DNA of 64,000 nt from Chloracidobacterium thermophilum B (GTDB lineage Bacteria; Acidobacteriota; Blastocatellia; Chloracidobacteriales; Chloracidobacteriaceae), in contig NC_016024.1 of NCBI RefSeq assembly GCF_000226295.1, positions 727,501-791,500 on the forward strand. Direction: 5' to 3'. This document shows, piece after piece, positions 1 through 64,000 of this stretch (position 1 is the first letter of the stretch; each line of letters starts with the position of its first letter). The notes under the pieces were generated by a model. That model searched no databases. It was not told where the DNA came from and was given only the letters and a program-made list of their open reading frames with translations. The translations under genes were made by a program, and so were the position numbers.

Positions 1-83
1 GTGCTGTCACCGTCGGGACGGGCATGGCCGGTGATCAGAAAGCGGTGCTTCGACTCGATGAGTTCGACCACCTGACTGAGCAT
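1..83 (-). CDS. nrnA: DHH-family phosphoesterase (NrnA-like), N-terminal fragment cut by window edge
   Basis: Only the first 27 codons are present; the gene runs off the left edge. The peptide reads MLSQVVELIESKHRFLITGH followed by ARPDGDS. The GHARPDGDS segment matches the first metal-binding motif of DHH/DHHA1 phosphoesterases (usual form THxxPDGD), which in the NrnA branch degrade nanoRNA and 3'-phosphoadenosine 5'-phosphate. The ATG at 83 is fixed by an in-frame TGA three codons upstream. It lies 66 bases after rbfA on the same strand; nusA-infB-rbfA-nrnA is a common bacterial order, which supports the call. Only the first motif can be seen, so another DHH protein such as a RecJ relative remains possible. 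Confidence 0.7.
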   Translation of the reverse strand, partial: MLSQVVELIESKHRFLITGHARPDGDS

Positions 84-149
84 AGGGCTTCAACTCCGTA
101 CATAGGGAATCCAACCAAGACAACCTGCGCCAGAGCGCACCCGCATCGG

Positions 150-554
150 TCAGGGGCTGGGGGCATCAGCCGCCTTCAGACGGGGACGCTCTTCGTCCAG
201 AATGGCCTCAATCCGGGACGCGGAAAGCAGGGTTTTGTCGAGTACGAAATGCAGGGTCGGCACCCGGTGCAGTCCCAGGTGCTGCCCCAGGGCCTGCCGG
301 ATGAAGTCCGTGGCCTCGTTCAGGACACGGACCGTCAGCGCCAGGTTGCTTTCCCGTCCGCCGTCGCCACTGACATAGACCCGCGCGGCCGTCCCAGCGG
401 CATTGAGGGCCACGTGGTGCACCACGACCGGGTCCACGCGCTCATCGTCCAGCTCAAAGCGCACAATCTCGTTGATTTCCAGACGGAAAGCTTCGCACAG
501 GCGTTCGCGGCGGTGGTTTCCCGGTCTCGAACGGTGGCTCGCACGGCGTCGCAT
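150..554 (-). CDS. rbfA: Ribosome-binding factor A
   Basis: A 134-residue protein with the KH-like RbfA fold signature: a basic N-terminus, then a helix (LCEAFRLEINEIVRFELDD), a strand with ARVYVSGDGG, a helix (LNEATDFIRQALGQHLGLHRVP) and LHFVLDKTLLSASRIEAILDEE. RbfA binds the 30S subunit and helps mature the 5' end of 16S rRNA. The length fits the family (110-140). It starts 24 bases after the infB stop on the same strand, the usual infB-rbfA arrangement, so it is almost certainly cotranscribed from the rimP promoter. The first dozen residues are unusually Arg-rich, so the start could lie a few codons further in. Confidence 0.93.
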   Translation of the reverse strand: MRRRASHRSRPGNHRRERLCEAFRLEINEIVRFELDDERVDPVVVHHVALNAAGTAARVYVSGDGGRESNLALTVRVLNEATDFIRQALGQHLGLHRVPTLHFVLDKTLLSASRIEAILDEERPRLKAADAPSP

Positions 555-578
555 CGTTGGGGGCCTGACTCCTTGGGC

Positions 579-3431
579 TTAGAGTTCCGCAGCGTATTTT
601 TCGAGCGTGTAGCACTCGATAATGTCGCCTTCCTTGATGTCCGAAAAATGGTCAAGTCCGATCCCGCATTCAAATCCGGCCTTGACTTCGGAGACATCGT
701 CCTTGAACCGGCGCAGCGAGGCAATCTCGCCTTCATAAACCACGACCGAATCCCGGACCAGACGCACTTTGGCAGCGCGTTTGACCACCCCCTCCAGCAC
801 CGCGCAGCCGGCGATGTTGCCCACTTTGGGAACCTTCACCACTTTGCGCACTTCCGCCCGCCCAAGCTCGATTTCCTTGGTGAGCGGATCGAGCATGCCG
901 ATCATGGCCTTGCGCACTTCTTCTTCGACCTTGTAGATGACGCTGTGCAGGCGGATGTCCACCCGCTCCTGTTTGGCCAGTTCAGCCACGCGCGGGGCCG
1001 GGCGGACGTTGAAGCCGATAATGATGCAGACGTGCGACATGTCGTTCGAGGCTGCGGCCAGCATCACATCCGATTCTGTGATCGCACCCACATCGGCCCG
1101 AATGACACGGATGCTGACTTTCTCGTTGGAGAGCTTCTGGAGAATTTCACGCAGGGCTTCCACCGATCCCTGCACATCGGCCTTGAGAATGACGAGCAGT
1201 TCCTTGAGCTGTCCGCTCTTCATTTGCTGGTACATGTCTTCCAGCCCGCGCGCCGCACTGCTCATCAACTGCGCCATGCGGGCTTTGGACTGCCGGTAGT
1301 TGGCCAGTTCCTGAGCGCGGGCGGCATCATCCACCACCTGAAACAGATCGCCGGCTTTGGGGACGCCCTCCAGGCCGAGCACTTCAACCGGAACTGAAGG
1401 CCCGGCTTCCGTCAGTGGCCGCCCGCGATCATCAATCAGGGCACGGACGCGCCCGAAGTGCAGGCCGACAATGAACGGATCGCCCACTTTGAGCGTCCCC
1501 TGTTGAACCAGCACCGAGGCGACGGGACCGCGCCCTTTGTCAAGGCGCGCTTCGAGAACGACGCCCGAGGCCAGCCGTTTGGTGGGGGCCTTGAGGTCGA
1601 GAAGGTCGCTTGTGAGCAGGATCATTTCGAGCAGGGTATCGAGGTTGCGCCGGTGCTTGGCGGAAATCTCGACCATGACGGTGTCGCCGCCCCACTCTTC
1701 ACAGATGAGACCGATGTCGGACAGTTCCTTTTTGACGCGCTCGACGTTGGCCTGGGGTTTGTCAATCTTGTTGATGGCCACAACAATGGGCACTTTGGCA
1801 GCCCGGGCGTGATCAATGGCTTCGATGGTCTGCGGCATCACGCCATCATCGGCGGCCACGACAATGACGGCAACATCCGCGCCTTTGGCTCCGCGTGCCC
1901 GCATCATCGTGAAGGCTTCGTGACCGGGCGTGTCCAGAAAGACGATGCGGCGCAGTTTTTCCCGATTGTCCGGGTCGGGAACCTCGACGCTGTACGCCCC
2001 AATGTGCTGGGTAATCCCACCGGCTTCACCGGCCGCCACTCGTGTGTTGCGGATGGCATCGAGAAGGCTGGTCTTGCCGTGGTCAACGTGACCCATCACC
2101 GCCACGACCGGCGCGCGCGGCTCGATGTCATCCAAAGCATCGGTCTCAATGGCCAGGGTATCCTGCTGGTCATTGATGATTTCTTCGAGGCTGCGTACCG
2201 TGACCTCATAACCAAACTCACGGGCGACTTCGCGCATAGCCTCTTCGGAAAGAGGCTGGTTGATAGTCGCCAGGATACCTTTGGCAAGCAGCGCGGCCAT
2301 GATGTCCTTGGGCTTGACCTCTATCTTCTCGGCCAACTCCTTGACGGTGGTTCCCTCAACGACGGTAATCGGTTTGAATTCCGTAAAGACAGGCTTAGCT
2401 TTGGCCACAACGGCGGGCGCGCGTTCGGGACGCACAAGTTTCTTTTCAAACTCACGTTTGCGGAGTGTCTCCGTGTGCTCTTTGAAGTTGCGCCGTCCAC
2501 GTCCGTCCCGGGAGCGGTCCGGTGATGCGGGTGGAACATACGTACGTGTCACCGTTGATGGCGTTTCCACGGAGGAGACCCCGCGATTTAGAGAGGAGTG
2601 CAGCGGGCGCTCTTCGCGGGAGTCCGAGCGCGTCTCCGGCGGGCGAGCCTGTCCCCCGCTTTTCTGTGGGTAGGCAGACGGCTCTACAACCGGTGGACGG
2701 GCTGGCGAAGGTGTCCGCGTCGTTGGAACCGTAAATTGCCGAATCACGGGCTGGGTTGGGGCTGCGGGCGTGACTGGCGTGGCTGCCTTCGCGGCTGTGC
2801 CACCGCCATTGACCGGCTGCGCCGTGGGTGGCGATGAAGGCACAGGAATAGGTCTGATGCTCGTGGTGGGTTGCGCCTCTGTGGCTTTCAGTTCTGCAGT
2901 CTGGGATGTCGCTGGTGGTGTTGCATCGGTGGTCGTTTCCGCCGCTGGAACTGGTTTCACGGATGGAGTGGAAAGGGTGACGACGCGCAACGTGGATTCT
3001 GGAGCCTTTGCCGGCGAGACCGCCGATGAGGTTCCTGCTGAGACCGTCGGTGCTGTTTCGTGCGCCTGTTTCTCCGCCAGCAAGTCGGTTTCGGGCGTTT
3101 TCTTGACGAGCCGAACACTGGTAGCACTTGTGACCGGTTGGGAGAGAGCTGGAGCAGCCGGCTCGGTGGTTGGCACTGAAGAGGATAAAACATTGGGCAG
3201 AATGGTTCCTGGCGGTAACTTGCGGAGCTTTGGGGCTGGCGGAGGCGTGTTGGCCGTGGAGGCACGGTTGGGGTTGTACTGCTCACGTACCCGGTGAGCA
3301 ATCGCTTGGTCAATGCTGCTGGACGGGACATAGCTGCCACTGACACCAATCCGCTGGAGGTCCTCGATGATTCGCTTGCTGTCCACCTTAAGTTCTTTGG
3401 CTAGCTCGTAAATCCTGATTTTTGTCGTCAT
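579..3431 (-). CDS. infB: Translation initiation factor IF-2
   Basis: A 950-residue GTPase that delivers initiator fMet-tRNA to the 30S subunit and promotes subunit joining. The order is: an IF2N helical domain (about 1-50), a long Pro/Thr/Ala-rich disordered linker (55-345), a second IF2N-like domain (355-412), and the G domain. G1 GHVDHGKT is at 447-454, followed by G2 GITQHIGA, G3 DTPGHEAF, G4 NKID and G5 SAK. Domains II, III and the C-terminal fMet-tRNA-binding barrel follow, ending [11 protein letters not shown]. The length and variable linker fit large bacterial IF-2 forms. The ATG start gives the typical [14 protein letters not shown] opening. It sits between nusA and rbfA; the ylxR and L7Ae-like genes often found between nusA and infB are absent. 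Confidence 0.98.
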
Positions 3432-3487
3432 GCGCGTTCCCTACCCTCCATTTCCAACACTGGTTCCCGTCCGCCGGCCGCAGGGAC

Positions 3488-4990
3488 TCAGGCACCCGGC
3501 TGAAGCTCCGGCTCACCCTCTGGCGCGATGGCATCTGTCGTCGGACTGTCCAGCGCCGCTGCGGCCGGAGCGGCGTCCGTGTCCGTTGCGGTTGGTGCGT
3601 CAGCCGTGCCCCCGGATTGGAGCGACACCTCGGCCGTGTCCTCCGGTGTCGCTTCCGCCCCGGCTGCAAGCTCCGGTGCGGCTTCTTCTGCCGCCGTTTC
3701 CGATGCGGCTTCTTCGTTTGTCCCTGTGGCTGGCAGGAGTTGTCGGGCCTGCTCAATCAGTGCCACGGCTTCATCGAAGCTGATGTCCAGGATGCTGGCC
3801 ACATCGTTGACATTGGCATCGGCCAGCTCTTCAAGGGTGGCAATGCCAGCTTTCTTCAGATACTGGGCATAGGCCGGATTGAGAGCCGCCAAATCGGTCA
3901 GCGGAACATCCGGCCGCGAAAGCAGGGACTGGAACTGGCTGGCCACTTCGCGTTTCATTTCGGCATCGCTGCGGATGTCAATGTTCCACCCCACGAGTTT
4001 GGAGGCCAGCCGGACGTTCTGCCCCCGTTTGCCGATGGCCAGACTGAGCTGGGATTCCTCAACAATGACTTCAAGGCGCTGGTTGGTGAAATCGGTAATC
4101 TGGACACGGCTCACCTTGGCCGGAGAGAGGGCGTTGGCGGCAAACACCACCGGGTCCTCCGACCACGGAATGATGTCAATTTTTTCACCGCGCAGCTCCC
4201 GGATGACGGCCTGTACGCGCGAACCCTTCATCCCGACACAGGCGCCCACCGGGTCCACATCCGGGTCATTCGAGGCCACGCCCACCTTTGCCCGCTCGCC
4301 CGGTTCCCGTGCCGCCGCCTTGATGGTCACAGTTCCGTCGTAGATTTCAGGGACTTCCATCTCAAACAGCCGCTTGAGCAGTTCGGGACTGGTGCGCGAA
4401 ACGTGAACCTGCGGACCCTTGGCATCTTTCGTCACCTGGGTGATGACGACCCGTACCCGGTCGTTCTGGCTGAAGTTTTCCGCCGGCGACTGTTCGGAGC
4501 GGGGCAGCAGGGCCTCCGTGCGCCCGATGTCAAGGATGATGTTGCCCCGCTCAAAGCGTTTGACGACGCCGTGGACAATCTCCCCCACACGCCCGATGTA
4601 TTCGTTGTAGATGTTTTCGCGTTCGGCTTCCCGCACCTTCTGGATGATGATTTGTTTGGCGGTTTGCGCGGCGATGCGGCCGAGTTCCTCGAAGCGGTCC
4701 TGCCGTGGCTCGTAAAGCACATCGCCAATTTCTGCCGAGGCGTCAGCCTGAAGGGCTTCTTCAAGGGAGACTTCCGTTTCCGGGCAGACGACGACATCAG
4801 TCACACGCTTGGCGGCGTAGAGTTCCATGCGGTGGCTTTCCTCGCTGTAAATAGCCACGAGGTTTTCATTCGACTTGAAGTGCCGCCGCGCCGCGGCCGT
4901 CACTGCATCCTGCAGGGCCTCGATGATGATGCGTGGGTCAATGTTTTTGTCCCGGCTGATAGCCTGAATCTGCTCTGACAGTATGGACAT
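3488..4990 (-). CDS. nusA: Transcription termination/antitermination protein NusA
   Basis: A 500-residue RNA polymerase-associated factor that modulates pausing, intrinsic termination and antitermination. Visible parts are the N-terminal RNAP-binding domain (MSILSEQIQAISRDKNIDPR), an S1 RNA-binding domain (YIGRVGEIVHGVVKRFERGN, about 135-200), and KH domains containing GACVGMKGSRVQAVIREL and SLAIGKRGQNVRLASKLVGW. A single helix-hairpin-helix repeat follows (about 365-410), then an acidic Ala/Glu/Thr-rich tail of some 80 residues. The tail is low complexity and unlike the second AR repeat of the E. coli protein. It lies 27 bases downstream of rimP and 56 bases upstream of infB in one operon. 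Confidence 0.97.
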   Translation of the reverse strand: MSILSEQIQAISRDKNIDPRIIIEALQDAVTAAARRHFKSNENLVAIYSEESHRMELYAAKRVTDVVVCPETEVSLEEALQADASAEIGDVLYEPRQDRFEELGRIAAQTAKQIIIQKVREAERENIYNEYIGRVGEIVHGVVKRFERGNIILDIGRTEALLPRSEQSPAENFSQNDRVRVVITQVTKDAKGPQVHVSRTSPELLKRLFEMEVPEIYDGTVTIKAAAREPGERAKVGVASNDPDVDPVGACVGMKGSRVQAVIRELRGEKIDIIPWSEDPVVFAANALSPAKVSRVQITDFTNQRLEVIVEESQLSLAIGKRGQNVRLASKLVGWNIDIRSDAEMKREVASQFQSLLSRPDVPLTDLAALNPAYAQYLKKAGIATLEELADANVNDVASILDISFDEAVALIEQARQLLPATGTNEEAASETAAEEAAPELAAGAEATPEDTAEVSLQSGGTADAPTATDTDAAPAAAALDSPTTDAIAPEGEPELQPGA

Positions 4991-5017
4991 AGCTTGCTTG
5001 CCTCCGTCTGGACACCA

Positions 5018-5608
5018 CTACGGTCTGGTATCCGCCGCATCTTTTTCGCGCTCCCGTTCACGTGCGGCACGTTTTGCTTCCGCCACGCGAAAGAGGTCTT
5101 CTGCCGTGACTTCGAGTTGGGCCTGGGCAATATCGGAAAACGCAATGGGGGTTTCCACACCAGCCTCGTTGCGCAGGATGATGACCGGCCCTTCCTCAGT
5201 GCGGACGGCAGCAATCCGTCCGCGAAACTGCCGCCTGCCGTTGAGCGCCACCGTTGTCCGCAGTCGCACGCGATGGCCGGTGAACCGTTGGTAGTCGGCC
5301 AGCCGGTACAGCCCACGTTCGACGCCTGGCGAGGAAACTTCCAGGGTGTAAGCGGTTGGCACGGCATCCACCGCGTCGAGATGGTCGCCGATACGCCGAC
5401 TCAATGCCGCACAGTGGTCAAGGGTGATGCCGTTGGGATGGTCCACCACGACGCGCAAAAGATGCCGGCGTCCGAGCTTTTTCATCTCACAAACGACCAA
5501 CTCGAACCCATCCTGCGTCACAAGGCGTTCGATGGTTTCGGCAATGTCCAAGCCCTGGTCCCTCGGTGCTGAAGTCGTGAGGACGACCGAATCCAGCCGC
5601 CGTCTCAC
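5018..5608 (-). CDS. rimP: Ribosome maturation factor RimP
   Basis: A 196-residue protein for late 30S assembly. The N-terminal domain carries GLDIAETIERLVTQDGFELV and LRVVVDHPNGITLDHCAALSRRIGDHLD, then YTLEVSSPGVERGLYRLADY, which is the family signature. An SH3-like C-terminal domain (GRIAAVRTEEGPVIILRNEAG) follows. The reading frame stays open upstream to a TTG at 5701, but a good -35/-10 pair overlaps that region (5685-5712), so translation must start further in. The GTG at 5608, with AGGA close in front, is the best remaining start. First gene of the rimP-nusA-infB-rbfA operon; the Arg/Glu/Lys-rich C-terminal tail is longer than usual. Confidence 0.93.
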   Translation of the reverse strand: MRRRLDSVVLTTSAPRDQGLDIAETIERLVTQDGFELVVCEMKKLGRRHLLRVVVDHPNGITLDHCAALSRRIGDHLDAVDAVPTAYTLEVSSPGVERGLYRLADYQRFTGHRVRLRTTVALNGRRQFRGRIAAVRTEEGPVIILRNEAGVETPIAFSDIAQAQLEVTAEDLFRVAEAKRAAREREREKDAADTRP

Positions 5609-5684
5609 CGTCCTGTGCCGTCGGGCGTGTGGAAGGCGTCCCTTGTCATGCTTCGCCTGTCTGTGCGCCCAAAATAAGTCGTTC

Positions 5685-5712
5685 AGTATAAACAACTGCA
5701 ATAAAAGGGCAA
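5685..5712 (-). promoter_or_regulatory. Predicted sigma70-type promoter for rimP-nusA-infB-rbfA
   Basis: On the minus strand TTGCCC (5707-5712) is followed after 16 bases by TATACT (5685-5690). Transcription should begin near 5678, about 70 bases before the GTG chosen for rimP. No other gene lies upstream on this strand before the M16 gene stop at 5753, so this is the natural operon promoter. Prediction by eye. Confidence 0.55.
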
Positions 5713-5752
5713 GGGCTGGCGCCCCGAATGCGGAAGGAAACGCTGTCCGGTT

Positions 5753-7219
5753 TCAGTCGCCCGGCCCCGGAACGGTGAGTCTATCACGCAGCTGGCGCGT
5801 CCGGGCTTCGTCCCCGATGATGACAAACCGCAGGTTGCCCATGTACTTCCGGGCCGCCGCCCGCACCTGCTCCGGCGTGACGGCCTGCAGCCGGTCCAGT
5901 GAGGTGAAGTTCTGTCGCCACCCGCCGCCCACCAGTTCGTACAGCGCCAGGGCCGCCACCTGTCCGCTGTTGGTTTCTTCAGCCAGATAGGTCGTGGTGA
6001 GAAATTGCGCCACGGTAGCGCGCAACTCGGCCGGCTCGACAAGTTCCGTTTTGAGCCGTTCGATTTCCTTCAGCATCACTTCCACCGCCTGCGGGGCGGA
6101 CACCGAAGAGACATAGATGCCGCCCAGGTTGGCCCCCTGGGCCGTCAGAAAGGCCGTCGGCGCATAGGAGAGGTTCCGCTTGACGCGCACTTCTTCAAAA
6201 ATCCGGTCCCGCAGAACGGCCGCTGCCAGGCGCAGCGCCGGAAAGTCCGGCGCGGTGAGGGGCGGGGCCGCATAGACGCCCTGCACGTAGTCGGTCGGCA
6301 TGGAACGGTTGACGATGGTCACATCCGCTTCTGCCCAGGACAGGGGCGGCAGCGGTTTCGGAGGCGTTCCGGCCGGCAGCCCGGCAAACAGCCGGGTGGC
6401 CTCGGTGGCAATGCGCTCAGGCGCAACATCGCCCACGACGACGAGCAGCATCCGTTTCGTCGTCAGAAGCCGGGCATAATGGGCGCGCACATCCGCCACG
6501 CTGAGACGTGCCAGGGCTTCCGGCGTCCCGGTTGGCGTCGCCGCGTAGGGATGCTGGCGGTACACGGCTGTGGCCTGGGTTTTCTGCAACAGGGCATCGG
6601 GATCGTCTTCATCATCGAGCAGGGAAGCCAGCAGCCGCTCGCGCGTCAGCGCGACATCCTCTGCCTCGAAACGCGGATGGCGGACGACATCGGCAAAGAG
6701 TTTCCAGCTCTGCTCAAAGGTCTGGCGGGTGCTGGCCAGGGTGAGCGCCGAGTAATCGTACGTCACAAGGTAGCTCAGACTACAGCCCAGGCGCGCCGTT
6801 TCCCGGCGCAGAAGGGCGCGGGGGAAACGGCGGCTCGCCTCGGTGGCCGTTGCCAGCGTCAGTGCCTCGATACCGGCCTGCGCCGGCGCGATGTTGCTGG
6901 CACCACCGGCAAAGAACAGTCCGACCGCCACGGTCTGACTGCCCGGACGCCGTTTGACGAGGGTTTTGACACCGGCAACGGTCTGCTCCGTGACGAAATC
7001 CTGCGGCCGGAGGCGGGGCGCGGTGTCCTGCGGCCGGGCCTGCACTGTCCAGTTGCCAGCCAATCCGCCAGCAACGACAAGGGTCAGCACCAGCACCAGT
7101 TGCCACCTGACCCGATGCTTGTCATAAAGCCTGGTGTCGGGATGTGTCCCGGATGTCATGTGGCGTGGCTGTGGCGTGGCGTTGTGCCACGGCTTCATCC
7201 AGCCCGATAGGATGTTCAT
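5753..7219 (-). CDS. M16 (pitrilysin/insulinase-like) family protein lacking the zinc-binding motif
   Basis: A 488-residue protein with an N-terminal membrane anchor or signal (WQLVLVLTLVVAGGLAG), then two M16 halves. These are recognisable from VGLFFAGGASNIAPAQAGIE, the helix with ETARLGCSLSY, LLVVVGDVAPERI, and the second-half pattern LRDRIFEEVRVKRNLSYAP with YVSSVSAPQAVEVM. In active M16 proteases the first helix carries HxxEH; here the matching stretch (AGIEALTLATATEAS) has no histidines. It therefore resembles the non-catalytic partner of heterodimeric M16B pairs, but no active partner is encoded nearby. It probably acts in the periplasm. The ATG at 7219, with GAGAGG seven bases in front, is preferred over a GTG at 7252. 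It is divergent from the GT9 gene. Confidence 0.88.
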   Translation of the reverse strand: MNILSGWMKPWHNATPQPRHMTSGTHPDTRLYDKHRVRWQLVLVLTLVVAGGLAGNWTVQARPQDTAPRLRPQDFVTEQTVAGVKTLVKRRPGSQTVAVGLFFAGGASNIAPAQAGIEALTLATATEASRRFPRALLRRETARLGCSLSYLVTYDYSALTLASTRQTFEQSWKLFADVVRHPRFEAEDVALTRERLLASLLDDEDDPDALLQKTQATAVYRQHPYAATPTGTPEALARLSVADVRAHYARLLTTKRMLLVVVGDVAPERIATEATRLFAGLPAGTPPKPLPPLSWAEADVTIVNRSMPTDYVQGVYAAPPLTAPDFPALRLAAAVLRDRIFEEVRVKRNLSYAPTAFLTAQGANLGGIYVSSVSAPQAVEVMLKEIERLKTELVEPAELRATVAQFLTTTYLAEETNSGQVAALALYELVGGGWRQNFTSLDRLQAVTPEQVRAAARKYMGNLRFVIIGDEARTRQLRDRLTVPGPGD

Positions 7220-7299
7220 GCCTGCCTCTCGAAATCGGCTTCCCGTCAACACGGGACGGTACGGACAAAGCTACAACCCAACCGCCAGTGCCGCCAACC

Positions 7300-8352
7300 G
7301 TGATACCTGTACCTTTTGACCGCCCGGTGCTGTTCCGTCTGCGCTCAATCGGCGACACGGTGCTGATGACGCCGGTATTGAGTGCCCTGAAGGCGTGGCG
7401 GCCGGACCTGCCCATTACCGTGGTGACGGAACCGCTTTCGGCTCCGCTGCTCGAACCGCATCCACTGGTGGATGAACTGTTTGTGATACCGCGCGCCCGG
7501 CGCGGCATCGCCGGCCTGGAGATGCGCCTTGGGGCTATTCGGCGGCTGCGGGCTGGAAACTTCGATATGGGCTTCAACCTGCACGGCGGCACAACGGCTG
7601 CCTGGCTGATGCGGCTGGCCGGTATCCCCCGGCGGGTTGGCTACGCACTGCCCAACACGCGCTGGCTGCTGACGCACGTGGCGCCGGCCCCAACCGAAAT
7701 CTGGCAGAAGTCCACGATTCACTGTGTTGAACAGCAGCTCGGCCTGCTGAAGTTCGTCGGCGTGCCCGTGCCGTCACCGCTTCCACGGACGAAGCTCTAC
7801 TGCGCGCCCCAGGCCCGTGCGGCCGTCACGGCGAAGCTGCGCCGGGCCGGTGTTTCCGGCCCCTACGCCGTCATTCACCCGGCGGCGGCTTTTCAGAGCA
7901 AGCAGTGGGCGGCAACGCATTTCGCCGACATTGTGAACTATCTGGCACAGCGTGGGTTGCAGCCGGTCATTGTGGTTGGGCCGGGAGAGGAGCCGGTGGC
8001 CGAAGCCGTCCGCCGTGCCCTGCCGGCGTCCCACCGGGCGCTGTTTTTCACGGACCTGCCGCTTTCCGAAACCATGGCGCTCATTGCCGGCTGTGCCTTT
8101 TTCGTGGGCAACGACAGCGGCCCAGCCCACATTGCGGCTGCTTTTGAGCGCCCGCTCGTGGTCATTTTCGGTTCGTCGAATGAAACCGTCTGGTCGCCGT
8201 GGACGAACGTCCCGCACCGGGTGGTGCGTCACCGGTTGCCATGTGTCCCGTGTGCCGGGCCGGTCTGTCAGGCCTTCCCGGAGCCGGAGTGTATCCGCCG
8301 GGTGACGGTAGCCGAGGTGACGTCCGCCATTGACGCTGTCTTTCCGGCTTAG
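7300..8352 (+). CDS. Glycosyltransferase family 9 (heptosyltransferase-like)
   Basis: About 350 residues with the two-Rossmann GT-B fold of ADP-heptose:LPS heptosyltransferases. The N-terminal half has RPVLFRLRSIGDTVLMTPVL, LPITVVTEPLSAPLLE and FDMGFNLHGGTTAAWLMRLA. The C-terminal half has YAVIHPAAAFQSKQW and the donor-site signature ALIAGCAFFVGNDSGPAHIA. The role is probably sugar transfer in LPS or another surface glycan. The start is uncertain: the frame is open upstream to 7144, but that stretch overlaps the divergent M16 gene. No ATG lies before the conserved domain, so the GTG at 7300 is used (another GTG is at 7288). There is no clear ribosome-binding site. Acceptor and sugar cannot be told from sequence. 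Confidence 0.88.
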   Translation: MIPVPFDRPVLFRLRSIGDTVLMTPVLSALKAWRPDLPITVVTEPLSAPLLEPHPLVDELFVIPRARRGIAGLEMRLGAIRRLRAGNFDMGFNLHGGTTAAWLMRLAGIPRRVGYALPNTRWLLTHVAPAPTEIWQKSTIHCVEQQLGLLKFVGVPVPSPLPRTKLYCAPQARAAVTAKLRRAGVSGPYAVIHPAAAFQSKQWAATHFADIVNYLAQRGLQPVIVVGPGEEPVAEAVRRALPASHRALFFTDLPLSETMALIAGCAFFVGNDSGPAHIAAAFERPLVVIFGSSNETVWSPWTNVPHRVVRHRLPCVPCAGPVCQAFPEPECIRRVTVAEVTSAIDAVFPA

Positions 8353-8449
8353 TCTGCGCTTTGGCCGTTCTGCCGGACTGCCCTTGTCCTGCTCAGACGG
8401 GAATCAGGCTGACGACTGACCTCACGCAGAGCCGCGGAGAGGAACCCTT

Positions 8450-8484
8450 CATTCCCCATTCCCCATTTTCCATTCCCCATTCCT
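8450..8484. repeat. Heptanucleotide tandem repeat, five units of CATTCCC type
   Basis: Five consecutive 7-bp units: CATTCCC, CATTCCC, CATTTTC, CATTCCC, CATTCCT. They lie between the GT9 gene stop and the SpoIID-like gene, just after a CGCAGAG/CGCGGAGA-rich stretch. They resemble the short tandemly repeated heptamers known from cyanobacterial and some other genomes. No coding potential or promoter is seen in the array. Confidence 0.85.
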
Positions 8485-8489
8485 GTGGC

Positions 8490-8503
8490 GCACGTGCACG
8501 TGC
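8490..8503. repeat. Perfect 14-bp palindrome GCACGTGCACGTGC
   Basis: A perfect inverted repeat made of two overlapping CACGTG cores, six bases after the heptamer array and about 80 bases before the SpoIID-like start. It could be a regulator site, but no promoter could be recognised beside it. Confidence 0.45.
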
Positions 8504-8583
8504 AGCCCCGCATCAGTCCGTGCTACAACAGTCTGTCTCACCGTTTTCCAGGGTTGTTGGTTTCCATTGCTGCTGTTTTGGAA

Positions 8584-10860
8584 ATGCTGCGTGTGTTTTG
8601 TCGCCAGGTGGCATGGTTGGCGCTGGTGGCGCTTCTCGGCGCGTATCTGTCAGGACCGCTGTCCGCGCCGGGGCAGGTGACGCGCCCCCGGCGGGTCGGT
8701 ATCCCCGCCGGGTCCGCTGCCGGCATCGCCGAGCCGGAAATCCGCATTGCGCTGACCACGAACGCCGACTTCGCCACCGTAACCTGTGAAGGGCCCATGA
8801 CCTGTTCCACCGGGGAGCCGTCTGATGACGTGCTGCCCATCACGGCCGGAAAGGCCACGGTGCAGCTCGAAGTCGGGACCCGCCCTGCGCCGGGCAGCGG
8901 GTCGGAGCGTTACCGCGTGGAAGTCGCTTCATTCCGGTCCCGGGAAGCGGCCACCGCTGCGGTTGTCCGGTTACGTGAGCAGGTCGCCGGGCCGGTAACG
9001 ACGCGCTACGACGCACGTGAGCAGGCGTATGTCGTCGTTGTCGGGGATTGTGCCGCGCCGGAAGACGCCGAGGCGCTCATGGTGAGTGTGGTCAACGCCG
9101 GGTTTCGCCGTCCGGTCATCACCCGCGACGCGGCTCCGGGCGCTTCTCTTCCGCGCCTGGGCGTGACGGCCGAGGGCGGAAGCTCCCTGCTGCGCGGCGC
9201 ACAACGCTGCACCTTCACAGCTCTGGAGGAAGAACGCGCGCCACTCAGATTTTCGGGCCAGTCCTACCGGGGACGCATCGAGGTTTTCCTCAACCGGCGC
9301 GGACGCCTGACCGTCGTCAACGTCGTTCCGCTGGAAGCCTATCTGCGCGGCGTCGTTCCCAATGAACTGTCGCCGACGGTGTTTTCCAACCTCGAAGCCC
9401 TCAAGGCCCAGGCGATTGCTGCCCGCACCTATGCCCTGAAAAATCGCGGCAAGTATGCCGCCGAAGGCTATGACCTGCTGCCGACGGCGGCTTCGCAGGT
9501 CTATCGTGGGCAGGGTTCGGAGCATCCGCTGTCAGACCGCGCGGTGCTGGAAACACGCGGCATCGTGGCCACCTACAACGGCGAACCGATAGATGCCCTC
9601 TACACTTCCACTTCCGGCGGGCGTACGGAAAGCTCCGAGTACGTCTTTGGCGCGCCGCAGCCGTACCTGAAAAGCGTCCTGGTTGCTCCTGTCCCTCAAG
9701 TGCGGGCCGGGCGGTGGATCGTTTCCAGCCAGAGTGTCGAGCACTGGCAGGACCCGGAGGTGCGGCTGCTGGCGCGGGACTGGGCCCTGCTGCGCGTGCT
9801 CGGTTTCACCCTGCCGGAACGGCCTGGCGCGGCATACTTCACCTCTCTGGCAACGGCGCGCGAAGTGACGCTCTGGCTCAACCGGGCGGCGCGGTTGGCG
9901 ACGGCCGGGCAGAGTGAGCGTCCCACGGGGACGGTGCTACGGCTGGAGGGCTTTGTGCCGGCGTTGCTGGCGGCGCTCTATGGCGCGGAGTCGCCCGCCC
10001 GTCTGGTCACGCCGGAAGATGCCCGCTACTGGCTGGGCACGGAGGCTGAACGTTTCCCGCCAGAGGCGCGGCCGGCGCTGGCCTACCTGGTACGCGAAAA
10101 CATCCTGCGCCCGACGGCGCTGCTGAATGCCGGGCGGCCGCTGACCCGTGGCATCGCCCTCGGTCTGCTGGCCCGGTCACTGCTGGCGCGGGGCATCCCG
10201 GCGCTCCAGAGCGGCACGGCGCGACCCTACGACGGCACGGCGCTGACGGTACGCCTGGGCAAGGGAAAGGATGAGCAGCGCTGGACGGTCGCGCCGGACG
10301 CCTACCTGTTCCGTACCTTTGGCGGGGAATGCCTGCCAGTCGAGCGGGTCGAAATCATCGGCGGCGAGACCGTGTGCCTGTATGCCGATCAGGATGGTCG
10401 GGTGCGCTATCTCGAAGTTTCGCCGGTGCGCAACGGTGCCACCGGCGACCGGACTTCGCCGTTTTCCTGGTGGGAAGTACGGCTTTCCCCGGCTGAACTT
10501 CAGGCACAGCTTTCCAAAGCCGGCGTCAATGTGGGCGACATCCGCGAGCTGAAGCCGCTGGCGCGCGGCGATTCGGGGCGGGTGGCGCGTCTCCAGGTCG
10601 TCGGTGCGGCCGGGACAAGCACCCTGACCGGTCTCAGGATACGTTCGGCGCTTGGCGTCCGGGAAAATCTCTTCGTCATCCTGCACGAACGGGATGCTGA
10701 CGGGCGGCTGACAGGCGTCCGGTTCATCGGACGCGGCTGGGGGCATGGCGTCGGGATGTGTCAGGTCGGAGCTTACGGGCTGGCGGTGGAAGGCTACACC
10801 CACGAGCAGATTCTGAAGCATTTTTACACGGGGATTGCCCTGACGCGGCTCTATCCCTGA
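8584..10860 (+). CDS. SpoIID/LytB-domain protein with SPOR domain (peptidoglycan-processing)
   Basis: A 758-residue exported protein. From the ATG at 8584 there is a clear signal peptide (MLRVFCRQVAWLALVALLGA). A SPOR-like domain follows at about 109-183 (RYRVEVASFRSREAATAAV), of the kind that binds denuded glycan strands. The SpoIID domain comes next with VVPLEAYLRGVVPNELSP, LKAQAIAARTYALKN (catalytic-type Glu in the first motif) and STSGGRTESSEYVFG. The region around 450-560 resembles an SLH-type helical module. The end has GRGWGHGVGMCQVGAYGLA, the terminal SpoIID signature, split from the first part by a long insertion. SpoIID cleaves glycan strands in sporulating bacteria; in diderm non-sporulators its relatives are thought to remodel the wall. 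The frame is open upstream to 8485 without a signal peptide, so 8584 is favoured. Confidence 0.9.
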   Translation: MLRVFCRQVAWLALVALLGAYLSGPLSAPGQVTRPRRVGIPAGSAAGIAEPEIRIALTTNADFATVTCEGPMTCSTGEPSDDVLPITAGKATVQLEVGTRPAPGSGSERYRVEVASFRSREAATAAVVRLREQVAGPVTTRYDAREQAYVVVVGDCAAPEDAEALMVSVVNAGFRRPVITRDAAPGASLPRLGVTAEGGSSLLRGAQRCTFTALEEERAPLRFSGQSYRGRIEVFLNRRGRLTVVNVVPLEAYLRGVVPNELSPTVFSNLEALKAQAIAARTYALKNRGKYAAEGYDLLPTAASQVYRGQGSEHPLSDRAVLETRGIVATYNGEPIDALYTSTSGGRTESSEYVFGAPQPYLKSVLVAPVPQVRAGRWIVSSQSVEHWQDPEVRLLARDWALLRVLGFTLPERPGAAYFTSLATAREVTLWLNRAARLATAGQSERPTGTVLRLEGFVPALLAALYGAESPARLVTPEDARYWLGTEAERFPPEARPALAYLVRENILRPTALLNAGRPLTRGIALGLLARSLLARGIPALQSGTARPYDGTALTVRLGKGKDEQRWTVAPDAYLFRTFGGECLPVERVEIIGGETVCLYADQDGRVRYLEVSPVRNGATGDRTSPFSWWEVRLSPAELQAQLSKAGVNVGDIRELKPLARGDSGRVARLQVVGAAGTSTLTGLRIRSALGVRENLFVILHERDADGRLTGVRFIGRGWGHGVGMCQVGAYGLAVEGYTHEQILKHFYTGIALTRLYP

Positions 10861-10891
10861 ATGGGCCCTGAACGGGTGGAGAAGTGACCCA

Positions 10892-11623
10892 ATGGAAACC
10901 TGGCTTGGCTGGCCGGTCTGGAAACTGCTCGGTGTGGGCGTGCTCGTCGTCGGTCTGGCGCGGCGGTGGCCGACGGGGCCCGTCGTGCTGGGCGCGGGAG
11001 GTCTGACGGCCTGGCTGGCCGGGATGCCGCTGGTGGGCCATCAGACGCAGCCGGGCATGCTGGATACCCTGGGCAAGGCTTTTGTTGAAAACCGCGTCAT
11101 CACGCTCTACCTGTTGACGCTGCCGGCGGTCGGTCTGGCCGAACGCCTGGGGCTGCACACGACCATGGGGCGTCTGATGGGACGGCTGACGGGCGTTTCC
11201 CTGGCGCGGCTGCTCATCGGTTTTCAGATGGCGCGGGTGGCGATGGGTGCGTTGGGGCTGCGCCTGCAGGGGCACGTCACCTTCGGGCGGCCGATTGTCG
11301 CGCCGATGGCCACGGCCGTACTGCCGTCGCCGGCCGGTGAAGGGACGGCCAAGGCGGCGGTCGCGGCAGCCGAAAACTACGGCAACTTTTTCGGCCAGAA
11401 CCTGTTTCCGGCCTCGGCCGGCTGTCTGCTCGTGGCCGGGGTGATGAAGGGCGCCGGGTATCCGGTGGATGTCGTCCGTCTGGCACTGTACGCGATTCCC
11501 ATTGTGGCGGTGTCGCTCGGTGTGGCAGCCGTGCAGTTCGTATGGCTGGAGCGGCAGCTTGGACAACGGCCGAACGGGACGGCCGAACACACCGCCGTGC
11601 GGCAGGATACCGGCCATGGCTGA
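10892..11623 (+). CDS. DUF969 membrane protein, predicted 5-oxoproline transporter subunit
   Basis: A 243-residue polytopic membrane protein of the DUF969 family: METWLGWPVWKLLGVGVLVV, LIGFQMARVAMGALGLRLQG, AAAENYGNFFGQNLFPASAG. The partner DUF979 gene follows with an 8-base overlap. In other bacteria the DUF969-DUF979 pair is clustered with pxpABC, the 5-oxoprolinase genes, and is thought to carry 5-oxoproline or a related compound. Here pxpC lies immediately beyond, in convergent orientation, which repeats that association. GGAG lies about ten bases before the ATG. Around six membrane segments can be counted. The substrate is inferred from context only. Confidence 0.85.
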   Translation: METWLGWPVWKLLGVGVLVVGLARRWPTGPVVLGAGGLTAWLAGMPLVGHQTQPGMLDTLGKAFVENRVITLYLLTLPAVGLAERLGLHTTMGRLMGRLTGVSLARLLIGFQMARVAMGALGLRLQGHVTFGRPIVAPMATAVLPSPAGEGTAKAAVAAAENYGNFFGQNLFPASAGCLLVAGVMKGAGYPVDVVRLALYAIPIVAVSLGVAAVQFVWLERQLGQRPNGTAEHTAVRQDTGHG

Positions 11624-12581
11624 GGGGACATCCATTCTGGCCCGGCTGGTGGGTCATCCGGCCACCCTGGAAACGGCCTTTGCGCTTATCGGTGCGCTGC
11701 TGTGGGGCTACGCCGTACAGATTGTCTGTGACTGTCGCCGCGCCCGGCGGATGCTGGCGGCAGCCTACTGGTTCACGCTGGGGTTGCTGTTTGGGTTTGG
11801 CGCGTGGCTTCCGCACTGGGTGGCCGGGTTGCTCGTCGTCGGGCTGGTGGCCGTCGAGGCGGCGGGTGGCGTGCGTACGCAGGCGACGCCTGCGCCGTCC
11901 GGTGAACCTTCTGCGCCGGGCTGGCGTGCCCTGTGGCCGGTACTGACGATTCCCACGGTCACGTTCGTGCTGGCCGGCCTGACGGCGCTGGCCGGCGGCG
12001 AAGTCGGGCGGGGCGCGGTGGTCGGGCTGGCGCTGGGGGGGCTCGTTGCCGTCGGCGTGGCGCTTGTCGTTGGACGTTTTTCGTGGCCGACGGCGCTGGC
12101 CGCCGGACGGCAGTTGACCGAGGACATCGGTCCGCTGCATCTGTTGCCCCAACTGCTGGCATCCCTTGGATTGCTCTTTACGGCGGCCGGCGTGGGAACG
12201 CTGCTGGCCGACGGGGTGCAGCGGATCGTGCCGCCGGGCAGCCTGCCAGGGGCAGCCGTCGCCTATTTTCTCGGCATGACGCTCTTTACGGCGCTGGTTG
12301 GCAATTCCTTTGCGGCGTTTTCTGTCATCACAACCGGCATCGGTGTCCCGCTGGTCGTCGCACCGTTTGGGCTGGACCCGGCACTGGTGGCCATACTGGG
12401 GCTGACGGCCGGCAGTTGCGGCACGCTCTGCACGCCCATGGCGGCCAACTTCAACCTGCTGCCGGTCGGACTCTACGGTCTGCCGGACAACTACGCCGTC
12501 ATCCGCTGGCAGTGGCGCGTGGCGGCTGTGCTGTGGCCGTCCCATCTCATCGTTCTGGGACTGTTCTGGCTGTGTCGGTAA
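11616..12581 (+). CDS. DUF979 membrane protein, partner of DUF969
   Basis: A 321-residue polytopic membrane protein. The ATG at 11616 overlaps the DUF969 stop, which suggests translational coupling; the frame is open further upstream only as an overlap with DUF969. Family landmarks are TLETAFALIGALLWGYAVQI, LLASLGLLFTAAGVGTLLAD, GNSFAAFSVITTGIGVP, and LGLTAGSCGTLCTPMAANFN near the end. About nine membrane segments can be counted. It is predicted to act with the DUF969 protein in the inner membrane. The 3' end overlaps the 3' end of convergent pxpC by 35 bases, so the two transcripts are antisense there. Confidence 0.85.
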   Translation: MAEGTSILARLVGHPATLETAFALIGALLWGYAVQIVCDCRRARRMLAAAYWFTLGLLFGFGAWLPHWVAGLLVVGLVAVEAAGGVRTQATPAPSGEPSAPGWRALWPVLTIPTVTFVLAGLTALAGGEVGRGAVVGLALGGLVAVGVALVVGRFSWPTALAAGRQLTEDIGPLHLLPQLLASLGLLFTAAGVGTLLADGVQRIVPPGSLPGAAVAYFLGMTLFTALVGNSFAAFSVITTGIGVPLVVAPFGLDPALVAILGLTAGSCGTLCTPMAANFNLLPVGLYGLPDNYAVIRWQWRVAAVLWPSHLIVLGLFWLCR

Positions 12582-13527
12582 GGGCGACGGCGGTTGCCAG
12601 TTGTCTGAGCCGTTGACGTTGCGTCGCCGCGGCGCGCTCGGCTTCCACAATTGTCGTTGGCTGGAAGCGGACGGGTTGACCGGGCCGGCGCTGGACGAAA
12701 TCCGGCAGATCGGCCGTGATGATGTGTGCCACACGCGGATAGCCGCCGATGGTCTGGGCGTCGGCGAGCAACACCACCGGACGGCCATCGGGTGGGAGCT
12801 GGATGCTCCCGCAGGCAACGGCCGAAGATACCAGTTCCACAGGGTACGCCAGACGCAGGCGGACGCCTTCCAGCCGCGTCGCCATGCGGTTGGAGTCCGC
12901 GCCAATCGTCATGGCTTCATCAAACAGCGCCGCCTGACTGTCCGGGTCAAGGGCGTGGAATTCCGCGCCGGGCAGGACGCGAAGCGGCCGGGTGTCGTCG
13001 GTGACGTACTCCGGCCGGGTCCGGTGCGCCAGCGCCAGTCCCGCCGCCGGTGTTGGAAGACCGGGGGACAGCGGAATCTCATCTCCGGCGCGCAGCGGTC
13101 GTCCAAGGAGGCCGTCCAGCCCGGCAAAGGGGTTCATGCTGGCGCTGCCCAGCCAGCGGGGAGTAGCCAAGCCACCGGCAACGGCCAGGTAGGCCCAGCG
13201 TCCACGGCGGGGTTGGCGAAAGGCAAGCTGCTGTCCAGGCTGGACGGCATAACGCTGCCAGTTGGCGAGTGGCCGTCCGTCAAGGGTCGGGGCAAAGTCC
13301 GCGCCGCCAATGGCCATGACCGTCGCCTGCTCAAAACGCAGGCGCGGCCCCGGAAAGTGCATTTCCAGCAGGGCTGCTTCCGGTGGGTTCCCCAGCAGGA
13401 TGTTGAGCAGGGAAGCCGCCAGTCCGTCGAGCGCGCCGCCGCGCCCGATGCCCCAGCGCCGTTGCCCACTTCGCCCGGCATCCTGAACCGTGGTGTACAA
13501 CCCGGCTTCCAGAACGCGGATACCCAT
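12547..13527 (-). CDS. pxpC: 5-oxoprolinase subunit PxpC (KipA / biotin-dependent carboxyltransferase family)
   Basis: A 326-residue protein with the family opening MGIRVLEAGLYTTVQDAGRS, then GGALDGLAASLLNILLGN, VMAIGGADFAPTLDG, YLAVAGGLATPRWLGSAS, RVLPGAEFHALDPDSQ and LLADAQTIGGYPRVAHI. PxpC works with PxpA and PxpB to open 5-oxoproline to glutamate with ATP; the same fold is found in KipA and urea amidolyase. pxpA and pxpB are not in this window. It is the last gene of a minus-strand run gcvT-gcvH-gcvPA-hisC-pxpC and faces the DUF969-DUF979 genes. The ATG at 13527 is used rather than a TTG at 13563. Confidence 0.9.
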   Translation of the reverse strand: MGIRVLEAGLYTTVQDAGRSGQRRWGIGRGGALDGLAASLLNILLGNPPEAALLEMHFPGPRLRFEQATVMAIGGADFAPTLDGRPLANWQRYAVQPGQQLAFRQPRRGRWAYLAVAGGLATPRWLGSASMNPFAGLDGLLGRPLRAGDEIPLSPGLPTPAAGLALAHRTRPEYVTDDTRPLRVLPGAEFHALDPDSQAALFDEAMTIGADSNRMATRLEGVRLRLAYPVELVSSAVACGSIQLPPDGRPVVLLADAQTIGGYPRVAHIITADLPDFVQRRPGQPVRFQPTTIVEAERAAATQRQRLRQLATAVALTDTARTVPER

Positions 13528-13595
13528 GGCGGAGTTGGAAGTTGGTGGAAATGCCGTGCCCAATGTGCGTCGTCAACCTGTGCCGCCGGCCCGTC

Positions 13596-14681
13596 TCAGG
13601 CGGCGGCTTCCGGGTGAATGGCCTGCAAAGCAGCCAGCAGCGCGTCGTTTTCTTCCGGCGTGCCGATGTTGAACCGGACGTATTCGCCAAGCAGCGGATA
13701 CCGGCTGACATCCCGGATGAGCACGCCCCAGGCCAGCAGGGCTTCAAACAGGTGCCTGGGTGGAATGTGGGGCGTATGCAGCAGGTGGAAATTCGCCTGA
13801 CTCGGCAGCAGCCGGAAACGGTCAAAGGACGCCATCGCCGCGCTGACACGCGCCCGTTCGTGGATGATGCGCTCAACGAGCGGCCGCAGCTCGTCAGCAT
13901 ACATTTCGACGGCCACCTGCGCTGCCGCCAGCGAAAAGAAGTTGACGTTGTAGGGCAGTTTGGCTTTGCCCAGTTCAGTCGCCAGTTCGGGCGCCATCAG
14001 CCCGTAGCCAATCCGCAGCCCGGCCATGGCCATGGCCTTGGAAAACGTCCGCAGCACAACCAGCCGGGGAAAATCAGACAGCAGCGGGACGAAGTTCTGC
14101 TGACAGAACTCATGGTAGGCCTCGTCCACGACGACGAAGCCATCAAAGTCCGTCAGGAAGGCGCGCAGCGCCGGCTCGTCAACGGTGACGCCGGTCGGAT
14201 TGTTGGGCGAGCAGAGGATCACGGCCACGGCGCGCGTCCGGTGGGCAGCTTCCAGCATGGCCGGGATGTCGTAGCTGAAGTCGGCGCGTGGCGGGACATT
14301 GACCACCGTGCCGCCCAGAACTTCAACCATCAGACGGTAAACGGTGAACGTCGGCTCACTGAGGACGACCGGCGTTCCGGGGGCAACGAGAATCGTCAGC
14401 AGCGCCTGGATGATTTCATTGGAGCCATTGCCGACCACGACGCCATCTGCCTGCCAGCCGGCGAACCGGGCCAGTGCTGTTTGCAGTTCGGTGGGAACAA
14501 AGTCGGGATACCGCGCCCAGTCCCGCCCGGCAACCCGGCGGAGGGTTTCCGCCACGATGGCCGGGGGAATACCAAACGGGTTTTCGTTCTGGTTGAGCTT
14601 GATGGGCACGCGGTGCGGCGTCAGGGTGTAGGCCTGAAGTCGCCGCACCGAGGGTTTGATGAGGTCGTCGAACGTCCGCAT
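13596..14681 (-). CDS. hisC: Histidinol-phosphate aminotransferase (HisC-like class II aminotransferase)
   Basis: A 361-residue fold-type I PLP enzyme. It converts imidazole-acetol phosphate and glutamate to histidinol phosphate; some relatives act on aromatic amino acids. Landmarks are IKLNQNENPFGIPPAI, VVVGNGSNEIIQALL, AVILCSPNNPTGV, FVVVDEAYHEF, the Schiff-base lysine in RTFSKAMAMAGLRIGYG, and YVRFNIGTPEENDAL near the end. The ATG at 14681 gives the normal N-terminus (MRTFDDLIKPSVRRL); the frame is open upstream only as an overlap with gcvPA. It starts seven bases after the gcvPA stop, so it is probably cotranscribed. No other histidine genes are nearby, so the substrate could be broader. 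Confidence 0.88.
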   Translation of the reverse strand: MRTFDDLIKPSVRRLQAYTLTPHRVPIKLNQNENPFGIPPAIVAETLRRVAGRDWARYPDFVPTELQTALARFAGWQADGVVVGNGSNEIIQALLTILVAPGTPVVLSEPTFTVYRLMVEVLGGTVVNVPPRADFSYDIPAMLEAAHRTRAVAVILCSPNNPTGVTVDEPALRAFLTDFDGFVVVDEAYHEFCQQNFVPLLSDFPRLVVLRTFSKAMAMAGLRIGYGLMAPELATELGKAKLPYNVNFFSLAAAQVAVEMYADELRPLVERIIHERARVSAAMASFDRFRLLPSQANFHLLHTPHIPPRHLFEALLAWGVLIRDVSRYPLLGEYVRFNIGTPEENDALLAALQAIHPEAAA

Positions 14682-14688
14682 AGGCGTT

Positions 14689-16032
14689 TCAGCCACCGCA
14701 GACCTGCGCCAGCCGGGCGGCAAACGCATCCATAGCCGCGCGCGAGGTGTTTTCCGTGGCGCAAACGAGCAACTCGTGCGTACGCTCCGGGAAATAGCGC
14801 GACAACGGCAACCCGGCCAGGATGTCGTCTTCCAGCAACGTTTCCACGAGTTGCGCGGCCGGCAGGGGCGTTCGGATGACGAATTCGTTGAAGACCGGCG
14901 CACGGTAGGTCAGGGTGATGCCGGGGATGGCCGTGAGAACACCTTTCAGATAGGCGGCCTTCTGAAGGTTGCGCTGGGCCAGTTCCTGCAGACCGCGCCG
15001 GCCGACCGTTGCCAGAAAGATGCTGGCGACGAGCGCGCACAGACCTTCGTTGCTGCAAATGTTCGAGGTGGCTTTTTCGCGCCGGATGTGCTGCTCGCGG
15101 GTGGCAAGGGTGATGACAAAGCCCCGGCGCCCTTCGGCATCATAGGCCTGACCGATCAGGCGGCCCGGCATCTGGCGGGCGAAGCGTTCGTGGGTGGCGA
15201 AAAAGCCCAGGTGCGGCCCCCCAAAGGCTGGCGGCACGCCGAAAGACTGTCCTTCGCCTACGACGATGTCCGCACCGACCGTGCCGGGCGCGACGAGCAG
15301 CCCCAACGACATGGCTTCCGCCACCGTGACAACCGTCAGCGCCTTGTGTTTCTGGGCCGCTGCTGCCAGTGGCGCGAGGTCTTCGATACAGCCGAAAAAG
15401 TTGGGCGACTGCACGGCAACACAGGCCGTAGCATCATTGACGAGCGTTTCGACTGGCTCTGTTGTCCCTGCTTCGGAGAGTGGAGCCAGGACCAGTTCAA
15501 TCCCGGCCCGCCGGGCGTAGGTCTCACACACCGCCCGGTATTCCGGGTGGATACCTTCCGACAACACGACCCGGTAGCGGTTCGTCAGGCGCGCCGCCAT
15601 CAGCAACGCTTCAGCCAGCGCCGTGGCACCGTCGTACATCGAGGCGTTGGAGACTTCCATCCCGGTCAGTTGGCAGATGAACGTCTGGTACTCGAAGATG
15701 GCCTGGAGCGTGCCCTGGTTGATTTCCGGCTGATACGGCGTGTAGCTCGTGTAGAACTCCGACCGCGACACCAGGGTGTCAATGATGAGGGGGCGCACGT
15801 GGTCATAGACCCCGGCGCCCAGAAAGGAATGCTGTGGCAGGCGATTCTGCCCGGCCAGGGATTCCATCAGTTGCATCAGCTCCGCTTCACTGGCCATCGG
15901 CGGCAGGTTCAGCGGGCGCTGAAGGCGGAGGTCTTCGGGAATGCCCCGGAACAGTTCGGCAATGCTGGAGACGCCCATCGAGGCCAGCATGTCCGCCTGC
16001 TCATCGGGCGTCGCGTTCGGGATGTAGCGCAT
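14689..16032 (-). CDS. gcvPA: Glycine dehydrogenase (decarboxylating) subunit 1, P-protein alpha half
   Basis: A 447-residue N-terminal half of the split glycine cleavage P-protein, which with GcvPB decarboxylates glycine and passes the aminomethyl group to lipoylated GcvH. Landmarks are MRYIPNATPDEQADMLASMG, SFLGAGVYDHVRPLIIDTLV, FYTSYTPYQPEINQGTLQAI, ASMYDGATALAEALLMAARL, GGPHLGFFATHERFARQMPG and SNICSNEGLCALVASIFLAT. The PLP-binding lysine belongs to the other subunit, which is not encoded in this window; hisC follows instead. It lies 90 bases downstream of gcvH. Confidence 0.96.
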   Translation of the reverse strand: MRYIPNATPDEQADMLASMGVSSIAELFRGIPEDLRLQRPLNLPPMASEAELMQLMESLAGQNRLPQHSFLGAGVYDHVRPLIIDTLVSRSEFYTSYTPYQPEINQGTLQAIFEYQTFICQLTGMEVSNASMYDGATALAEALLMAARLTNRYRVVLSEGIHPEYRAVCETYARRAGIELVLAPLSEAGTTEPVETLVNDATACVAVQSPNFFGCIEDLAPLAAAAQKHKALTVVTVAEAMSLGLLVAPGTVGADIVVGEGQSFGVPPAFGGPHLGFFATHERFARQMPGRLIGQAYDAEGRRGFVITLATREQHIRREKATSNICSNEGLCALVASIFLATVGRRGLQELAQRNLQKAAYLKGVLTAIPGITLTYRAPVFNEFVIRTPLPAAQLVETLLEDDILAGLPLSRYFPERTHELLVCATENTSRAAMDAFAARLAQVCGG

Positions 16033-16122
16033 GATTTTGAACCGCTTTGGGGGCAGCCTTGGGATCAGCCCCGACTTGCGCCGACCGACCGGAGTGGGTT
16101 CGTCCGGTCTGATCGGCGAAGG

Positions 16123-16509
16123 TCATTTTTCGTTGATGAAGTCTTCGTATTCGGCGGCGCTCAGCAGGGCATCCACTTCGCCGGGGTTGGAGAGCCTGAT
16201 GACAATCATCCAGCCTTCGTCGTAGGGTGAGGTGTTGACCAGTTCGGGCGCATCGGCCAGTTTGGTGTTGACTTCGATGACTTCGCCGGAAACCGGGGAA
16301 AACAGCTCGCTGACGGCCTTGACCGACTCAACCGAGCCAAAGGGTTCATTGGCTTTGACCGTCGTGCCGACCTTTGGCAAATCCACGTACACGACATCAC
16401 CCAGCGAGTCCTGGGCGTAGAACGTGATGCCCACGCGCCCGGTGTCGCCCGTGATCCGAATCCACTCGTGGTCTTTGGTGTACTGCAAATCGTCAGGATA
16501 GTTCGCCAT
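16123..16509 (-). CDS. gcvH: Glycine cleavage system H protein
   Basis: A 128-residue lipoyl-carrier protein that shuttles the aminomethyl group between the P, T and L proteins. The lipoylation lysine is K64 in GSVESVKAVSELFSP, and GWMIVIRLSNPGEVDALLSA closes the fold. The ATG at 16509 has AGGA six bases upstream; a TTG five codons earlier is less likely. It lies between gcvT (33 bases upstream) and gcvPA in the same operon. Confidence 0.97.
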   Translation of the reverse strand: MANYPDDLQYTKDHEWIRITGDTGRVGITFYAQDSLGDVVYVDLPKVGTTVKANEPFGSVESVKAVSELFSPVSGEVIEVNTKLADAPELVNTSPYDEGWMIVIRLSNPGEVDALLSAAEYEDFINEK

Positions 16510-16542
16510 GAAAATCCTCGCCAAAGTATGTGGTGCGCCTCG

Positions 16543-17634
16543 CTATCCGGGACGCTTGTAGAAAGGGGTTGGGACAATGCGGCAGGGAACTTCGCGCCCG
16601 CGCACAATGGCAAACACTTGCGTCCCCACCGCCGTCTTGTCAATTGGAAGATACGCCAGTCCGATGTTTTTCCTGAGAAAGGGCGACGGGCTGCCCGAAG
16701 TGACGCGCCCGACTTCCTGCCCGTCGGCCACCAGCGGGTAGCCGTCGCGTACCGGCACGCGGTCTTCCACCTCGAAGCCGACCAGCTTGCGGGTCAGTCC
16801 GGCTGCCTGTTGCCGCAGCAGGGCATCGCGTCCGAGAAAGTCACCCTTGGAGAGTTTGCATATCCATCCCAGGTCGGCTTCCAGCGGCGTGGTCGTGTCG
16901 TCAATTTCGTGACCGTAGAGGGCCATTCTGGCTTCGAGCCGCAGCGTGTTGCGGGCGCCAAGTCCGCAAGGTGCCGTACCGGCTTCGATCAGCGCCTTCC
17001 ACAGCCGCTCCGCATCGGCCGGCGCGCAGTAGATTTCGACGCCATCTTCGCCCGTGTAGCCGGTGCGCGCCACGAGTGCCGTGATGCCGGCGATGACGAC
17101 ATCGCGCCGGAACCGGTAGTAGCCCAGACCGGTGATGTCCTCCACCGTGAGGCTTTGCACCAGCGCCACGGCGCGGGGGCCCTGGACGGCCAGTTGGGCG
17201 TATTCGTGGCTGACATCGCGAATGTCAACCTCGAAGCCTGCTGCGTGCCCGCGCAGCCATTTCGCGTCTTTGGCCGTGTTGGCCGCATTGACGCAGAGAA
17301 AGTAGCTGTCTTCCGCCAGGCGGTGCACCAGAATGTCATCCACAAAACCGCCACGTTCGTTGAGCAGGCCGGAGTACTGAACCTGTCCGTCCACAAGGCG
17401 CGCCGCGTCATTGCAGGTCACATGCTGCACGAAGCGCAGGGCATCGCGTCCCTGGATGAGAATCTCCCCCATGTGACTGACATCGAAGAGTCCCACCGCT
17501 GTACGTACGGCCAGGTGCTCGGCCACCAGCCCGCCATATTCGACCGGCATCGTCCAGCCGGCAAACGGCACCATTTTGGCCCCCAGCGCGCGATGTACGG
17601 CATCGAGTGGTGACTGGCGGAGTTCGGCGGACAT
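16543..17634 (-). CDS. gcvT: Glycine cleavage system T protein (aminomethyltransferase)
   Basis: A 363-residue tetrahydrofolate-dependent enzyme that releases ammonia from the aminomethyl-lipoyl H protein and forms methylene-THF. The sequence has LGAKMVPFAGWTMPVEYGGL, VGLFDVSHMGEILIQG, YLCVNAANTAKDAKWL, ARTGYTGEDGVEIYC, GLGARNTLRLEARMALYGHE and ITSGSPSPFLRKNIGLAYLP-type elements (here VTSGSPSPFL). First gene of the gcvT-gcvH-gcvPA-hisC-pxpC run. The ATG at 17634 gives a standard N-terminus. No glycine-riboswitch pattern could be found in the 300 bases upstream. Confidence 0.96.
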   Translation of the reverse strand: MSAELRQSPLDAVHRALGAKMVPFAGWTMPVEYGGLVAEHLAVRTAVGLFDVSHMGEILIQGRDALRFVQHVTCNDAARLVDGQVQYSGLLNERGGFVDDILVHRLAEDSYFLCVNAANTAKDAKWLRGHAAGFEVDIRDVSHEYAQLAVQGPRAVALVQSLTVEDITGLGYYRFRRDVVIAGITALVARTGYTGEDGVEIYCAPADAERLWKALIEAGTAPCGLGARNTLRLEARMALYGHEIDDTTTPLEADLGWICKLSKGDFLGRDALLRQQAAGLTRKLVGFEVEDRVPVRDGYPLVADGQEVGRVTSGSPSPFLRKNIGLAYLPIDKTAVGTQVFAIVRGREVPCRIVPTPFYKRPG

Positions 17635-17954
17635 GCGTGAAAAAGCCTTGAAAACCGGAAGGAGGCTGACGCTGCAAGGGCGGGGACGCTACCACCGCCA
17701 TGGTGGAGGGTCAAGACGGCCCGGCCGCTGCTGATGACGGCCTGGCTGCCAGCCGGGCCCTTGCCAGTCTGCCCGGTGCGGCCTACGATACCTGACGGCT
17801 GATTGAGTCAGTCGCTATCTTTTGCAGTTTGTGGAGGATGACTGCCATTCGCACGCGACCTGTCCTATCGCCTCATTTCACGTCCTGACGCCCGGTAGTT
17901 TCCTCACGACCACCGTGGCGTCGGCCAACGATGTTCGCCAGGAGGAAACTCACC
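17635..17954. other. Intergenic region between divergent gcvT and the small unknown gene
   Basis: About 320 bases without a supported gene. It must hold divergent promoters for the gcv operon and for the small gene at 17955, but no convincing -35/-10 pair was found on either strand. Two overlapping reading frames on the minus strand at the left end are out-of-frame readings of the gcvT leader. Confidence 0.6.
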
Positions 17955-18188
17955 ATGACTGACAAGCCCATTCTTGATCCGTCTGTCGCCGATTCATCAC
18001 AAGCGCCCCTTTCACCTGCCACCAGGTCGGCGCAACATCCGGTCCGGCGTGACCGATCCTCTCCCCCAACCTTCCAACCCAACATGTTCGAGGACGACCT
18101 GGTATCGGCGCTGGCCGTGGCGAGGGAAAACGTCCGCGCCCGCCAGGTCTTCGATTGGGAGCGCGTCCGCCGGCAATGCGCCGTCTAG
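17955..18188 (+). CDS. Small hydrophilic protein of unknown function
   Basis: A 77-residue protein, MTDKPILDPSVADSSQ to WERVRRQCAV. The start is well supported: AGGAGG lies eight bases before the ATG. The first half is Ser/Pro/Arg-rich and probably disordered; the second half (MFEDDLVSALAVARENVRAR) should form an amphipathic helix. There is no signal peptide or membrane segment. It precedes a GT39-like membrane glycosyltransferase by 37 bases on the same strand, so the two may be coupled. I recognise no family. Part of the frame is also open in the frame of the downstream glycosyltransferase, but that reading (Arg/Ser/Pro-rich, no structure) looks like the shadow. Confidence 0.6.
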   Translation: MTDKPILDPSVADSSQAPLSPATRSAQHPVRRDRSSPPTFQPNMFEDDLVSALAVARENVRARQVFDWERVRRQCAV

Positions 18189-18225
18189 CTCCAGCCCGGC
18201 CTCCAGCCGGGCCGGCCATCGCCCG

Positions 18226-19794
18226 GTGTGGTTCATTGCACCGGGTTCGGCCCTCATCGGTGGGCTGACCCTGGCGTGGGTTTATGCCCACGGTTGGACA
18301 AATCTGTATGGCGACGGCCAGGCCCACCTGGCCATTGCCCGCAAGCTGGTGGATGTCCCGCCGGGAACGACCTGGTGGGAACGCTACATGCAACTGGGCA
18401 GCCCGTGGCTTCCGCTGCCGCATGTGCTGGCTGCACCGCTGGCACTTTCCGATACCCTCTGGCGCACCGGGCTGGCCGGCAGCCTCATTTCCTGTCTCGC
18501 CTTTGTGGCTGCGGCGACCGTGGTGTTTCAGCTTACGGCAGCGCTCACCCGGTCGCTGCCGGCCGCGCTGGTGGCGTGGCTGGCTTTTGCGCTCAACCCT
18601 TCGCTGCTCTACATCCAGACCACACCGCTGACCGAGCCGCTGTTTCTCGCCACCTGGCTGGGCAGCGCATGGTGGATGCACGACTGGACGCCACGTGGTC
18701 GGCGTGATCGTCTTGTCCTGGCGGCACTCTGTACCCTGGGGGCGCTTCTGACCCGCTATGAGGGCTGGATTCTGCTGCCAGCCGGTACGCTCTGGGTGCT
18801 CTGGTCTTCCCCCCGCCGTGGATGGGCGCGCCTGGCTGATGTGGGGCTATGGACGGGCATCGTGGGCGCGGGCGTGGGGTACTGGCTCTGGCACAACTGG
18901 GCCATCTACGGGCGGCCGCTGGAGTTTCTCGAAGGGACCTACTCGGCGCGGGGCTACTTTGCGCGCCACCGGGATGAGCTGAGTTACCTGAGCTTCGTGG
19001 TCGGACAGCCGCTTTATGCGGGCCTTGTGTTGGCGGTAACTGTCGTCATCTGCGCCACGCCGGCCACGACGCTGCTCGGGCTGCTGGGGCTGGCCGGACA
19101 GGCTGTGACGGCCTTTCGCACCCGTTGGCTTGATATGCCAACGCTGGCGGTTCTGGGGTGGCTCTGGCTGCCGCCGCTCTTTACCGGCTACAGCCTGTAT
19201 TCAGGCAACATCCAGATTTATCCGCTGTTTTTGAACAACCGCTATGGCCTGGTGGCACTGCCGGCGCTGGCCGTTGGTATCGGGTTGGGTGTGGCCTACC
19301 TGCAGGCCCGCTTCCCAAAGCAGCCGGTCTGGGTGGCCGTTGGTGTAGGGCTGGTGTGTGTCGGGCAATCCCTGTGGTGGCTGCGGGATGGCGTCTATCA
19401 GCTCGCCGTCTTTCAGGAAGCCTACCGGGTGCAGTTTACGTCGCTGGGGCGTGAACGCCGGGCGCTGGCGCAGTTTCTCCGGTCGCAGCCGGCCTTTCGG
19501 TCCCTTCTGGTGCAACCGTCCGGCGGCTGCGTTGCGCTGTTTGCCGGTGAACTGTCGTCTGTCATTGCCCAGGGCGGATTGTCTTACGCCCACATCCTGC
19601 ACGAGGGGCGTGCGGAGTGGCACAGCCTGGAAAAATCCATTCCCTCCACGGTGACATGGTTGGTGGTCGGGCGCGGGGATGAGCTGGAGCGAAAGCTTCA
19701 GCAGCAACCAGCCGGGTACGAAGACTTCACCCCGGTATGGGTTTCGGAGCAGGGCACCTTCCGCGTCCTGTGCCGAAACCGGCCCGCGCCGTAG
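18226..19794 (+). CDS. Polytopic membrane glycosyltransferase, GT39/ArnT-like (GT-C fold)
   Basis: About 522 residues with 10-11 membrane segments. After the first segment comes HGWTNLYGDGQAHLAIARKL, an acidic loop of the type that holds the catalytic Asp of GT-C enzymes using polyprenyl-phosphate sugars. Then come LNPSLLYIQTTPLTEPLFLA, LTRYEGWILLPAGTLWVLW and NNRYGLVALPALAVGIGLGV, and a soluble C-terminal domain of about 140 residues. The enzyme probably glycosylates a lipid or protein on the periplasmic face. The GTG at 18226 is the first start after the small upstream gene; the frame is open back to 17974 but that part does not look coding. It converges on ftsZ with a 31-base gap and no visible terminator. 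Confidence 0.75.
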   Translation: MWFIAPGSALIGGLTLAWVYAHGWTNLYGDGQAHLAIARKLVDVPPGTTWWERYMQLGSPWLPLPHVLAAPLALSDTLWRTGLAGSLISCLAFVAAATVVFQLTAALTRSLPAALVAWLAFALNPSLLYIQTTPLTEPLFLATWLGSAWWMHDWTPRGRRDRLVLAALCTLGALLTRYEGWILLPAGTLWVLWSSPRRGWARLADVGLWTGIVGAGVGYWLWHNWAIYGRPLEFLEGTYSARGYFARHRDELSYLSFVVGQPLYAGLVLAVTVVICATPATTLLGLLGLAGQAVTAFRTRWLDMPTLAVLGWLWLPPLFTGYSLYSGNIQIYPLFLNNRYGLVALPALAVGIGLGVAYLQARFPKQPVWVAVGVGLVCVGQSLWWLRDGVYQLAVFQEAYRVQFTSLGRERRALAQFLRSQPAFRSLLVQPSGGCVALFAGELSSVIAQGGLSYAHILHEGRAEWHSLEKSIPSTVTWLVVGRGDELERKLQQQPAGYEDFTPVWVSEQGTFRVLCRNRPAP

Positions 19795-19825
19795 GTATCA
19801 ACGGCGATGGCCGGTTTCCAGAAGG

Positions 19826-20986
19826 CTATTCGGATTTCCGGCGCAAAAAGGTTGGTGCGTCAAGGTCCGCTTCGGCAGCGGGTGCGGTTGGTTTGGAGCC
19901 GGGCGCCACACGCCCAAACGAAGGCACCGAAACCACGTTACTGGCCACCACGGTTGACGCCGTTGGCTCGTTGGCTGCCTGGGCGGCCTGGTCGAAGCCG
20001 GTCGCAATGACCGTAATCTTCATTGCATCCTGCATTCGTTCGTCAATGACCGCGCCAAAGATGATGTTGGCTTCCGGGTGCGCCGCTTTCTGGATGATGG
20101 AGGTGGCTTCATTGACTTCGTGAAGAGTGAGGTTGCTGCCGCCGGTGATATTGACGAGTACGCCATGGGCGCCTTCGATGGAGGCTTCTTCGAGCAACGG
20201 GCTGGCAATAGCAGCGTTGGTAGCCTGGATGGCACGATTTTCGCCGGAGGCCTGTCCCGTGCCCATCAGGGCAATGCCGGAGCCGCGCATGATGGTGCGT
20301 ACATCGGCAAAGTCGAGGTTAATCATGCCCGGCACCGTGATGAGGTCAGAAATACCCTGCACGGCCTGCCGCAGCACGTCATCCGCCATGCGGAAGGAAT
20401 CCGCCAGGGAAGTATTGCGATCAACGGTCGTCAACAGGCGGTCATTGGGAATGGTGATGATGGTGTCCACACACTCGTGGAGTTCGCGGATGCCTTTTTC
20501 GGCGTTCTGCATCCGGCGGCGGCCTTCAAACCCGAAGGGCTTGGTGACGACGGCCACGGTCAGAATCTCCAGTTCGCTGGCCAGTCCGGCCACAATGGGC
20601 GCGGCGCCGGTGCCCGTGCCGCCGCCCATGCCGGCCGTGATGAACACCATATCCGCACCTTCGAGTGCATCAATGATTTTTTCCGTATCTTCAAGCGCGG
20701 CATCCCGTCCCACCTGTGGGTCAGCTCCGGCACCCAGTCCACGTGTCCGCTTGCTGCCAATCTGAATCTTGACCGGGGCTTTCGACATGCTGAGGGCTTG
20801 CAGATCGGTATTGACCACCAAAAAGGAAATCCCTTCAATACCGGACTCAATCATCCGGTTGACGGCATTCCCGCCGCCCCCTCCAACACCAATGACCTTG
20901 ATGTTTGCGCCTTTTGAGATGGTATTTTCCACGAATTCAAACCTCACTGGGGGTGGACTCGATGACCGCTTGTTCTCTGCTCCCAT
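19826..20986 (-). CDS. ftsZ: Cell division protein FtsZ
   Basis: A 386-residue tubulin-like GTPase that forms the division ring. It has [20 protein letters not shown], the tubulin signature [32 protein letters not shown], and the T7-loop stretch [19 protein letters not shown] short variable linker leads to the conserved C-terminal peptide [11 protein letters not shown], which docks FtsA and other partners. It is the last gene of the division/wall cluster, 66 bases after ftsA. AGGAGG lies ten bases before the ATG. A weak internal promoter may overlap the end of ftsA. Confidence 0.98.
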
Positions 20987-21045
20987 GGGATAATTGCCTC
21001 CTGCCCGTAACCTGGATCGGGAACCGTCTTCCTGGTAAAGAAAAT

Positions 21046-21074
21046 ACTATATTCAGCGCGCCGAATTCGGCGAA
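21046..21074 (-). promoter_or_regulatory. Possible internal promoter for ftsZ
   Basis: On the minus strand TTCGCC (21069-21074) is followed after 17 bases by TATAGT (21046-21051), overlapping the 3' end of ftsA. The -35 box is weak. A 12-bp palindrome GCCGAATTCGGC (21060-21071) overlaps the -35 end and might be an operator. ftsZ often has its own promoter, which is the main reason to list it. Confidence 0.35.
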
Positions 21075-22303
21075 GAAAAGAAACTTTTTATCCCTGCCAG
21101 CCAGTGGCGCCAACTTGTTTCCCGCTGCCGCAAATAGTGATTGGCACGTGGTCGAATGCTTGAAAGAATAAGCCCGATGGCTGTTGACCACTCAGCACGG
21201 CGCAGTTCCTCGTTGAGACCGTCCAAACCCATTGGCACGCCGATCCGAACCGGAAGGTCAAGCATCCGTTCGGCCAGTTCAGGAATACCGGACAAGAGAC
21301 TGCCGCCGCCTGTCAAGACCAATCCGCTGGACAACTTTTTCTCAAAACCTGCCTTCTGAAGATTCTCCTGAATTTCCTTGAAAATCTCCTCTGCCCGTGG
21401 CTGAAGCATTTCGCAGAGCACCTGCCGCGAAAGCATCCGCGACCGCCCGCCAGAAGCAGTAACTTCAAGCTGTTCCTGTCGCTCGTTGGGGTGCAGAAGC
21501 GAAGAGAAAACGCATCCAAAAGTCTGTTTGATGCGTTCAGCTTCGGGAACCGGTGAACGAAGCCCAACCGCAATGTCGTTGGTGAAATGCGTGCCCCCGA
21601 TACCGAACATCGCCGTGTGGCGCACCGCCCCGCGTTGGAAGACCGCAAGGCTGGTGATTTCACCACCAATATCAACGATGGCCGTACCATATTCACGTTC
21701 TTCTTCGGTGAGGGTGGCTGTCGCAGCCGCAAGGGAACCAAGGGTGAGGTCTTCGACAATGATACCCAGCCGGTTGGCGCTTGTCACGATGTTTTGCGAT
21801 GCCGTGACCGGCGAAGTCACGATATGTACGGAAACTTCGAGCCGCATCCCCAACATACCGAGGGGATCGCCAATTCCATCCTGTTCGTCCACCACAAACT
21901 CCTGGGGCAGGACCTCGACGATACCCCGGTCTGAGGGCAGGTTGACGGCACTGGCCTGTTCGATAACCCGCTGGATGTCCGTGCCTGTAATCTGCCGGTT
22001 GCGGCTCGACACCGCCACCACGCCATGCCCGTTGAGACCGCGCACATGTAGTCCTGACAGGCTGGCATGAACCGAAGCAATTTCAAAGCCGGCCATTTTT
22101 TCAGCTTCCGTCAGGCACTGGCGAATGGTCTCTTCAGCCTGTTCGATGCTGACCACAACCCCCTTGCGGATGCCCTTCGAGGGCACATCGGCGTAGCCAG
22201 CCACCGTCCAGCGCGCCCGATCCGGTACCGGTGTGGCAATGACCATGCGGGTCCGGGTCGAGCCAAGGTCAAGGCTGGCAAGGTAGGGTGTGGCGCGCGC
22301 CAT
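21053..22303 (-). CDS. ftsA: Cell division protein FtsA
   Basis: A 416-residue actin-like ATPase that anchors FtsZ to the membrane. It has the phosphate-1 motif in LASLDLGSTRTRMVIA, the 1C domain (AGFEIASVHASLSGLHVRGL), VEVLPQEFVVDEQDGIGDPL, a phosphate-2 motif in YGTAIVDIGGEITSLAVFQR, and the adenosine motif SSGLVLTGGGSLLSGIPELA. The C-terminus (SWRHWLAGIKSFFSS) is the amphipathic membrane-targeting helix expected in FtsA. It starts eight bases after ftsQ stops. Confidence 0.97.
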   Translation of the reverse strand: MARATPYLASLDLGSTRTRMVIATPVPDRARWTVAGYADVPSKGIRKGVVVSIEQAEETIRQCLTEAEKMAGFEIASVHASLSGLHVRGLNGHGVVAVSSRNRQITGTDIQRVIEQASAVNLPSDRGIVEVLPQEFVVDEQDGIGDPLGMLGMRLEVSVHIVTSPVTASQNIVTSANRLGIIVEDLTLGSLAAATATLTEEEREYGTAIVDIGGEITSLAVFQRGAVRHTAMFGIGGTHFTNDIAVGLRSPVPEAERIKQTFGCVFSSLLHPNERQEQLEVTASGGRSRMLSRQVLCEMLQPRAEEIFKEIQENLQKAGFEKKLSSGLVLTGGGSLLSGIPELAERMLDLPVRIGVPMGLDGLNEELRRAEWSTAIGLILSSIRPRANHYLRQRETSWRHWLAGIKSFFSSPNSAR

Positions 22304-22311
22304 AGTCCGTG

Positions 22312-23328
22312 CTACCTCCGCGCTGCCGAACCCGCCTGGCGGGAAGTGGATTTGGGAGCAGCTTTCGGGGGGGACGACATTGCCTTGGCGCCGGTCGTTG
22401 TCCGGGCTGGAGGGGCAGGCAGGCGTTCATCGAACTCCAGGTTGACCTGCCGGGCGCTCACCATGTTGACCGTCTTGAGATAGGGCGCTTTCTCGAAGAT
22501 ACGCGGATCAGAAAAGCGCATGCGTTCAAGAATCGAGGTGTCACGGCGCTGAAGCGCGTCCACGATTTCACAGGCATGGAGGAGCCGTTCCCGAAAGTCC
22601 TCCCGGCCCAGTCCAACGACAATGCGGCTATTACGAAGCTGAACGCGCACGTCCTGAAGCTGCGACAGGTCAACGGATTCAATACGTTCGGAAAGGCGTG
22701 GTTCGGCCGCGTCGAGCGCCCAGGTGAGGTTACGGTACAGTTGCAGCCGCTCGCGGTTTTCGCGGCGTCCGGCTGCATCGCGGTCGGACGCCAAACCAAC
22801 GGCCAACACAGGTGGCTCTCCATCGGTATCCGGGTCGTACGCCGCAATCACGACCCCTTCTTCATCCAGCCAGACGAGGTTGCTGCGTTCAGCCATCTGG
22901 GCCAGCACAAACGGTTTGCGTTCCTCGACCACGATCCGCAGCGTGTCCGGCAGAATACGCACGATCCGGGCCTGCCGCACCCGGGGCAGGCTTTCCAGGT
23001 TCTGGCGCAGCGTCGGGAGCGAGACCGTCAGCAGGGAGCCGGTGGACTGCTGGCGGACGAGACGCTCGATGTCCTCCGCAACGGGCGGCTGACAACCAAT
23101 AACCTCCACCTGACGCAGCAGAAACAGGGATGACCGCGTCATGGCCAGCCCAAGACTGCTCAGTCCGACCAGCAGTACAACCCAGAGGATGCCGGTCCGC
23201 CAGGCATAAAGTTGCTCCCATACCGCTCCCTGCCGCGTGCGCGGGATACGGATGGCCGCTGCCTCGCGCGTCTGTTCACGACGGGAAGGTAGGACCTGGC
23301 GGGTTGTGCGTTTGTGAGCCACCGACAC
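22312..23328 (-). CDS. ftsQ: Cell division protein FtsQ
   Basis: A 338-residue bitopic divisome protein. There is a basic cytoplasmic N-terminus (about 1-45), one membrane segment (ILWVVLLVGLSSLGLAM), then a POTRA domain starting LFLLRQVEVIGCQPPVAEDI. The beta domain has LPRVRQARIVRILPDTLRIV, VEERKPFVLAQ and NLVWLDEEGVVI. The last 35 residues form a Lys/Ala/Pro-rich tail with no counterpart in short FtsQ proteins. A GTG start is used. It lies between murB and ftsA. Confidence 0.93.
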   Translation of the reverse strand: MSVAHKRTTRQVLPSRREQTREAAAIRIPRTRQGAVWEQLYAWRTGILWVVLLVGLSSLGLAMTRSSLFLLRQVEVIGCQPPVAEDIERLVRQQSTGSLLTVSLPTLRQNLESLPRVRQARIVRILPDTLRIVVEERKPFVLAQMAERSNLVWLDEEGVVIAAYDPDTDGEPPVLAVGLASDRDAAGRRENRERLQLYRNLTWALDAAEPRLSERIESVDLSQLQDVRVQLRNSRIVVGLGREDFRERLLHACEIVDALQRRDTSILERMRFSDPRIFEKAPYLKTVNMVSARQVNLEFDERLPAPPARTTTGAKAMSSPPKAAPKSTSRQAGSAARR

Positions 23329-23364
23329 GTTACGACTCCTGACGGCTTCAATCCAGGAACATCC

Positions 23365-24261
23365 TTACTCCCAGACTTCGACTTCCATATCGAGTTCAAT
23401 GCCACGTGCTTCGCGTACACGTGACCGAATCCGCTCAATGAGGGCAAAGACATCGGCTGCCCGTGCTGACCCATTCGTGACAATGAAGTTGGCATGGACT
23501 GGAGAAATGGTTGCCCCGCCGATGGTTTCACCTTTCATGCCAAGTTCGTCAATGATGCGCCCGGTAGCCAGCCCCGGCCCCGGATTTTTGAAAATGCAAC
23601 CGGCGCTGTTGTCCCTGACCGGTTGCGTCGCTGCCCGGTGGCGACGGTACTCCGCAATTTCGGCCCGGCTGGCCTCCGGGTTGCCGGGCCGGAGTTGAAG
23701 TGTCGTCCCCAGAATCAGGTCCCGTTCGGTAAATGGAGAGTGACGGTAGGCAAAATCCAGCGTCTCCCGTGGCAGTGTCACGATGCGCCGCTCGCGGGCG
23801 ACATCCACCGAGACGATGACATCGGCAATTTCATAGCCATGCGAGCCGGCGTTCATCTTCACGGCACCGCCAACGCTGCCGGGAATCGGCGCCAGCCCTT
23901 CAATCCCGGACAATCCCCGGTCGGCGCACTGGTTGACGAGCCGGGGCAGGCTGTAACCGGCCGGCACTTTGACCTGACAGCCCTCAAACCTCACGGGCGT
24001 TTTGAGTTGCCGCAGACTGATGGCAACGCGGTCGAGTGGCCCATCCGCCACCAGGAGATTTGTGCCGTAGCCCAGCGGACTCCAGCGCAAACCGTGTTCT
24101 TCCAGCCTGGCCACCAGGGCGGCCGCTTTTTCCGGCGTGTCGGGAAAGGCCACACAGGCGATTTCCCCACCCGTGCGCAGTGAAGTCAGGTGGCGCATCG
24201 GCTGGTGAAAGCGGGCTGCGACATCGAGTTCGGCACAGATTTCCTCAACAGACTTGGGCAT
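23365..24261 (-). CDS. murB: UDP-N-acetylenolpyruvoylglucosamine reductase MurB
   Basis: A 298-residue FAD enzyme that reduces UDP-GlcNAc-enolpyruvate to UDP-MurNAc. The FAD-binding part shows HLTSLRTGGEIACVAFPDT, WSPLGYGTNLLVADGPL and GLAPIPGSVGGAVKMNAGSH. Later come YRHSPF and NSAGCIFKNPG, where a Cys replaces the usual proton-donating Ser, as in type II MurB proteins. HANFIVTNGSARAADVF closes the fold. The ATG at 24261 overlaps the murC stop by 17 bases and has AAGG upstream, so translation is probably coupled. Confidence 0.97.
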   Translation of the reverse strand: MPKSVEEICAELDVAARFHQPMRHLTSLRTGGEIACVAFPDTPEKAAALVARLEEHGLRWSPLGYGTNLLVADGPLDRVAISLRQLKTPVRFEGCQVKVPAGYSLPRLVNQCADRGLSGIEGLAPIPGSVGGAVKMNAGSHGYEIADVIVSVDVARERRIVTLPRETLDFAYRHSPFTERDLILGTTLQLRPGNPEASRAEIAEYRRHRAATQPVRDNSAGCIFKNPGPGLATGRIIDELGMKGETIGGATISPVHANFIVTNGSARAADVFALIERIRSRVREARGIELDMEVEVWE

Positions 24262-25612
24262 CCTGCAAAAACCTTTCACCAAGCTGCCAGACATTACCTG
24301 CCCCCACGGTCAACAGCACATCGCCGGGACGAAGTTGCGCCGCAACGGCTGGCAGGGCCGCATCGAGCGCGCCAACAGCCTGCACGGCCGGATGTCCCGC
24401 CGCCTGTACGGCTGCTGCCAGCGCCGCCGCTGTCACCCCGGGCAGGGGTGTTTCGCCCGCCGGGTAAATATCCACGATACAAACCACATCCGCCTCCCGC
24501 AGCACCGTTACGAACTCAGCAAACAGATGCTGTGTCCGCGTGTAGCGGTGCGGCTGAAACACCAGAACGATCCGGCGTCCGGCGCTGCGCGCTGCATCAA
24601 GTACGGCGGCAATCTCAACCGGGTGGTGGCCGTAATCGTCAATGACGAGAACATTATTCCTTTCCCCACGAATTTGGAACCGTCTGGAAACATTTTCAAA
24701 CATTTCCAGACCCGTTTGTACATCTTTGAAGTCTAAACCAAGTTCCAGTCCAGCGGCGATAGCCGCCAGTGCGTTGTGGATGGCGTGCCGGCCCGGTACG
24801 CGCAGCCGGACCGGGCCCAGACAAGCCGGCCCGCGCCAGACCGTAAAGCGCCAGCCGAAGGGCTTTTGGGGAACAATGTCTGCCGCCCGAATCTGGGCTT
24901 CCGCCGCCTGGATGCCGTACAGCGTACAGCGCCGGGTCAACCGGGGCAGCAGCGCCTGCACACCGGCATCGTCAGCGCAGGCAATGACCACGCCTGTTTC
25001 CGGTACGCCCTCGGCAAACCATACGAAATGGTCGAGGATAGCGTCGAAATCACGGTAAAAATCGAGATGGTCGCGGTCCACATTGGTGATGATTGCCAGC
25101 GTACGCGGCAGCTTGAGAAACGAGCCATCGCTTTCGTCAGCTTCGGCGACAAAGTGCGGCCCCGTCCCGACCATCGCCCCACTGCCGAGATCGGCAAAGG
25201 CCGCGCCAATGACGGCGGTTGGGTCCTGTCCGGCCGCGCGCAGTATCGTGGCAACCATGGCACTGGTCGTCGTCTTACCGTGCGCACCAGCGACAGCCAC
25301 GGCCACCTTGCCTGCCATGAGTTCGGCCAGCATCTCCGCCCGGTGCACAATGGGGATGCCCCGGGCCTGGGCTGCCAGCCGCTCCGGGTTGTCGGCTTTG
25401 ACGGCCGTGGAAACGACGACCCGCTGAGCATCGCCAAGCTGTTCCGGTGCGTGCCCGATGAAAACCTGCGCACCCAGCGCCTGCAGGCGGGCGGTTGTCG
25501 CCGAAGCCGCCAAATCCGACCCGGAAATCTGCCAGCCACGCCGGAGGGCGACTTCGGCAATGCTGCTCATACCGCTGCCCCCAATGCCGATGAAGTGCAA
25601 GTGCTCAGCCAT
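24245..25612 (-). CDS. murC: UDP-N-acetylmuramate-L-alanine ligase MurC
   Basis: A 455-residue ATP-dependent ligase that adds L-Ala to UDP-MurNAc. It has MAEHLHFIGIGGSGMSSIAE, the P-loop VAVAGAHGKTTTSAMVATIL, FVAEADESDGSFLKLPR, ITNVDRDHLDFY, and the C-terminal VLVIDDYGHHPVEIAAVLDA with VFQPHRYTRTQHLF. The ATG at 25612 lies eight bases after murG stops, with AGGT just upstream; longer readings would overlap murG. Confidence 0.98.
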   Translation of the reverse strand: MAEHLHFIGIGGSGMSSIAEVALRRGWQISGSDLAASATTARLQALGAQVFIGHAPEQLGDAQRVVVSTAVKADNPERLAAQARGIPIVHRAEMLAELMAGKVAVAVAGAHGKTTTSAMVATILRAAGQDPTAVIGAAFADLGSGAMVGTGPHFVAEADESDGSFLKLPRTLAIITNVDRDHLDFYRDFDAILDHFVWFAEGVPETGVVIACADDAGVQALLPRLTRRCTLYGIQAAEAQIRAADIVPQKPFGWRFTVWRGPACLGPVRLRVPGRHAIHNALAAIAAGLELGLDFKDVQTGLEMFENVSRRFQIRGERNNVLVIDDYGHHPVEIAAVLDAARSAGRRIVLVFQPHRYTRTQHLFAEFVTVLREADVVCIVDIYPAGETPLPGVTAAALAAAVQAAGHPAVQAVGALDAALPAVAAQLRPGDVLLTVGAGNVWQLGERFLQDAQVC

Positions 25613-25619
25613 GACTACC

Positions 25620-26696
25620 TCATCCTGGGCGATGCAGAATCTGGAACGCAACATCTACGGTGCGTTCGGCTGCGTGTGGTCGCGCCAGCGCCCGGCTGGC
25701 GGCTTCCATCCGGGCCAGCCGCGCCGGGTCAGCCAGCAGCTCCAGAATCGTCCGGGCCAGTTTTTCACCCGTCAGTTCGGCCTGTACGATCATCTCTCCG
25801 GCGCCGGCGCGGACAAACGCCTCGGCATTCCGGCGCTGGTGATCGTCGGCAGCCTGGGGGAAGGGGATGAAAATGGCCGCGCGCCCGGCAGCGGCCACCT
25901 CGGCGATGGTGGCGGCTCCGGCGCGGCAGACCAGCACATCGGCGGCGGCCATGGCTTCGGCCATGGCGTGGATAAAAGGCTGTACGTCGGCCTGCACACC
26001 GGCTGCCGCATAGGCGGCACGTACCATTTCGACATCGCGCTCGCCCGTCTGGTGAACAATCCGCAAACCGGGATGGGCTGCCAGCCAGGGCGCGGCTTCC
26101 GCCATGGCGCGGTTGATGGCCTGCGCCCCCTGGCTGCCGCCAAACACCAGCACGTGCCGGCGCGGAGCCTCGGCCGGGCGGGGCGGAATCTGCTCAAACT
26201 CGGCGCGTACCGGCGTCCCGGTCAGGACGGCCCTGGCCCCGAAGTACGCGGCGGTTTCCTGGTAAGACACGGCGGCGGCGGTGACGAAGCGGGCGAGTAT
26301 CCGGTTGGTCAGGCCGGGCAGGACATTGACTTCAACGGCCAGGGTCGGGACACCCCGCATGATCGCCGCCAGCATCGCCAGCCCGGAGGCATAGCCGCCG
26401 ACTCCGACGGCAATATCCGGCTTGAAACGCCCGATGAGTTGCCAGGCTTTCCAGAAGCCGACAGGCAATACGGCCAGACTCTGGAAACGGCGCTGCCAGG
26501 AAACGTTGTTGAGTGCGCCGGAGGGGATGAACGTCAGCTCGAAACCGGCCGCCGGGACGAGTTTCTTTTCCAGCCCGCGTTCTGTCCCCACAAAATGGAC
26601 TTCCGTGGTGGCATCACGTTGCCGGAACGCCTGGGCAATGGCAATGCCGGGGAAAATGTGTCCGCCGGTGCCGCCGGCCGCCATCAGGACACGCAC
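25620..26696 (-). CDS. murG: UDP-GlcNAc transferase MurG (lipid II synthesis)
   Basis: A 358-residue GT28 enzyme that transfers GlcNAc to lipid I on the inner face of the membrane. It has the GTGGH loop in MRVLMAAGGTGGHIFPGIAI, FVGTERGLEKKLVPAAGFEL, IAVGVGGYASGLAMLAAIMR, LVFGGSQGAQAINRAMAE, and the donor-site stretch VCRAGAATIAEVAAAGRAAI with PFPQAADDHQRRNAEAF. The common EQN acceptor-loop motif is EVN here. A GTG start is used. Confidence 0.97.
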   Translation of the reverse strand: MRVLMAAGGTGGHIFPGIAIAQAFRQRDATTEVHFVGTERGLEKKLVPAAGFELTFIPSGALNNVSWQRRFQSLAVLPVGFWKAWQLIGRFKPDIAVGVGGYASGLAMLAAIMRGVPTLAVEVNVLPGLTNRILARFVTAAAVSYQETAAYFGARAVLTGTPVRAEFEQIPPRPAEAPRRHVLVFGGSQGAQAINRAMAEAAPWLAAHPGLRIVHQTGERDVEMVRAAYAAAGVQADVQPFIHAMAEAMAAADVLVCRAGAATIAEVAAAGRAAIFIPFPQAADDHQRRNAEAFVRAGAGEMIVQAELTGEKLARTILELLADPARLARMEAASRALARPHAAERTVDVAFQILHRPG

Positions 26697-26798
26697 GCTG
26701 CACGCCTCTTGTCTCTCAAAAATTCGCCCTGGCTGTGGCCGGGTACGGCTTTCGATCCGTTTGCCAACCGTGGCCGTTTGCCAACCGTGGACGCGGTT

Positions 26799-27932
26799 TC
26801 ACGTTCGCCGCGACACACTCAGCAGCCAGCCGACAGCCAGCAGACTCATCATCATCGAACTGCCGCCGTAGCTGATGAAGGGTAACGGAATCCCCTTGGC
26901 CGGTACCAGACTCAACACAACGCTCAGATTGAACAGCGCCTGCCCCACGAGCAGAACGGTGACCCCGGTTGCCAGGAGCTTGCCAAAGTCGTCCGGGGCC
27001 AGAAAGGCCGCACGCAGACCGCGAAAGGCCAGAATGCCGAACAGTCCGACGACCATGAGGCTGCCAATGAGACCGACTTCTTCGGCAATAACTGAAAAGA
27101 TGAAGTCCGTATGCGCTTCCGGCAGGTAAAACAACTTTTGGCGGCTCTGGGCAAAGCCGACGCCCGACACGCCGCCACTGCCGACGGCCATCAACGACTG
27201 CACAATCTGGAAACCTTCTTCCCTGGGAGCTTTCCAGGGGTCAAGAAAGGCCAGCAGCCGGGCGCGCCGGTATGGCTCTCTGAGCAGGGCATAGAGCAGC
27301 AGCGGCGAGCAGAGCAGTCCCGCGAGCGCCGGATAGCGGAGCGGCACGCCGGCCACGACGAGCATCGCTGTCGCCGTCCCGCCCATCATCAGAATCGTTC
27401 CCAGGTCCCGCCCCAGAAAAACGAGTCCCATCAGCAGTCCCACGACGAGGCCGACCGGGAGCAGTCCCTGTCGCGGATCACGGCGCGCCGGCGCGTCTTT
27501 CCGGCTGAGGAAATAGGCCAGAAAGAGCACCATTGCGAGCTTGGCCAGTTCAGAAGGCTGAAACATCAGCCCCGGCAGACGAATGAAGCGATGCGTGCCC
27601 CGGACCGGGGGCAGCAGCAGGACGAGCACCAGCAGGGAAACCGTGACGCCCAGCAGCCCATACACCACCCACGGCCGTTCCAAGCGTGCGTAGCCAAGCC
27701 ACAGGCTGCCGAGCAGCAGCCCGGTTCCCAGCAGGGCGGCCAGCCCCTGGCGCAGGACGAAGTGAAATTGCGTCCGGTAGGTTTCGTGCGCCAGGGCCGC
27801 CGAGGCGCTATAGACCATGACCAGGCCAAACATCACCAGCGCAATCGTCGTGACGAGCAGCCATGGGTCCACAAACGTCACCAGGTTGCGCGAAACAGGC
27901 ACCACGGTGGGAATGGTCAATCTGGGCTGCAT
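26799..27932 (-). CDS. ftsW: Peptidoglycan glycosyltransferase FtsW (SEDS family)
   Basis: A 377-residue protein with about ten membrane segments. It polymerises lipid II at the septum with a partner class B PBP. Landmarks are ALVMFGLVMVYSASAALAHE, FIRLPGLMFQPSELAKLAMV, the catalytic-Asp loop FLGRDLGTILMMGG, GFQIVQSLMAVGSGG, LPEAHTDFIFSVIAEEVGLI and GIPLPFISYGGSSMMMSLLA. The partner FtsI is not encoded in the window. The start overlaps the murD stop by 16 bases; a 100-base gap with no clear feature separates it from murG. RodA is the alternative, but the position in the cluster favours FtsW. Confidence 0.95.
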   Translation of the reverse strand: MQPRLTIPTVVPVSRNLVTFVDPWLLVTTIALVMFGLVMVYSASAALAHETYRTQFHFVLRQGLAALLGTGLLLGSLWLGYARLERPWVVYGLLGVTVSLLVLVLLLPPVRGTHRFIRLPGLMFQPSELAKLAMVLFLAYFLSRKDAPARRDPRQGLLPVGLVVGLLMGLVFLGRDLGTILMMGGTATAMLVVAGVPLRYPALAGLLCSPLLLYALLREPYRRARLLAFLDPWKAPREEGFQIVQSLMAVGSGGVSGVGFAQSRQKLFYLPEAHTDFIFSVIAEEVGLIGSLMVVGLFGILAFRGLRAAFLAPDDFGKLLATGVTVLLVGQALFNLSVVLSLVPAKGIPLPFISYGGSSMMMSLLAVGWLLSVSRRT

Positions 27933-29344
27933 GACGCCTCACGCTGCACATTCGAAATCAACCCCTTGACTGTTGCCTTGAAAACCCGTCCCCGGTGCTC
28001 GAAGTTATCAAACATATCGAAACTGGCACAGGCCGGCGCAAGCAGAACCACATCGCCGGGCCGGGCACGCCGGGCCAGACTGTGAACCGCATCTTCCAGA
28101 CTGGCATGGCGCGTGATGGGCTGCGGCAGCCGTCCGGCAAAGGTGGCGGCAATTTTTTCAGCAGCCGTGCCGATGAGTGCCACGGAAACCGCCCGCGACG
28201 CCAGGGCGTCCACAAGCGGAGCAAAGTCGCTGTTTTTGTCCAGACCGCCAAGAATGACGTGCAGCCCGGACGGAAAAGCCTCGATGGACACCTGGGCCGC
28301 TGCCACATTCGTTGCCTTGGAGTCGTTGAAGTACCTGACGCCGGCGACTTCAGCCACAAACTCCAGCCGGTGTTCCAGCCCGCGAAAGTCCCGGATGGTT
28401 GTCCGGGCAGTTTCCGGGTCCACTCCAGCGGCAAGGGCCGCGGCCAGGCTGGCCAGGATGTTTTCCAGATTGTGCCGGCCGGGCAGGGGCAGGTCGGCGC
28501 GGTGAAGCAGCACCCGCTCGGCCTGCCGGGTACGGCACACCAGCTCGTCCCCACGTGGAAAAAGCCCTTCTTCCAGTTCCCGTTGGGCTGAAAAGAGCGT
28601 CACCGGCGCACCCTGGGCCGCAAGCTGTGCCTGGGCGCGGGGTGTCGTCGGGTCATCGGCATTGAGCACGGCGAGGGTCTCACCGTCAAACCGGCGAAAC
28701 ATGTTGAGTTTGGCGGCCACGTAGTTTTCAAACGTGCCGTGGCGGTCGAGGTGATCCGGCGTGATGTTGAGCAGGACGCCGATGTGCGGACGGAAGGTGA
28801 CGACGGTTTCAAGCTGGAAGCTGCTGCATTCGAGTACCGTCCAGCCGTCGTCGCGCGAAGTCTCCACCAGTGAGACGGCCGCCACACCAATGTTGCCACC
28901 GACTTGGGTCAGCAGCCCGGCCTCAGCAAGCAGGCGTCCGATCAGGGTCGTTGTCGTGCTTTTGCCGTTGCTGCCCGTAATGGCGACGATGCGCCCGCGC
29001 AGGTGGCGGAAGGCCAGTTCGATTTCGCCAATGATGGGCACACCGGCTTCCCGCGCCGGCTGAAGTGCCGCCAGTCCGGGCGGGACGCCGGGGCTGAGCA
29101 CAATTTCATCGGCGGCACGCAGGGTTTCGGGTCGGTGCGCTCCGGCTTCAATGGCAATGCCTTCCGATGGGAGTTGGATGACTTCCGGCGGCAGCTTTTC
29201 AGCCGGGCGCTGGTCGGTGAGGGTCACTTGCGCGCCGCGCGCTGCCAGAAACCGCGCCGCACCAATTCCACTGACACCGGCCCCGACCACGACGAGGTGA
29301 CGGCCGGCATAGCTCTGGTTGTTCGTGTTGTTGAGGGCAGGCAT
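27917..29344 (-). CDS. murD: UDP-N-acetylmuramoyl-L-alanine-D-glutamate ligase MurD
   Basis: A 475-residue Mur ligase that adds D-Glu. The N-terminal nucleotide domain has HLVVVGAGVSGIGAARFLAA. The P-loop is in IVAITGSNGKSTTTTLIGRL, followed by VLECSSFQLETV, NITPDHLDRHGTFENYVAAK, GLEHRLEFVAEVAGVRYFND-type substrate residues, and SKATNVAAA. The C-terminal part has VILGGLDKNSDFAPLVDAL and LLAPACASFDMFDNFEHRG. It lies two bases after the mraY stop. Confidence 0.98.
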   Translation of the reverse strand: MPALNNTNNQSYAGRHLVVVGAGVSGIGAARFLAARGAQVTLTDQRPAEKLPPEVIQLPSEGIAIEAGAHRPETLRAADEIVLSPGVPPGLAALQPAREAGVPIIGEIELAFRHLRGRIVAITGSNGKSTTTTLIGRLLAEAGLLTQVGGNIGVAAVSLVETSRDDGWTVLECSSFQLETVVTFRPHIGVLLNITPDHLDRHGTFENYVAAKLNMFRRFDGETLAVLNADDPTTPRAQAQLAAQGAPVTLFSAQRELEEGLFPRGDELVCRTRQAERVLLHRADLPLPGRHNLENILASLAAALAAGVDPETARTTIRDFRGLEHRLEFVAEVAGVRYFNDSKATNVAAAQVSIEAFPSGLHVILGGLDKNSDFAPLVDALASRAVSVALIGTAAEKIAATFAGRLPQPITRHASLEDAVHSLARRARPGDVVLLAPACASFDMFDNFEHRGRVFKATVKGLISNVQREASCSPD

Positions 29345-29346
29345 CG

Positions 29347-30459
29347 TTACCGTAGCTTGAGCGTCGCCAGGGCGACGAGGGCAAAGAAAATCTGCACGAT
29401 GAGGAAGCGAAAGACGATTTTGGATTCCTTCCAGCCGGTAAGTTCAAAGTGGTGGTGCAGCGGCGACATCTTGAAAATCCGCTTGCCGATGCCGGTCTGC
29501 GGGTCCTTCGTCAGCTTGTAGTAACTCACCTGCAGGATGACGGAAAGCGTTTCGATGACGAACACGCCGCCCAGAATGACCAGCAGCAGTTCCTGTTTGA
29601 TGACGATGGCCACGCAGCCCATGCAGCCGCCAATGGCCAGGCTGCCGACATCACCCATAAACACTTCCGCCGGCGGTGCGTTGAACCAGAGAAAACCCAG
29701 GCTCGCGCCGGCCAGCGCCGCGCAAAACACAGTGACTTCAAGCGCCAGCGGGCTGGGTGGCAGGTTGAGGTAGAGCGCCAGTTCGGTCAGACCTGTGACA
29801 TAGCACAGCAGGGTGAGCGTCAGCGCGACGACGAACGTCGTGCTGATGGCGAGGCCGTCGAGGCCATCCGTCAGGTTGACGGCGTTCGAGCTGCCCGTCA
29901 TCACCAGCAGCATAAACGGCAGATAGAGCCAGGCTGTCAGGTCGGGCTGGAAATCCTTGAAAAACGGCACACTGAGGTAGGTGGCATAGTTGCCGAAACC
30001 GATGAGAACGCCCCCGATGACCAGAGCCGTTGTCACCTGTCCGAGGAGTTTCCAGCGTCCCTGCAGGCCGAGGTTCTGCCGCCTGGCGATTTTCAGGTAG
30101 TCGTCCAGAAAGCCAATCGCCCCGTGCGCCAGCAGGGCAAACAGGACCACCCAGACGTACAGGTTGCTCAGATCGGCCCACAGGAGCGTTCCGGCAACAA
30201 TGCCCGTGATGATGAGCACACCGCCCATGGTCGGCGTTCCTTTCTTGGCCTGGTGCGCCTTGACGCCTTCTTCCCGGATTTCCTGCCCGTACTTGAGGCG
30301 GCGCAGCCAGGCAATCATCGGCGCGCCGAGCAGAAGGCAGATAAGTGTGGCCGTCATTGCCGCCAGCAGGGCGCGAAAGGACGGATAGCCGAAAACGCGG
30401 AGCGGGCCAAAAACCTGGTATTTCAGGTGCAGAACTTCATAGAGCAGGTAGTAGAGCAT
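29347..30459 (-). CDS. mraY: Phospho-N-acetylmuramoyl-pentapeptide transferase MraY
   Basis: A 370-residue, ten-segment membrane enzyme that makes lipid I from UDP-MurNAc-pentapeptide and undecaprenyl phosphate. Landmarks are [48 protein letters not shown] (catalytic Asp pair and Asn), [20 protein letters not shown], and near the end [20 protein letters not shown]. Length and motifs are standard. It lies between murF and murD. Confidence 0.98.
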
Positions 30460-30468
30460 CGCGCGTGC

Positions 30469-31887
30469 CTACGCCGGCAGGGCCTCCAGACAGGTTTCCA
30501 ACCGTACCCCCCGTGAACCCTTGATGAGAATGACATCCCCGGCTTGGACGTGGCTGGCCAGCCAGCGGCCGGCTTCGGCTGCGGTTTCGACGAAATCCGT
30601 GAGCATCCCGTGGTTCTGTTCGGCCTGGGCGGCGGCCACCAGATCGCGGGCATGGCCGGCGACGCCCAGCAGGATGTCCACCCTGGCATGAGCGAGCGCG
30701 CGCCCGCAGGCGATGTGCATCTCCCTGGATTGCTCGCCGAGTTCGAGCATTTCGCCGGCGACAACAATCCGCCGCCTGGCGTCGGGCACCTGTTCCAGCA
30801 GCCGCACGGCTTCCTGCAGGGCGACGGGGTTGGAGTTGTAGCTGTCATCCACGACGGTAAATCCGCCGGCGTAGCGCCGGACGACGCCGCGATGGGGTCC
30901 CGGCTGCGCCAGCCGGAGCTGGGCGGCGATGGCGTCCGGGCTGACACCGAAGTGGGTCGCCACGGCCGCCGCTGCCAGCGCATTGCTGATGTGGTGTTCG
31001 CCGACCAGCGGAAGTTCAACGGCTGCCTGTCCTTTCAGCGTGGAAAGCGTAAACGTCGTACCCAGCAGCCCACGGGAGGTGACATCGAGTGCTGTGACGT
31101 GGGAGGCTTCGTTCCGCCCGAAGTACATCACCTGCGCCCCGCTGTGTTCCTGCCGCCGCGCCAGGACGATGGCCGCCATGCGGGCTACGCGCGGATCGTC
31201 GGCATTCAGAATGGCCGTGCCCGTCGGCTTCAGCCCGTGGACGATTTCCGCCTTGGCTGCGGCAATGCCTTCCAGCCCGTCGGGAAAGTTCTCGATGTGA
31301 ACCGGGGCGACATTGAGGACAACACTGACATCCGGGGGCGCAATCTCGCACAGCCGCGCGATTTCGCCTTTTTCGTTCATGCCCATTTCGAGCACGGCCA
31401 CGTCGTAGTCCGCCATGCGCCGCCCGTCCGAAAGCATCTGGAAGACGGCCAGAGGCAGGCCGTATTCGTTGTTGAGGTTGCCCACCGAGGCGTAGATGCG
31501 TCCGTAAGGCGCAAGTGTCAGCGCCGTGAGGTCTTTGGCGGTCGTTTTGCCCATGCTGCCGGTGATGCCGACGATGGGGCGTCCCCACCGGTGCAGCAGC
31601 GCCCGGGCCAGTTCCTGCATGGCGCGGAGCGTGTCCGGCACGAGCAGACAGCGGGCGGCGGCTGGTTCCAGTTCCGGCAGTGGGCGATGAATGACGGCCG
31701 CACACGCGCCACGCGCCAGGACTTCCGGCACAAACGCATGGGCGTCGAAACGTTTTCCGTGAATGGCAAAAAACAGGTCGCCGGGGCGAATGGTGCGTGA
31801 GTCAATCGAAAAGCCAACCGGCGTGATGGCGCGCAGCCCTTCAGGGCAGGCAATTCCCAGCAGGTCGGCAAGGTCGGCAAGGGTCAC
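30469..31887 (-). CDS. murF: UDP-N-acetylmuramoyl-tripeptide-D-alanyl-D-alanine ligase MurF
   Basis: A 472-residue Mur ligase that adds D-Ala-D-Ala. It has FSIDSRTIRPGDLFFAIHGK, the P-loop in IVGITGSMGKTTAKDLTALT, NLNNEYGLPLAVFQM, AVLEMGMNEKGEIARLCEI, LNVAPVHIENFPDGLEGIAA and FTVVDDSYNSNPVALQEAVR. A GTG start is used, with GGAG eight bases upstream. It lies 45 bases after murE. Confidence 0.97.
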   Translation of the reverse strand: MTLADLADLLGIACPEGLRAITPVGFSIDSRTIRPGDLFFAIHGKRFDAHAFVPEVLARGACAAVIHRPLPELEPAAARCLLVPDTLRAMQELARALLHRWGRPIVGITGSMGKTTAKDLTALTLAPYGRIYASVGNLNNEYGLPLAVFQMLSDGRRMADYDVAVLEMGMNEKGEIARLCEIAPPDVSVVLNVAPVHIENFPDGLEGIAAAKAEIVHGLKPTGTAILNADDPRVARMAAIVLARRQEHSGAQVMYFGRNEASHVTALDVTSRGLLGTTFTLSTLKGQAAVELPLVGEHHISNALAAAAVATHFGVSPDAIAAQLRLAQPGPHRGVVRRYAGGFTVVDDSYNSNPVALQEAVRLLEQVPDARRRIVVAGEMLELGEQSREMHIACGRALAHARVDILLGVAGHARDLVAAAQAEQNHGMLTDFVETAAEAGRWLASHVQAGDVILIKGSRGVRLETCLEALPA

Positions 31888-31932
31888 AGCAGGTACTCCG
31901 CAGGGATGAGGGTCTGGTTGTGGCCGCGCACT

Positions 31933-33435
31933 TTACTCCATTGGCGTTCCTTTGTCCGACCGAAGCCGACGGAGTGCCTGGCGGGCTTCTTCGCGGTCAT
32001 CGAAGTGAATGGTCAGGTGATTGAGAATCTGGTACGTCTCGTGTCCCTTGCCAGCAATGACGACGACATCGCCGGGTTGCGCCGTTTGAATGGCAAAGGC
32101 AATGGCCTGGCGTCGGTCAAGTATCCGGTGATAGGGCTTGCCGACGGCGCGCAAGCCGACTTCGGCGTCGTCCAGGATGCGCTCCGGGGCTTCCCGCCGT
32201 GGATTGTCCGACGTCAGGATGGTGAGGTCGCTGCCCTGGGCCGCCGCTTCGGCCATCAGCGGACGTTTGGTGCGGTCACGGTCGCCGCCGCAGCCAAACA
32301 CGGTGATGACCCGTCCCCGGCGGAGGCGGGCCAGTTCGCGGGCGGTGGCTGTAACGTTGGCCAGGGCATCAGGGGTGTGGGCATAGTCCACGGCTACCAG
32401 CAGATGGTCGTCACTGCCTTCGACCACTTCAAACCGCCCGGGCACGACCGTGTTGGCCACCCCGGCCAGGATGGCGTCGGTCGGAACATCGAGCGCCAGC
32501 GCCGTGGCCGTGGCGGCCAGAATGTTGTAGGCGTGAGGCGTGCCCACGAGGTGCGTGGCCAGATCGAGCATTCCGCGGGGCGTGTGGAGCGACAGCGCCA
32601 TGCCGCGTGTGTGAACGTCGAGCCGGGCGAGGCGGACTTCAGCACCGGGGTCGTGGACGGCGTAGGTCACAATCCGGGCGCGGCCGTTGATGGCCGTGAT
32701 GATGTCGGGCGTGCGGGCGTCGTCGGTGTTGAGAACGGCAATTCCGGGAACTTCTCCGTTACGCCCGTCAAAGAGCCGCAACTTGGCGTCGAAGTACCGC
32801 TCCATTGTGCCGTGGTAGTCCAGGTGATCCTGGGTCAGGTTGGTGAAAATGGCAGCAGCAAACCGCATGTCGGCGACGCGCCACCGGTCAAGCCCGATTG
32901 AGGACACCTCGATAGCGGCATGGCGGCAACCGCTGTCCCAGGCGCGTCGCAGGAAGGCCTGCACTTCCGGGGCTTCCGGCGTGGTCAGACGCGAGGGGCG
33001 GCGATCATCATCCATGCGCTGTTCAATGGTGCCGAGCAGCGCGGCGTGTCCGTAGGCGGCGCGGAAGATTTCGTAGAGCAGGTAGGTGGTGGTCGTCTTG
33101 CCGTTGGTGCCGGTGACGCCGATAACGTGTATGTGATGGCTGGGATGCCCGTGGAGCAGCGCCGCCACTTGGCCAAGGGCACGCCGGGCATCGGCCACCT
33201 GAATCCACGCGGCCGGAAAATCCGGTGGAGCCGGGCGTTCCGAGAGAATGGCCTGGGCGCCACGCGAGAGGGCTTCCGGGATGAAGTCGTGGCCGTCGGC
33301 CCGGGTGCCGGGGAGGGCAGCAAAAATACTGCCCGGCTGACAGGCTCCAGCCAGGCAGGTGATGTCACGTACCTCAAAGCTTTCGCCGCTGACGCAACCG
33401 GCAACGGCGGCTGCCACGGCGTGCAAGGCAGGCAT
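31933..33435 (-). CDS. murE: UDP-N-acetylmuramoyl-tripeptide synthetase MurE
   Basis: A 500-residue Mur ligase that adds the third stem residue. It has the P-loop in VIGVTGTNGKTTTTYLLYEI, STPE-type LTTPEAPEVQAFLRRAWDSG, AAIEVSSIGLDRWRVADM, FTNLTQDHLDYHGTMERYFD, VDYAHTPDALANV and VFGCGGDRDRTKRPLMAEAA. The substrate loop reads SDNPRREAPERIL; DNPR is the form usual in meso-diaminopimelate-adding MurE. The ATG has GGAG about ten bases upstream. It lies 75 bases after the PAS protein. Confidence 0.97.
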   Translation of the reverse strand: MPALHAVAAAVAGCVSGESFEVRDITCLAGACQPGSIFAALPGTRADGHDFIPEALSRGAQAILSERPAPPDFPAAWIQVADARRALGQVAALLHGHPSHHIHVIGVTGTNGKTTTTYLLYEIFRAAYGHAALLGTIEQRMDDDRRPSRLTTPEAPEVQAFLRRAWDSGCRHAAIEVSSIGLDRWRVADMRFAAAIFTNLTQDHLDYHGTMERYFDAKLRLFDGRNGEVPGIAVLNTDDARTPDIITAINGRARIVTYAVHDPGAEVRLARLDVHTRGMALSLHTPRGMLDLATHLVGTPHAYNILAATATALALDVPTDAILAGVANTVVPGRFEVVEGSDDHLLVAVDYAHTPDALANVTATARELARLRRGRVITVFGCGGDRDRTKRPLMAEAAAQGSDLTILTSDNPRREAPERILDDAEVGLRAVGKPYHRILDRRQAIAFAIQTAQPGDVVVIAGKGHETYQILNHLTIHFDDREEARQALRRLRSDKGTPME

Positions 33436-33454
33436 GGGCGATAAACTCCAGCGG

Positions 33455-33471
33455 CGGCAGAATGTCTGCCG
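33455..33471. other. Short perfect hairpin in the murE leader
   Basis: CGGCAGA (33455-33461), three-base loop, TCTGCCG (33465-33471). It lies 20 bases upstream of the murE start. No T-run follows on either strand, so it is not an intrinsic terminator; it may affect murE translation or transcript stability, or be chance. Confidence 0.3.
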
Positions 33472-33510
33472 TCAGGTCAATCTTGCATAGGGGCGTGATG
33501 TCCGGCGCGG

Positions 33511-35061
33511 TCACTGCGGAAGCCCCAGCCACTCGGCAAGCTGTTTGGCATGGTGCTCGATGTTGCGGAACATCTCGAACTGCTGGGGGTTCATGGGCCC
33601 GTACTCACCGCGATGCAGCAGTTCGGCAAAGCCGAGAACCATCTGAAGTGAAGTGCGCATGGCGGTCAACTGTTCGGGTGTAACCTGCAGGGCCGAGACC
33701 GGGGCCGGCGGGGGCGAGAGGTCTTCCATCATCTGGGCAAATTCGGCGCGCAGGCGTGTTTCGTCCCGGATGGCAATGACACGCCCGCCCGGCCATGGGT
33801 CTTGGGCAGGCAACTCCAGGACCACGAACGAAGCCATCATGGACTGCCCATCGGGAAGCATCACGTTTGTTGAAAACTGCTGGGCTTCAGTTGTGACGCT
33901 CAGGTGTTCCCAGAGGGGGGCGTTGTCGCTGCCAAGCTGCTGGCTGATGTCAAGCAGTGACCGCCCCAGCAGGTTCTGCCGTGGTGCGCCGAGCAGGTAT
34001 TCGGCCATCGGGTTCACCTGCTGAAGGATGCCTTGGGCGTCGAGCACCATCAGGGCTTCATCGAGGTTTTCAATCAGCCAGTCCGACCAGCTTGCCGGTC
34101 GGGCGTCTGGCACGCTGGCTGCAACTGGTTCTACTGTCCCGGCAGCGGAAACCGGCGCTGCTACGCTCGTCGAGGGCATCACCGGCGTGTCAGCGGGAGG
34201 AAATCCCCAGTTGTTGACCGGGGCCAGCGGCGCTTCCATGGGCACTCCCTGGGAAAAACCTCCGGCTGCTGAAGGAAACTCCATTGGCGGCGGTGGCACG
34301 TAGGTGCTTTCTGTCAGGAAAGCTTCCACCGGCTGGGTGATAGCCGGCGGCACGGTCATTGACGCTACCGAGGCCGGCGGCGGGCCTGTATCCATCCCGT
34401 CGCCTTGGGATGGAAAATCTGTGGATGAAAAATCCGCCACAGAAGGCGCAGCGGGTGCTTCCGCAGGTGTCCAGCTCAGGTCAACCCTGCCGGAGACCTC
34501 GAAGGGAGCGACGGCCGGGGCAACTGGCGGAGCAGTGAGAAGTGCATCGGTCGGAACACTTGCCGGGGCAACGTTGGGTGCTGGCACATCCGGTGGCAGG
34601 TCCAAAACGGGAACATCCACTGCAGGAGGGACAGCAGGGGCCTTTTCGTCCAGCGATACGTCGAACCAGTCACCATCAATGGGCGTGGTTGTATCCAGGG
34701 GCGGCGTTTTCTGTCCTGTGTCTGCCGTTGCCGGGGATGAAGCCGCCGCGGATGAAGCCGCCGCTCCGGGAGGGAGCGTTGACGTCAGACCATCACCGTA
34801 GCTGTTGGCCGTTCCGGGTGGCGGTGTTTTGGGTGGAGTTGGTGGTGAAGGCTCGCGGTGTCCGCCAGTGAATTGACCGAGCAGGGACTGGACAACACTC
34901 CCGGAGGTCCGCACTGGAGGAGGCGGATGGTCGGCCGCGACAACCGTGGGCGAGACCTCAACCGGAATGACAGGTTCCGTTTCCGGCCGGTCTTTGGGCG
35001 CTGCCGATGCGTCGGCAGCCTTGTTGCCGCGAATCGCATTGAGGAGCTTGCTGAAGTCCAT
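33511..35061 (-). CDS. PAS-domain protein with disordered N-terminus and degenerate histidine-kinase dimerisation domain
   Basis: A 516-residue soluble protein of unknown role heading the division/wall cluster. The first 20 residues (MDFSKLLNAIRGNKAAD) form a helix. About 310 Pro/Ala/Val-rich residues of low complexity follow, then a PAS domain at about 333-445 (NLDEALMVLDAQGILQQVNP, AEYLLGAPRQNLLGRSLLDI, GGRVIAIRDETRL). Residues 465-510 align by eye with a HisKA dimerisation helix: LTAMRTSLQMVLGFAELLHR, then GEYGPMNPQQFEMFRNIEHH. In kinases this reads SHELRTPL; here Thr466 replaces the phospho-accepting His, and no ATPase domain follows. It is thus a sensor or adaptor without kinase activity. 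GGAGG lies five bases before the ATG. It sits where mraZ-rsmH-ftsL-ftsI usually are. Confidence 0.85.
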   Translation of the reverse strand: MDFSKLLNAIRGNKAADASAAPKDRPETEPVIPVEVSPTVVAADHPPPPVRTSGSVVQSLLGQFTGGHREPSPPTPPKTPPPGTANSYGDGLTSTLPPGAAASSAAASSPATADTGQKTPPLDTTTPIDGDWFDVSLDEKAPAVPPAVDVPVLDLPPDVPAPNVAPASVPTDALLTAPPVAPAVAPFEVSGRVDLSWTPAEAPAAPSVADFSSTDFPSQGDGMDTGPPPASVASMTVPPAITQPVEAFLTESTYVPPPPMEFPSAAGGFSQGVPMEAPLAPVNNWGFPPADTPVMPSTSVAAPVSAAGTVEPVAASVPDARPASWSDWLIENLDEALMVLDAQGILQQVNPMAEYLLGAPRQNLLGRSLLDISQQLGSDNAPLWEHLSVTTEAQQFSTNVMLPDGQSMMASFVVLELPAQDPWPGGRVIAIRDETRLRAEFAQMMEDLSPPPAPVSALQVTPEQLTAMRTSLQMVLGFAELLHRGEYGPMNPQQFEMFRNIEHHAKQLAEWLGLPQ

Positions 35062-35194
35062 CGAGTCCTCCGTCGCTGGTGCGCCGGCGGGGTTTGGAAA
35101 CTTTCAAGGGGGGTGACACCCGCCCTGGTGTGCGAAGACTAACTTGGTAGCAATGCTGCGTGTGTTATCGTCTGGAACGGTTATTTCATTTGTT

Positions 35195-35248
35195 TTACAA
35201 CAGCATACCCGTCACCCAGGCCCACCGCCGGGCGACGATATTGGACAT
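35195..35248 (-). CDS. Possible 17-codon leader ORF
   Basis: Between the predicted promoter and the PAS gene an ATG opens a frame for MSNIVARRWAWVTGMLL, ending TAA. It has only a weak upstream purine stretch and no regulatory codon run. Listed because it lies inside a long leader; it may be chance. Confidence 0.2.
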   Translation of the reverse strand: MSNIVARRWAWVTGMLL

Positions 35249-35295
35249 CCGTCGGTAAGGACAGAAAAACAATAGCCAAGTCTGAAGCCGTCACG

Positions 35296-35324
35296 AGTAT
35301 AAATAACCGGTATTCACCCTACAA
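35296..35324 (-). promoter_or_regulatory. Predicted sigma70-type promoter of the division/cell wall cluster
   Basis: On the minus strand TTGTAG (35319-35324), 17-base spacer, TATACT (35296-35301). Transcription would begin near 35289, giving a leader of about 228 bases before the PAS gene. The close-spaced, often overlapping genes down to ftsZ fit a single long transcript from here. Confidence 0.6.
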
Positions 35325-35407
35325 GTCTTGGCCTGTGATTTGTCCAGTCACCACGTGATGCATCAAGACAAAGCTGCAATATCCATGGATTTTTCGGAGT
35401 GATGGCG

Positions 35408-35881
35408 ATGAATGTCAGGGAAAAACTCGAAGCGGAGCTACGGCAACTCGAACAGGAACTGAAGATTGACCTTCCACGCGAACTCCAACGGGCAGCCGCT
35501 TATGGTGATCTGCGCGAAAACGGGGAGTACCAGGCGGCGCGCGAGCGGGTCCGGCTGGTTGGGGCGCGGGTCGCGGAATTGCACCAGCGGCTGGCGGCGC
35601 TGGCTGCCATCAATCTCGATTCGTTGCCCCGGGACCGGGCGGCGTATGGTTCCACGCTGCGGGTGCTTGACCTCGATAAGGATATCGAAGTGACCTATCG
35701 CCTGGTTATGCCCGAGGAAGCTGATGTTTCAAAGGGACTGATTTCGACTTCCTCTCCCCTTGGACGTGGGTTTATGGGCAAGCAGCCCGGTGATGAAGTC
35801 GAAGTGCAAACGCCGCAGGGCCTGCGCCACTTTGAAATTCTGAGTCTGCGCACCATCCACGATGATGACTCCGCCACTTGA
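35408..35881 (+). CDS. greA: Transcription elongation factor GreA
   Basis: A 157-residue factor that enters the RNA polymerase secondary channel and stimulates cleavage of backtracked RNA. The N-terminal coiled coil (MNVREKLEAELRQLEQELKI) carries the acidic tip in AAYGDLRENGEYQAARERV, equivalent to the usual GDLSENAEY, so the catalytic Asp and Glu are kept. The C-terminal FKBP-like domain ends PLGRGFMGKQPGDEVEVQTP. The ATG at 35408 has GGAG eight bases upstream and is preferred to a GTG or ATG at 35399/35402. Confidence 0.93.
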   Translation: MNVREKLEAELRQLEQELKIDLPRELQRAAAYGDLRENGEYQAARERVRLVGARVAELHQRLAALAAINLDSLPRDRAAYGSTLRVLDLDKDIEVTYRLVMPEEADVSKGLISTSSPLGRGFMGKQPGDEVEVQTPQGLRHFEILSLRTIHDDDSAT

Positions 35882-35895
35882 GGCGACCTGCGGCC

Positions 35896-35981
35896 GGGAC
35901 GGTTTCCCACGTGGCGAGTAGCGAGTGGCGAGTGGCGAGTGGCGAGTAGGTTAAGTCTGCTGTGGCTGGGACGGTTGCCCA
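35896..35981. repeat. 14-bp direct repeats GGGACGGTTNCCCA flanking a heptamer array
   Basis: GGGACGGTTTCCCA (35896-35909) and GGGACGGTTGCCCA (35968-35981) differ by one base and lie either side of the GCGAGTG heptamers. Each has imperfect dyad symmetry (GGGA...TCCC type). They could be a duplicated protein site or the edges of an inserted unit. Confidence 0.5.
35914..35948. repeat. Heptanucleotide tandem repeat, five units of GCGAGTG type
   Basis: Five adjoining 7-bp units: GCGAGTA, GCGAGTG, GCGAGTG, GCGAGTG, GCGAGTA. It lies between greA and the lytic transglycosylase and is a second heptamer island with a different core from that at 8450. It encodes nothing. Confidence 0.88.
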
Positions 35982-35993
35982 TCCTGCCGGCGG

Positions 35994-36022
35994 TTGACAG
36001 TCCCGGAACTGACGCCTAGACT
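35994..36022 (+). promoter_or_regulatory. Predicted sigma70-type promoter for the lytic transglycosylase
   Basis: Consensus TTGACA (35994-35999), exact 17-base spacer, TAGACT (36017-36022). The predicted start near 36029 is about 17 bases from the ATG at 36046, so the leader is very short. Confidence 0.65.
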
Positions 36023-36045
36023 GCCCGGCATCGAAGACTTGGCTT

Positions 36046-37008
36046 ATGACGAACCGAACGATGCAATGGGCCGTGGGGCCCGGGCGGTCGCGGTGCAATC
36101 GGCCTGCGTTGTGGCTGATGTCTCCTTTGTTCCTGCTGGCAGCTCTCTGCCTGGCGGATGCTCCAGCGCCGGCCCAGGGAACAGCCCCATACCCGCGAAC
36201 GCACACGAATGATGACTTTCGCGTGCCACGCACACCTCCCGTGTCGCTAGCCCCGCCGAAGCCGGCTGTAACCAATGTACCGGCCTCTCCGTCGCCTGCT
36301 CCGTCTGGCAATGTACCGGCTGGTGAAACGGCGACACAGCCGGGTAAAACAGCCAGGGAAGCTGAGTCCACAACAAGCGATGCGGTTCAGGAAACGCCCC
36401 TGTCTCAACTTGTGGCGCGGCGGGATGCCAATGGCACGTGGATTTTGGTGAGCCGCGCTCTACCCCCGACAGAGCCAGAAAAACTTGCTCCGGCCGCCCC
36501 GATTTCGACCGGTAAGCCGCAACTCGATGCCGTCATTATGGAAATGGCTACCAAGTACGGCGTCGATCCGCGCCTGATTGTCGAGGTCATCCGCCAGGAG
36601 TCGGGTTTCAACCCCTACGCCGTTTCGCCGGCCGGGGCCAAAGGGCTGATGCAGTTGATTGACGGGACGGCCGCCCGGATGGGAACGCGCAATGTCTTTG
36701 ACGTGCGCCAGAACATTGAGGGCGGGGTCAAGTATCTCCGCCTGCTGCTGGACATGTTCAACGGCGATGTCGCGCTGGCGCTGGCCGGGTACAATGCTGG
36801 CGAACACCGTGTGATTCGCAGTGGCTACCAAGTGCCCAACATTGCTGAAACGCGCCACTATGTCAAAACCATCCTGGCGCGTTATGGCAAGTCTTCCCAT
36901 CGGGTTGCCAAGCCCAAGCCCAACGCCGCGCCAGTTCCTGATGAACCACCACCGCCGCCCTTGCGCGTTTTTGTTCAGGACGGTGTTATTCTGCTGACCA
37001 ACCGCTAG
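36046..37008 (+). CDS. Lytic transglycosylase, SLT family 1
   Basis: A 320-residue exported protein that cleaves the glycan backbone of peptidoglycan to 1,6-anhydro-MurNAc ends. There is a signal peptide (LWLMSPLFLLAALCLADAPA), a Pro-rich linker of about 110 residues, then the SLT domain at about 158-280. The catalytic Glu lies in IVEVIRQESGFNPYAVSPAG, followed by AKGLMQLIDGTAARMG, GGVKYLRLLLDMFNGDVALA and LAGYNAGEHRV. A Pro-rich stretch and a short strand-like tail (LRVFVQDGVILLTNR) end it. Unlike the neighbours it has its own strong promoter. Confidence 0.93.
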   Translation: MTNRTMQWAVGPGRSRCNRPALWLMSPLFLLAALCLADAPAPAQGTAPYPRTHTNDDFRVPRTPPVSLAPPKPAVTNVPASPSPAPSGNVPAGETATQPGKTAREAESTTSDAVQETPLSQLVARRDANGTWILVSRALPPTEPEKLAPAAPISTGKPQLDAVIMEMATKYGVDPRLIVEVIRQESGFNPYAVSPAGAKGLMQLIDGTAARMGTRNVFDVRQNIEGGVKYLRLLLDMFNGDVALALAGYNAGEHRVIRSGYQVPNIAETRHYVKTILARYGKSSHRVAKPKPNAAPVPDEPPPPPLRVFVQDGVILLTNR

Positions 37009-37072
37009 CCGTCTGCCAGCGACCAACTGTTGGCCAAATCCTGGCTGGTGATGGTGAGTCCGCAAGTCCCTG

Positions 37073-38050
37073 TCACAGGGGCACGGCCACCGTTTTGAGA
37101 ATCTCTTCGAGCGCCGACCGGGCATCATCGGTTTCGCGCCCCCCACCGGCATACCGTGGGCTGACGATGACGCGGTGGGAAAGCACCGGAATGGCGAGCC
37201 GTTTGATGTCATCCGGCAGGCAGTAGTCGCGTCCGTCAAAGAGTGCCTGCGCCTGCGCGGCACGAAACAGCGCCAAGCTGCCCCGTGGGCTGACCCCCAT
37301 TTCCAGCAGTTCCGATGTGCGGGTGGCATTGACGATGCGCAGCAGGTAGTCCACCAGGGCATCGTCCATCCGTACCGTACGGGCACGTTCCTGCAACGCC
37401 AGCATATCCGCCGCCGACAGCACTGGTTTCATCTCCAGCAGGGGATCGCGACGGGCCTTGCCGAGCAGGATTTGCCGTTCGTCTTCGGCTGAGGGATACC
37501 CCATGCTGAGACGCATGGTGAACCGGTCGAGCTGGGACTCCGGCAGGGGATAGGTTCCGTGGTGTTCGACGGGATTCTGTGTCGCCAGAACGATAAATGG
37601 CTTGGGCAGTTCAAATGTCTGGTTTTCAATCGTCACCCGCCCTTCGGCCATGGCTTCGAGCAGGCAGCTCTGGGTTTTGGGCGTGGTGCGATTGATTTCG
37701 TCGGCCAGAATGACGTTGGCAAAGATAGGCCCCGGACGGAACTCGAACCGGCCGGAAACCTGGTCATAGACGCTCAACCCAAGAACGTCACTGGGAAGCA
37801 GATCGCTGGTGAACTGGATGCGTTGAAAGGAACAGTCCAGGGCGCGGGAAAGGGTACGTGCCAACGTGGTTTTGCCGACGCCGGGCACATCCTCAATGAG
37901 CAGGTGTCCATCGGCGACGAGCGTGACCAGCGCCAGGCGGACGACCTCGTGCTTGCCCCGTACGACGGTCTCAATGGCCGATTCCAGCGCCTGCAACTGT
38001 CCGGCTACATCCGACAGGCTCGACACCACGGGAGAAGAAGATGGCGTCAC
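37073..38050 (-). CDS. MoxR-family AAA+ ATPase
   Basis: A 325-residue AAA+ chaperone-type ATPase. Walker A is in EDVPGVGKTTLARTLSRALD (about 53-72), Walker B in FANVILADEINRTTPKTQSC, and sensor 1 in FIVLATQNPVEHHGTYPLPE. It also has LDRFTMRLSMGYPSAEDE and the C-terminal lid. MoxR proteins usually work with DUF58 and von Willebrand A partners to activate metalloenzymes or envelope proteins; no such partner is next to it here. The GTG start overlaps the stop of a tiny upstream ORF as GTGA. It converges on the lytic transglycosylase. Confidence 0.93.
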   Translation of the reverse strand: MTPSSSPVVSSLSDVAGQLQALESAIETVVRGKHEVVRLALVTLVADGHLLIEDVPGVGKTTLARTLSRALDCSFQRIQFTSDLLPSDVLGLSVYDQVSGRFEFRPGPIFANVILADEINRTTPKTQSCLLEAMAEGRVTIENQTFELPKPFIVLATQNPVEHHGTYPLPESQLDRFTMRLSMGYPSAEDERQILLGKARRDPLLEMKPVLSAADMLALQERARTVRMDDALVDYLLRIVNATRTSELLEMGVSPRGSLALFRAAQAQALFDGRDYCLPDDIKRLAIPVLSHRVIVSPRYAGGGRETDDARSALEEILKTVAVPL

Positions 38051-38115
38051 CGTTCAGTACTCACTTTCTTGCTGACGAGATATTCCTGCTGGTGTGCGAC
38101 CTGAATGTACGTCAT
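38047..38115 (-). CDS. Possible 22-codon ORF coupled to the MoxR gene
   Basis: ATG at 38115 opens a frame for MTYIQVAHQQEYLVSKKVST plus two residues, ending in a TGA that overlaps the MoxR GTG (GTGA). Such overlap is typical of coupled genes. No strong ribosome-binding site is seen in front, so it may be an upstream peptide or chance. Confidence 0.25.
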   Translation of the reverse strand: MTYIQVAHQQEYLVSKKVSTER

Positions 38116-38287
38116 ACCATGCCGCTGGCCAGTCTCGCAGCACACAGTTACCGTCTGGCGTTGTCGTAAGGGGCATCCGGCGTGCGGCCGCGGGAAGGTT
38201 CTGGACCGGAAGGTTGTGGGGGACGAGCCGGCGGAGACATCCGGGAAAGTCTTCACCTGGAGGTCTTCACCTGGAGGGAAGAGAACT

Positions 38288-38656
38288 ATGGCGACGTTTA
38301 AAATCCGTGATGGACAACTGGCGTTGGAGTTTTCCCCGCTGGAGAAGCTGGGCGGTTTGCGTTCCGGCGCTACCGTCGGACTCAAGGACATCCAAGCGGT
38401 TGAGAAAGTGGATGATCCGTGGGACATCCTCGATGGCCTGCGCTTTGGCACCGGCATCCCGTGGGTCATTGTGCTGGGGACGATGCTCCGGCAGGGCGGC
38501 AACGATGTGGTGGCTGTGTACCGCCGGGACCCGGCGGTTGTCGTCACCTTGCGGCCTGGCGCGCCCTACCAGCGCCTCATTGCCACCGTGCCACAGCCGG
38601 AGCAGGTTGTGGCTACCCTCCAGGCCGCTCTGGAAAACGAATGCAGGAAAACCTGA
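38288..38656 (+). CDS. Conserved hypothetical protein, PH-like domain
   Basis: A 122-residue protein with no membrane segment: MATFKIRDGQLALEFSPLEK, VGLKDIQAVEKVDDPWDILD, LRFGTGIPWVIVLGTMLRQG, VVAVYRRDPAVVVTLRPGAP. The pattern (a strand-rich core, GTGIPxVIxxGT, and a final helix) resembles a small family I associate mainly with Actinobacteria, probably a PH-like fold. Its function is unknown. The ATG at 38288 has GGAGG in front; the frame is open upstream to 38105 without similarity. It stands alone between MoxR and a degraded region. Confidence 0.7.
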   Translation: MATFKIRDGQLALEFSPLEKLGGLRSGATVGLKDIQAVEKVDDPWDILDGLRFGTGIPWVIVLGTMLRQGGNDVVAVYRRDPAVVVTLRPGAPYQRLIATVPQPEQVVATLQAALENECRKT

Positions 38657-39264
38657 CAAGAAAGCCTGAACTGGTGCGCTACTTTATGCTGCGCGACTGG
38701 TTGGGGGAACGACTTGGGTTGTGAGGCGTTGGTTTGCTGAACTTCCACTTCCGCCTGCCCACACTGAAAGTGATTGGTGAAAGCACCGCTTGGGCACTCA
38801 CCGTCTGTCTGCAAACATCTCTGTCAGCACCCCTGGCACCGCCCGTCCTGTCTCACGGGGCATCACTCCAAGTTGCCTGACCAAGCGTGCCTTGTCCACC
38901 GTCCGCAACTGATCCAAAACCACCTGTCCTTCTTTCCTCCCAAACCGGCACTTCACTCGCGTGGGGTACTCCCGCCCCTTCGTCCACGAAGCATACTGGT
39001 TGTGGATGCCAGTGGTGGCAACCCGAAGCTTGCTACACCGGGCAACATACTGGCCGGCTGTGGTGAGCAGCCCGGCTGTCTGTCTGTGTGATCCGGTGAT
39101 GCCGTCAAGCCAATATGGCTGGGGGCAATGGTGGCTCTGTTGCTCAGCCGCCTTGAGACCGCTTCGGGCACTTTTGGCGCTGATTCCGTGGCGCTAAGCT
39201 TGAGCACGTCGGGCAACGTCCGCAGTTCGTTGCGCAGCACGGCCCCCAAGGCTGGCGTCACGCC
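38657..39264. other. Degraded intergenic region with a mazF remnant
   Basis: About 600 bases with no intact gene, unusual in this compact window. It contains the MazF-like fragment at 38798-38971 (minus). Other open frames here, such as one of 109 codons on the minus strand at 38953-39282, show no recognisable protein. No transposon ends or tRNA were found. Confidence 0.6.
38798..38971 (-). pseudogene. MazF/PemK-type endoribonuclease toxin, C-terminal remnant
   Basis: The minus strand reads EYPTRVKCRFGRKEGQVVLD, then QLRTVDKARLVRQLGVMPRE, then TGRAVPGVLTEMFADRR and a stop. This matches the C-terminal half of MazF-family toxins, whose conserved core is DQIRTVDKxRL with LGxL and a final LxEMF helix. 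Upstream in the same frame the sequence no longer resembles MazF (the N-terminal GEIWWVDFDP-type segment is missing), and the frame closes at a TAG further up. There is no start, no antitoxin and no neighbour in frame, so it is a decayed toxin gene. Confidence 0.75.
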
Positions 39265-40419
39265 ATGGAACTTCTGCTTCAAAGTCTGGCTATCGTGACC
39301 GCTGTGGTTCTGGTGGCTTCGCTGGCCGTCCTTGGGCGCGGCAACCGGGCCATCCGCTTTCTGGCGGATGCCGTTGGGCCGGAGGTCCGTCCCCTGGCCA
39401 CTGTCAGCATCATTGTCGCGGCCCGCAATGAAGCCGACACCATCGAGCCGGCGCTGCGGTCACTGCTGGCCCAGGATCATCCAGAGCTGGAGATCATTGT
39501 GGTCAACGACCGTTCCACCGATGCCACTGGTGAGGTTCTGGCCCGCCTTCAGCGTGAGTTTCCGGTGCTCAAAACCGTGACCGTCACCACGCTGCCCCCC
39601 GGCTGGCTGGGAAAAAATCACGCCCACTGGGTCGGAGCGCAGGCAGCCACCGGCGATTTCCTGCTCTTTACCGATGCCGACATCATCATGCACCCCAGCG
39701 CCGTGCGCCGTGCTGTGGCCTTTGCCCTTGCCGAAGGCCTTGACCACGTCGCCGTCGGGCCCGAGATCCCCCTGCCTGGCTTCTGGCTGACGGCCTTTCT
39801 CGGCACCTTCACCATGTGTTTCTCGATGTTCGTGCGTCCGTGGCGGGCGCGTGACCCGCGCAGTACGGTCTTTGTCGGCATTGGCGCGTTCAATCTCGTC
39901 CGCCGCACGGCCTACGAGCGCGCTGGGACGCACGCTGCCATTCGGATGCGGCCCGATGACGACATGAAACTTGGCAAAATCATCAAGCTGGCCGGCGGAC
40001 GACAGGAACTGGTGGCCGGAAAGGGACTGCTGTCCGTCACCTGGTATCACTCCCTGGGAGAACTCATCCGGGGGCTTGAAAAGAACACTTTTGCCGGGAT
40101 GGATTACAACCTGGCGCTGGCTGTCGCCGGGCCGCTCACGCTGTTTCTGCTGTTTGTCTGGCCCTGCCTGGCGCTGCTGGTGACAAGCGGCTGGGTGTGG
40201 CAGGTCAATCTGCTCAACGTCGGACTGGGGCTGGCGCTCTATGCCGACAACTCGCTGCGGTACGGCGTCCGGTGGCGGCACGTCCCGCTCTTCCCGCTGA
40301 CCGTCCTGCTGATGATGTTCATTGTGTGGAATGCCACACTGCGAACCCTGCTGGGACGCGGTATCACCTGGCGCGGCACGTACTATTCCCTCGCCGAACT
40401 CAAGGCAAATCGCGTCTAG
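39265..40419 (+). CDS. Family 2 glycosyltransferase with membrane segments
   Basis: A 384-residue GT-A enzyme. It has an N-terminal membrane segment (MELLLQSLAIVTAVVLVASL), the nucleotide-sugar pocket VSIIVAARNEADTIEPALRS, IIVVNDRSTDATGEVL, the DxD motif in LLFTDADIIMHPSAVRRA, and the acceptor-side MRPDDDMKLGKIIKLAGG. Three C-terminal membrane segments follow. GWLGKNHAHWVGAQ before the DxD is shared with a group of GT2 proteins that includes carotenoid- and hopanoid-linked enzymes. Substrate unknown; hydrophobic or lipid-linked acceptors are likely. Confidence 0.85.
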   Translation: MELLLQSLAIVTAVVLVASLAVLGRGNRAIRFLADAVGPEVRPLATVSIIVAARNEADTIEPALRSLLAQDHPELEIIVVNDRSTDATGEVLARLQREFPVLKTVTVTTLPPGWLGKNHAHWVGAQAATGDFLLFTDADIIMHPSAVRRAVAFALAEGLDHVAVGPEIPLPGFWLTAFLGTFTMCFSMFVRPWRARDPRSTVFVGIGAFNLVRRTAYERAGTHAAIRMRPDDDMKLGKIIKLAGGRQELVAGKGLLSVTWYHSLGELIRGLEKNTFAGMDYNLALAVAGPLTLFLLFVWPCLALLVTSGWVWQVNLLNVGLGLALYADNSLRYGVRWRHVPLFPLTVLLMMFIVWNATLRTLLGRGITWRGTYYSLAELKANRV

Positions 40420-40456
40420 GCGGCCTGTCTGAGTGAGGCGTTGCCGGGTGAAGGTG

Positions 40457-41434
<978 letters not shown>

Positions 41435-41454
41435 AACTTGGGCAGGAAACCCCT

Positions 41455-43581
41455 TTATTTCTCAATGCCAAGCTGCGTGAGCAGAAACGTGTAGTAAAAC
41501 GCTGTTTCGCGCAAGGCATCGTAGCGACCGGACGCACCACCGTGGCCGGCGCCCATGTTGGTTTTGAGCAGGAGGAGATTGTTGTCCTTTTTGAGCGTCC
41601 GCAGCTTGGCGACGTATTTGGCCGGCTCCCAGTAGGCCACCTGACTGTCGTTGAGCGCCGTGATGACGAGCATAGCCGGATAGTTTCCGGGCCGGAGGTT
41701 GTCGTAGGGCGAATACGAGCGCATGTAGTCGTAAGCCGCCTTTTCGTTCGGGTTGCCCCACTCGATGTATTCCCCGGTCGTCAGCGGCAGGGTCGGATCA
41801 AGCATGGTGTTCATCACGTCCACAAAGGGCACCTGTGAAATGACCACGCGGAACAGGTCGGGACGCATGTTGACAACCGCTCCCATAAGCAGTCCTCCGG
41901 CGCTGCCGCCCTGAATCGCCAGGTGCGCTGGCGAGGTGTATTTCTCCCGGATGAGAAACTCAGCGCAGGCAATGAAATCGGTGAAGGTGTTTTTCTTCTG
42001 CATCATCTTGCCCTGCTCATGCCACTCTTCACCCATTTCGCCGCCGCCGCGAATGTGAGCAACAGCAAAGATCATTCCCCGGTTGAGCAGGGACAGCCGG
42101 TTGGAGGAAAAGCCATCGGGAATCGAGATGCCATAGCTCCCGTAGCCATACAGTAGCGTAGGATTTTTGCCGGTTCGCCGCAGGCCTTTCCGGTAGGTGA
42201 CGGTGAGCGGAATCTTTGTTCCGTCCGACGCCGTCGCAAACAGGCGCTTGGTGACGTACTGCGTCTTGTCGTAGCCGCCAACGACTTCATTCTGCTTGAG
42301 CAGGGTTTGCTGGCGTGTGGCGAGGTCATACTCATAGACCGAGCGCGGTGTGATGGGCGACTCATAGGCATAGCGGAATTTGGTCGTTTCAAACTCAGCG
42401 TTGGTTGCGCCACCAACGGCGTAAGCCGGTTCAGGAAAGGCAATTAGGTGTGATTTGCCCTGCTCCAGATCAAACACGGTGAATTTCTGAAGACCGTCTT
42501 CCCGTGTGGTGACAACGGCATGGCGGGCAAACAGGTCAATGGATTCGATTTTGACCTTGGGATTGTGGGGGACAAACTCACGCCAGTTGGATTTGGACGG
42601 ATCGCTGACCGGCGCGCGTACGATGCGGAAGTTTTTGCCGCCATCCTGCGTCAGAATGAACCACTCACCGTTGCGGTGCTCAGCAAAGTAGCGTATGCCT
42701 TCGGTACGGGGAAAAAGCACCTGAAAGGTTCCCTGTGGCTGGTCACTGGGCAGGTAACGGACTTCGCTTGTCGTCGAACTGATGGAAAGCAGCGTGAGAT
42801 ATTTCCGGTCACGGGTACGGTCAAGTCCCAGGTTGTACAGTTCATCAGTTTCTTCAAGGATTTCTTCGGTTTTACCGCCCAGTGTGTGCCGGAAAAGCTT
42901 GTTGGAACGCTTGGTCACCGGGTCTTCAATGACCAGAAACAGGGTTTGGTTGTCAGCAGCCCACTCAACGCTCGTGACCCGCTCGGCAGTGTCCGGCAGG
43001 TGCTCGCCGGTGGTCAAATCCTTGATGTGGAGCTTGTACTGGCGATAACCTGTGTCGTCTGTGGTGTAGGCCAGCCGTCGGCCGTCGTCGCTGACGGCAA
43101 ATGCCCCCAACGCCATGAAGGATTTACCTTCGGCAAGCTGATTGAGATCAATCAGTATTTCTTCCGGGGCATCGAGTGAGCCTTTTTTGCGGCAATAAAT
43201 GGGATACTGTTTGCCCTGTTCGGTGCGGTAGTAGTAGAAAAAGTTGCGGTATAAATAGGGAACGCTGAGATCGGTTTCTTTGATACGCGCCAGCATTTCC
43301 CGGTACAGCTTGTCCTCAAATGCCTTGTGTGGCGCCATGGCGCTTTCCGTGTAGGCATTTTCGGCTTCGAGGTAAGCAATCACTTCCGGGTTCTGACGTT
43401 TGTCGTCGCGCAGCCAGAAGTAGTCATCCACGCGCCGGTCGCCATGCAACTCGAAAACGCGCGGTTCTTTTTTGGCAATGGGTGGTGTCGGACGGGTTGT
43501 TTGTGCCATAACTGTGAGTGAGGCCGTGACCACCACGGCAATAAGCTGAGAGGTGAAGAACTTGTGGGCAAGGTAACGCAC
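41455..43581 (-). CDS. S9A prolyl oligopeptidase family peptidase (oligopeptidase B-like), exported
   Basis: A 708-residue serine peptidase. The GTG at 43581 (AAAGG nine bases upstream) gives a signal peptide ([18 protein letters not shown]); the frame is open to 43644. A seven-bladed propeller (about 90-440) precedes an alpha/beta-hydrolase domain: [40 protein letters not shown], nucleophile in [20 protein letters not shown], Asp in [20 protein letters not shown] and His in [14 protein letters not shown]. It probably degrades peptides up to about 30 residues in the periplasm. Confidence 0.94.
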
Positions 43582-43699
43582 GGCGTCGAACCTTTCTGGA
43601 AAGAACGGTCTGGGCAGTGAAAAGCGGCCGACCGGGGCCGCCACATGCGGTCATGGAAAATCACACCCGGATGTCCCGTGCAAGTCAGACCGGCTGCCG

Positions 43700-43728
43700 T
43701 TGACACCCGCCGGTGGCTTTACGATAGT
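43700..43728 (+). promoter_or_regulatory. Predicted sigma70-type promoter for phoH
   Basis: Consensus TTGACA (43700-43705), exact 17-base spacer, GATAGT (43723-43728). Start expected near 43735, about 20 bases before the GTG used for phoH. Confidence 0.6.
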
Positions 43729-43757
43729 AGCTGGCAGGTCAAACCAATTGCACTCCG

Positions 43758-44738
43758 GTGGTCACGACTCAGTATCAAGGTGGTGGTTTGAAGAAACTGA
43801 CGCTTCCTGACGAGGGTCTCGAAGTTCTGTTCGGGCCCTATGACGAAAACATCCGGTATCTTGAATCGCTGCTGAACGTCCGCATTGGGGCGCGCGGGAG
43901 CGAAGTGACCATTGAAGGTGAGGTTTCCGACATAGCCGTGGTCGAGTCCATTCTGACCGACTTTGCCGAACTGGTCATTGAAGGTGCTGCCCCGTCAAGC
44001 CAGGAACTGCGTCAGGCTTTCAAGCAGATTGCCGACGACCGGACTTCCTCCCTCAAGAGCTTCTTTTCCAAGACCTATCGTTTCAACCCGACCGGGCGAA
44101 AAATGGTTTCGGCGCGGACGCCGACGCAGCGCCGCTACCTGGAGGCCCTGCAAGCCCACGAACTCGTGTTTGGCATCGGCCCGGCCGGGACGGGAAAAAC
44201 CTTTCTCGCCGTCGCCATGGGGCTGCATTACCTGTGGCAGAAGAAGGTTTCACGGATCATCCTGACGCGCCCCGCGGTCGAAGCCGGCGAAAAGCTGGGC
44301 TTCCTGCCGGGTGATTTACAGGACAAGGTTGACCCCTACCTGCGCCCGCTCTACGACGCGCTCTTTGATCTGGCCGATGCCGATAAAGTCACCCGCATGC
44401 TGGAAAAGCGTATCATCGAAGTTGCGCCGCTGGCCTTTATGCGTGGGCGAACCTTGTCTGAAGCCTTCATCATTCTCGACGAGGCGCAAAACACGACCTC
44501 CGAGCAGATGAAGATGTTTTTGACGCGCATCGGTTTTGGCTCGCGGGTGGTGGTGACGGGCGATGCCACGCAGATTGACCTGCCGCCCGGCAAGTTGTCG
44601 GGCCTTGTCGAAGCAATGACCGTGTTGCGCGACATCCGCGAGATTGCCATTGTCGAGTTCACGAACCGGGATGTCGTGCGGCACCGGCTGGTGCAGCTCA
44701 TTGTGCAGGCTTACGACCGCGCCCGCCAGAGCGCCTGA
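43758..44738 (+). CDS. phoH: PhoH-like ATPase (PhoH/YbeZ family)
   Basis: A 326-residue P-loop ATPase. An N-terminal KH-like part ([40 protein letters not shown]) is followed by Walker A GPAGTGKT at 141-148, [40 protein letters not shown] (Walker B) and [20 protein letters not shown]. YbeZ works with YbeY in RNA maturation in other bacteria; ybeY is not next to it here. The GTG start lacks a ribosome-binding site; a TTG ten codons in, with AAGG upstream, is an alternative. Confidence 0.94.
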
Positions 44739-44774
44739 TGTGCTTCCCGGCAAAGCCCTGCCGGTGAAACACGT

Positions 44775-45992
44775 TCAGGGGGCGTGGGCATCGGGTTGCG
44801 GCTGGGTCTGAAATGGCAGCGCCGCCCGACGCGGGAGCGCCGTCAGACGCTGCCATACGGCCTGCGCCGCACGCGCCGAAGCGCCAGTTTCGCCCAGTCG
44901 CGCCCGAATGGCGGCATAGACGGCCTGCAAACGTTCCCGTTCCGCCGTCTGGTGCAGCAGGTCGTGCAGCCGCCGGGCAATGTTTTCGCCAGTAACCTGT
45001 TCCTGAAGCAACTCCGGCACAGCAGCTTCGCCCACCACATAGTTGACAAGTCCGACGTAAGGCAGCGGGGCAAAGCGTCGCAGATACATTGCCGTCAAGG
45101 GCGCGACCTTGCCGACGATGACCATCGGAATGCCAACCAGTGCCGTCTCCAGCGTGGCGGTGCCCGAAGCGACAACGGCCGCATCCGCCACGGCGAGTGT
45201 TTCATAGAAGGCATCCGGGATGAGCCGGACCGGAAGCCCGACTTTCCGCAGCCAGGGCGTAAAATCAGCATCCGCAAGCGACGGCGCACGTGGAATCACA
45301 AAGCGCAGCGATGCGTCATGACGCGCCAGCTTTTCGGCCGCGTCGAGCATTGGGGTCAGATAGTGGCGCAGTTCCGACCGGCGACTGCCCGGCAGCAGGG
45401 CAATGACGCAGCTATCGTTTCCAAGTCCGAAACGTTCCCGGAGAGACCGTTTTTCGTCCGGTGAGAAACGCGGCACACGGTCGAGCAGCGGATGTCCAAC
45501 AAAGGTCACATTCATGCCATGGCGGGCATAGAAGGCAACCTCGAATGGAAACAGTACGAGCATGTCCGTCACGAGCTGTTTGAGCTGTGAGACCCGTCCG
45601 CTGCGCCAGGCCCAGACCTGCGGGCTGATGTACCAGATGACAGGAATCTGCCGTCGCTTGAGTTGACGCGCCAGACGCAGGTTGAAATCGGGAAAGTCAA
45701 CCAGAATGGCCGCGTCGGGACGGTTACGGTCGAGAACGGCGACGAGTTCCCGGAAGGTGCGCCAGATGGTCGGCAGATGACGTACCACTTCGACAATACC
45801 AATGACGCTGACGGCTTCCATGCGGATGAGCGGCGCAACGCCGGACGCCGCCAGACGTTCGCCCCCCATCCCATGAAACCGTGGCGCGGCCACACCGTTC
45901 TGCTCCGCCAGAAGGCGTATCTCGTGAACAAGTTCCGCCGCGTGAGCATCGCCGGAAGCTTCTCCAGCAACAACCAGAATGCTGTGCGTCAT
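44775..45992 (-). CDS. lpxB: Lipid-A-disaccharide synthase
   Basis: A 405-residue GT19 enzyme that condenses UDP-2,3-diacylglucosamine with lipid X in lipid A synthesis. It has SILVVAGEASGDAHAAELVH, FHGMGGERLAASGVAPLIRM, SVIGIVEVVRHLPTIWRTF, DAAILVDFPDFNLRLARQLK, VIWYISPQVWAWRSGRV, FVGHPLLD, IALLPGSRRSELRHYLTPML and ASGTATLETALVGIPMVIVG. It shows that the organism makes lipid A and so has an outer membrane. The ATG at 45992 is used. It converges on phoH; a short CCGGCA/TGCCGG hairpin lies between but without a T-run. Confidence 0.97.
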   Translation of the reverse strand: MTHSILVVAGEASGDAHAAELVHEIRLLAEQNGVAAPRFHGMGGERLAASGVAPLIRMEAVSVIGIVEVVRHLPTIWRTFRELVAVLDRNRPDAAILVDFPDFNLRLARQLKRRQIPVIWYISPQVWAWRSGRVSQLKQLVTDMLVLFPFEVAFYARHGMNVTFVGHPLLDRVPRFSPDEKRSLRERFGLGNDSCVIALLPGSRRSELRHYLTPMLDAAEKLARHDASLRFVIPRAPSLADADFTPWLRKVGLPVRLIPDAFYETLAVADAAVVASGTATLETALVGIPMVIVGKVAPLTAMYLRRFAPLPYVGLVNYVVGEAAVPELLQEQVTGENIARRLHDLLHQTAERERLQAVYAAIRARLGETGASARAAQAVWQRLTALPRRAALPFQTQPQPDAHAP

Positions 45993-46019
45993 TGTTGCGT
46001 CAGCCAACAACGGGCTGCG

Positions 46020-47036
46020 TCATGGTTCATCCGAGACCTTGACGACGAGTTTGCCGATGTTGGAGCCGTCAAAGAGTTTCTGCACGGCCCTGGGTGCCTG
46101 TTCGAGACCGTCAACAACATCGAGCCGGTACTTGAGGCGTCCCTGGGCAATCCATTCGAGAAGCTGCGGGATGGCTTCCTGTGCGCGCGGCAGGTAATCG
46201 AGCACGATGAAGCCTTCAATCCGCAGCCGCTTGCTGATGACAAGCAGGAAGTTCGCTGGCCCGGCAGGTGGTTTCTCACTGGTGTACTGCGAAATCGCGC
46301 CGCAGGCGACGACGCGCCCAAAGTTGTTCATCCGGGCCAGCGCCGCGTCCAGAATTGCACCGCCTACGTTGTCAAAGTACACGTCAATACCCTTGGGACA
46401 GTACCGCGTCAGCGCCGCTGCGACATCTTCATGCTTGTAGTCAATGGCTGCGTCAAAACCCAGGTCTTCGACAATCCAGCGGCATTTTTCCGGCCCGCCG
46501 GCAATCCCCACGACGTGGCAGCCTTTGATGTTTCCAATCTGGCCGACCATCGAGCCGACAGCTCCGGCCGCCGCCGACACCACAAGGGTTTCGCCCTCTC
46601 TGGGGCGGCCGATGTCGAGCAGTCCGAAGTAGGCCGTCAGTCCAATGGCACCCAGAACGCCGTGATAGAGCAGCAGGGAGTGGCCGGGGATTTTGGCAAT
46701 CGGCGTCAAACCCTGTCCGTTGCCGACGTAGTAGAGCTGCCAGCCAAGCAGTCCCTGAACAAAGGTGCCCACCGGAAAGCCCGCGTGCCGTGAGGCTTCA
46801 ACCACGCCGACGGCCACGCCGCGCATGACATCTCCCAGCGGCACAGCCGGAAGATAGGAATCCTGCGCCGCCCAGATGCGGTTCGTCGGGTCGAGCGAGA
46901 GATAGATGTTGCGGACAAGAACCTGCCCATCCGCAAGGTCAGGAACGGGTTCTTCATGCCAGGTGAAATCGCTATCCTTGAAGTTGCCCACCGGACGGGC
47001 AGCCAGTCGCCACTGGCGGTTGATGTATTCGGCCAT
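46020..47036 (-). CDS. NADP-dependent zinc-free MDR oxidoreductase (CurA / prostaglandin reductase type)
   Basis: A 338-residue medium-chain dehydrogenase/reductase. MAEYINRQWRLAARPVGNFK is the typical opening; YLSLDPTNRIWAAQDSY, LLYHGVLGAIGLTAYFGLLD and TLVVSAAAGAVGSMVGQIGN (nucleotide-binding) follow, then GIDVYFDNVGGAILDAALAR. No zinc ligands are present. Relatives reduce enals, enones or quinones with NADPH. The ATG at 47036 gives the conserved start, although the frame is open to 47147. It is divergent from recO. Confidence 0.92.
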   Translation of the reverse strand: MAEYINRQWRLAARPVGNFKDSDFTWHEEPVPDLADGQVLVRNIYLSLDPTNRIWAAQDSYLPAVPLGDVMRGVAVGVVEASRHAGFPVGTFVQGLLGWQLYYVGNGQGLTPIAKIPGHSLLLYHGVLGAIGLTAYFGLLDIGRPREGETLVVSAAAGAVGSMVGQIGNIKGCHVVGIAGGPEKCRWIVEDLGFDAAIDYKHEDVAAALTRYCPKGIDVYFDNVGGAILDAALARMNNFGRVVACGAISQYTSEKPPAGPANFLLVISKRLRIEGFIVLDYLPRAQEAIPQLLEWIAQGRLKYRLDVVDGLEQAPRAVQKLFDGSNIGKLVVKVSDEP

Positions 47037-47134
47037 GTGCCGGAAGATTCCTTTCATTGCAGGGTGTCGCTGATGGTGCGCCCAGGCGCGCACGGCGCAA
47101 GCATGCTGGATTTTGAAGCCACTGCAAACCTCGT

Positions 47135-47926
47135 ATGTCGGCGGCAACGACGTTACACACCAGCGACGCTTTCGTACTCCGTACCTATCCGTATGGCGAA
47201 GCGCACAAGGTTGTCGTGCTGTTTACCCGCAGCGGCGGACTGGTGCGCGCTGTGGCCTACGGGGCCCAGAGCAAACGCCAGAAGTACGGCGCGGCGCTGG
47301 AGCTGTTCTCCGAGGTGAGCGTGGTGTACCGCGAACGCCAGGGGCAGGAACTCGTGTCGCTTGTGGCCTGCGATGTCAAGCGCCTGCACTTCGCGGCAAC
47401 GTCCGATCCGGTTCTGATGGCCATGCTGGCCTACTGGGCCGAACTCACCAGTGAGCTGTTTCCGGCACATCAGGCCAACGACCCTGCATATCGCCTGCTC
47501 GCCGCAGCGTGCGATCTGGCCGACCGCCACGCGCAGACGCCACGGCCGGAAACGCCTGATGCCCTGATGGTCTATGTTGAAACCTGGCTCCTGCGGCTGG
47601 CCGGTTTTCTGCCGGACTGGAAACACTGCGCCCGGTGTGGTGTAGATTTGCTGTCCACGCCGGCCGCGCGCCTTTCCGCTGACGGCACGCCGGGCTGCAC
47701 GACCTGTCTCGCGTATGGCCGGGACATCAGCCTGCCGGCGCGCCGGGCTTATGCCGCAATACAGCGTCAGTCGCCGGGTGATTTCTGGCATCATGCGCCA
47801 GCCGCCGATACACTGGCCGAACTGGCCGCGCTCAACGGACAACTGGTATGTCTGGCGTTGGAGCGCCCTCCAAAGAGCCGGGCCGTCTGGCAGCAGCTTC
47901 GGGACGGGATGGCGTCTGTCACCTGA
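47135..47926 (+). CDS. recO: DNA repair protein RecO
   Basis: A 263-residue recombination mediator that with RecR loads RecA on SSB-coated DNA. The N-terminal OB fold has TSDAFVLRTYPYGEAHKVVV and LVRAVAYGAQSKRQKYGAAL. A helical domain follows, with YVETWLLRLAGFLPDWKHC. Zinc ligands are visible as CARCG and CTTC (about 167-190). It lies just upstream of the PIG-L gene on the same strand. Confidence 0.93.
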   Translation: MSAATTLHTSDAFVLRTYPYGEAHKVVVLFTRSGGLVRAVAYGAQSKRQKYGAALELFSEVSVVYRERQGQELVSLVACDVKRLHFAATSDPVLMAMLAYWAELTSELFPAHQANDPAYRLLAAACDLADRHAQTPRPETPDALMVYVETWLLRLAGFLPDWKHCARCGVDLLSTPAARLSADGTPGCTTCLAYGRDISLPARRAYAAIQRQSPGDFWHHAPAADTLAELAALNGQLVCLALERPPKSRAVWQQLRDGMASVT

Positions 47927-47970
47927 ACCGCCCGGAGGAAAGACGGCCGGCGGTCAAGGAAATCACAACG

Positions 47971-50610
47971 ATGCGTCTCCCTTTGACGGTGATATGGCTT
48001 CTCTGGTTGGTGGCAGGCGGGGTGTGTCCTCTGTTTCCGGCGGCACACGCCCAGGTGCGCGGCTATGATGCGCCAGGTCTGGTTGGGCTTCAGCTTCAGC
48101 TCCGGCGGCTTCCGACAACCGCCAGCGTCCTGCACATCGGTGCCCATCCCGATGACGAGGATTCGGCGCTTATTGCCCGTCTGGCGCGGGGGGATGGCGC
48201 GCGGGTGGGCTACCTTTCGCTGACCCGTGGCGAAGGCGGGCAGAACATCCTGGGACCGGAGCAGGGCGAGGCGCTCGGTGTGATACGTACCGAAGAACTG
48301 CTCCAGGCGCGCGCCCTCGATGGCGGCGAACAGTTTTTTACCCGCGCCTTTGACTTCGGCTTCAGCAAGACCCGCGAGGAAACCGAGGCGAAGTGGAATG
48401 CCATGCACGGCCCCGATGCCATTTTGCAGGACGTGGTCAAAGTCATCCGCCGGTTCAAGCCGCTGGTCATTGTCTCGCGCTGGGGCGGGACGCCCCGTGA
48501 CGGCCACGGCCATCACCAGTACTGCGGCTATCTCACGCGGCTGGCCTTTGCCAAAGCCGGTGATCCCGACTGGCATCCCGAACTCGGCCCGGCCTGGCAG
48601 GTGCAAAAACTCTATGTCAGTGCCGACGTTGCGCCGCCGGACAATCCCCATCCGCCGCTCAAAATTCCCACCGGTATCTATGACCCGGTACTCGGACGAA
48701 CCTACTTTCAGGTGGCCATGCATGGGCGCAGCCAGCACAAGTCACAGGAAATGGGGGCGCTGGAGCCGGAAGGCGAGCAGTTTTCCCAGGTGAAGCTCGT
48801 CGAAAGCCGCGTGCCAACGGACCCAGCCAACGAAAAGAGCCTGTTTGATGGTCTGGACACCAGCCTGTGCAGCCTGGTGGAGGCGTCGGCCCCGGAGGAA
48901 GCCCGGCAGTTGCTCGCTGACATCCAGACGATGGTGGATCGTCTGGCGGCAGGCTGTGTCACGCCGACGGAAGCCTATCAGGTTCTGACCGAAGCCTACG
49001 CAAAGCTGATGCGGTGTCGGCGGTTGCTTGACGGCGCGCCACCGGAAAGTATGGAGCCGGTCGGCGTTGGCGAAAGATATGGGCCGGGTAAAGCGCCCCC
49101 GCCGCCGTCATCGGCGCTTGATGTCAAGTGGGAGCAGTTGGGGCGGGCCTTTCTACTGGCCGCCGGGTTTCAACCGGCGGCCTGGGCTGATGTTGAAACT
49201 GTGACCGAAGGCGACACACTCAATATCGTGTTCACCCCCTGGCAGATGGACGCGCCCCGTTTCGAGATGGGCAACTTCATCATGTCTCTCCACGTGGATA
49301 CGACGTGGCTGGAGGAGAAACGTTTTCCAGAGGGCTACCTGGCGTCAGTCCGCTTGAAGATAACGCCCCACCCTGACTGGCCGGTACGCCCGGGCCGGTC
49401 GGTGTTGGACATTTTCGGGTATGGGCGCATCTTTGGGCGGCCCTGTCAGTTTGGTGTCCCGCTCAGGTATCGCTACGCTGATCCGGTGCGCGGTGAAGTG
49501 CAACGGGAGGTGGAACTTGTACCGCCGCTTTCGGTCAGCCTGAGCGATACCCTGCTGGTTGTTCCGAAGACTGACGAACGGGAGGACGAACAAGAAGCAG
49601 CGCCGCAGCGTATCGTGGCAACCGTCACCAACCATGCCCAGACGGAACGCAGCGGCAGCGTCAAACTCGATGTTCCCCGTGGCTGGCGCGTCACACCTTC
49701 CGAAGTTGCCTTCACGCTGCCGCCAAAGGGAAAGCAACCGTTCGTCTTCGAGGTGGTTGTTCCACCGGCGACACCAGCCCGGCGTTACACCATCTCGGCC
49801 ACCGCGACGAGCAACGGTCAGCGGTATGACCGCACTATGCAGGTCATTGCCTATCCGCACATTCCAACCCGCCGTCTCTATCCGCCTGCCCGGTTGACCG
49901 TTCTGGTCAGTGACATCCGGGTTGCCCCAGTCAAGGTGGGGTACGTCATGGGCAGCGGGGACCTGGTGCCGCAGGCCATCCGGCGGATGGGATTGCCGGT
50001 GACGCTTCTGGATGAGGACACGCTGGCCACCGGCGATTTGCAGGCTTTTGATGTCATCGTGGTGGGGATTCGCGCTTCACAAACCCGCCCGGACTTTGCT
50101 GCCGAGCACGCCCGTTTGCTGGAGTACGTCCGGCAGGGCGGGACGCTCATCGTGCAGTACCAGCGCCCAGACTACGTTGTGCGGGGGCTTCCACCCTTTC
50201 CGGCAACCATGGCGCGGCGCACCACGGATGAAACCGCCCCGGTCACGGTGTTGCAGCCGGACCACCCGGTATTCAACGTGCCGAACCGGATCACGGCGCA
50301 GGATTGGGAGGGTTGGGTGCAGGAGCGGTCGCTGTACGACTGGGCCACCTACGATGACCGCTACACAGCGCTGCTGGAAAGCCACGATGCCGGAGAAGCG
50401 CCCAACACCGGTGGGCTGGTCATTACGCGGCTGGGGCGGGGACACTACATCTACACCGGCTATGCCTGGTTCCGGCAGTTACCGGCCGGAGTGGCAGGGG
50501 CCTATCGCATCTTTGCCAACATGTTGAGTTTGCCCGCCAGCCGCACGGCAGAGCTTCCCCATCAGCGCCAGCGTCCGGCCAGAGGCAGGTCGCCGGGAAG
50601 TCCGAGCTGA
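47971..50610 (+). CDS. Exported PIG-L family deacetylase with NEW3-like and ThuA/GATase-like domains
   Basis: An 879-residue exported protein with signal peptide MRLPLTVIWLLWLVAGGVCP. The PIG-L deacetylase domain (about 45-300) has the metal site VLHIGAHPDDEDSALIARLA and RDGHGHHQYCGYLTRLAF; these zinc enzymes remove acetyl groups from N-acetylglucosamine-type sugars. A beta-rich part of about 300 residues precedes an NEW3-like domain (SVKLDVPRGWRVTPSEVAF). The last 230 residues look like a ThuA/glutamine-amidotransferase fold (DVIVVGIRASQTRPDF, GRGHYIYTGYAWFRQLPAGV). The true substrate is unknown, but a periplasmic glycan or glycoconjugate is likely. AAGGA lies ten bases before the ATG. The 3' end overlaps the convergent serine hydrolase by 49 bases. 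Confidence 0.88.
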   Translation: MRLPLTVIWLLWLVAGGVCPLFPAAHAQVRGYDAPGLVGLQLQLRRLPTTASVLHIGAHPDDEDSALIARLARGDGARVGYLSLTRGEGGQNILGPEQGEALGVIRTEELLQARALDGGEQFFTRAFDFGFSKTREETEAKWNAMHGPDAILQDVVKVIRRFKPLVIVSRWGGTPRDGHGHHQYCGYLTRLAFAKAGDPDWHPELGPAWQVQKLYVSADVAPPDNPHPPLKIPTGIYDPVLGRTYFQVAMHGRSQHKSQEMGALEPEGEQFSQVKLVESRVPTDPANEKSLFDGLDTSLCSLVEASAPEEARQLLADIQTMVDRLAAGCVTPTEAYQVLTEAYAKLMRCRRLLDGAPPESMEPVGVGERYGPGKAPPPPSSALDVKWEQLGRAFLLAAGFQPAAWADVETVTEGDTLNIVFTPWQMDAPRFEMGNFIMSLHVDTTWLEEKRFPEGYLASVRLKITPHPDWPVRPGRSVLDIFGYGRIFGRPCQFGVPLRYRYADPVRGEVQREVELVPPLSVSLSDTLLVVPKTDEREDEQEAAPQRIVATVTNHAQTERSGSVKLDVPRGWRVTPSEVAFTLPPKGKQPFVFEVVVPPATPARRYTISATATSNGQRYDRTMQVIAYPHIPTRRLYPPARLTVLVSDIRVAPVKVGYVMGSGDLVPQAIRRMGLPVTLLDEDTLATGDLQAFDVIVVGIRASQTRPDFAAEHARLLEYVRQGGTLIVQYQRPDYVVRGLPPFPATMARRTTDETAPVTVLQPDHPVFNVPNRITAQDWEGWVQERSLYDWATYDDRYTALLESHDAGEAPNTGGLVITRLGRGHYIYTGYAWFRQLPAGVAGAYRIFANMLSLPASRTAELPHQRQRPARGRSPGSPS

Positions 50611-52433
50611 ACCGTGAAATCGGCGAAACCGGGCGTGTTTGAGTTGCGCAGGAAAAACGTTCCCTGGCGATAGACGCCGAAGGTGTCAAAGCCCTGCCCA
50701 GTCCAGTCGCCGGCAACGGGCAGGTCGCCGGCCAGACCGTAGAAGAAGGCCACGTCCGCAAATCCACTGGTGTTGGTGTTGCGCAGGTAGGCAAAGCCAT
50801 CCGACGGCCGGAAGCAGCCAACGGTCGTGAACAGATCGCCGTTCCAGTCGCCAACCACAGGCAGGTCGTTCGGGTTGCCGTAGTTGATGATGTAGTCGGC
50901 AGGGCCGGCGTCGTTGGTGTCGCGCAGCAGGAAGATGCCGTTCCGGTACACCCCAATCGTGTCGCGTCCATCGCCGTTCCAGTCGCCGGCCACGGGCCGG
51001 TCCCCCGGCGCGCCGAAGTTGAACACCACGTCGGCGGCACCGGGGCCGTTGGTGTTTTTGAGGAAAAACTGGCCCTGCCGAAAAATCCCGACGGATTGCA
51101 CGCCGTCGCCATCCCAGTCGCCCACAACCGGGATGTCGCCAGCCTGTCCATAAAAGAAGTTCATGTCCGCGAAGCCTGAAGCGTTGTCAAACTTGAGGTA
51201 CACGTTGCCGTTGCCGGGGCGGTACACCCCAATCGTTCGGGGATTGGGGCGGGGCGGCGTGGCCTGTTGCACAGCGTTGTTGACGCTGGCCCGGACCTGT
51301 TCTGTGAGCTGAAAGACCTGACTGAGCGGTGTTTGGGCAAAGAAGACGCCCAACGCCCCGGTGCGGTAGTCAATCCACGGCAGCGTGCCAAGCGCGCCGC
51401 CGTCGCTGACGTTGATGCCAACGCCATTGCTGTCGAGCGTATTGAGCCACCATCCGAAGCCATAGCGGGTGTCTGGCTGTCCGTAGCCCTGGTACGGCGA
51501 GGAAACAATGCGCGCACCCTGGGTCTGATCGCGGCGCATTTCCAGACAGGCTGCGGCCGACAGGACGCGCTGCCCCTCGAAGATGCCGTTGGCATAGAGC
51601 ATGGTGAGAAAGTTCATGTAGTCATCAAGAGTTGACCACATGCCGCCGGCCACGCGCGGATTGGCGGTGAAATCACCCGATTCCGTAAAGGCTGTGCGCG
51701 TCATGCGGCACGGTGTAAGGATGTTCTGCCGCACGAAGGTGTCAAACGGTGTGCCGGTCACCACTTCGACCACGCGCCCGGCCACATGCATCGAGACGCC
51801 GCCGTAGAAAAACTATGTACCCGGTTGGGCGCGCAGCGGTGTGTTTTCCTGTGCAATGATGGCCACGGCCTGTTCCAGCGTGATGGTTGGGTTGTCGAGG
51901 GCAGCGGAAGCGCCGCGCATCCCCGAAGTGTGCGCCATACACTGCCGAATAGTGGGATTTGCCCGCTGGGTTGAGCCGGCAACGGGCATGTCGCGGAAAG
52001 CGGGCAGGTATGCGCCAACCAGGTCATCGAGCCGGATCAAGCCCCGATCCACGCAGACCATCACGGCCGCCATGGAAATCAGTTTGGTTGAGGAAGCCAG
52101 AAAGACCCGTGATTCGGTGGTGAAGGGGACGCCGAAGGCGAGGCGTCCGTAGGCTTCCCGGAAGATCAGGCGATTACGGTGGCGAAGGCTCAGGGACAGC
52201 CCCGGCGGCTGATTGGCCGCGACGGCCGCCTGGAGTTGGCTGCGGACACCGCTCAGGTCATAGCCACTGGCGGAGGTGACCACGGAAGCTGTGGCTGTCG
52301 TCCGTGGAAACATGAATCCACCCGGACACAGGCTGACCAGGAGGCAACCCAGCACCAACCAGTACGTCGCCGTCCGCGTTCGCACCCGTGCGCCTCGCCG
52401 GACGCTGGCTGATATTTCACACCTTTGACCCAC
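50562..52433 (-). pseudogene. Beta-lactamase-like serine hydrolase with C-terminal GDWDGDG repeats, interrupted by an in-frame amber codon
   Basis: The frame runs from a GTG at 52433 (AAAGGAG nine bases upstream) to 50562, with one TAG at 51813-51815. The first part (206 codons) has a signal/anchor segment (YWLVLGCLLVSLC), LSLSLRHRNRLIFREAYGRL, the SxxK nucleophile in VFLASSTKLISMAAVM, and MAHTSGM. After the TAG the same frame continues FFYGGVSMHVAGRVVEVVTG, as expected directly after the PGT of this family (PGTxFxY). The last 230 residues form five repeats of about 47 residues around GDxPVxGDWDGDG with GVYRxGxFxLRxTN, a propeller-like module. TAG probably replaces CAG. It could be a recent pseudogene, a sequencing error or a suppressed stop. 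Confidence 0.82.
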
Positions 52434-52449
52434 GTGATGTTTCTCCTTT

Positions 52450-52476
52450 GATTTTGGTCGTGTGATTTGGTCGTGT
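52450..52476. repeat. Tandem direct repeat upstream of the serine hydrolase
   Basis: GATTTTGGTCGTGT (52450-52463) and GATTTGGTCGTGT (52464-52476) adjoin directly, just upstream of the ribosome-binding site of the interrupted hydrolase gene. It may be a regulator site or a small duplication. Confidence 0.4.
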
Positions 52477-52578
52477 TGGATGCCGGTCATGGGATGTTTG
52501 ACACAAGATGGTCATAAAAGTCTGAAAATTTCCCACGTCCCGCCGCTGTGCTGCCTGTGAAGGTAGGGAGCAACGTGC

Positions 52579-52607
52579 TTGGAACTTGTACCCAAGGCTG
52601 CTAGACT
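52579..52607 (+). promoter_or_regulatory. Predicted sigma70-type promoter for pspA
   Basis: TTGGAA (52579-52584), 17-base spacer, TAGACT (52602-52607). The leader to the pspA ATG would be about 90 bases. The absence of a -24/-12 element argues against the sigma54 control known in enterobacteria. Confidence 0.5.
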
Positions 52608-52704
52608 GCGGCACAGCTTGAGCAGGTCTGCCAAATCAAAGGCAAATGGCGTGGAGTTGTTCAGGCTTGGCTCAGGACATTTTACTGGCGGAGGCACCCG
52701 GCAC

Positions 52705-53448
52705 ATGTGGGAAAGGTTGAAGCGCCTGTTCCGTTCGATTTTTGGGGGGATAATTGACGCTGCTGAAGACCCCGAACTCATTCTCCAGCAGGTCATCCGT
52801 GACATGCGCGACCAGGTTCCGAAGCTGAACGAAAGTGTCGCGCAGGTGATGTCCAATGAAAAGCTGCTCGAACGGGAGGTCGCCACGCTGGAGCGCGAAA
52901 TCACCGAACTCGACAGCAAGATTAAGGCTGCGATCAAGATGGGGCGCGACGACATTGCCACCACTTACATTGCCTCCATGCAGGAAAAGCAAAACTCGCT
53001 GGCCCGCGCCAAGGAGCAGCTCGCGGTGGCCAAGAAAGCTTCGCAGCAGGCCATCCGCTTCCGCGATGACTACCTGCTCAAGATGAAGCGCAAGCAGGAT
53101 GAGGCGATGCAACTCATCAGCGAGAGCAAGCGCGCACGGATGCAGGAGCAGCTTGCTGCCACGATGGCGTCCTTCCAGGTGGGGGACGCGGCTGGTTCGT
53201 TTGATGAAATGCGCGAGAAAATCAACCGCCGCGCCGCTGCTGCCGAAGCCAAGATGGAGTTGTCCACATTGGGCGTGGACAGCCAGATGGCGCAGCTCGA
53301 ACGCGAAGTCTATAACGTTCAGGCCCAGGATGCCCTCATCGCCTACAAGCGGCAGATGGGCCTCATCCCGGATGAACCCACGGCGCTGTCGGAATCCTTT
53401 GGTACGGAACGGACACTCGGCCCGGCCCAAAAGAAAGCCCTTGAGTAA
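52705..53448 (+). CDS. pspA: Phage shock protein A / IM30 family membrane-remodelling protein
   Basis: A 247-residue, almost wholly helical ESCRT-III-like protein. The N-terminal amphipathic helix (MWERLKRLFRSIFGGIIDAA) inserts in stressed membranes. EDPELILQQVIRDMRDQVPK and long coiled coils (about 25-190) follow, and MRARKSIN-type positions are replaced by MREKINRRAAAAEAKMEL. It protects inner-membrane integrity. The ATG at 52705 has GGAGG ten bases upstream; the frame is open to 52579 but without similarity. No pspBC or pspF is nearby. A hairpin terminator follows. Confidence 0.93.
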   Translation: MWERLKRLFRSIFGGIIDAAEDPELILQQVIRDMRDQVPKLNESVAQVMSNEKLLEREVATLEREITELDSKIKAAIKMGRDDIATTYIASMQEKQNSLARAKEQLAVAKKASQQAIRFRDDYLLKMKRKQDEAMQLISESKRARMQEQLAATMASFQVGDAAGSFDEMREKINRRAAAAEAKMELSTLGVDSQMAQLEREVYNVQAQDALIAYKRQMGLIPDEPTALSESFGTERTLGPAQKKALE

Positions 53449-53474
53449 CCTCACCTGAACCGCACGATGTCTGA

Positions 53475-53507
53475 CCGCCCACCACAGTGCCTGTGGTGAG
53501 CGGTTTT
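53475..53507 (+). terminator. Intrinsic terminator after pspA
   Basis: A 13-bp stem with one mismatch (CCGCCCACCACAG with CTGTGGTGAGCGG), three-base loop TGC, then TTTT. It lies 26 bases after the pspA stop, between convergent pspA and exonuclease III. The run of T is on the plus strand only, so it serves pspA. Confidence 0.8.
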
Positions 53508-53525
53508 GATGTTCGGGTGGTCGGT

Positions 53526-54329
53526 TCAGCCGCTGGTTTTTGACGGAAGGCGAAAGGTGGCCACGACCGGTGCGTGGTCAGAGGGACGTTCCCGGCCGCG
53601 CTCGGCGCGGTCAATGCTGGCTGACAGACAGGCATCCGCCAGAACCGGCGTTGCCCAGATGTGGTCAATGCGCCAGCCCCGGTTGCGCGCAAACCCACCC
53701 GTACGGTAGTCCCACCAGCTATACAGCCCCGGCTCGTCGGGATGCTGCTCGCGGACGCTGTCGCGCAGTCCCCACTGCCGCCAGCGCGCCAGAAAGGCAT
53801 GCTCCCGCGAATGGAACATCACTGTCTCGCGGTTGCTTTCCGGGTCGTAGAGATCAATGTCGGCCGGCGCGATGTTGTAATCACCACAGAGCAGAAACGG
53901 TATCTCCGGCGTCAGATGGCTTGTCAGAAAGTGCGTGAGCCGCTCCAGAAAGGACAGCTTGTAGGCAAACTTCGGCGAGGTGACCGCTTCGCCGTTGGGT
54001 ACGTACACCGAGGCCACAGTGACACCGCAGATCGTGGCGAGCAGAAACCGCCGCTGGTCATCGGGCGCATCGTCGGGTAAGCCATAGCGAACCTGCTGCT
54101 GTGGCTCAAAGGAGAGAATAGCCACGCCGTTGTAACCTTTCTGTCCGTACACGCTGGCTACGTAGCCAAGTTGCTCAAAAGCCTCAAATGGAAAATCAGC
54201 GTCAGGGACTTTGGTTTCCTGCAGACACAGTATGTCCGGTTCGTGGCGTTCGAGCCAGTCCAGCACGTGGGGCAGGCGGACGCGAATGGAGTTGACGTTC
54301 CACGTGGCAACGGTCAGTGTTTTGGGCAT
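53526..54329 (-). CDS. xth: Exodeoxyribonuclease III (Xth/ExoA family AP endonuclease)
   Basis: A 267-residue Mg-dependent enzyme that incises abasic sites and has 3' exonuclease activity. It has TVATWNVNSIRVRLPHVLDW, the catalytic Glu in PDILCLQETKVPDADFPFEA, VASVYGQKGYNGVAILS, VASVYVPNGEAV, FLLCGDYNIAPADIDLYDPE, GLYSWWDYRTGGFARNRGWR, IDHIWATP and the last motif in RPSDHAPVVATFRL. Length and motifs are standard. ATG start. Confidence 0.97.
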   Translation of the reverse strand: MPKTLTVATWNVNSIRVRLPHVLDWLERHEPDILCLQETKVPDADFPFEAFEQLGYVASVYGQKGYNGVAILSFEPQQQVRYGLPDDAPDDQRRFLLATICGVTVASVYVPNGEAVTSPKFAYKLSFLERLTHFLTSHLTPEIPFLLCGDYNIAPADIDLYDPESNRETVMFHSREHAFLARWRQWGLRDSVREQHPDEPGLYSWWDYRTGGFARNRGWRIDHIWATPVLADACLSASIDRAERGRERPSDHAPVVATFRLPSKTSG

Positions 54330-54441
54330 GGCATGATTTCGGCAGTTCGGGACTCATGCCAACCGGCATCACGCACGCCAGCCTGGGGGATGTAGCTTGG
54401 GTCCTGGGGGAGCGTGGCTTTGCCGGTCAGGCTTTTTGCTT

Positions 54442-56217
54442 ATGGCTTATCAGGTCATCGCCCGCAAGTGGCGACCTCAGCAGTTTGAAGATGTCGTGGG
54501 GCAGGCGGCCATTACGCGCGCCCTCAGCAATGCCCTGCGGACGGGACGGCTCCACCACGCCTATCTGTTTGCCGGGCCGCGCGGCGTCGGCAAAACCACC
54601 TGCGCCCGACTCTTTGCCCGGGCGCTCAACTGCGCCGAAGGCCCGACGCCCACCCCCTGCGGCGTGTGTCCGTCCTGCCAGGAAACCCTGACCGGCAACT
54701 CGCTCGATGTTCTCGAAATTGACGCTGCTTCCCATACCGGCGTGGACAACATCCGCGAGGTCATCATTGCCACGGTCGGAAACCGTACGGCGCGCGACCG
54801 CTACAAGGTCTTCATCATTGATGAAGTCCACATGCTTTCGACGAGTTCCTTCAACGCCCTGCTGAAGACTCTCGAAGAGCCACCGTCGCACGTGGTCTTC
54901 ATCATGGCGACGACGGAACTGCACAAGCTGCCGGAGACCATTCTCTCCCGCTGTCAGGTCTATGAGTTTCGGACGGTTGGCGTTGACGTCATTGCCGACC
55001 GGCTCCGGCAGATTGCCGAGGCGGAGCAGGTGCCGATTTCACGCGCGGCGCTGGTACAGATTGCCCAGGCCGGGCGTGGCAGCCTGCGCGATGCGCAGTC
55101 GGCCCTTGAGCAGGTATTGGCCTTTGCCGGCACGTCCACCGAGATTGATGAAGCCGCCGTGCGCGACGCCCTTGGTCTCATCGGCATCGGTTGGCTGTCA
55201 GAAGTCGTGGAAGCCCTGCACAGGTCGGATGCCGCTGCTGTTTTGATGGAAGTGGAGCGGCTGGTTCGGACGGGCCATGACCTGCGGCAGTTCCTGCGGG
55301 AGTTGATGACCTATCTGCGCCACCTGCTGGTGGCACAGTTGGTCGGCGCTGACCGGGAGTTGCTGCCGGTTGCCGACAGTGAAGTGGCTATTATCAAAAA
55401 GCAGAGCCGGTACTTCACGGTTGCCGAACTGATCCGGCTGTTTTCGCTGGTGGCTGACCTGGAAATGCAGGTGCGGGCGGCAGAGGACCCGCGCCCACTT
55501 GTGGAAGTCGGTCTCGTCAAACTGACCCAGCTTGGCCACCTCAAGCCGCTGGAGGACATTCTGGCGCGGCTTGATGCGCTTCTGACCGAAGGCCCCCGTC
55601 CACTTCCCGTATCTTCACCGGGTGGCACCACTGCCGGAAAGCGGCCGGCCACGCCGGTCAAACCAACGCCGCCGCCATCGGCAACACGCCCGGAACGCCC
55701 CACGCGCGCGGAATCCGGGTCGCCTGACCGTCCGCCGCTGCGGCTCGCACCACCGCCGGAGCCACCCCCGGAACCGCCACCGGATGTCACCCTGCTGGCG
55801 GCAGCCCCACCGGCGGATGACAGCTTCGACCCGACCAACGCGACCGAAGTTCTGGACAGAATCAGGCAGCGGGCTGATGAACAGGGAAAACCCTTTTTAG
55901 CCACACAACTTGAAAAAGTTCAGTCCGCGCGATGGAATGGCGATCGGTTCGAGTTGACCTTCGGCCCTGAAGCCAGATCGCAGGAGGCTTCCGTCCGGGA
56001 AGCACGGGCTTTCCTGCAGGAAGTCCTGCAGGCGCTGACCGGCAGACAGGTGAGCCTTGTCACCCGCCTGGAAGGCCGTCAGCCGCCTGCTGCCTCAGAG
56101 CCAGAGCCGGACCGCCGGGAAAAGCTGTTGCGGGCTGAGGTTGAACGTCACCCGGCGGTCAAAAACCTGCAACGGTTGTTTGGCGCAGAACTTTTTGACA
56201 TCGACCCGCCGGAGTAG
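54442..56217 (+). CDS. dnaX: DNA polymerase III subunits gamma/tau
   Basis: A 591-residue clamp-loader ATPase. AYQVIARKWRPQQFEDVVGQ opens it. Walker A (GPRGVGKT) is at 45-52, the zinc module has Cys64, 73, 76 and 79 (NCAEGP, PCGVCPSCQ), Walker B is DEVH at 127-130, and sensor 1 is FIMATTELHKLPETILSRCQ. After the AAA lid and domain III comes a Pro-rich linker (about 400-470) and a tau-like C-terminal domain. The ATG at 54442 is preferred to an upstream frame opening at 54397. ybaB and recR, the usual neighbours, are absent. No convincing slippery site for a short gamma form was found. Confidence 0.96.
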   Translation: MAYQVIARKWRPQQFEDVVGQAAITRALSNALRTGRLHHAYLFAGPRGVGKTTCARLFARALNCAEGPTPTPCGVCPSCQETLTGNSLDVLEIDAASHTGVDNIREVIIATVGNRTARDRYKVFIIDEVHMLSTSSFNALLKTLEEPPSHVVFIMATTELHKLPETILSRCQVYEFRTVGVDVIADRLRQIAEAEQVPISRAALVQIAQAGRGSLRDAQSALEQVLAFAGTSTEIDEAAVRDALGLIGIGWLSEVVEALHRSDAAAVLMEVERLVRTGHDLRQFLRELMTYLRHLLVAQLVGADRELLPVADSEVAIIKKQSRYFTVAELIRLFSLVADLEMQVRAAEDPRPLVEVGLVKLTQLGHLKPLEDILARLDALLTEGPRPLPVSSPGGTTAGKRPATPVKPTPPPSATRPERPTRAESGSPDRPPLRLAPPPEPPPEPPPDVTLLAAAPPADDSFDPTNATEVLDRIRQRADEQGKPFLATQLEKVQSARWNGDRFELTFGPEARSQEASVREARAFLQEVLQALTGRQVSLVTRLEGRQPPAASEPEPDRREKLLRAEVERHPAVKNLQRLFGAELFDIDPPE

Positions 56218-56959
56218 CGCCTGCGTCAGGGAGTAGTATCTGGCGTACGGTTGTGAAGATGGCATCCAGCATAGGTTCGGTGAGCCGACCCGTCAGCGTG
56301 TTCTGTTGGCTTGGGTGGTAAGAACCAAGCAGTGTGAGTCCAGGTGCGAGGTCATAACGCGCGCCATGTGCAAAACGCGGTTTTGGCTTGGGAAGCACTT
56401 TTCCCTGCTGACGCAGCGCCTTCAGGGTCTGTTCAAAGGCAAACTGCCCAAGGGCGACAATGACGCGCACTTCAGGGAGCAATTCCATTTCGCGGACGAG
56501 AAACGGCAGACAGGTCTCAGCTTCTTCGGGAAGCGGCCGGTTGCCCGGCGGCGCGCAGCGGACAGCCGCGCAGATGTAAGCGTTGATGAGTTGCAGCCCA
56601 TCTTCGCGGTGGGTTGACGTCGGCTGATTGGCAAAACCGGCGCGGTGGAGGGCCCGAAACAGCCAGTCGCCACTCCGGTCGCCGGTGAAGAGGCGCCCAG
56701 TACGGTTGCCGCCGTGCGCCGCCGGCGCCAGCCCGACAATAAGCAACCGGGCCTGTGGATCGCCAAAGCCGGGGATGGGCCTGCCCCAGTAGGTTTCCGT
56801 CTCAAAGCGGCGGACTTTGTGTTGCGCTACATGTTCCCGCCAGACCACCAGACGGGAACAGCTCCGGCAGGTAGTGATGTCCTGGCGGAGCTGTTCGAGG
56901 GCAGGGACAGAGGCCTTGCAGGAAAGCGCAGCCGGTTCAGACAGCGGTGAGCCACTCAT
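56159..56959 (-). CDS. udgB: Uracil-DNA glycosylase family 5 (UdgB-type, iron-sulfur)
   Basis: A 266-residue DNA repair enzyme. Cys residues in ITTCRSCSRLVVWREHVAQH, with later cysteines (AYICAAVRCAPP, AETCLPF), fit a 4Fe-4S cluster. Motif A reads LIVGLAPAAHGGNRTGRLFT with GDRSGDWLFRALHRAGF, and motif B LLGSYHPSQQNTLTGRLTEP; these are the family 5 forms known from Thermus and Pyrobaculum. The ATG at 56959 overlaps the ilvE stop by 23 bases, so translation is probably coupled. Its own end overlaps the end of convergent dnaX by 59 bases. Confidence 0.93.
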   Translation of the reverse strand: MSGSPLSEPAALSCKASVPALEQLRQDITTCRSCSRLVVWREHVAQHKVRRFETETYWGRPIPGFGDPQARLLIVGLAPAAHGGNRTGRLFTGDRSGDWLFRALHRAGFANQPTSTHREDGLQLINAYICAAVRCAPPGNRPLPEEAETCLPFLVREMELLPEVRVIVALGQFAFEQTLKALRQQGKVLPKPKPRFAHGARYDLAPGLTLLGSYHPSQQNTLTGRLTEPMLDAIFTTVRQILLPDAGATPAGRCQKVLRQTTVAGF

Positions 56960-57857
56960 GGCGGTCTTCACGCTCCCCGTGGATGATGCCGAAGTAGGCA
57001 TCCTGGAGTTGTTTGGTGATGGGGCCGCGCTTGCCTTCGCCGATTTTGATCTTGTCGAGCGTGCGCACCGGAGTGATTTCACAGGCTGTGCCGGTGAGAA
57101 ACACCTCGTCGGCAATGTAGAGTTCTTCGCGGAGAATGCTGCGCTCCACGACCGGAATGCCCAGGTCTTCACAAAGACGCATTATGGCATCGCGGGTGAT
57201 GCCAGGCAGCACAGCGCGTCCAATCGGAGGGGTAATGACGGTCCCATCCCGCACCATGAAGACGTTTTCCCCGCTCCCTTCACTGACATAGCCGGCAGCG
57301 TCAAGGGCAATCCCTTCGGCATAGCCGTTGACAATGGCTTCCATCTTGATGAGTTGGGAGTTCATGTAGTTGGCACCGGCTTTGGCCGTGGTGGGAAGTG
57401 TATTGGGGGACATGCGCGCCCAGGAAGAAGTACATACATCCACCCCGGCTTCAAGTGCGTCGCTGCCGAGGTAGCGTCCCCAGGGAAAACAGATGATGTA
57501 GGTTTCCACCGGCGCCGGGAACGGGTTGACGCCAAATGCCCCATAGCCGCGAAACACGATGGGGCGTACGTAGCAGTGCTGGAGCTTGTTGACCCGTACG
57601 GTTTCGATACAGGCCGTGAAGATTTGCTCCATCGTAAAGGGAATCGTCATGCGGTAGATGTGGCAGGAGTCGAACAGACGGCGCACATGCTCACGCAGGC
57701 GGACGAGCCGTGGACCACGTGGGGTTTGATAGCAGCGGATGCCCTCGAATACCGAGGAGCCGTAATGAATGACGTGCGACATGACATGAATGCGCGCGTC
57801 CTCCCACGGGAGCAGTTTGCCGTTGTGCCAGATTTTTTCAGACGTTTCGAGTGCCAT
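56937..57857 (-). CDS. ilvE: Branched-chain amino acid aminotransferase
   Basis: A 306-residue fold-type IV PLP enzyme for the last step of Ile, Leu and Val synthesis. It has EKIWHNGKLLPWEDARIHVM, HYGSSVFEGIRCYQTPRGP, YVRPIVFRGYGAFGVNP, the PLP lysine in TLPTTAKAGANYMNSQLIKM, GYVSEGSGENVFMVRDGTVI, and EVFLTGTACEITPVRTLDKI. The ATG at 57857 has GGAGG eight bases upstream. It follows the arginase gene on the same strand and is coupled to the uracil glycosylase gene. Confidence 0.96.
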   Translation of the reverse strand: MALETSEKIWHNGKLLPWEDARIHVMSHVIHYGSSVFEGIRCYQTPRGPRLVRLREHVRRLFDSCHIYRMTIPFTMEQIFTACIETVRVNKLQHCYVRPIVFRGYGAFGVNPFPAPVETYIICFPWGRYLGSDALEAGVDVCTSSWARMSPNTLPTTAKAGANYMNSQLIKMEAIVNGYAEGIALDAAGYVSEGSGENVFMVRDGTVITPPIGRAVLPGITRDAIMRLCEDLGIPVVERSILREELYIADEVFLTGTACEITPVRTLDKIKIGEGKRGPITKQLQDAYFGIIHGEREDRHEWLTAV

Positions 57858-57947
57858 GGCCGGTTCCTCCAAGCGACGCAAGGCCGAGCCGGCCGTACCC
57901 TGGTTGGCTACGTCCTGAAACCGACTCGCCCAGCGCCCTGAGCAGAC

Positions 57948-58886
57948 TTACAGGATTTTTTTGCCGAGCGCAGAGAGCAGGAGTTCCGCGCCCAGTTCGC
58001 CGGTCCGATTATGCGCATCGAGAACGGCATTGATTTCGACCATTTCGACCGAGAGCATTTTGCCTGAATCGTGAATTTTCTCCATTGCCAGGTGACTTTC
58101 ACGATAGGTGCCCCCGCCGGGAACGGGCGTGCCGACGCCAGGCGCATAATAAGGGTCAACGAAGTCCATGTCGAATGTCGCGTGAAAACCAACCGTGTGG
58201 CGTGTAACCCAGGCGATGGCTTCATCCATGATGGCGCTCATGCCACGTTCATCGAGATCGCGCATTGTGTAGATGCGCAGGCCCAATTGACGCGCGAGTT
58301 GACGCTCACCTTCATCAATCTGACGCACACCGATAATGACGCAGTCTTCAGGGTGTATTTTCGGAGCAAAACCGCCAATGTGCGTCAAAACTTCGGGGCC
58401 GTAGCCCAGCAGAACGGCCAGCGGCATGCCGTGGATGTTGCCGGAAGGGGATGACTCCGGCGTGTTGATGTCAGCATGGGCGTCAATCCAGATGATGCCG
58501 ATGCGTTGGCCCCGGCGGCGGTAGTAACCGGCCACCCCGGCCACACTTCCAATGGCAATCGAATGGTCGCCGCCAAGGACAATGGGCACCGCGCCGCGTT
58601 CCAGAATCCCTTCGACACAATCGGCCAGAAGGGCATTCGATTTGGCCACTTCAGCAAGATACTTGTGTTTGGCGTCGGCAGGTGTGGCACGGCGCATTTC
58701 GGCCAGTGCGACCGGGATGTTGCCAACGTCTTCCACGTCGTAGCCCAGTTCGGCGAGTTTGGCGCTGAGGCCGGCAATGCGTACGACGGACGGCCCCATA
58801 TCCACGCCGCGCCGGTCGGCGCCCAAGTCCATGGGCACGCCGACAATGGTCACTTTGCGGGGAGCAGGAGAAAGGGGTTTTTCCAT
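57948..58886 (-). CDS. rocF: Arginase
   Basis: A 312-residue binuclear manganese ureohydrolase that splits arginine to ornithine and urea. It has [50 protein letters not shown], the metal motif [31 protein letters not shown] and [35 protein letters not shown]-type openings favour arginase over agmatinase. The ATG at 58886 has GGAG seven bases upstream. It lies between the S26-like gene and ilvE in the same direction. Confidence 0.95.
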
Positions 58887-58954
58887 GGGGAATCTCCAGC
58901 AAGCCTTGGTCAGGGGCGAACAGAAGGTTGCCTGACGAAGGGCAAAGAAGTGCT

Positions 58955-59431
58955 TCAGGCCGATTTGACCTTGCGGAAGCGCCAGCGGTGGAGCCACCCG
59001 GCGAGGCGTGTCCGCAGACGACGCCAGAACGTGGTCAGATCATGCCGGACGCCATTACTTTCGATGCGCAGGACGCGCCCAACGACGTTGGAAACCGGAA
59101 CGGAGACATCGAGACCCTCAGCCGCATCTCCACGGGTTACAACATAGGTCGTGGCATGGCGTTGCTCGAAACGCAGAATGCGATGCACGACGGCTGTTTG
59201 GCTGCTTGTGCAAAGCAGAACAATGTCTCCGACACCGAGCTGAGTGGTTGGCACCTGCTCAACGGTCAGCCAGTCACCATCAGAGATGGTGGGGCGCATG
59301 GTGCTGCCATTGACACGAAAGCGATAGACGCCATCGCGCATCAGTTCCGCCCGCGCCGTCCGTAAAATGTCGGGCGATTCCAGGGTGTGTTCCCGAATGG
59401 AAGACGTTTTGGTTTTACCGGTCGTCCGCAT
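58955..59431 (-). CDS. S24/S26-type (signal peptidase-like) protein with Thr at the nucleophile position
   Basis: A 158-residue protein with the S26 core: [20 protein letters not shown] (box B), [20 protein letters not shown] (box D) and [20 protein letters not shown] (box E). His83 in VVHRIL and Asp102 in RGD match the Ser-His-Asp arrangement of the Sec11/SipW branch rather than the Ser-Lys dyad. The residue before Met45, normally the nucleophilic Ser of GNSMRPT, is Thr44. There is no N-terminal membrane anchor; a basic tail ([20 protein letters not shown]) might touch the membrane. It may be inactive, or a Thr peptidase, on an unknown substrate. First gene before arginase-ilvE-udgB. Confidence 0.8.
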
Positions 59432-59488
59432 GTGCTACGCCCCGCCGGGAGATGAGTTGAAGAGGCTTTTCAGGGTTGCAGCGCCTCC

Positions 59489-59518
59489 ATATTAGTGTGA
59501 GCCAGACTGGCATTTCAA
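59489..59518 (-). promoter_or_regulatory. Predicted sigma70-type promoter for the S26-like/arginase/ilvE/udgB run
   Basis: On the minus strand TTGAAA (59513-59518), 18-base spacer, TAATAT (59489-59494). Start expected near 59482, about 50 bases before the ATG at 59431. Confidence 0.6.
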
Positions 59519-59576
59519 TCGTGTCCGTTGGATTTTGGGTGTCCGGCTTGTCGCCCCGTACCACACTGGCCGTCTC

Positions 59577-61810
59577 CTATGGACGACGGTACGCCGCCGG
59601 AACCACCGTGACGAGATTCCCACCACGGGTGGTCACCTGGGCCAGGGCGTCACGCAGAACGGACACGAATTTATCAAACGGCATGCCCTCAAAGAGCGGC
59701 AGGTCGCTTGTGACCGCCACACTCAGCGTTAGAACCCGGTGGGGCGAGGAAGCGTGCGGAATCCCTTTTTGCTGGATGGCTGCACACAGATGTTCGGCCC
59801 GCTCCCGTCCCTGCTCAGCATCCGCATCGGGGATAAGTACCAAAAAGCCTTCACCAGGGTCATAGGCCGCCATGCCGCCTACTGGTGCGAGTTGGGCATC
59901 GAAAAGCCCGGCGACGACTTCCAGACATGGCTGGCGAAAAGCGGCCGGATAGGACGCAAAGAAGTCGAGCTGTGCCAGACACAGCGTGAGCGGATAACCC
60001 TGGCGTGCTGCGCGGTTCCACTCGCGTCCGTGCAGTTTCTGAAATTGCGCCAGTGTCAGGAGATCGCTCAGCCGTCCGGCACCCGACGGCTCGGCGGCCC
60101 GGCTGCCTGTCAGGAGATTCGCCAGCCCGCCTGGCACTTCAAACGACAGCGGTATCGCCGGTGGCAGAGGGGCTGCCACCGGAAGCGGCTGTGGTGTGGC
60201 CGGCAGAAGGGCGGCATTGGGATCGAGCGAGATTGCTTCCGCCTGCAGTTCGGCAGCTTTGTCTGCATCACCCCGCGCCTGATACATCTGCGCCAGCACA
60301 TGGCTTCGCGTGCGGCATCAGTTTTTCGTCTGGCTTCGGCATACAGGTCCTTGAGCTGGAGGCGCGTTTCCAGAACATCCGGCTGGGCGGCCACCATCCG
60401 TTCAACCAGTGTCAGCCGCGCCTGCATCAGTTCCGGGTTCTGCACCAGGAGACTGTCGAGCAGGGCGATGCTGTATTCGCCCGATGTCGTCTCGGTGCGT
60501 TCCACCGACGGCGTTGTTCCGGCCGGTGAGGTTGCCCCGGCCGTCATGCGGTCGTAGTAGCCGGCAGCCGAGGGAGACTCAAAACCTTCCGGGAAACTCA
60601 TCGCCGCTGCGGGGGCCGGATCATCCGCCTTGTGACCGGCCAGGGCTTTGAGCCGCTGCCGCGCCTTGCGGCTGGGTTGATGCCGGATGGCCTGTTCAAG
60701 GGCGCGGATGGCATCGGCCTCACGTCCGGCATCGAGATAGGCCTGGGAAAGCAAGTCAAGGGTGCTGGCCAGCTTCCGCTTCTCGCCGGACTGCTCATAC
60801 ACCTGGGCCAGGCACTCAATAGTCGGAATGTGGTTGGGATGGTGTTCAAGAATACTGCGCAGAATGGCCGTTGCACGTTTTTTCTGTCCGCGGTCGAGAA
60901 TCAGGTTGAGCAGGCTGCGGACGATGTGAACGGCACGGTCAAACGCCTCGCGTTGGACGCAGGCTTCAGCCACTTCCAGGCAGTGCTCGAAGCGACTCTG
61001 GTCAATGGCAAACAGGCGGTCGAAGGTGGCTTCGGCCGCGTCGAGTTCTCCCCCTTGCAGGTAAGCCCGCCCCAGCACCACAGCAAGTTCGAGGTTATTT
61101 GGCGTCTGGCTGATCTGCTGGCGAATGCGCTCGTAGCCGAGCAGCGCCTGTCCGGCGGCAATGCACGTTTCAGCATAGCCCCCTAGCGCGCTGGTGCTGT
61201 CGGGGCGGATGGAGAGGGCGCGGTCATACGCGCCGAGCGAGCCTTCCCAGTCCTGCTGCCGCCGCAGGGCAGCTCCGGCCGCCAGGAATTGCTCGAAAGC
61301 ATCCGTGCGTTGGCCGCTGCGCAGGTGGACTTCCGCCAGTTCGCGCTTGACCTGCCCATCGCCCGGATCGAGCTTGGCCAACTCCCGTAGCGCCGAGATG
61401 AGCGTTTCCCGGGTGCCGTTCCGGCGGGCAGCCTCGGCCGCGTTCCGGTAGTCCTGTTTGGCGTCCGCCACCATGCCCTGTTTCCGGTGCAGGTTGCCCA
61501 GCGCCAGGCTGTATTCCGGCTGGTCCGGCTGCAACCGGATGATCTTCTTGTACAGTGCAATGGCCTGGGGCAGTTGCTGCTGCCGGACGTAGTGTTCGGC
61601 CACCATGGCAAAGCGCCCGGCAGCTTCCTGTGTCCGGTTGACCCGCTGGTAGAGGTCGCCCAGGATGTTGGCAATGGTGACATCCCTGGGGTCTGTCCGC
61701 GCCACCAGCTCATAGTCCTTGATGGCGGCTTCGAGCTTGCCCTGCTGGGCATGTTTTTCTGCCTGCCGGAGGGTTTTTTCACGGTCAAAACTGCGGGAAA
61801 AAAGTGCCAT
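59577..61810 (-). pseudogene. TPR protein with C-terminal degenerate GGDEF domain, split by a frameshift
   Basis: From the ATG at 61810 one frame encodes 503 residues: a basic start (MALFSRSFDREKTLRQAEKH) and about ten TPR-like repeats, e.g. AIALYKKIIRLQPDQPEYSL and AVVLGRAYLQGGELDAAEAT. At 60299-60304 the sense moves to another frame, which continues VLAQMYQARGDADKAAELQA, plainly the rest of a TPR; the original frame turns into Arg/Cys-rich nonsense. One missing base, most simply a C from GCCCATGTG, restores it. The end (about 590-740) is GGDEF-like: EWNRAARQGYPLTLCLAQLD, FLVLIPDADAEQGRERAEHL, VLTLSVAVTS, but the signature is AYDPGEGF instead of RYGGEEF. It lies 21 bases after the kinase gene. 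Confidence 0.8.
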
Positions 61811-61831
61811 GGCGGTTTCCGAAGTGGGTAG

Positions 61832-63025
61832 TCAGTGGTGGCTGAGGGGCCTGAGAAGCCGCACGACTTCCTGTGCGGTTGGGCGTGACGAAGGGACTTT
61901 GTGCAGCATGCGCATGGTGACAGCTTCGAGGATGGGCGGCACATCGGGTGCCAGACTGGCCAGCGGTGGCGGTACACTCTGCAGGTGCGCCGTCATCAAT
62001 GCCGCCACATTGCCATTTTGTGCCGTAAAGGGCGGTCGCCCGGCCAGGATTTCGTAGGTGACAATGCCCAGACTGTAGATGTCGGCCCGTCCATCGTAGG
62101 GGAGAAAACTCAGGCGCTCCGGCGGCATGTACTTGGGTGTCCCGACGATGAGGCCACGGGTCGCTTCCGGGTGCGCGCCATCTTCGGGGGACATGAGCTT
62201 GGCCAGGCCGAAGTCGAGCAGTTTGACGACCTCGCCCGTCGGCGGGCGGTGCAGGAAGATGTTGTCCGGTTTGATGTCGCGGTGAACGATGTGCATGGCG
62301 TGGGCTTCGGCCAGAACCGATGCCACCGGGAGGATGATGTCCAGACACCGCTGGGGGGAGAGCCGCCCCAGCCGTTTGAGTTCCTGCCCCAGCGTTATGC
62401 CCTGCAGGAGTTCCATCACCAGGTAGGCAAGGCCGTTTGAGGAAATGCCGAAGTCAATGACGTTGACGGCATTGGGGTGCTGGACACGACAGGCTGAAAT
62501 GCCCTCGCGCTTGAACCGGTCGAGTTCTTCGGGCGTGACGCTGATGCCCCGGGGCTGGAGGATTTTGACGGCGACGGTCGTGTTCAGCGCGAGGTGTGTG
62601 GCCTCATACACGGCACCATAACCACCGGCGCCGATTTTGCGTTCGAGGCGGTAGCGCCCGTCGAGCACCGTGCCTGGCAGGGCTTCCGTGTAGGCAGAAA
62701 AAATCGTCTGGGCGCGCACCTGCGAATGCAGGAGAGCTTCCTGCGCGCGGATAAGGGCCTGGTTTTTTTCAAGCAGTTCCCGGTTTTTGGCTTCCAGTTC
62801 GTGCTGAATGCGCAGCAGGCGGCTCTGGGTGGTGTCCCCGATGCCGGTCATTTTGACCGCCTGTTTGAGCAAAGCACGGTACTTTCTGACCAGTTCTGAA
62901 AACTCCCGTTGCCACTCTGCCACGTTGGGCAGACCTTCCGTAGCAATTCGCTCGGCCGTGGACAGAACGGCGAATTCCGCAGCAAAGACTTCTTCAGCAG
63001 CCGTTTTGGGTTTTGGTTCAACCAT
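61832..63025 (-). CDS. Serine/threonine protein kinase with N-terminal coiled coil
   Basis: A 397-residue soluble kinase. Residues 1-115 form a helical stalk: AEWQREFSELVRKYRALLKQ, MTGIGDTTQSRLLRIQHELE, AKNRELLEKNQAL. The kinase domain (about 125-395) is complete: IGAGGYGAVYEATHLALNTT, Lys154 in VAVKIL, catalytic HRDIKPDN at 248-255, DFG at 271-273, GTPKYMPPERL and YSLGIVTYEILAGRPPF. There is no membrane segment or sensor domain, unlike most PknB proteins. The stalk resembles the one before output domains in proteins linked to SiaC. It starts seven bases after the SiaC-like gene, so the two are made together. SiaC is the obvious candidate substrate or regulator. Confidence 0.93.
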   Translation of the reverse strand: MVEPKPKTAAEEVFAAEFAVLSTAERIATEGLPNVAEWQREFSELVRKYRALLKQAVKMTGIGDTTQSRLLRIQHELEAKNRELLEKNQALIRAQEALLHSQVRAQTIFSAYTEALPGTVLDGRYRLERKIGAGGYGAVYEATHLALNTTVAVKILQPRGISVTPEELDRFKREGISACRVQHPNAVNVIDFGISSNGLAYLVMELLQGITLGQELKRLGRLSPQRCLDIILPVASVLAEAHAMHIVHRDIKPDNIFLHRPPTGEVVKLLDFGLAKLMSPEDGAHPEATRGLIVGTPKYMPPERLSFLPYDGRADIYSLGIVTYEILAGRPPFTAQNGNVAALMTAHLQSVPPPLASLAPDVPPILEAVTMRMLHKVPSSRPTAQEVVRLLRPLSHH

Positions 63026-63032
63026 GCGGCCA

Positions 63033-63413
63033 TCAGGACGGGATCGCTACGAATTTGAAGGGAATCGAGAAGTCTTCGGCGAATTCTTCTCCGTGTTCTC
63101 TCATGTCGTCGTCGTCTTCATAGTAGTGCCAGTTCAGGGTGACGGTCCGCCCGGCTTTGACGGCATGTTCAACCATTTCCAGAATGGTGATGATGCACTT
63201 CGAGGAGCTGGTGTTGAAATAGTCCAGACGAAAGTTGAGTGTAATGGGCGTGAAAGACTCGATCAGGTAGAGCGACAGCCAGTCCAGAACCGGTTGGTAG
63301 AAGTGCATCGCGTTTTCTGGATACGAATCGCCCTCCATATTGAGAATGCCTGTGGCGGCGTCAAAGGCGATGCGGGGTGTTGCTTTGGTTTTCTCGATGT
63401 ACAGGGTTTGCAT
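63033..63413 (-). CDS. SiaC-family (DUF1987) regulatory phosphoprotein
   Basis: A 126-residue protein matching the SiaC/DUF1987 family almost throughout: TKATPRIAFDAATGILNMEG, DSYPENAMHFYQPVLDWLSL, FRLDYFNTSSSKCIITILEM, HYYEDDDDMREHGEEFAEDF, IPFKFVAI. In Pseudomonas SiaC is phosphorylated on a Thr in the YFNTSS stretch, reported as Thr68; here the Thr of YFNTSS is also residue 68 from the ATG at 63413. GAGG lies nine bases upstream. Unphosphorylated SiaC activates the cyclase SiaD there. Here the partners are a Ser/Thr kinase and a TPR/GGDEF-like protein instead of SiaA, SiaB and SiaD. First gene of a three-gene unit with its own promoter. Confidence 0.93.
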   Translation of the reverse strand: MQTLYIEKTKATPRIAFDAATGILNMEGDSYPENAMHFYQPVLDWLSLYLIESFTPITLNFRLDYFNTSSSKCIITILEMVEHAVKAGRTVTLNWHYYEDDDDMREHGEEFAEDFSIPFKFVAIPS

Positions 63414-63493
63414 AGTTGCCAACCTCGCAGGCGGTTGAGGGGTAAAGCCGCTACAGGCCAACCGACGCTGGTGTGAAACAGACCAAAGGGCAC

Positions 63494-63545
63494 GTCAACG
63501 GTTGTTGACTGTGGTTCACACAATAAACGAAGTCACTGTTGACTG
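63494..63545. promoter_or_regulatory. Possible operator: repeated TGTTGACTG boxes and dyads around the siaC-like promoter
   Basis: TGTTGACTG occurs twice (63503-63511 and 63537-63545), 34 bases apart. The first box overlaps the dyad GTCAAC-N4-GTTGAC (63494-63509), near the expected transcription start. The second overlaps the dyad AGTCA-N4-TGACT (63531-63544), between -35 and -10. The layout is what a repressor or activator binding to two helical faces would need. Confidence 0.45.
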
Positions 63546-63548
63546 CAA
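63520..63548 (-). promoter_or_regulatory. Predicted sigma70-type promoter for the SiaC-like/kinase/TPR unit
   Basis: On the minus strand TTGCAG (63543-63548), 17-base spacer, TATTGT (63520-63525). Start expected near 63513, giving a leader of about 100 bases to the ATG at 63413. Confidence 0.55.
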
Positions 63549-63616
63549 AAGAGGAGCAGGACTGAAGCTGGCTACGTCTTGGGAGTGCCATTTCCGGGGA
63601 GGTTGGACCGAACCTG

Positions 63617-64000
63617 TTACCGGGATGGTGCCGAACAGACCGGCCAGCGGGCATAGAAATCAGGCAGTTCCGGCAGATGGAGTTGCTGTCCCAATTCGGC
63701 AATGCGTTCCTGGTAGGTGATCTGTGAGCCTTCGGAAGGCAGGTGCAACCGGGGGTCGCGCTGCACGGTGGTGTGGGCTGTGTCGCGGGCACGGCGTCCC
63801 CCACGGCGGGCCTGCCAGTGGACGTACAGCCGGATGGCGTTCCAGGCAATGAAGATGTTGGGACCGGGCAGCAGACCGAGCAGCAGTGTGAGAGGCAAAA
63901 GTGCAGTATTGACCCAGATGCCCCGCTGGTGGACGGCGAGGCGTGCCTCCAGCCAGCTCGTCCAGTGGGCGCGCACGGTGTCATCATCCAGTTCTCCGTC
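63617..64000 (-). CDS. Small membrane protein resembling the mitochondrial K+/H+-exchange-related family, N-terminus beyond window
   Basis: The frame is open to the right edge (DGELDDDTVRAHWTSWLEAR), so the start lies outside; 127 codons are present. Two hydrophobic segments form a hairpin: IWVNTALLPLTLLLGLLPGP and NIFIAWNAIRLYVHWQARRG. LPGPN followed by an R-x-Y-x-HW stretch and RGG is the pattern of proteins annotated as K+/H+ exchange-related. The remaining 50 residues are soluble. The role in bacteria is unknown. No terminator was found between this gene and the SiaC promoter downstream. Confidence 0.6.
   Translation of the reverse strand, partial: DGELDDDTVRAHWTSWLEARLAVHQRGIWVNTALLPLTLLLGLLPGPNIFIAWNAIRLYVHWQARRGGRRARDTAHTTVQRDPRLHLPSEGSQITYQERIAELGQQLHLPELPDFYARWPVCSAPSR

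Follow-up and report, generated by a model that had tools for sequence, protein, structure and literature searches.

What is a protein that resembles part of a histidine kinase, but has neither the phosphorylated histidine nor the ATPase domain, doing at the head of a division and cell wall gene cluster? The question arises from a 64,000-nt stretch of the Chloracidobacterium thermophilum B genome (3,695,372 bases in two contigs), here called the window, in which a gene for a protein of 516 residues occupies positions 33511 to 35061 and lies directly upstream of murE. An earlier interpretation of the bare letters, referred to below as the sequence-only reading, had proposed that the gene stands in the place of mraZ-rsmH-ftsL-ftsI and that this position suggests a link to division control. 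That reading named no strand; the plus strand of 33511-35061 is full of stops, and the open reading frame, which has orthologues in other genomes, lies on the minus strand. We use PASX as a working name for the encoded protein.

Domain architecture of PASX

PASX consists of a Pro/Ala-rich tract, a PAS domain and a HisKA-like C-terminus, preceded by a conserved N-terminus (residues 1-66; 34864-35061, minus strand) that was delimited by identity among orthologues. Mean identity in that comparison was 0.76 over residues 1-20, 0.68 over residues 21-40 and 0.62 over residues 41-60. The first helix is possibly amphipathic, with a hydrophobic moment of 0.34-0.60 calculated without a background control, and is followed by the motif VVQSLLG. 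The tract (residues 67-325; 34087-34863, minus strand), defined by composition and orthologue identity, is 21% P and 62% P/A/S/T/G and contains short conserved motifs, with WFDVSL and PFEVSGxVDLSWTP kept within the genus. It corresponds to what the sequence-only reading called a long disordered tail; the length and the skewed composition are as described, and the tract is presumably disordered, judging from composition alone.

The PAS domain named in that reading (residues 329-435; 33757-34077, minus strand) was recovered by several methods that agree with one another. Pfam matched PF00989 above its cut-off (E 2e-8, residues 329-406), AlphaFold2 modelled the fold with pLDDT values of 82-92 across most of the region, and a model of the PAS domain plus the C-terminal hairpin gave 339 PDB matches at a Foldseek E of 0.001 or less. 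The top Foldseek match was a LOV-histidine kinase, aligned over 198 columns at an rmsd of 17.9 because the angle between PAS domain and hairpin is not fixed. VIA-align, which also identified the domain, covers mainly the PAS part of the model (model residues 1-128).

A HisKA/DHp-like helical hairpin without a phosphosite (residues 462-511; 33529-33678, minus strand) was assigned from HMM comparison, the orthologues and the AlphaFold2 model, in which the two helices span residues 138-159 and 168-188 of 192 with a confidence of only about 66-73. No HATPase_c domain was matched in PASX by Pfam or NCBIfam, and the protein stops 50 residues past Thr466, the position of the phosphosite, in agreement with the earlier statement that the ATPase domain is missing.

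HisKA ancestry and loss of the phosphosite

The Pfam HisKA family (PF00512) gave PASX a score of 12.5 bits where the cut-off is 26.9 (E 0.16, residues 468-509), and its match to the orthologue in G009, which represents another genus of the same family, also fell below the curated threshold (E 0.0015). With a HisKA HMM of our own, made from 30 of the 36 HisKA places of the host genome (those with loci), the last 75 residues of all ten orthologues scored 18.6-27.9 bits. Shuffles of the same residues (2000 made, 1963 reported) reached at most 8.5 bits, in a control that consisted of shuffled sequence only and not of unrelated helical hairpins. Chance likeness to HisKA is ruled out by this control, and the derivation of the PASX C-terminus from a HisKA hairpin, as the sequence-only alignment had implied, is supported at the level of sequence similarity.

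The HMM alignment starts just past the position of the H-box His, at which the orthologue alignment places Thr466 (codon 33664-33666, minus strand), the residue that had been named at that position from the letters alone. The ten orthologues have T in four cases, A in two, and K, R, S and N once each; the 30 HisKA of the host genome have H in 29 and Y in one. The acidic residue that follows the H-box His has been lost from the orthologues as well (A in eight, R in one, S in one). We considered Thr466 as a phospho-Thr site and rejected it, Thr being found in only 4 of 10 orthologues; a site that varies among T, A, K, R, S and N is unlikely to be phosphorylated on Thr. Judged from these features, PASX is a catalytically dead yet maintained module that lacks both phospho-His and ATPase domain.

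Constraint on the hairpin and its possible docking face

No part of PASX is better conserved than the hairpin, which has a mean identity of 0.97 over residues 481-500; windows in the tract had mean identities of 0.13-0.59 among the orthologues. Its core, residues 471-505, is nearly invariant while synonymous sites drift. We counted codon differences over these 35 codons rather than applying a formal dN/dS test. Between PASX and its orthologues in the other three genera there were 22 synonymous and 2 non-synonymous differences for G007, 19 and 4 for G009, and 16 and 2 for G008. Five of the six other Chloracidobacterium genes differed from PASX by 11-17 synonymous and no non-synonymous changes (15 and 0 for G005), and the remaining one, G004, by 5 and 1. 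By these counts the hairpin is under strong protein-level constraint across four genera. A nucleotide-level cause, such as a murE promoter within the 3' end of PASX, was rejected because synonymous sites drift and because the hairpin is kept where no murE follows.

The conserved residues can be compared with the docking face of DivL. In the published model of the DivL-DivK complex (PMC4211667), DivL residues G561, Y562 and L565 touch DivK, and the substitution Y562A weakens binding. At the corresponding offsets from the phosphosite (+11, +12 and +15), PASX has G477, F478 and L481, all invariant in 10 of 10 orthologues. Since G is also found at the first of these positions in 19, Y or F at the second in 12 and L at the third in 17 of the 30 ordinary HisKA of the host genome, their retention in PASX partly reflects the fold. 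R553 and T557 are further docking positions mutated in DivL (PMC4211667); at the first (+3) the PASX orthologues have R in seven cases and H in three, and at the second (+7) they have Q, M or L, never T. On helix 2, a pair of histidines, His503-His504 (codons 33550-33555, minus strand), is invariant in all ten orthologues; among the 30 HisKA of the host genome, His occurs at the position of 503 in none and at that of 504 in one (L126).

Distribution of PASX

Of 162 genomes of the class searched with a PAS-DHp profile, 10 have PASX, in one copy each and with E values no worse than 4.9e-85. They are the ten genomes listed for one family, seven of them belonging to Chloracidobacterium and three to other genera (G007, G008 and G009). 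Weak matches at E <= 1e-6 (best 1.9e-9) were found in 15 further genomes of the class. These were rejected as wider orthologues, most of them resembling ordinary PAS or kinase proteins in matched range and frame length; larger stretches were examined for three of the 15 (G025:C106, covering the first 50 residues of the protein only, G040 and G044). A search of eight genomes with the first 80 residues of the G009 protein gave no second clear place for the N-terminal motif, the one extra row having an E of 0.08 and a stop inside. Among the matches listed from the open-licence literature, no title or abstract opening named PASX, and none concerned an ATPase-less, His-less HisKA protein of Acidobacteriota.

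In the three sister genera PASX is longer, with extra sequence between the tract and the PAS domain. The predicted fold of this region in G009 matches the GAF domain of a phytochrome (VIA Z 13.4, rmsd 2.8, 137 aligned), in a model that has a mean pLDDT of 71 and is weak in parts; three segments of the sister-genus proteins gave no GAF match in Pfam, even with E values up to 10 admitted. On the predicted structure, the sister-genus form of PASX appears to carry a GAF-like domain between tract and PAS.

Gene order around PASX

PASX directly precedes murE, in the same orientation and with a gap of 75 nt, and in this sense does head the cluster, as had been stated. Behind it runs the block murE-murF-mraY-murD-ftsW-murG-murC-murB-ftsQ-ftsA-ftsZ (19826-33435, minus strand), an arrangement found only in Chloracidobacterium. 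In 7 of 7 genomes of that genus murE starts 58-75 nt downstream of PASX. It is beside PASX in 0 of the 3 other genera, where it lies elsewhere, downstream of mraZ/rsmH/ftsL/ftsI, in the kept order mraZ-rsmH-ftsL-ftsI-murE; the PASX contig of G008 is only 6,270 bases long, and murE of that genome is on another contig with ftsI, rsmH and mraZ. The linkage beyond the genus that would mark a core dcw component is thus absent, the outcome that the sequence-only reading had itself named as counting against its proposal. The neighbour that is conserved, in 10 of 10 genomes, is the divergent gene greA (35399-35881, plus strand), beyond which a lytic-transglycosylase gene is found in 8 of the 9 genomes with that side covered, the exception being G007. 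The statement that PASX stands in place of mraZ-rsmH-ftsL-ftsI is literally true in Chloracidobacterium, but PASX occurs without murE in the other genera, and the step from its position to division control is unsupported, given a murE link confined to one genus and a conserved neighbour that is greA.

The position of rsmH bears on where the cluster broke. In the PASX family outside Chloracidobacterium (three genera), 2.8-3.4 kb separate it from murE, and it lies 2.5-3.4 kb before murE in the wider set G007, G008, G009, G010, G011, G014, G016 and G018 (murE of G007 is split over two contig ends). In G015 it is far from murE, and in G012, G013, G017 and G019 it is on another contig, a separation that contig breaks may explain. 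Among Chloracidobacterium genomes, rsmH is far from murE on the same contig in G000, G004 and G005 and on another contig in G002, G003 and G006; G001 (85% complete) gave no rsmH hit, so these counts cover six genomes. At all six loci examined rsmH, an ftsL-like gene and ftsI stand together, away from murE, the ftsL-like protein matching Pfam DivIC below cut-off only. All three other genera of the family have mraZ, which gave no match in 7 of 7 Chloracidobacterium genomes or in 4 of 4 genomes of a sister family, f2; the loss of mraZ is therefore not peculiar to the rearranged genomes. The gene order is most simply explained if the cluster broke once, between ftsI and murE, in the ancestor of the genus and the block from murE to ftsZ came to lie behind PASX. 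The murE adjacency is best explained by this rearrangement within one genus and does not look like the mark of an old division role.

A candidate promoter upstream of PASX

A sigma-70-like promoter candidate (CTTGT..., then TATACT or TATATT; 35296-35325, minus strand) was located by pattern matching in all ten genomes, where it precedes the start codon by 252-332 nt and has a spacer of 17-18 nt. The pattern has a single match over both strands of the window; the candidate was first seen by eye, and the pattern check was made post hoc. A generic promoter scan omits it, and its -35 hexamer has 3 of 6 consensus bases. The same scan, an insensitive one, found no promoter-like site in the gap between PASX and murE. 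Because the candidate is common to genera without the murE link, it would predate the rearrangement, and the murE block is probably read from it.

A search of 33000-35800 against Rfam gave no match at E up to 1. Between the promoter candidate and the start codon (35062-35295) lies a second conserved leader block, around TAACACAG...TATT..ACCGAG, which is conserved in other Chloracidobacterium and less well kept in C. thermophilum B. A terminator-like hairpin of 12 pairs followed by TATTTTTG lies inside murE at 33329-33358 (minus strand), about 77 nt past the start codon; it may be due to chance, 7 such sites having been found versus 2.7 expected in the region.

A second family with an ATPase-less hairpin

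The GTDB family f3, of the same class, contains membrane GAF-GAF-PAS proteins that end in a HisKA-like hairpin (L157 4120-6516, L158 4237-6654, L191 4545-7322, L192 5846-8464 and L193 5108-7741; also L199 and L200). A profile made from five of them found the family in 7 of 162 genomes of the class. The five proteins covered in full had no Pfam match to an ATPase domain and stop 59-80 residues past the site. The G033 protein also stops shortly after the hairpin, as do 6 of the 7 in all, and that of G029 runs off its contig; in both cases an in-frame TAG occurs close to where the matched stretch begins and away from the hairpin. The site residue is H in two proteins, R in three and S in two. Neither greA nor murE was present at the five f3 loci checked (13-16 kb each).

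Like PASX, the f3 proteins combine GAF and, in most cases, PAS with a C-terminal HisKA-like hairpin soon after which most of them end. They differ from it in having a hydrophobic anchor instead of the Pro/Ala-rich tract, a tandem GAF, a His still present in 2 of 7, and, at the five loci, no linkage to greA or murE. When 55 targets were scored with a PASX-hairpin HMM, two f3 proteins ranked first and second (38.6 and 38.4 bits), followed by ordinary kinases at 34.8 and 33.3; G021 scored 32.8, G014 22.1, and G025 fell below the best 22 of 55. With ordinary kinases scoring near f3, this ranking does not establish that the two ATPase-less families share an ancestor, and PASX and f3 may have lost the ATPase domain convergently. 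The locus set comprised 30 loci, 25 of them outside family f1, and did not include matches without a locus; L175 and L177 were dropped for contig edges. Among the 23 of these 25 that were covered, three lacked an ATPase-length tail, all of them f3, and the other 20 had at least 219 residues after the match start.

A proposed receiver-docking role and its rivals

PASX may plausibly work by pairing with a second two-component protein rather than as a kinase. Immediately downstream of PASX, G007 and G009 have a gene for a receiver-HD-GYP protein, and G008 has one for a nidogen-domain protein. The regulator gene (REC-HD_5, with the motif HHERIDGxGYP) runs in the same direction as PASX and is its neighbour in only 2 of 10 genomes, or two of four genera. 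A close orthologue of the regulator was found neither in G008 (90% complete, 1090 contigs) nor in Chloracidobacterium, where the best full-length hit had about 33% identity and the gene is not at the PASX locus. Short repeats of the type GGGCTGAAGAAATCGGG lie between PASX and the regulator gene in G009 (L035 10979-11250).

We propose, with about even confidence, that PASX is a pseudokinase adaptor which, like DivL, binds a receiver domain, with the wall and division block probably under its promoter. The hairpin would dimerise and would still serve as a docking site for a receiver domain or a partner kinase; with no phosphotransfer, and hence no chemistry, PASX would read or hold a response regulator. 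The state of the PAS domain, together with the GAF in the sister genera, would tune the affinity of docking, and the long tract and conserved N-terminus would keep the complex tethered. Ancestrally, the partner was likely the receiver-HD-GYP regulator, of the cyclic-di-GMP phosphodiesterase type, whose gene neighbours PASX in two sister genera. In Chloracidobacterium the murE-to-ftsZ half of the broken cluster would be read largely from the PASX promoter, and the link would therefore be one of promoter capture and not of ancient division function. We are far surer of the anatomy of PASX and of the rearrangement than of the binding partner. A broader version, in which Blastocatellia sensors dropped the catalytic half of the kinase, the bare DHp became a response-regulator reader (ancestrally of a cyclic-di-GMP phosphodiesterase) and this reader replaced MraZ in Chloracidobacterium as the first gene of the wall and division operon, is a long shot; if it were true, one signal would set both the level of the reader and the Mur-Fts supply.

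Unlikely, but deserving of some weight, is the idea that the hairpin dimerises with a true histidine kinase, which it would inhibit or scaffold while leaving the response regulator untouched. DHp hairpins are established dimerisation domains, and the host genome, with 35 HisKA matches above the family cut-off, could supply partners; however, the near-invariant stretch 471-505 continues across the turn, a tighter conservation than a dimer core alone would seem to require, and the only two-component gene found beside PASX encodes a regulator, not a kinase. We regard it as distinctly improbable that PASX is a genuine division or wall regulator, governing the activity or expression of Mur/Fts in response to a signal. 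Its constant place directly ahead of murE in Chloracidobacterium would suit such a role, as would the absence from the whole genus of mraZ, the usual regulator at that place. The same hairpin is nevertheless conserved in the three genera that have no murE linkage, so the constraint does not come from the link to mur/fts genes, and there is no DNA-binding domain among the Pfam and NCBIfam matches of PASX.

Might the phospho-acceptor have moved, so that His503 or His504 on helix 2 takes the phosphate and PASX is a phosphotransfer protein of the Spo0B/HPt kind? The invariance of the pair and its rarity among the HisKA of the host genome count in favour, but the f3 proteins lack it, with A, G or K and W, K or L in its place, and we know of no precedent for a phospho-acceptor on helix 2; we hold this to be very unlikely. 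The pair may be docking residues, as DivL has a His, H579, in its docking face (PMC4211667). Hardly credible is the view that PASX is a decaying, vestigial kinase with no remaining function. ATPase domain and phosphosite are both gone and the Pro/Ala-rich tract diverges freely, as decay would have it, but the purifying selection in the hairpin (synonymous to non-synonymous differences of 22:2 against G007 and 19:4 against G009), the single copy in each of the ten genomes and the conserved promoter candidate bring this view close to refutation.

Relation to known systems

To our knowledge there are few worked examples of pseudo-histidine-kinases, DivL above all. Spo0B, ChpT and HPt are helical bundles that are used by receiver domains and have no kinase activity of their own; they carry a phospho-accepting His, and PASX has no His at that position. 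DivL of Caulobacter is a pseudo-histidine kinase that reads phosphorylated DivK and in which the PAS domains play a role (PMC4211667). DivL and PASX are alike in having PAS followed by a HisKA/DHp hairpin in which the phospho-His is replaced; several positions that match docking residues of DivL are kept in PASX, in part a reflection of the fold, and on the docking proposal both would bind a receiver domain without phosphotransfer. In DivL a CA (ATP-binding-type) domain is retained and the site residue is Tyr; PASX has neither, and no fixed site residue. PASX also has the long Pro/Ala-rich tract, and two further DivL docking positions are in PASX partly kept or not kept. We claim no sequence orthology between them. 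MopJ is described as a single-domain PAS protein of the Caulobacter cell cycle (PMC4432633). Both MopJ and PASX are PAS proteins, and an influence on two-component cell-cycle signalling is the feature of MopJ; being single-domain, MopJ is without a HisKA hairpin, and no relationship is claimed.

PASX is a natural minimal pseudokinase, with phosphosite and ATPase domain gone and a hairpin almost frozen across four genera, and together with the second ATPase-less, HisKA-tailed family it would offer a clean test case for DHp hairpins as pure receiver-docking modules. The locus also shows that a division cluster can break and land behind an unrelated gene, which calls for caution in reading function from the gene order of a single genus.

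One further HisKA protein was noted in the host genome. At L160 2565-4937 (minus strand; G000:C1 near 2608085-2608288), a frame of 790 residues has Tyr in place of the phospho-His (DYELRAPL); behind this site come ATPase, receiver and GGDEF domains. We take this protein to be a kinase homologue with a DivL-like Tyr site, fused to a diguanylate cyclase, the likeness of the site to that of DivL being based in part on PMC4211667.
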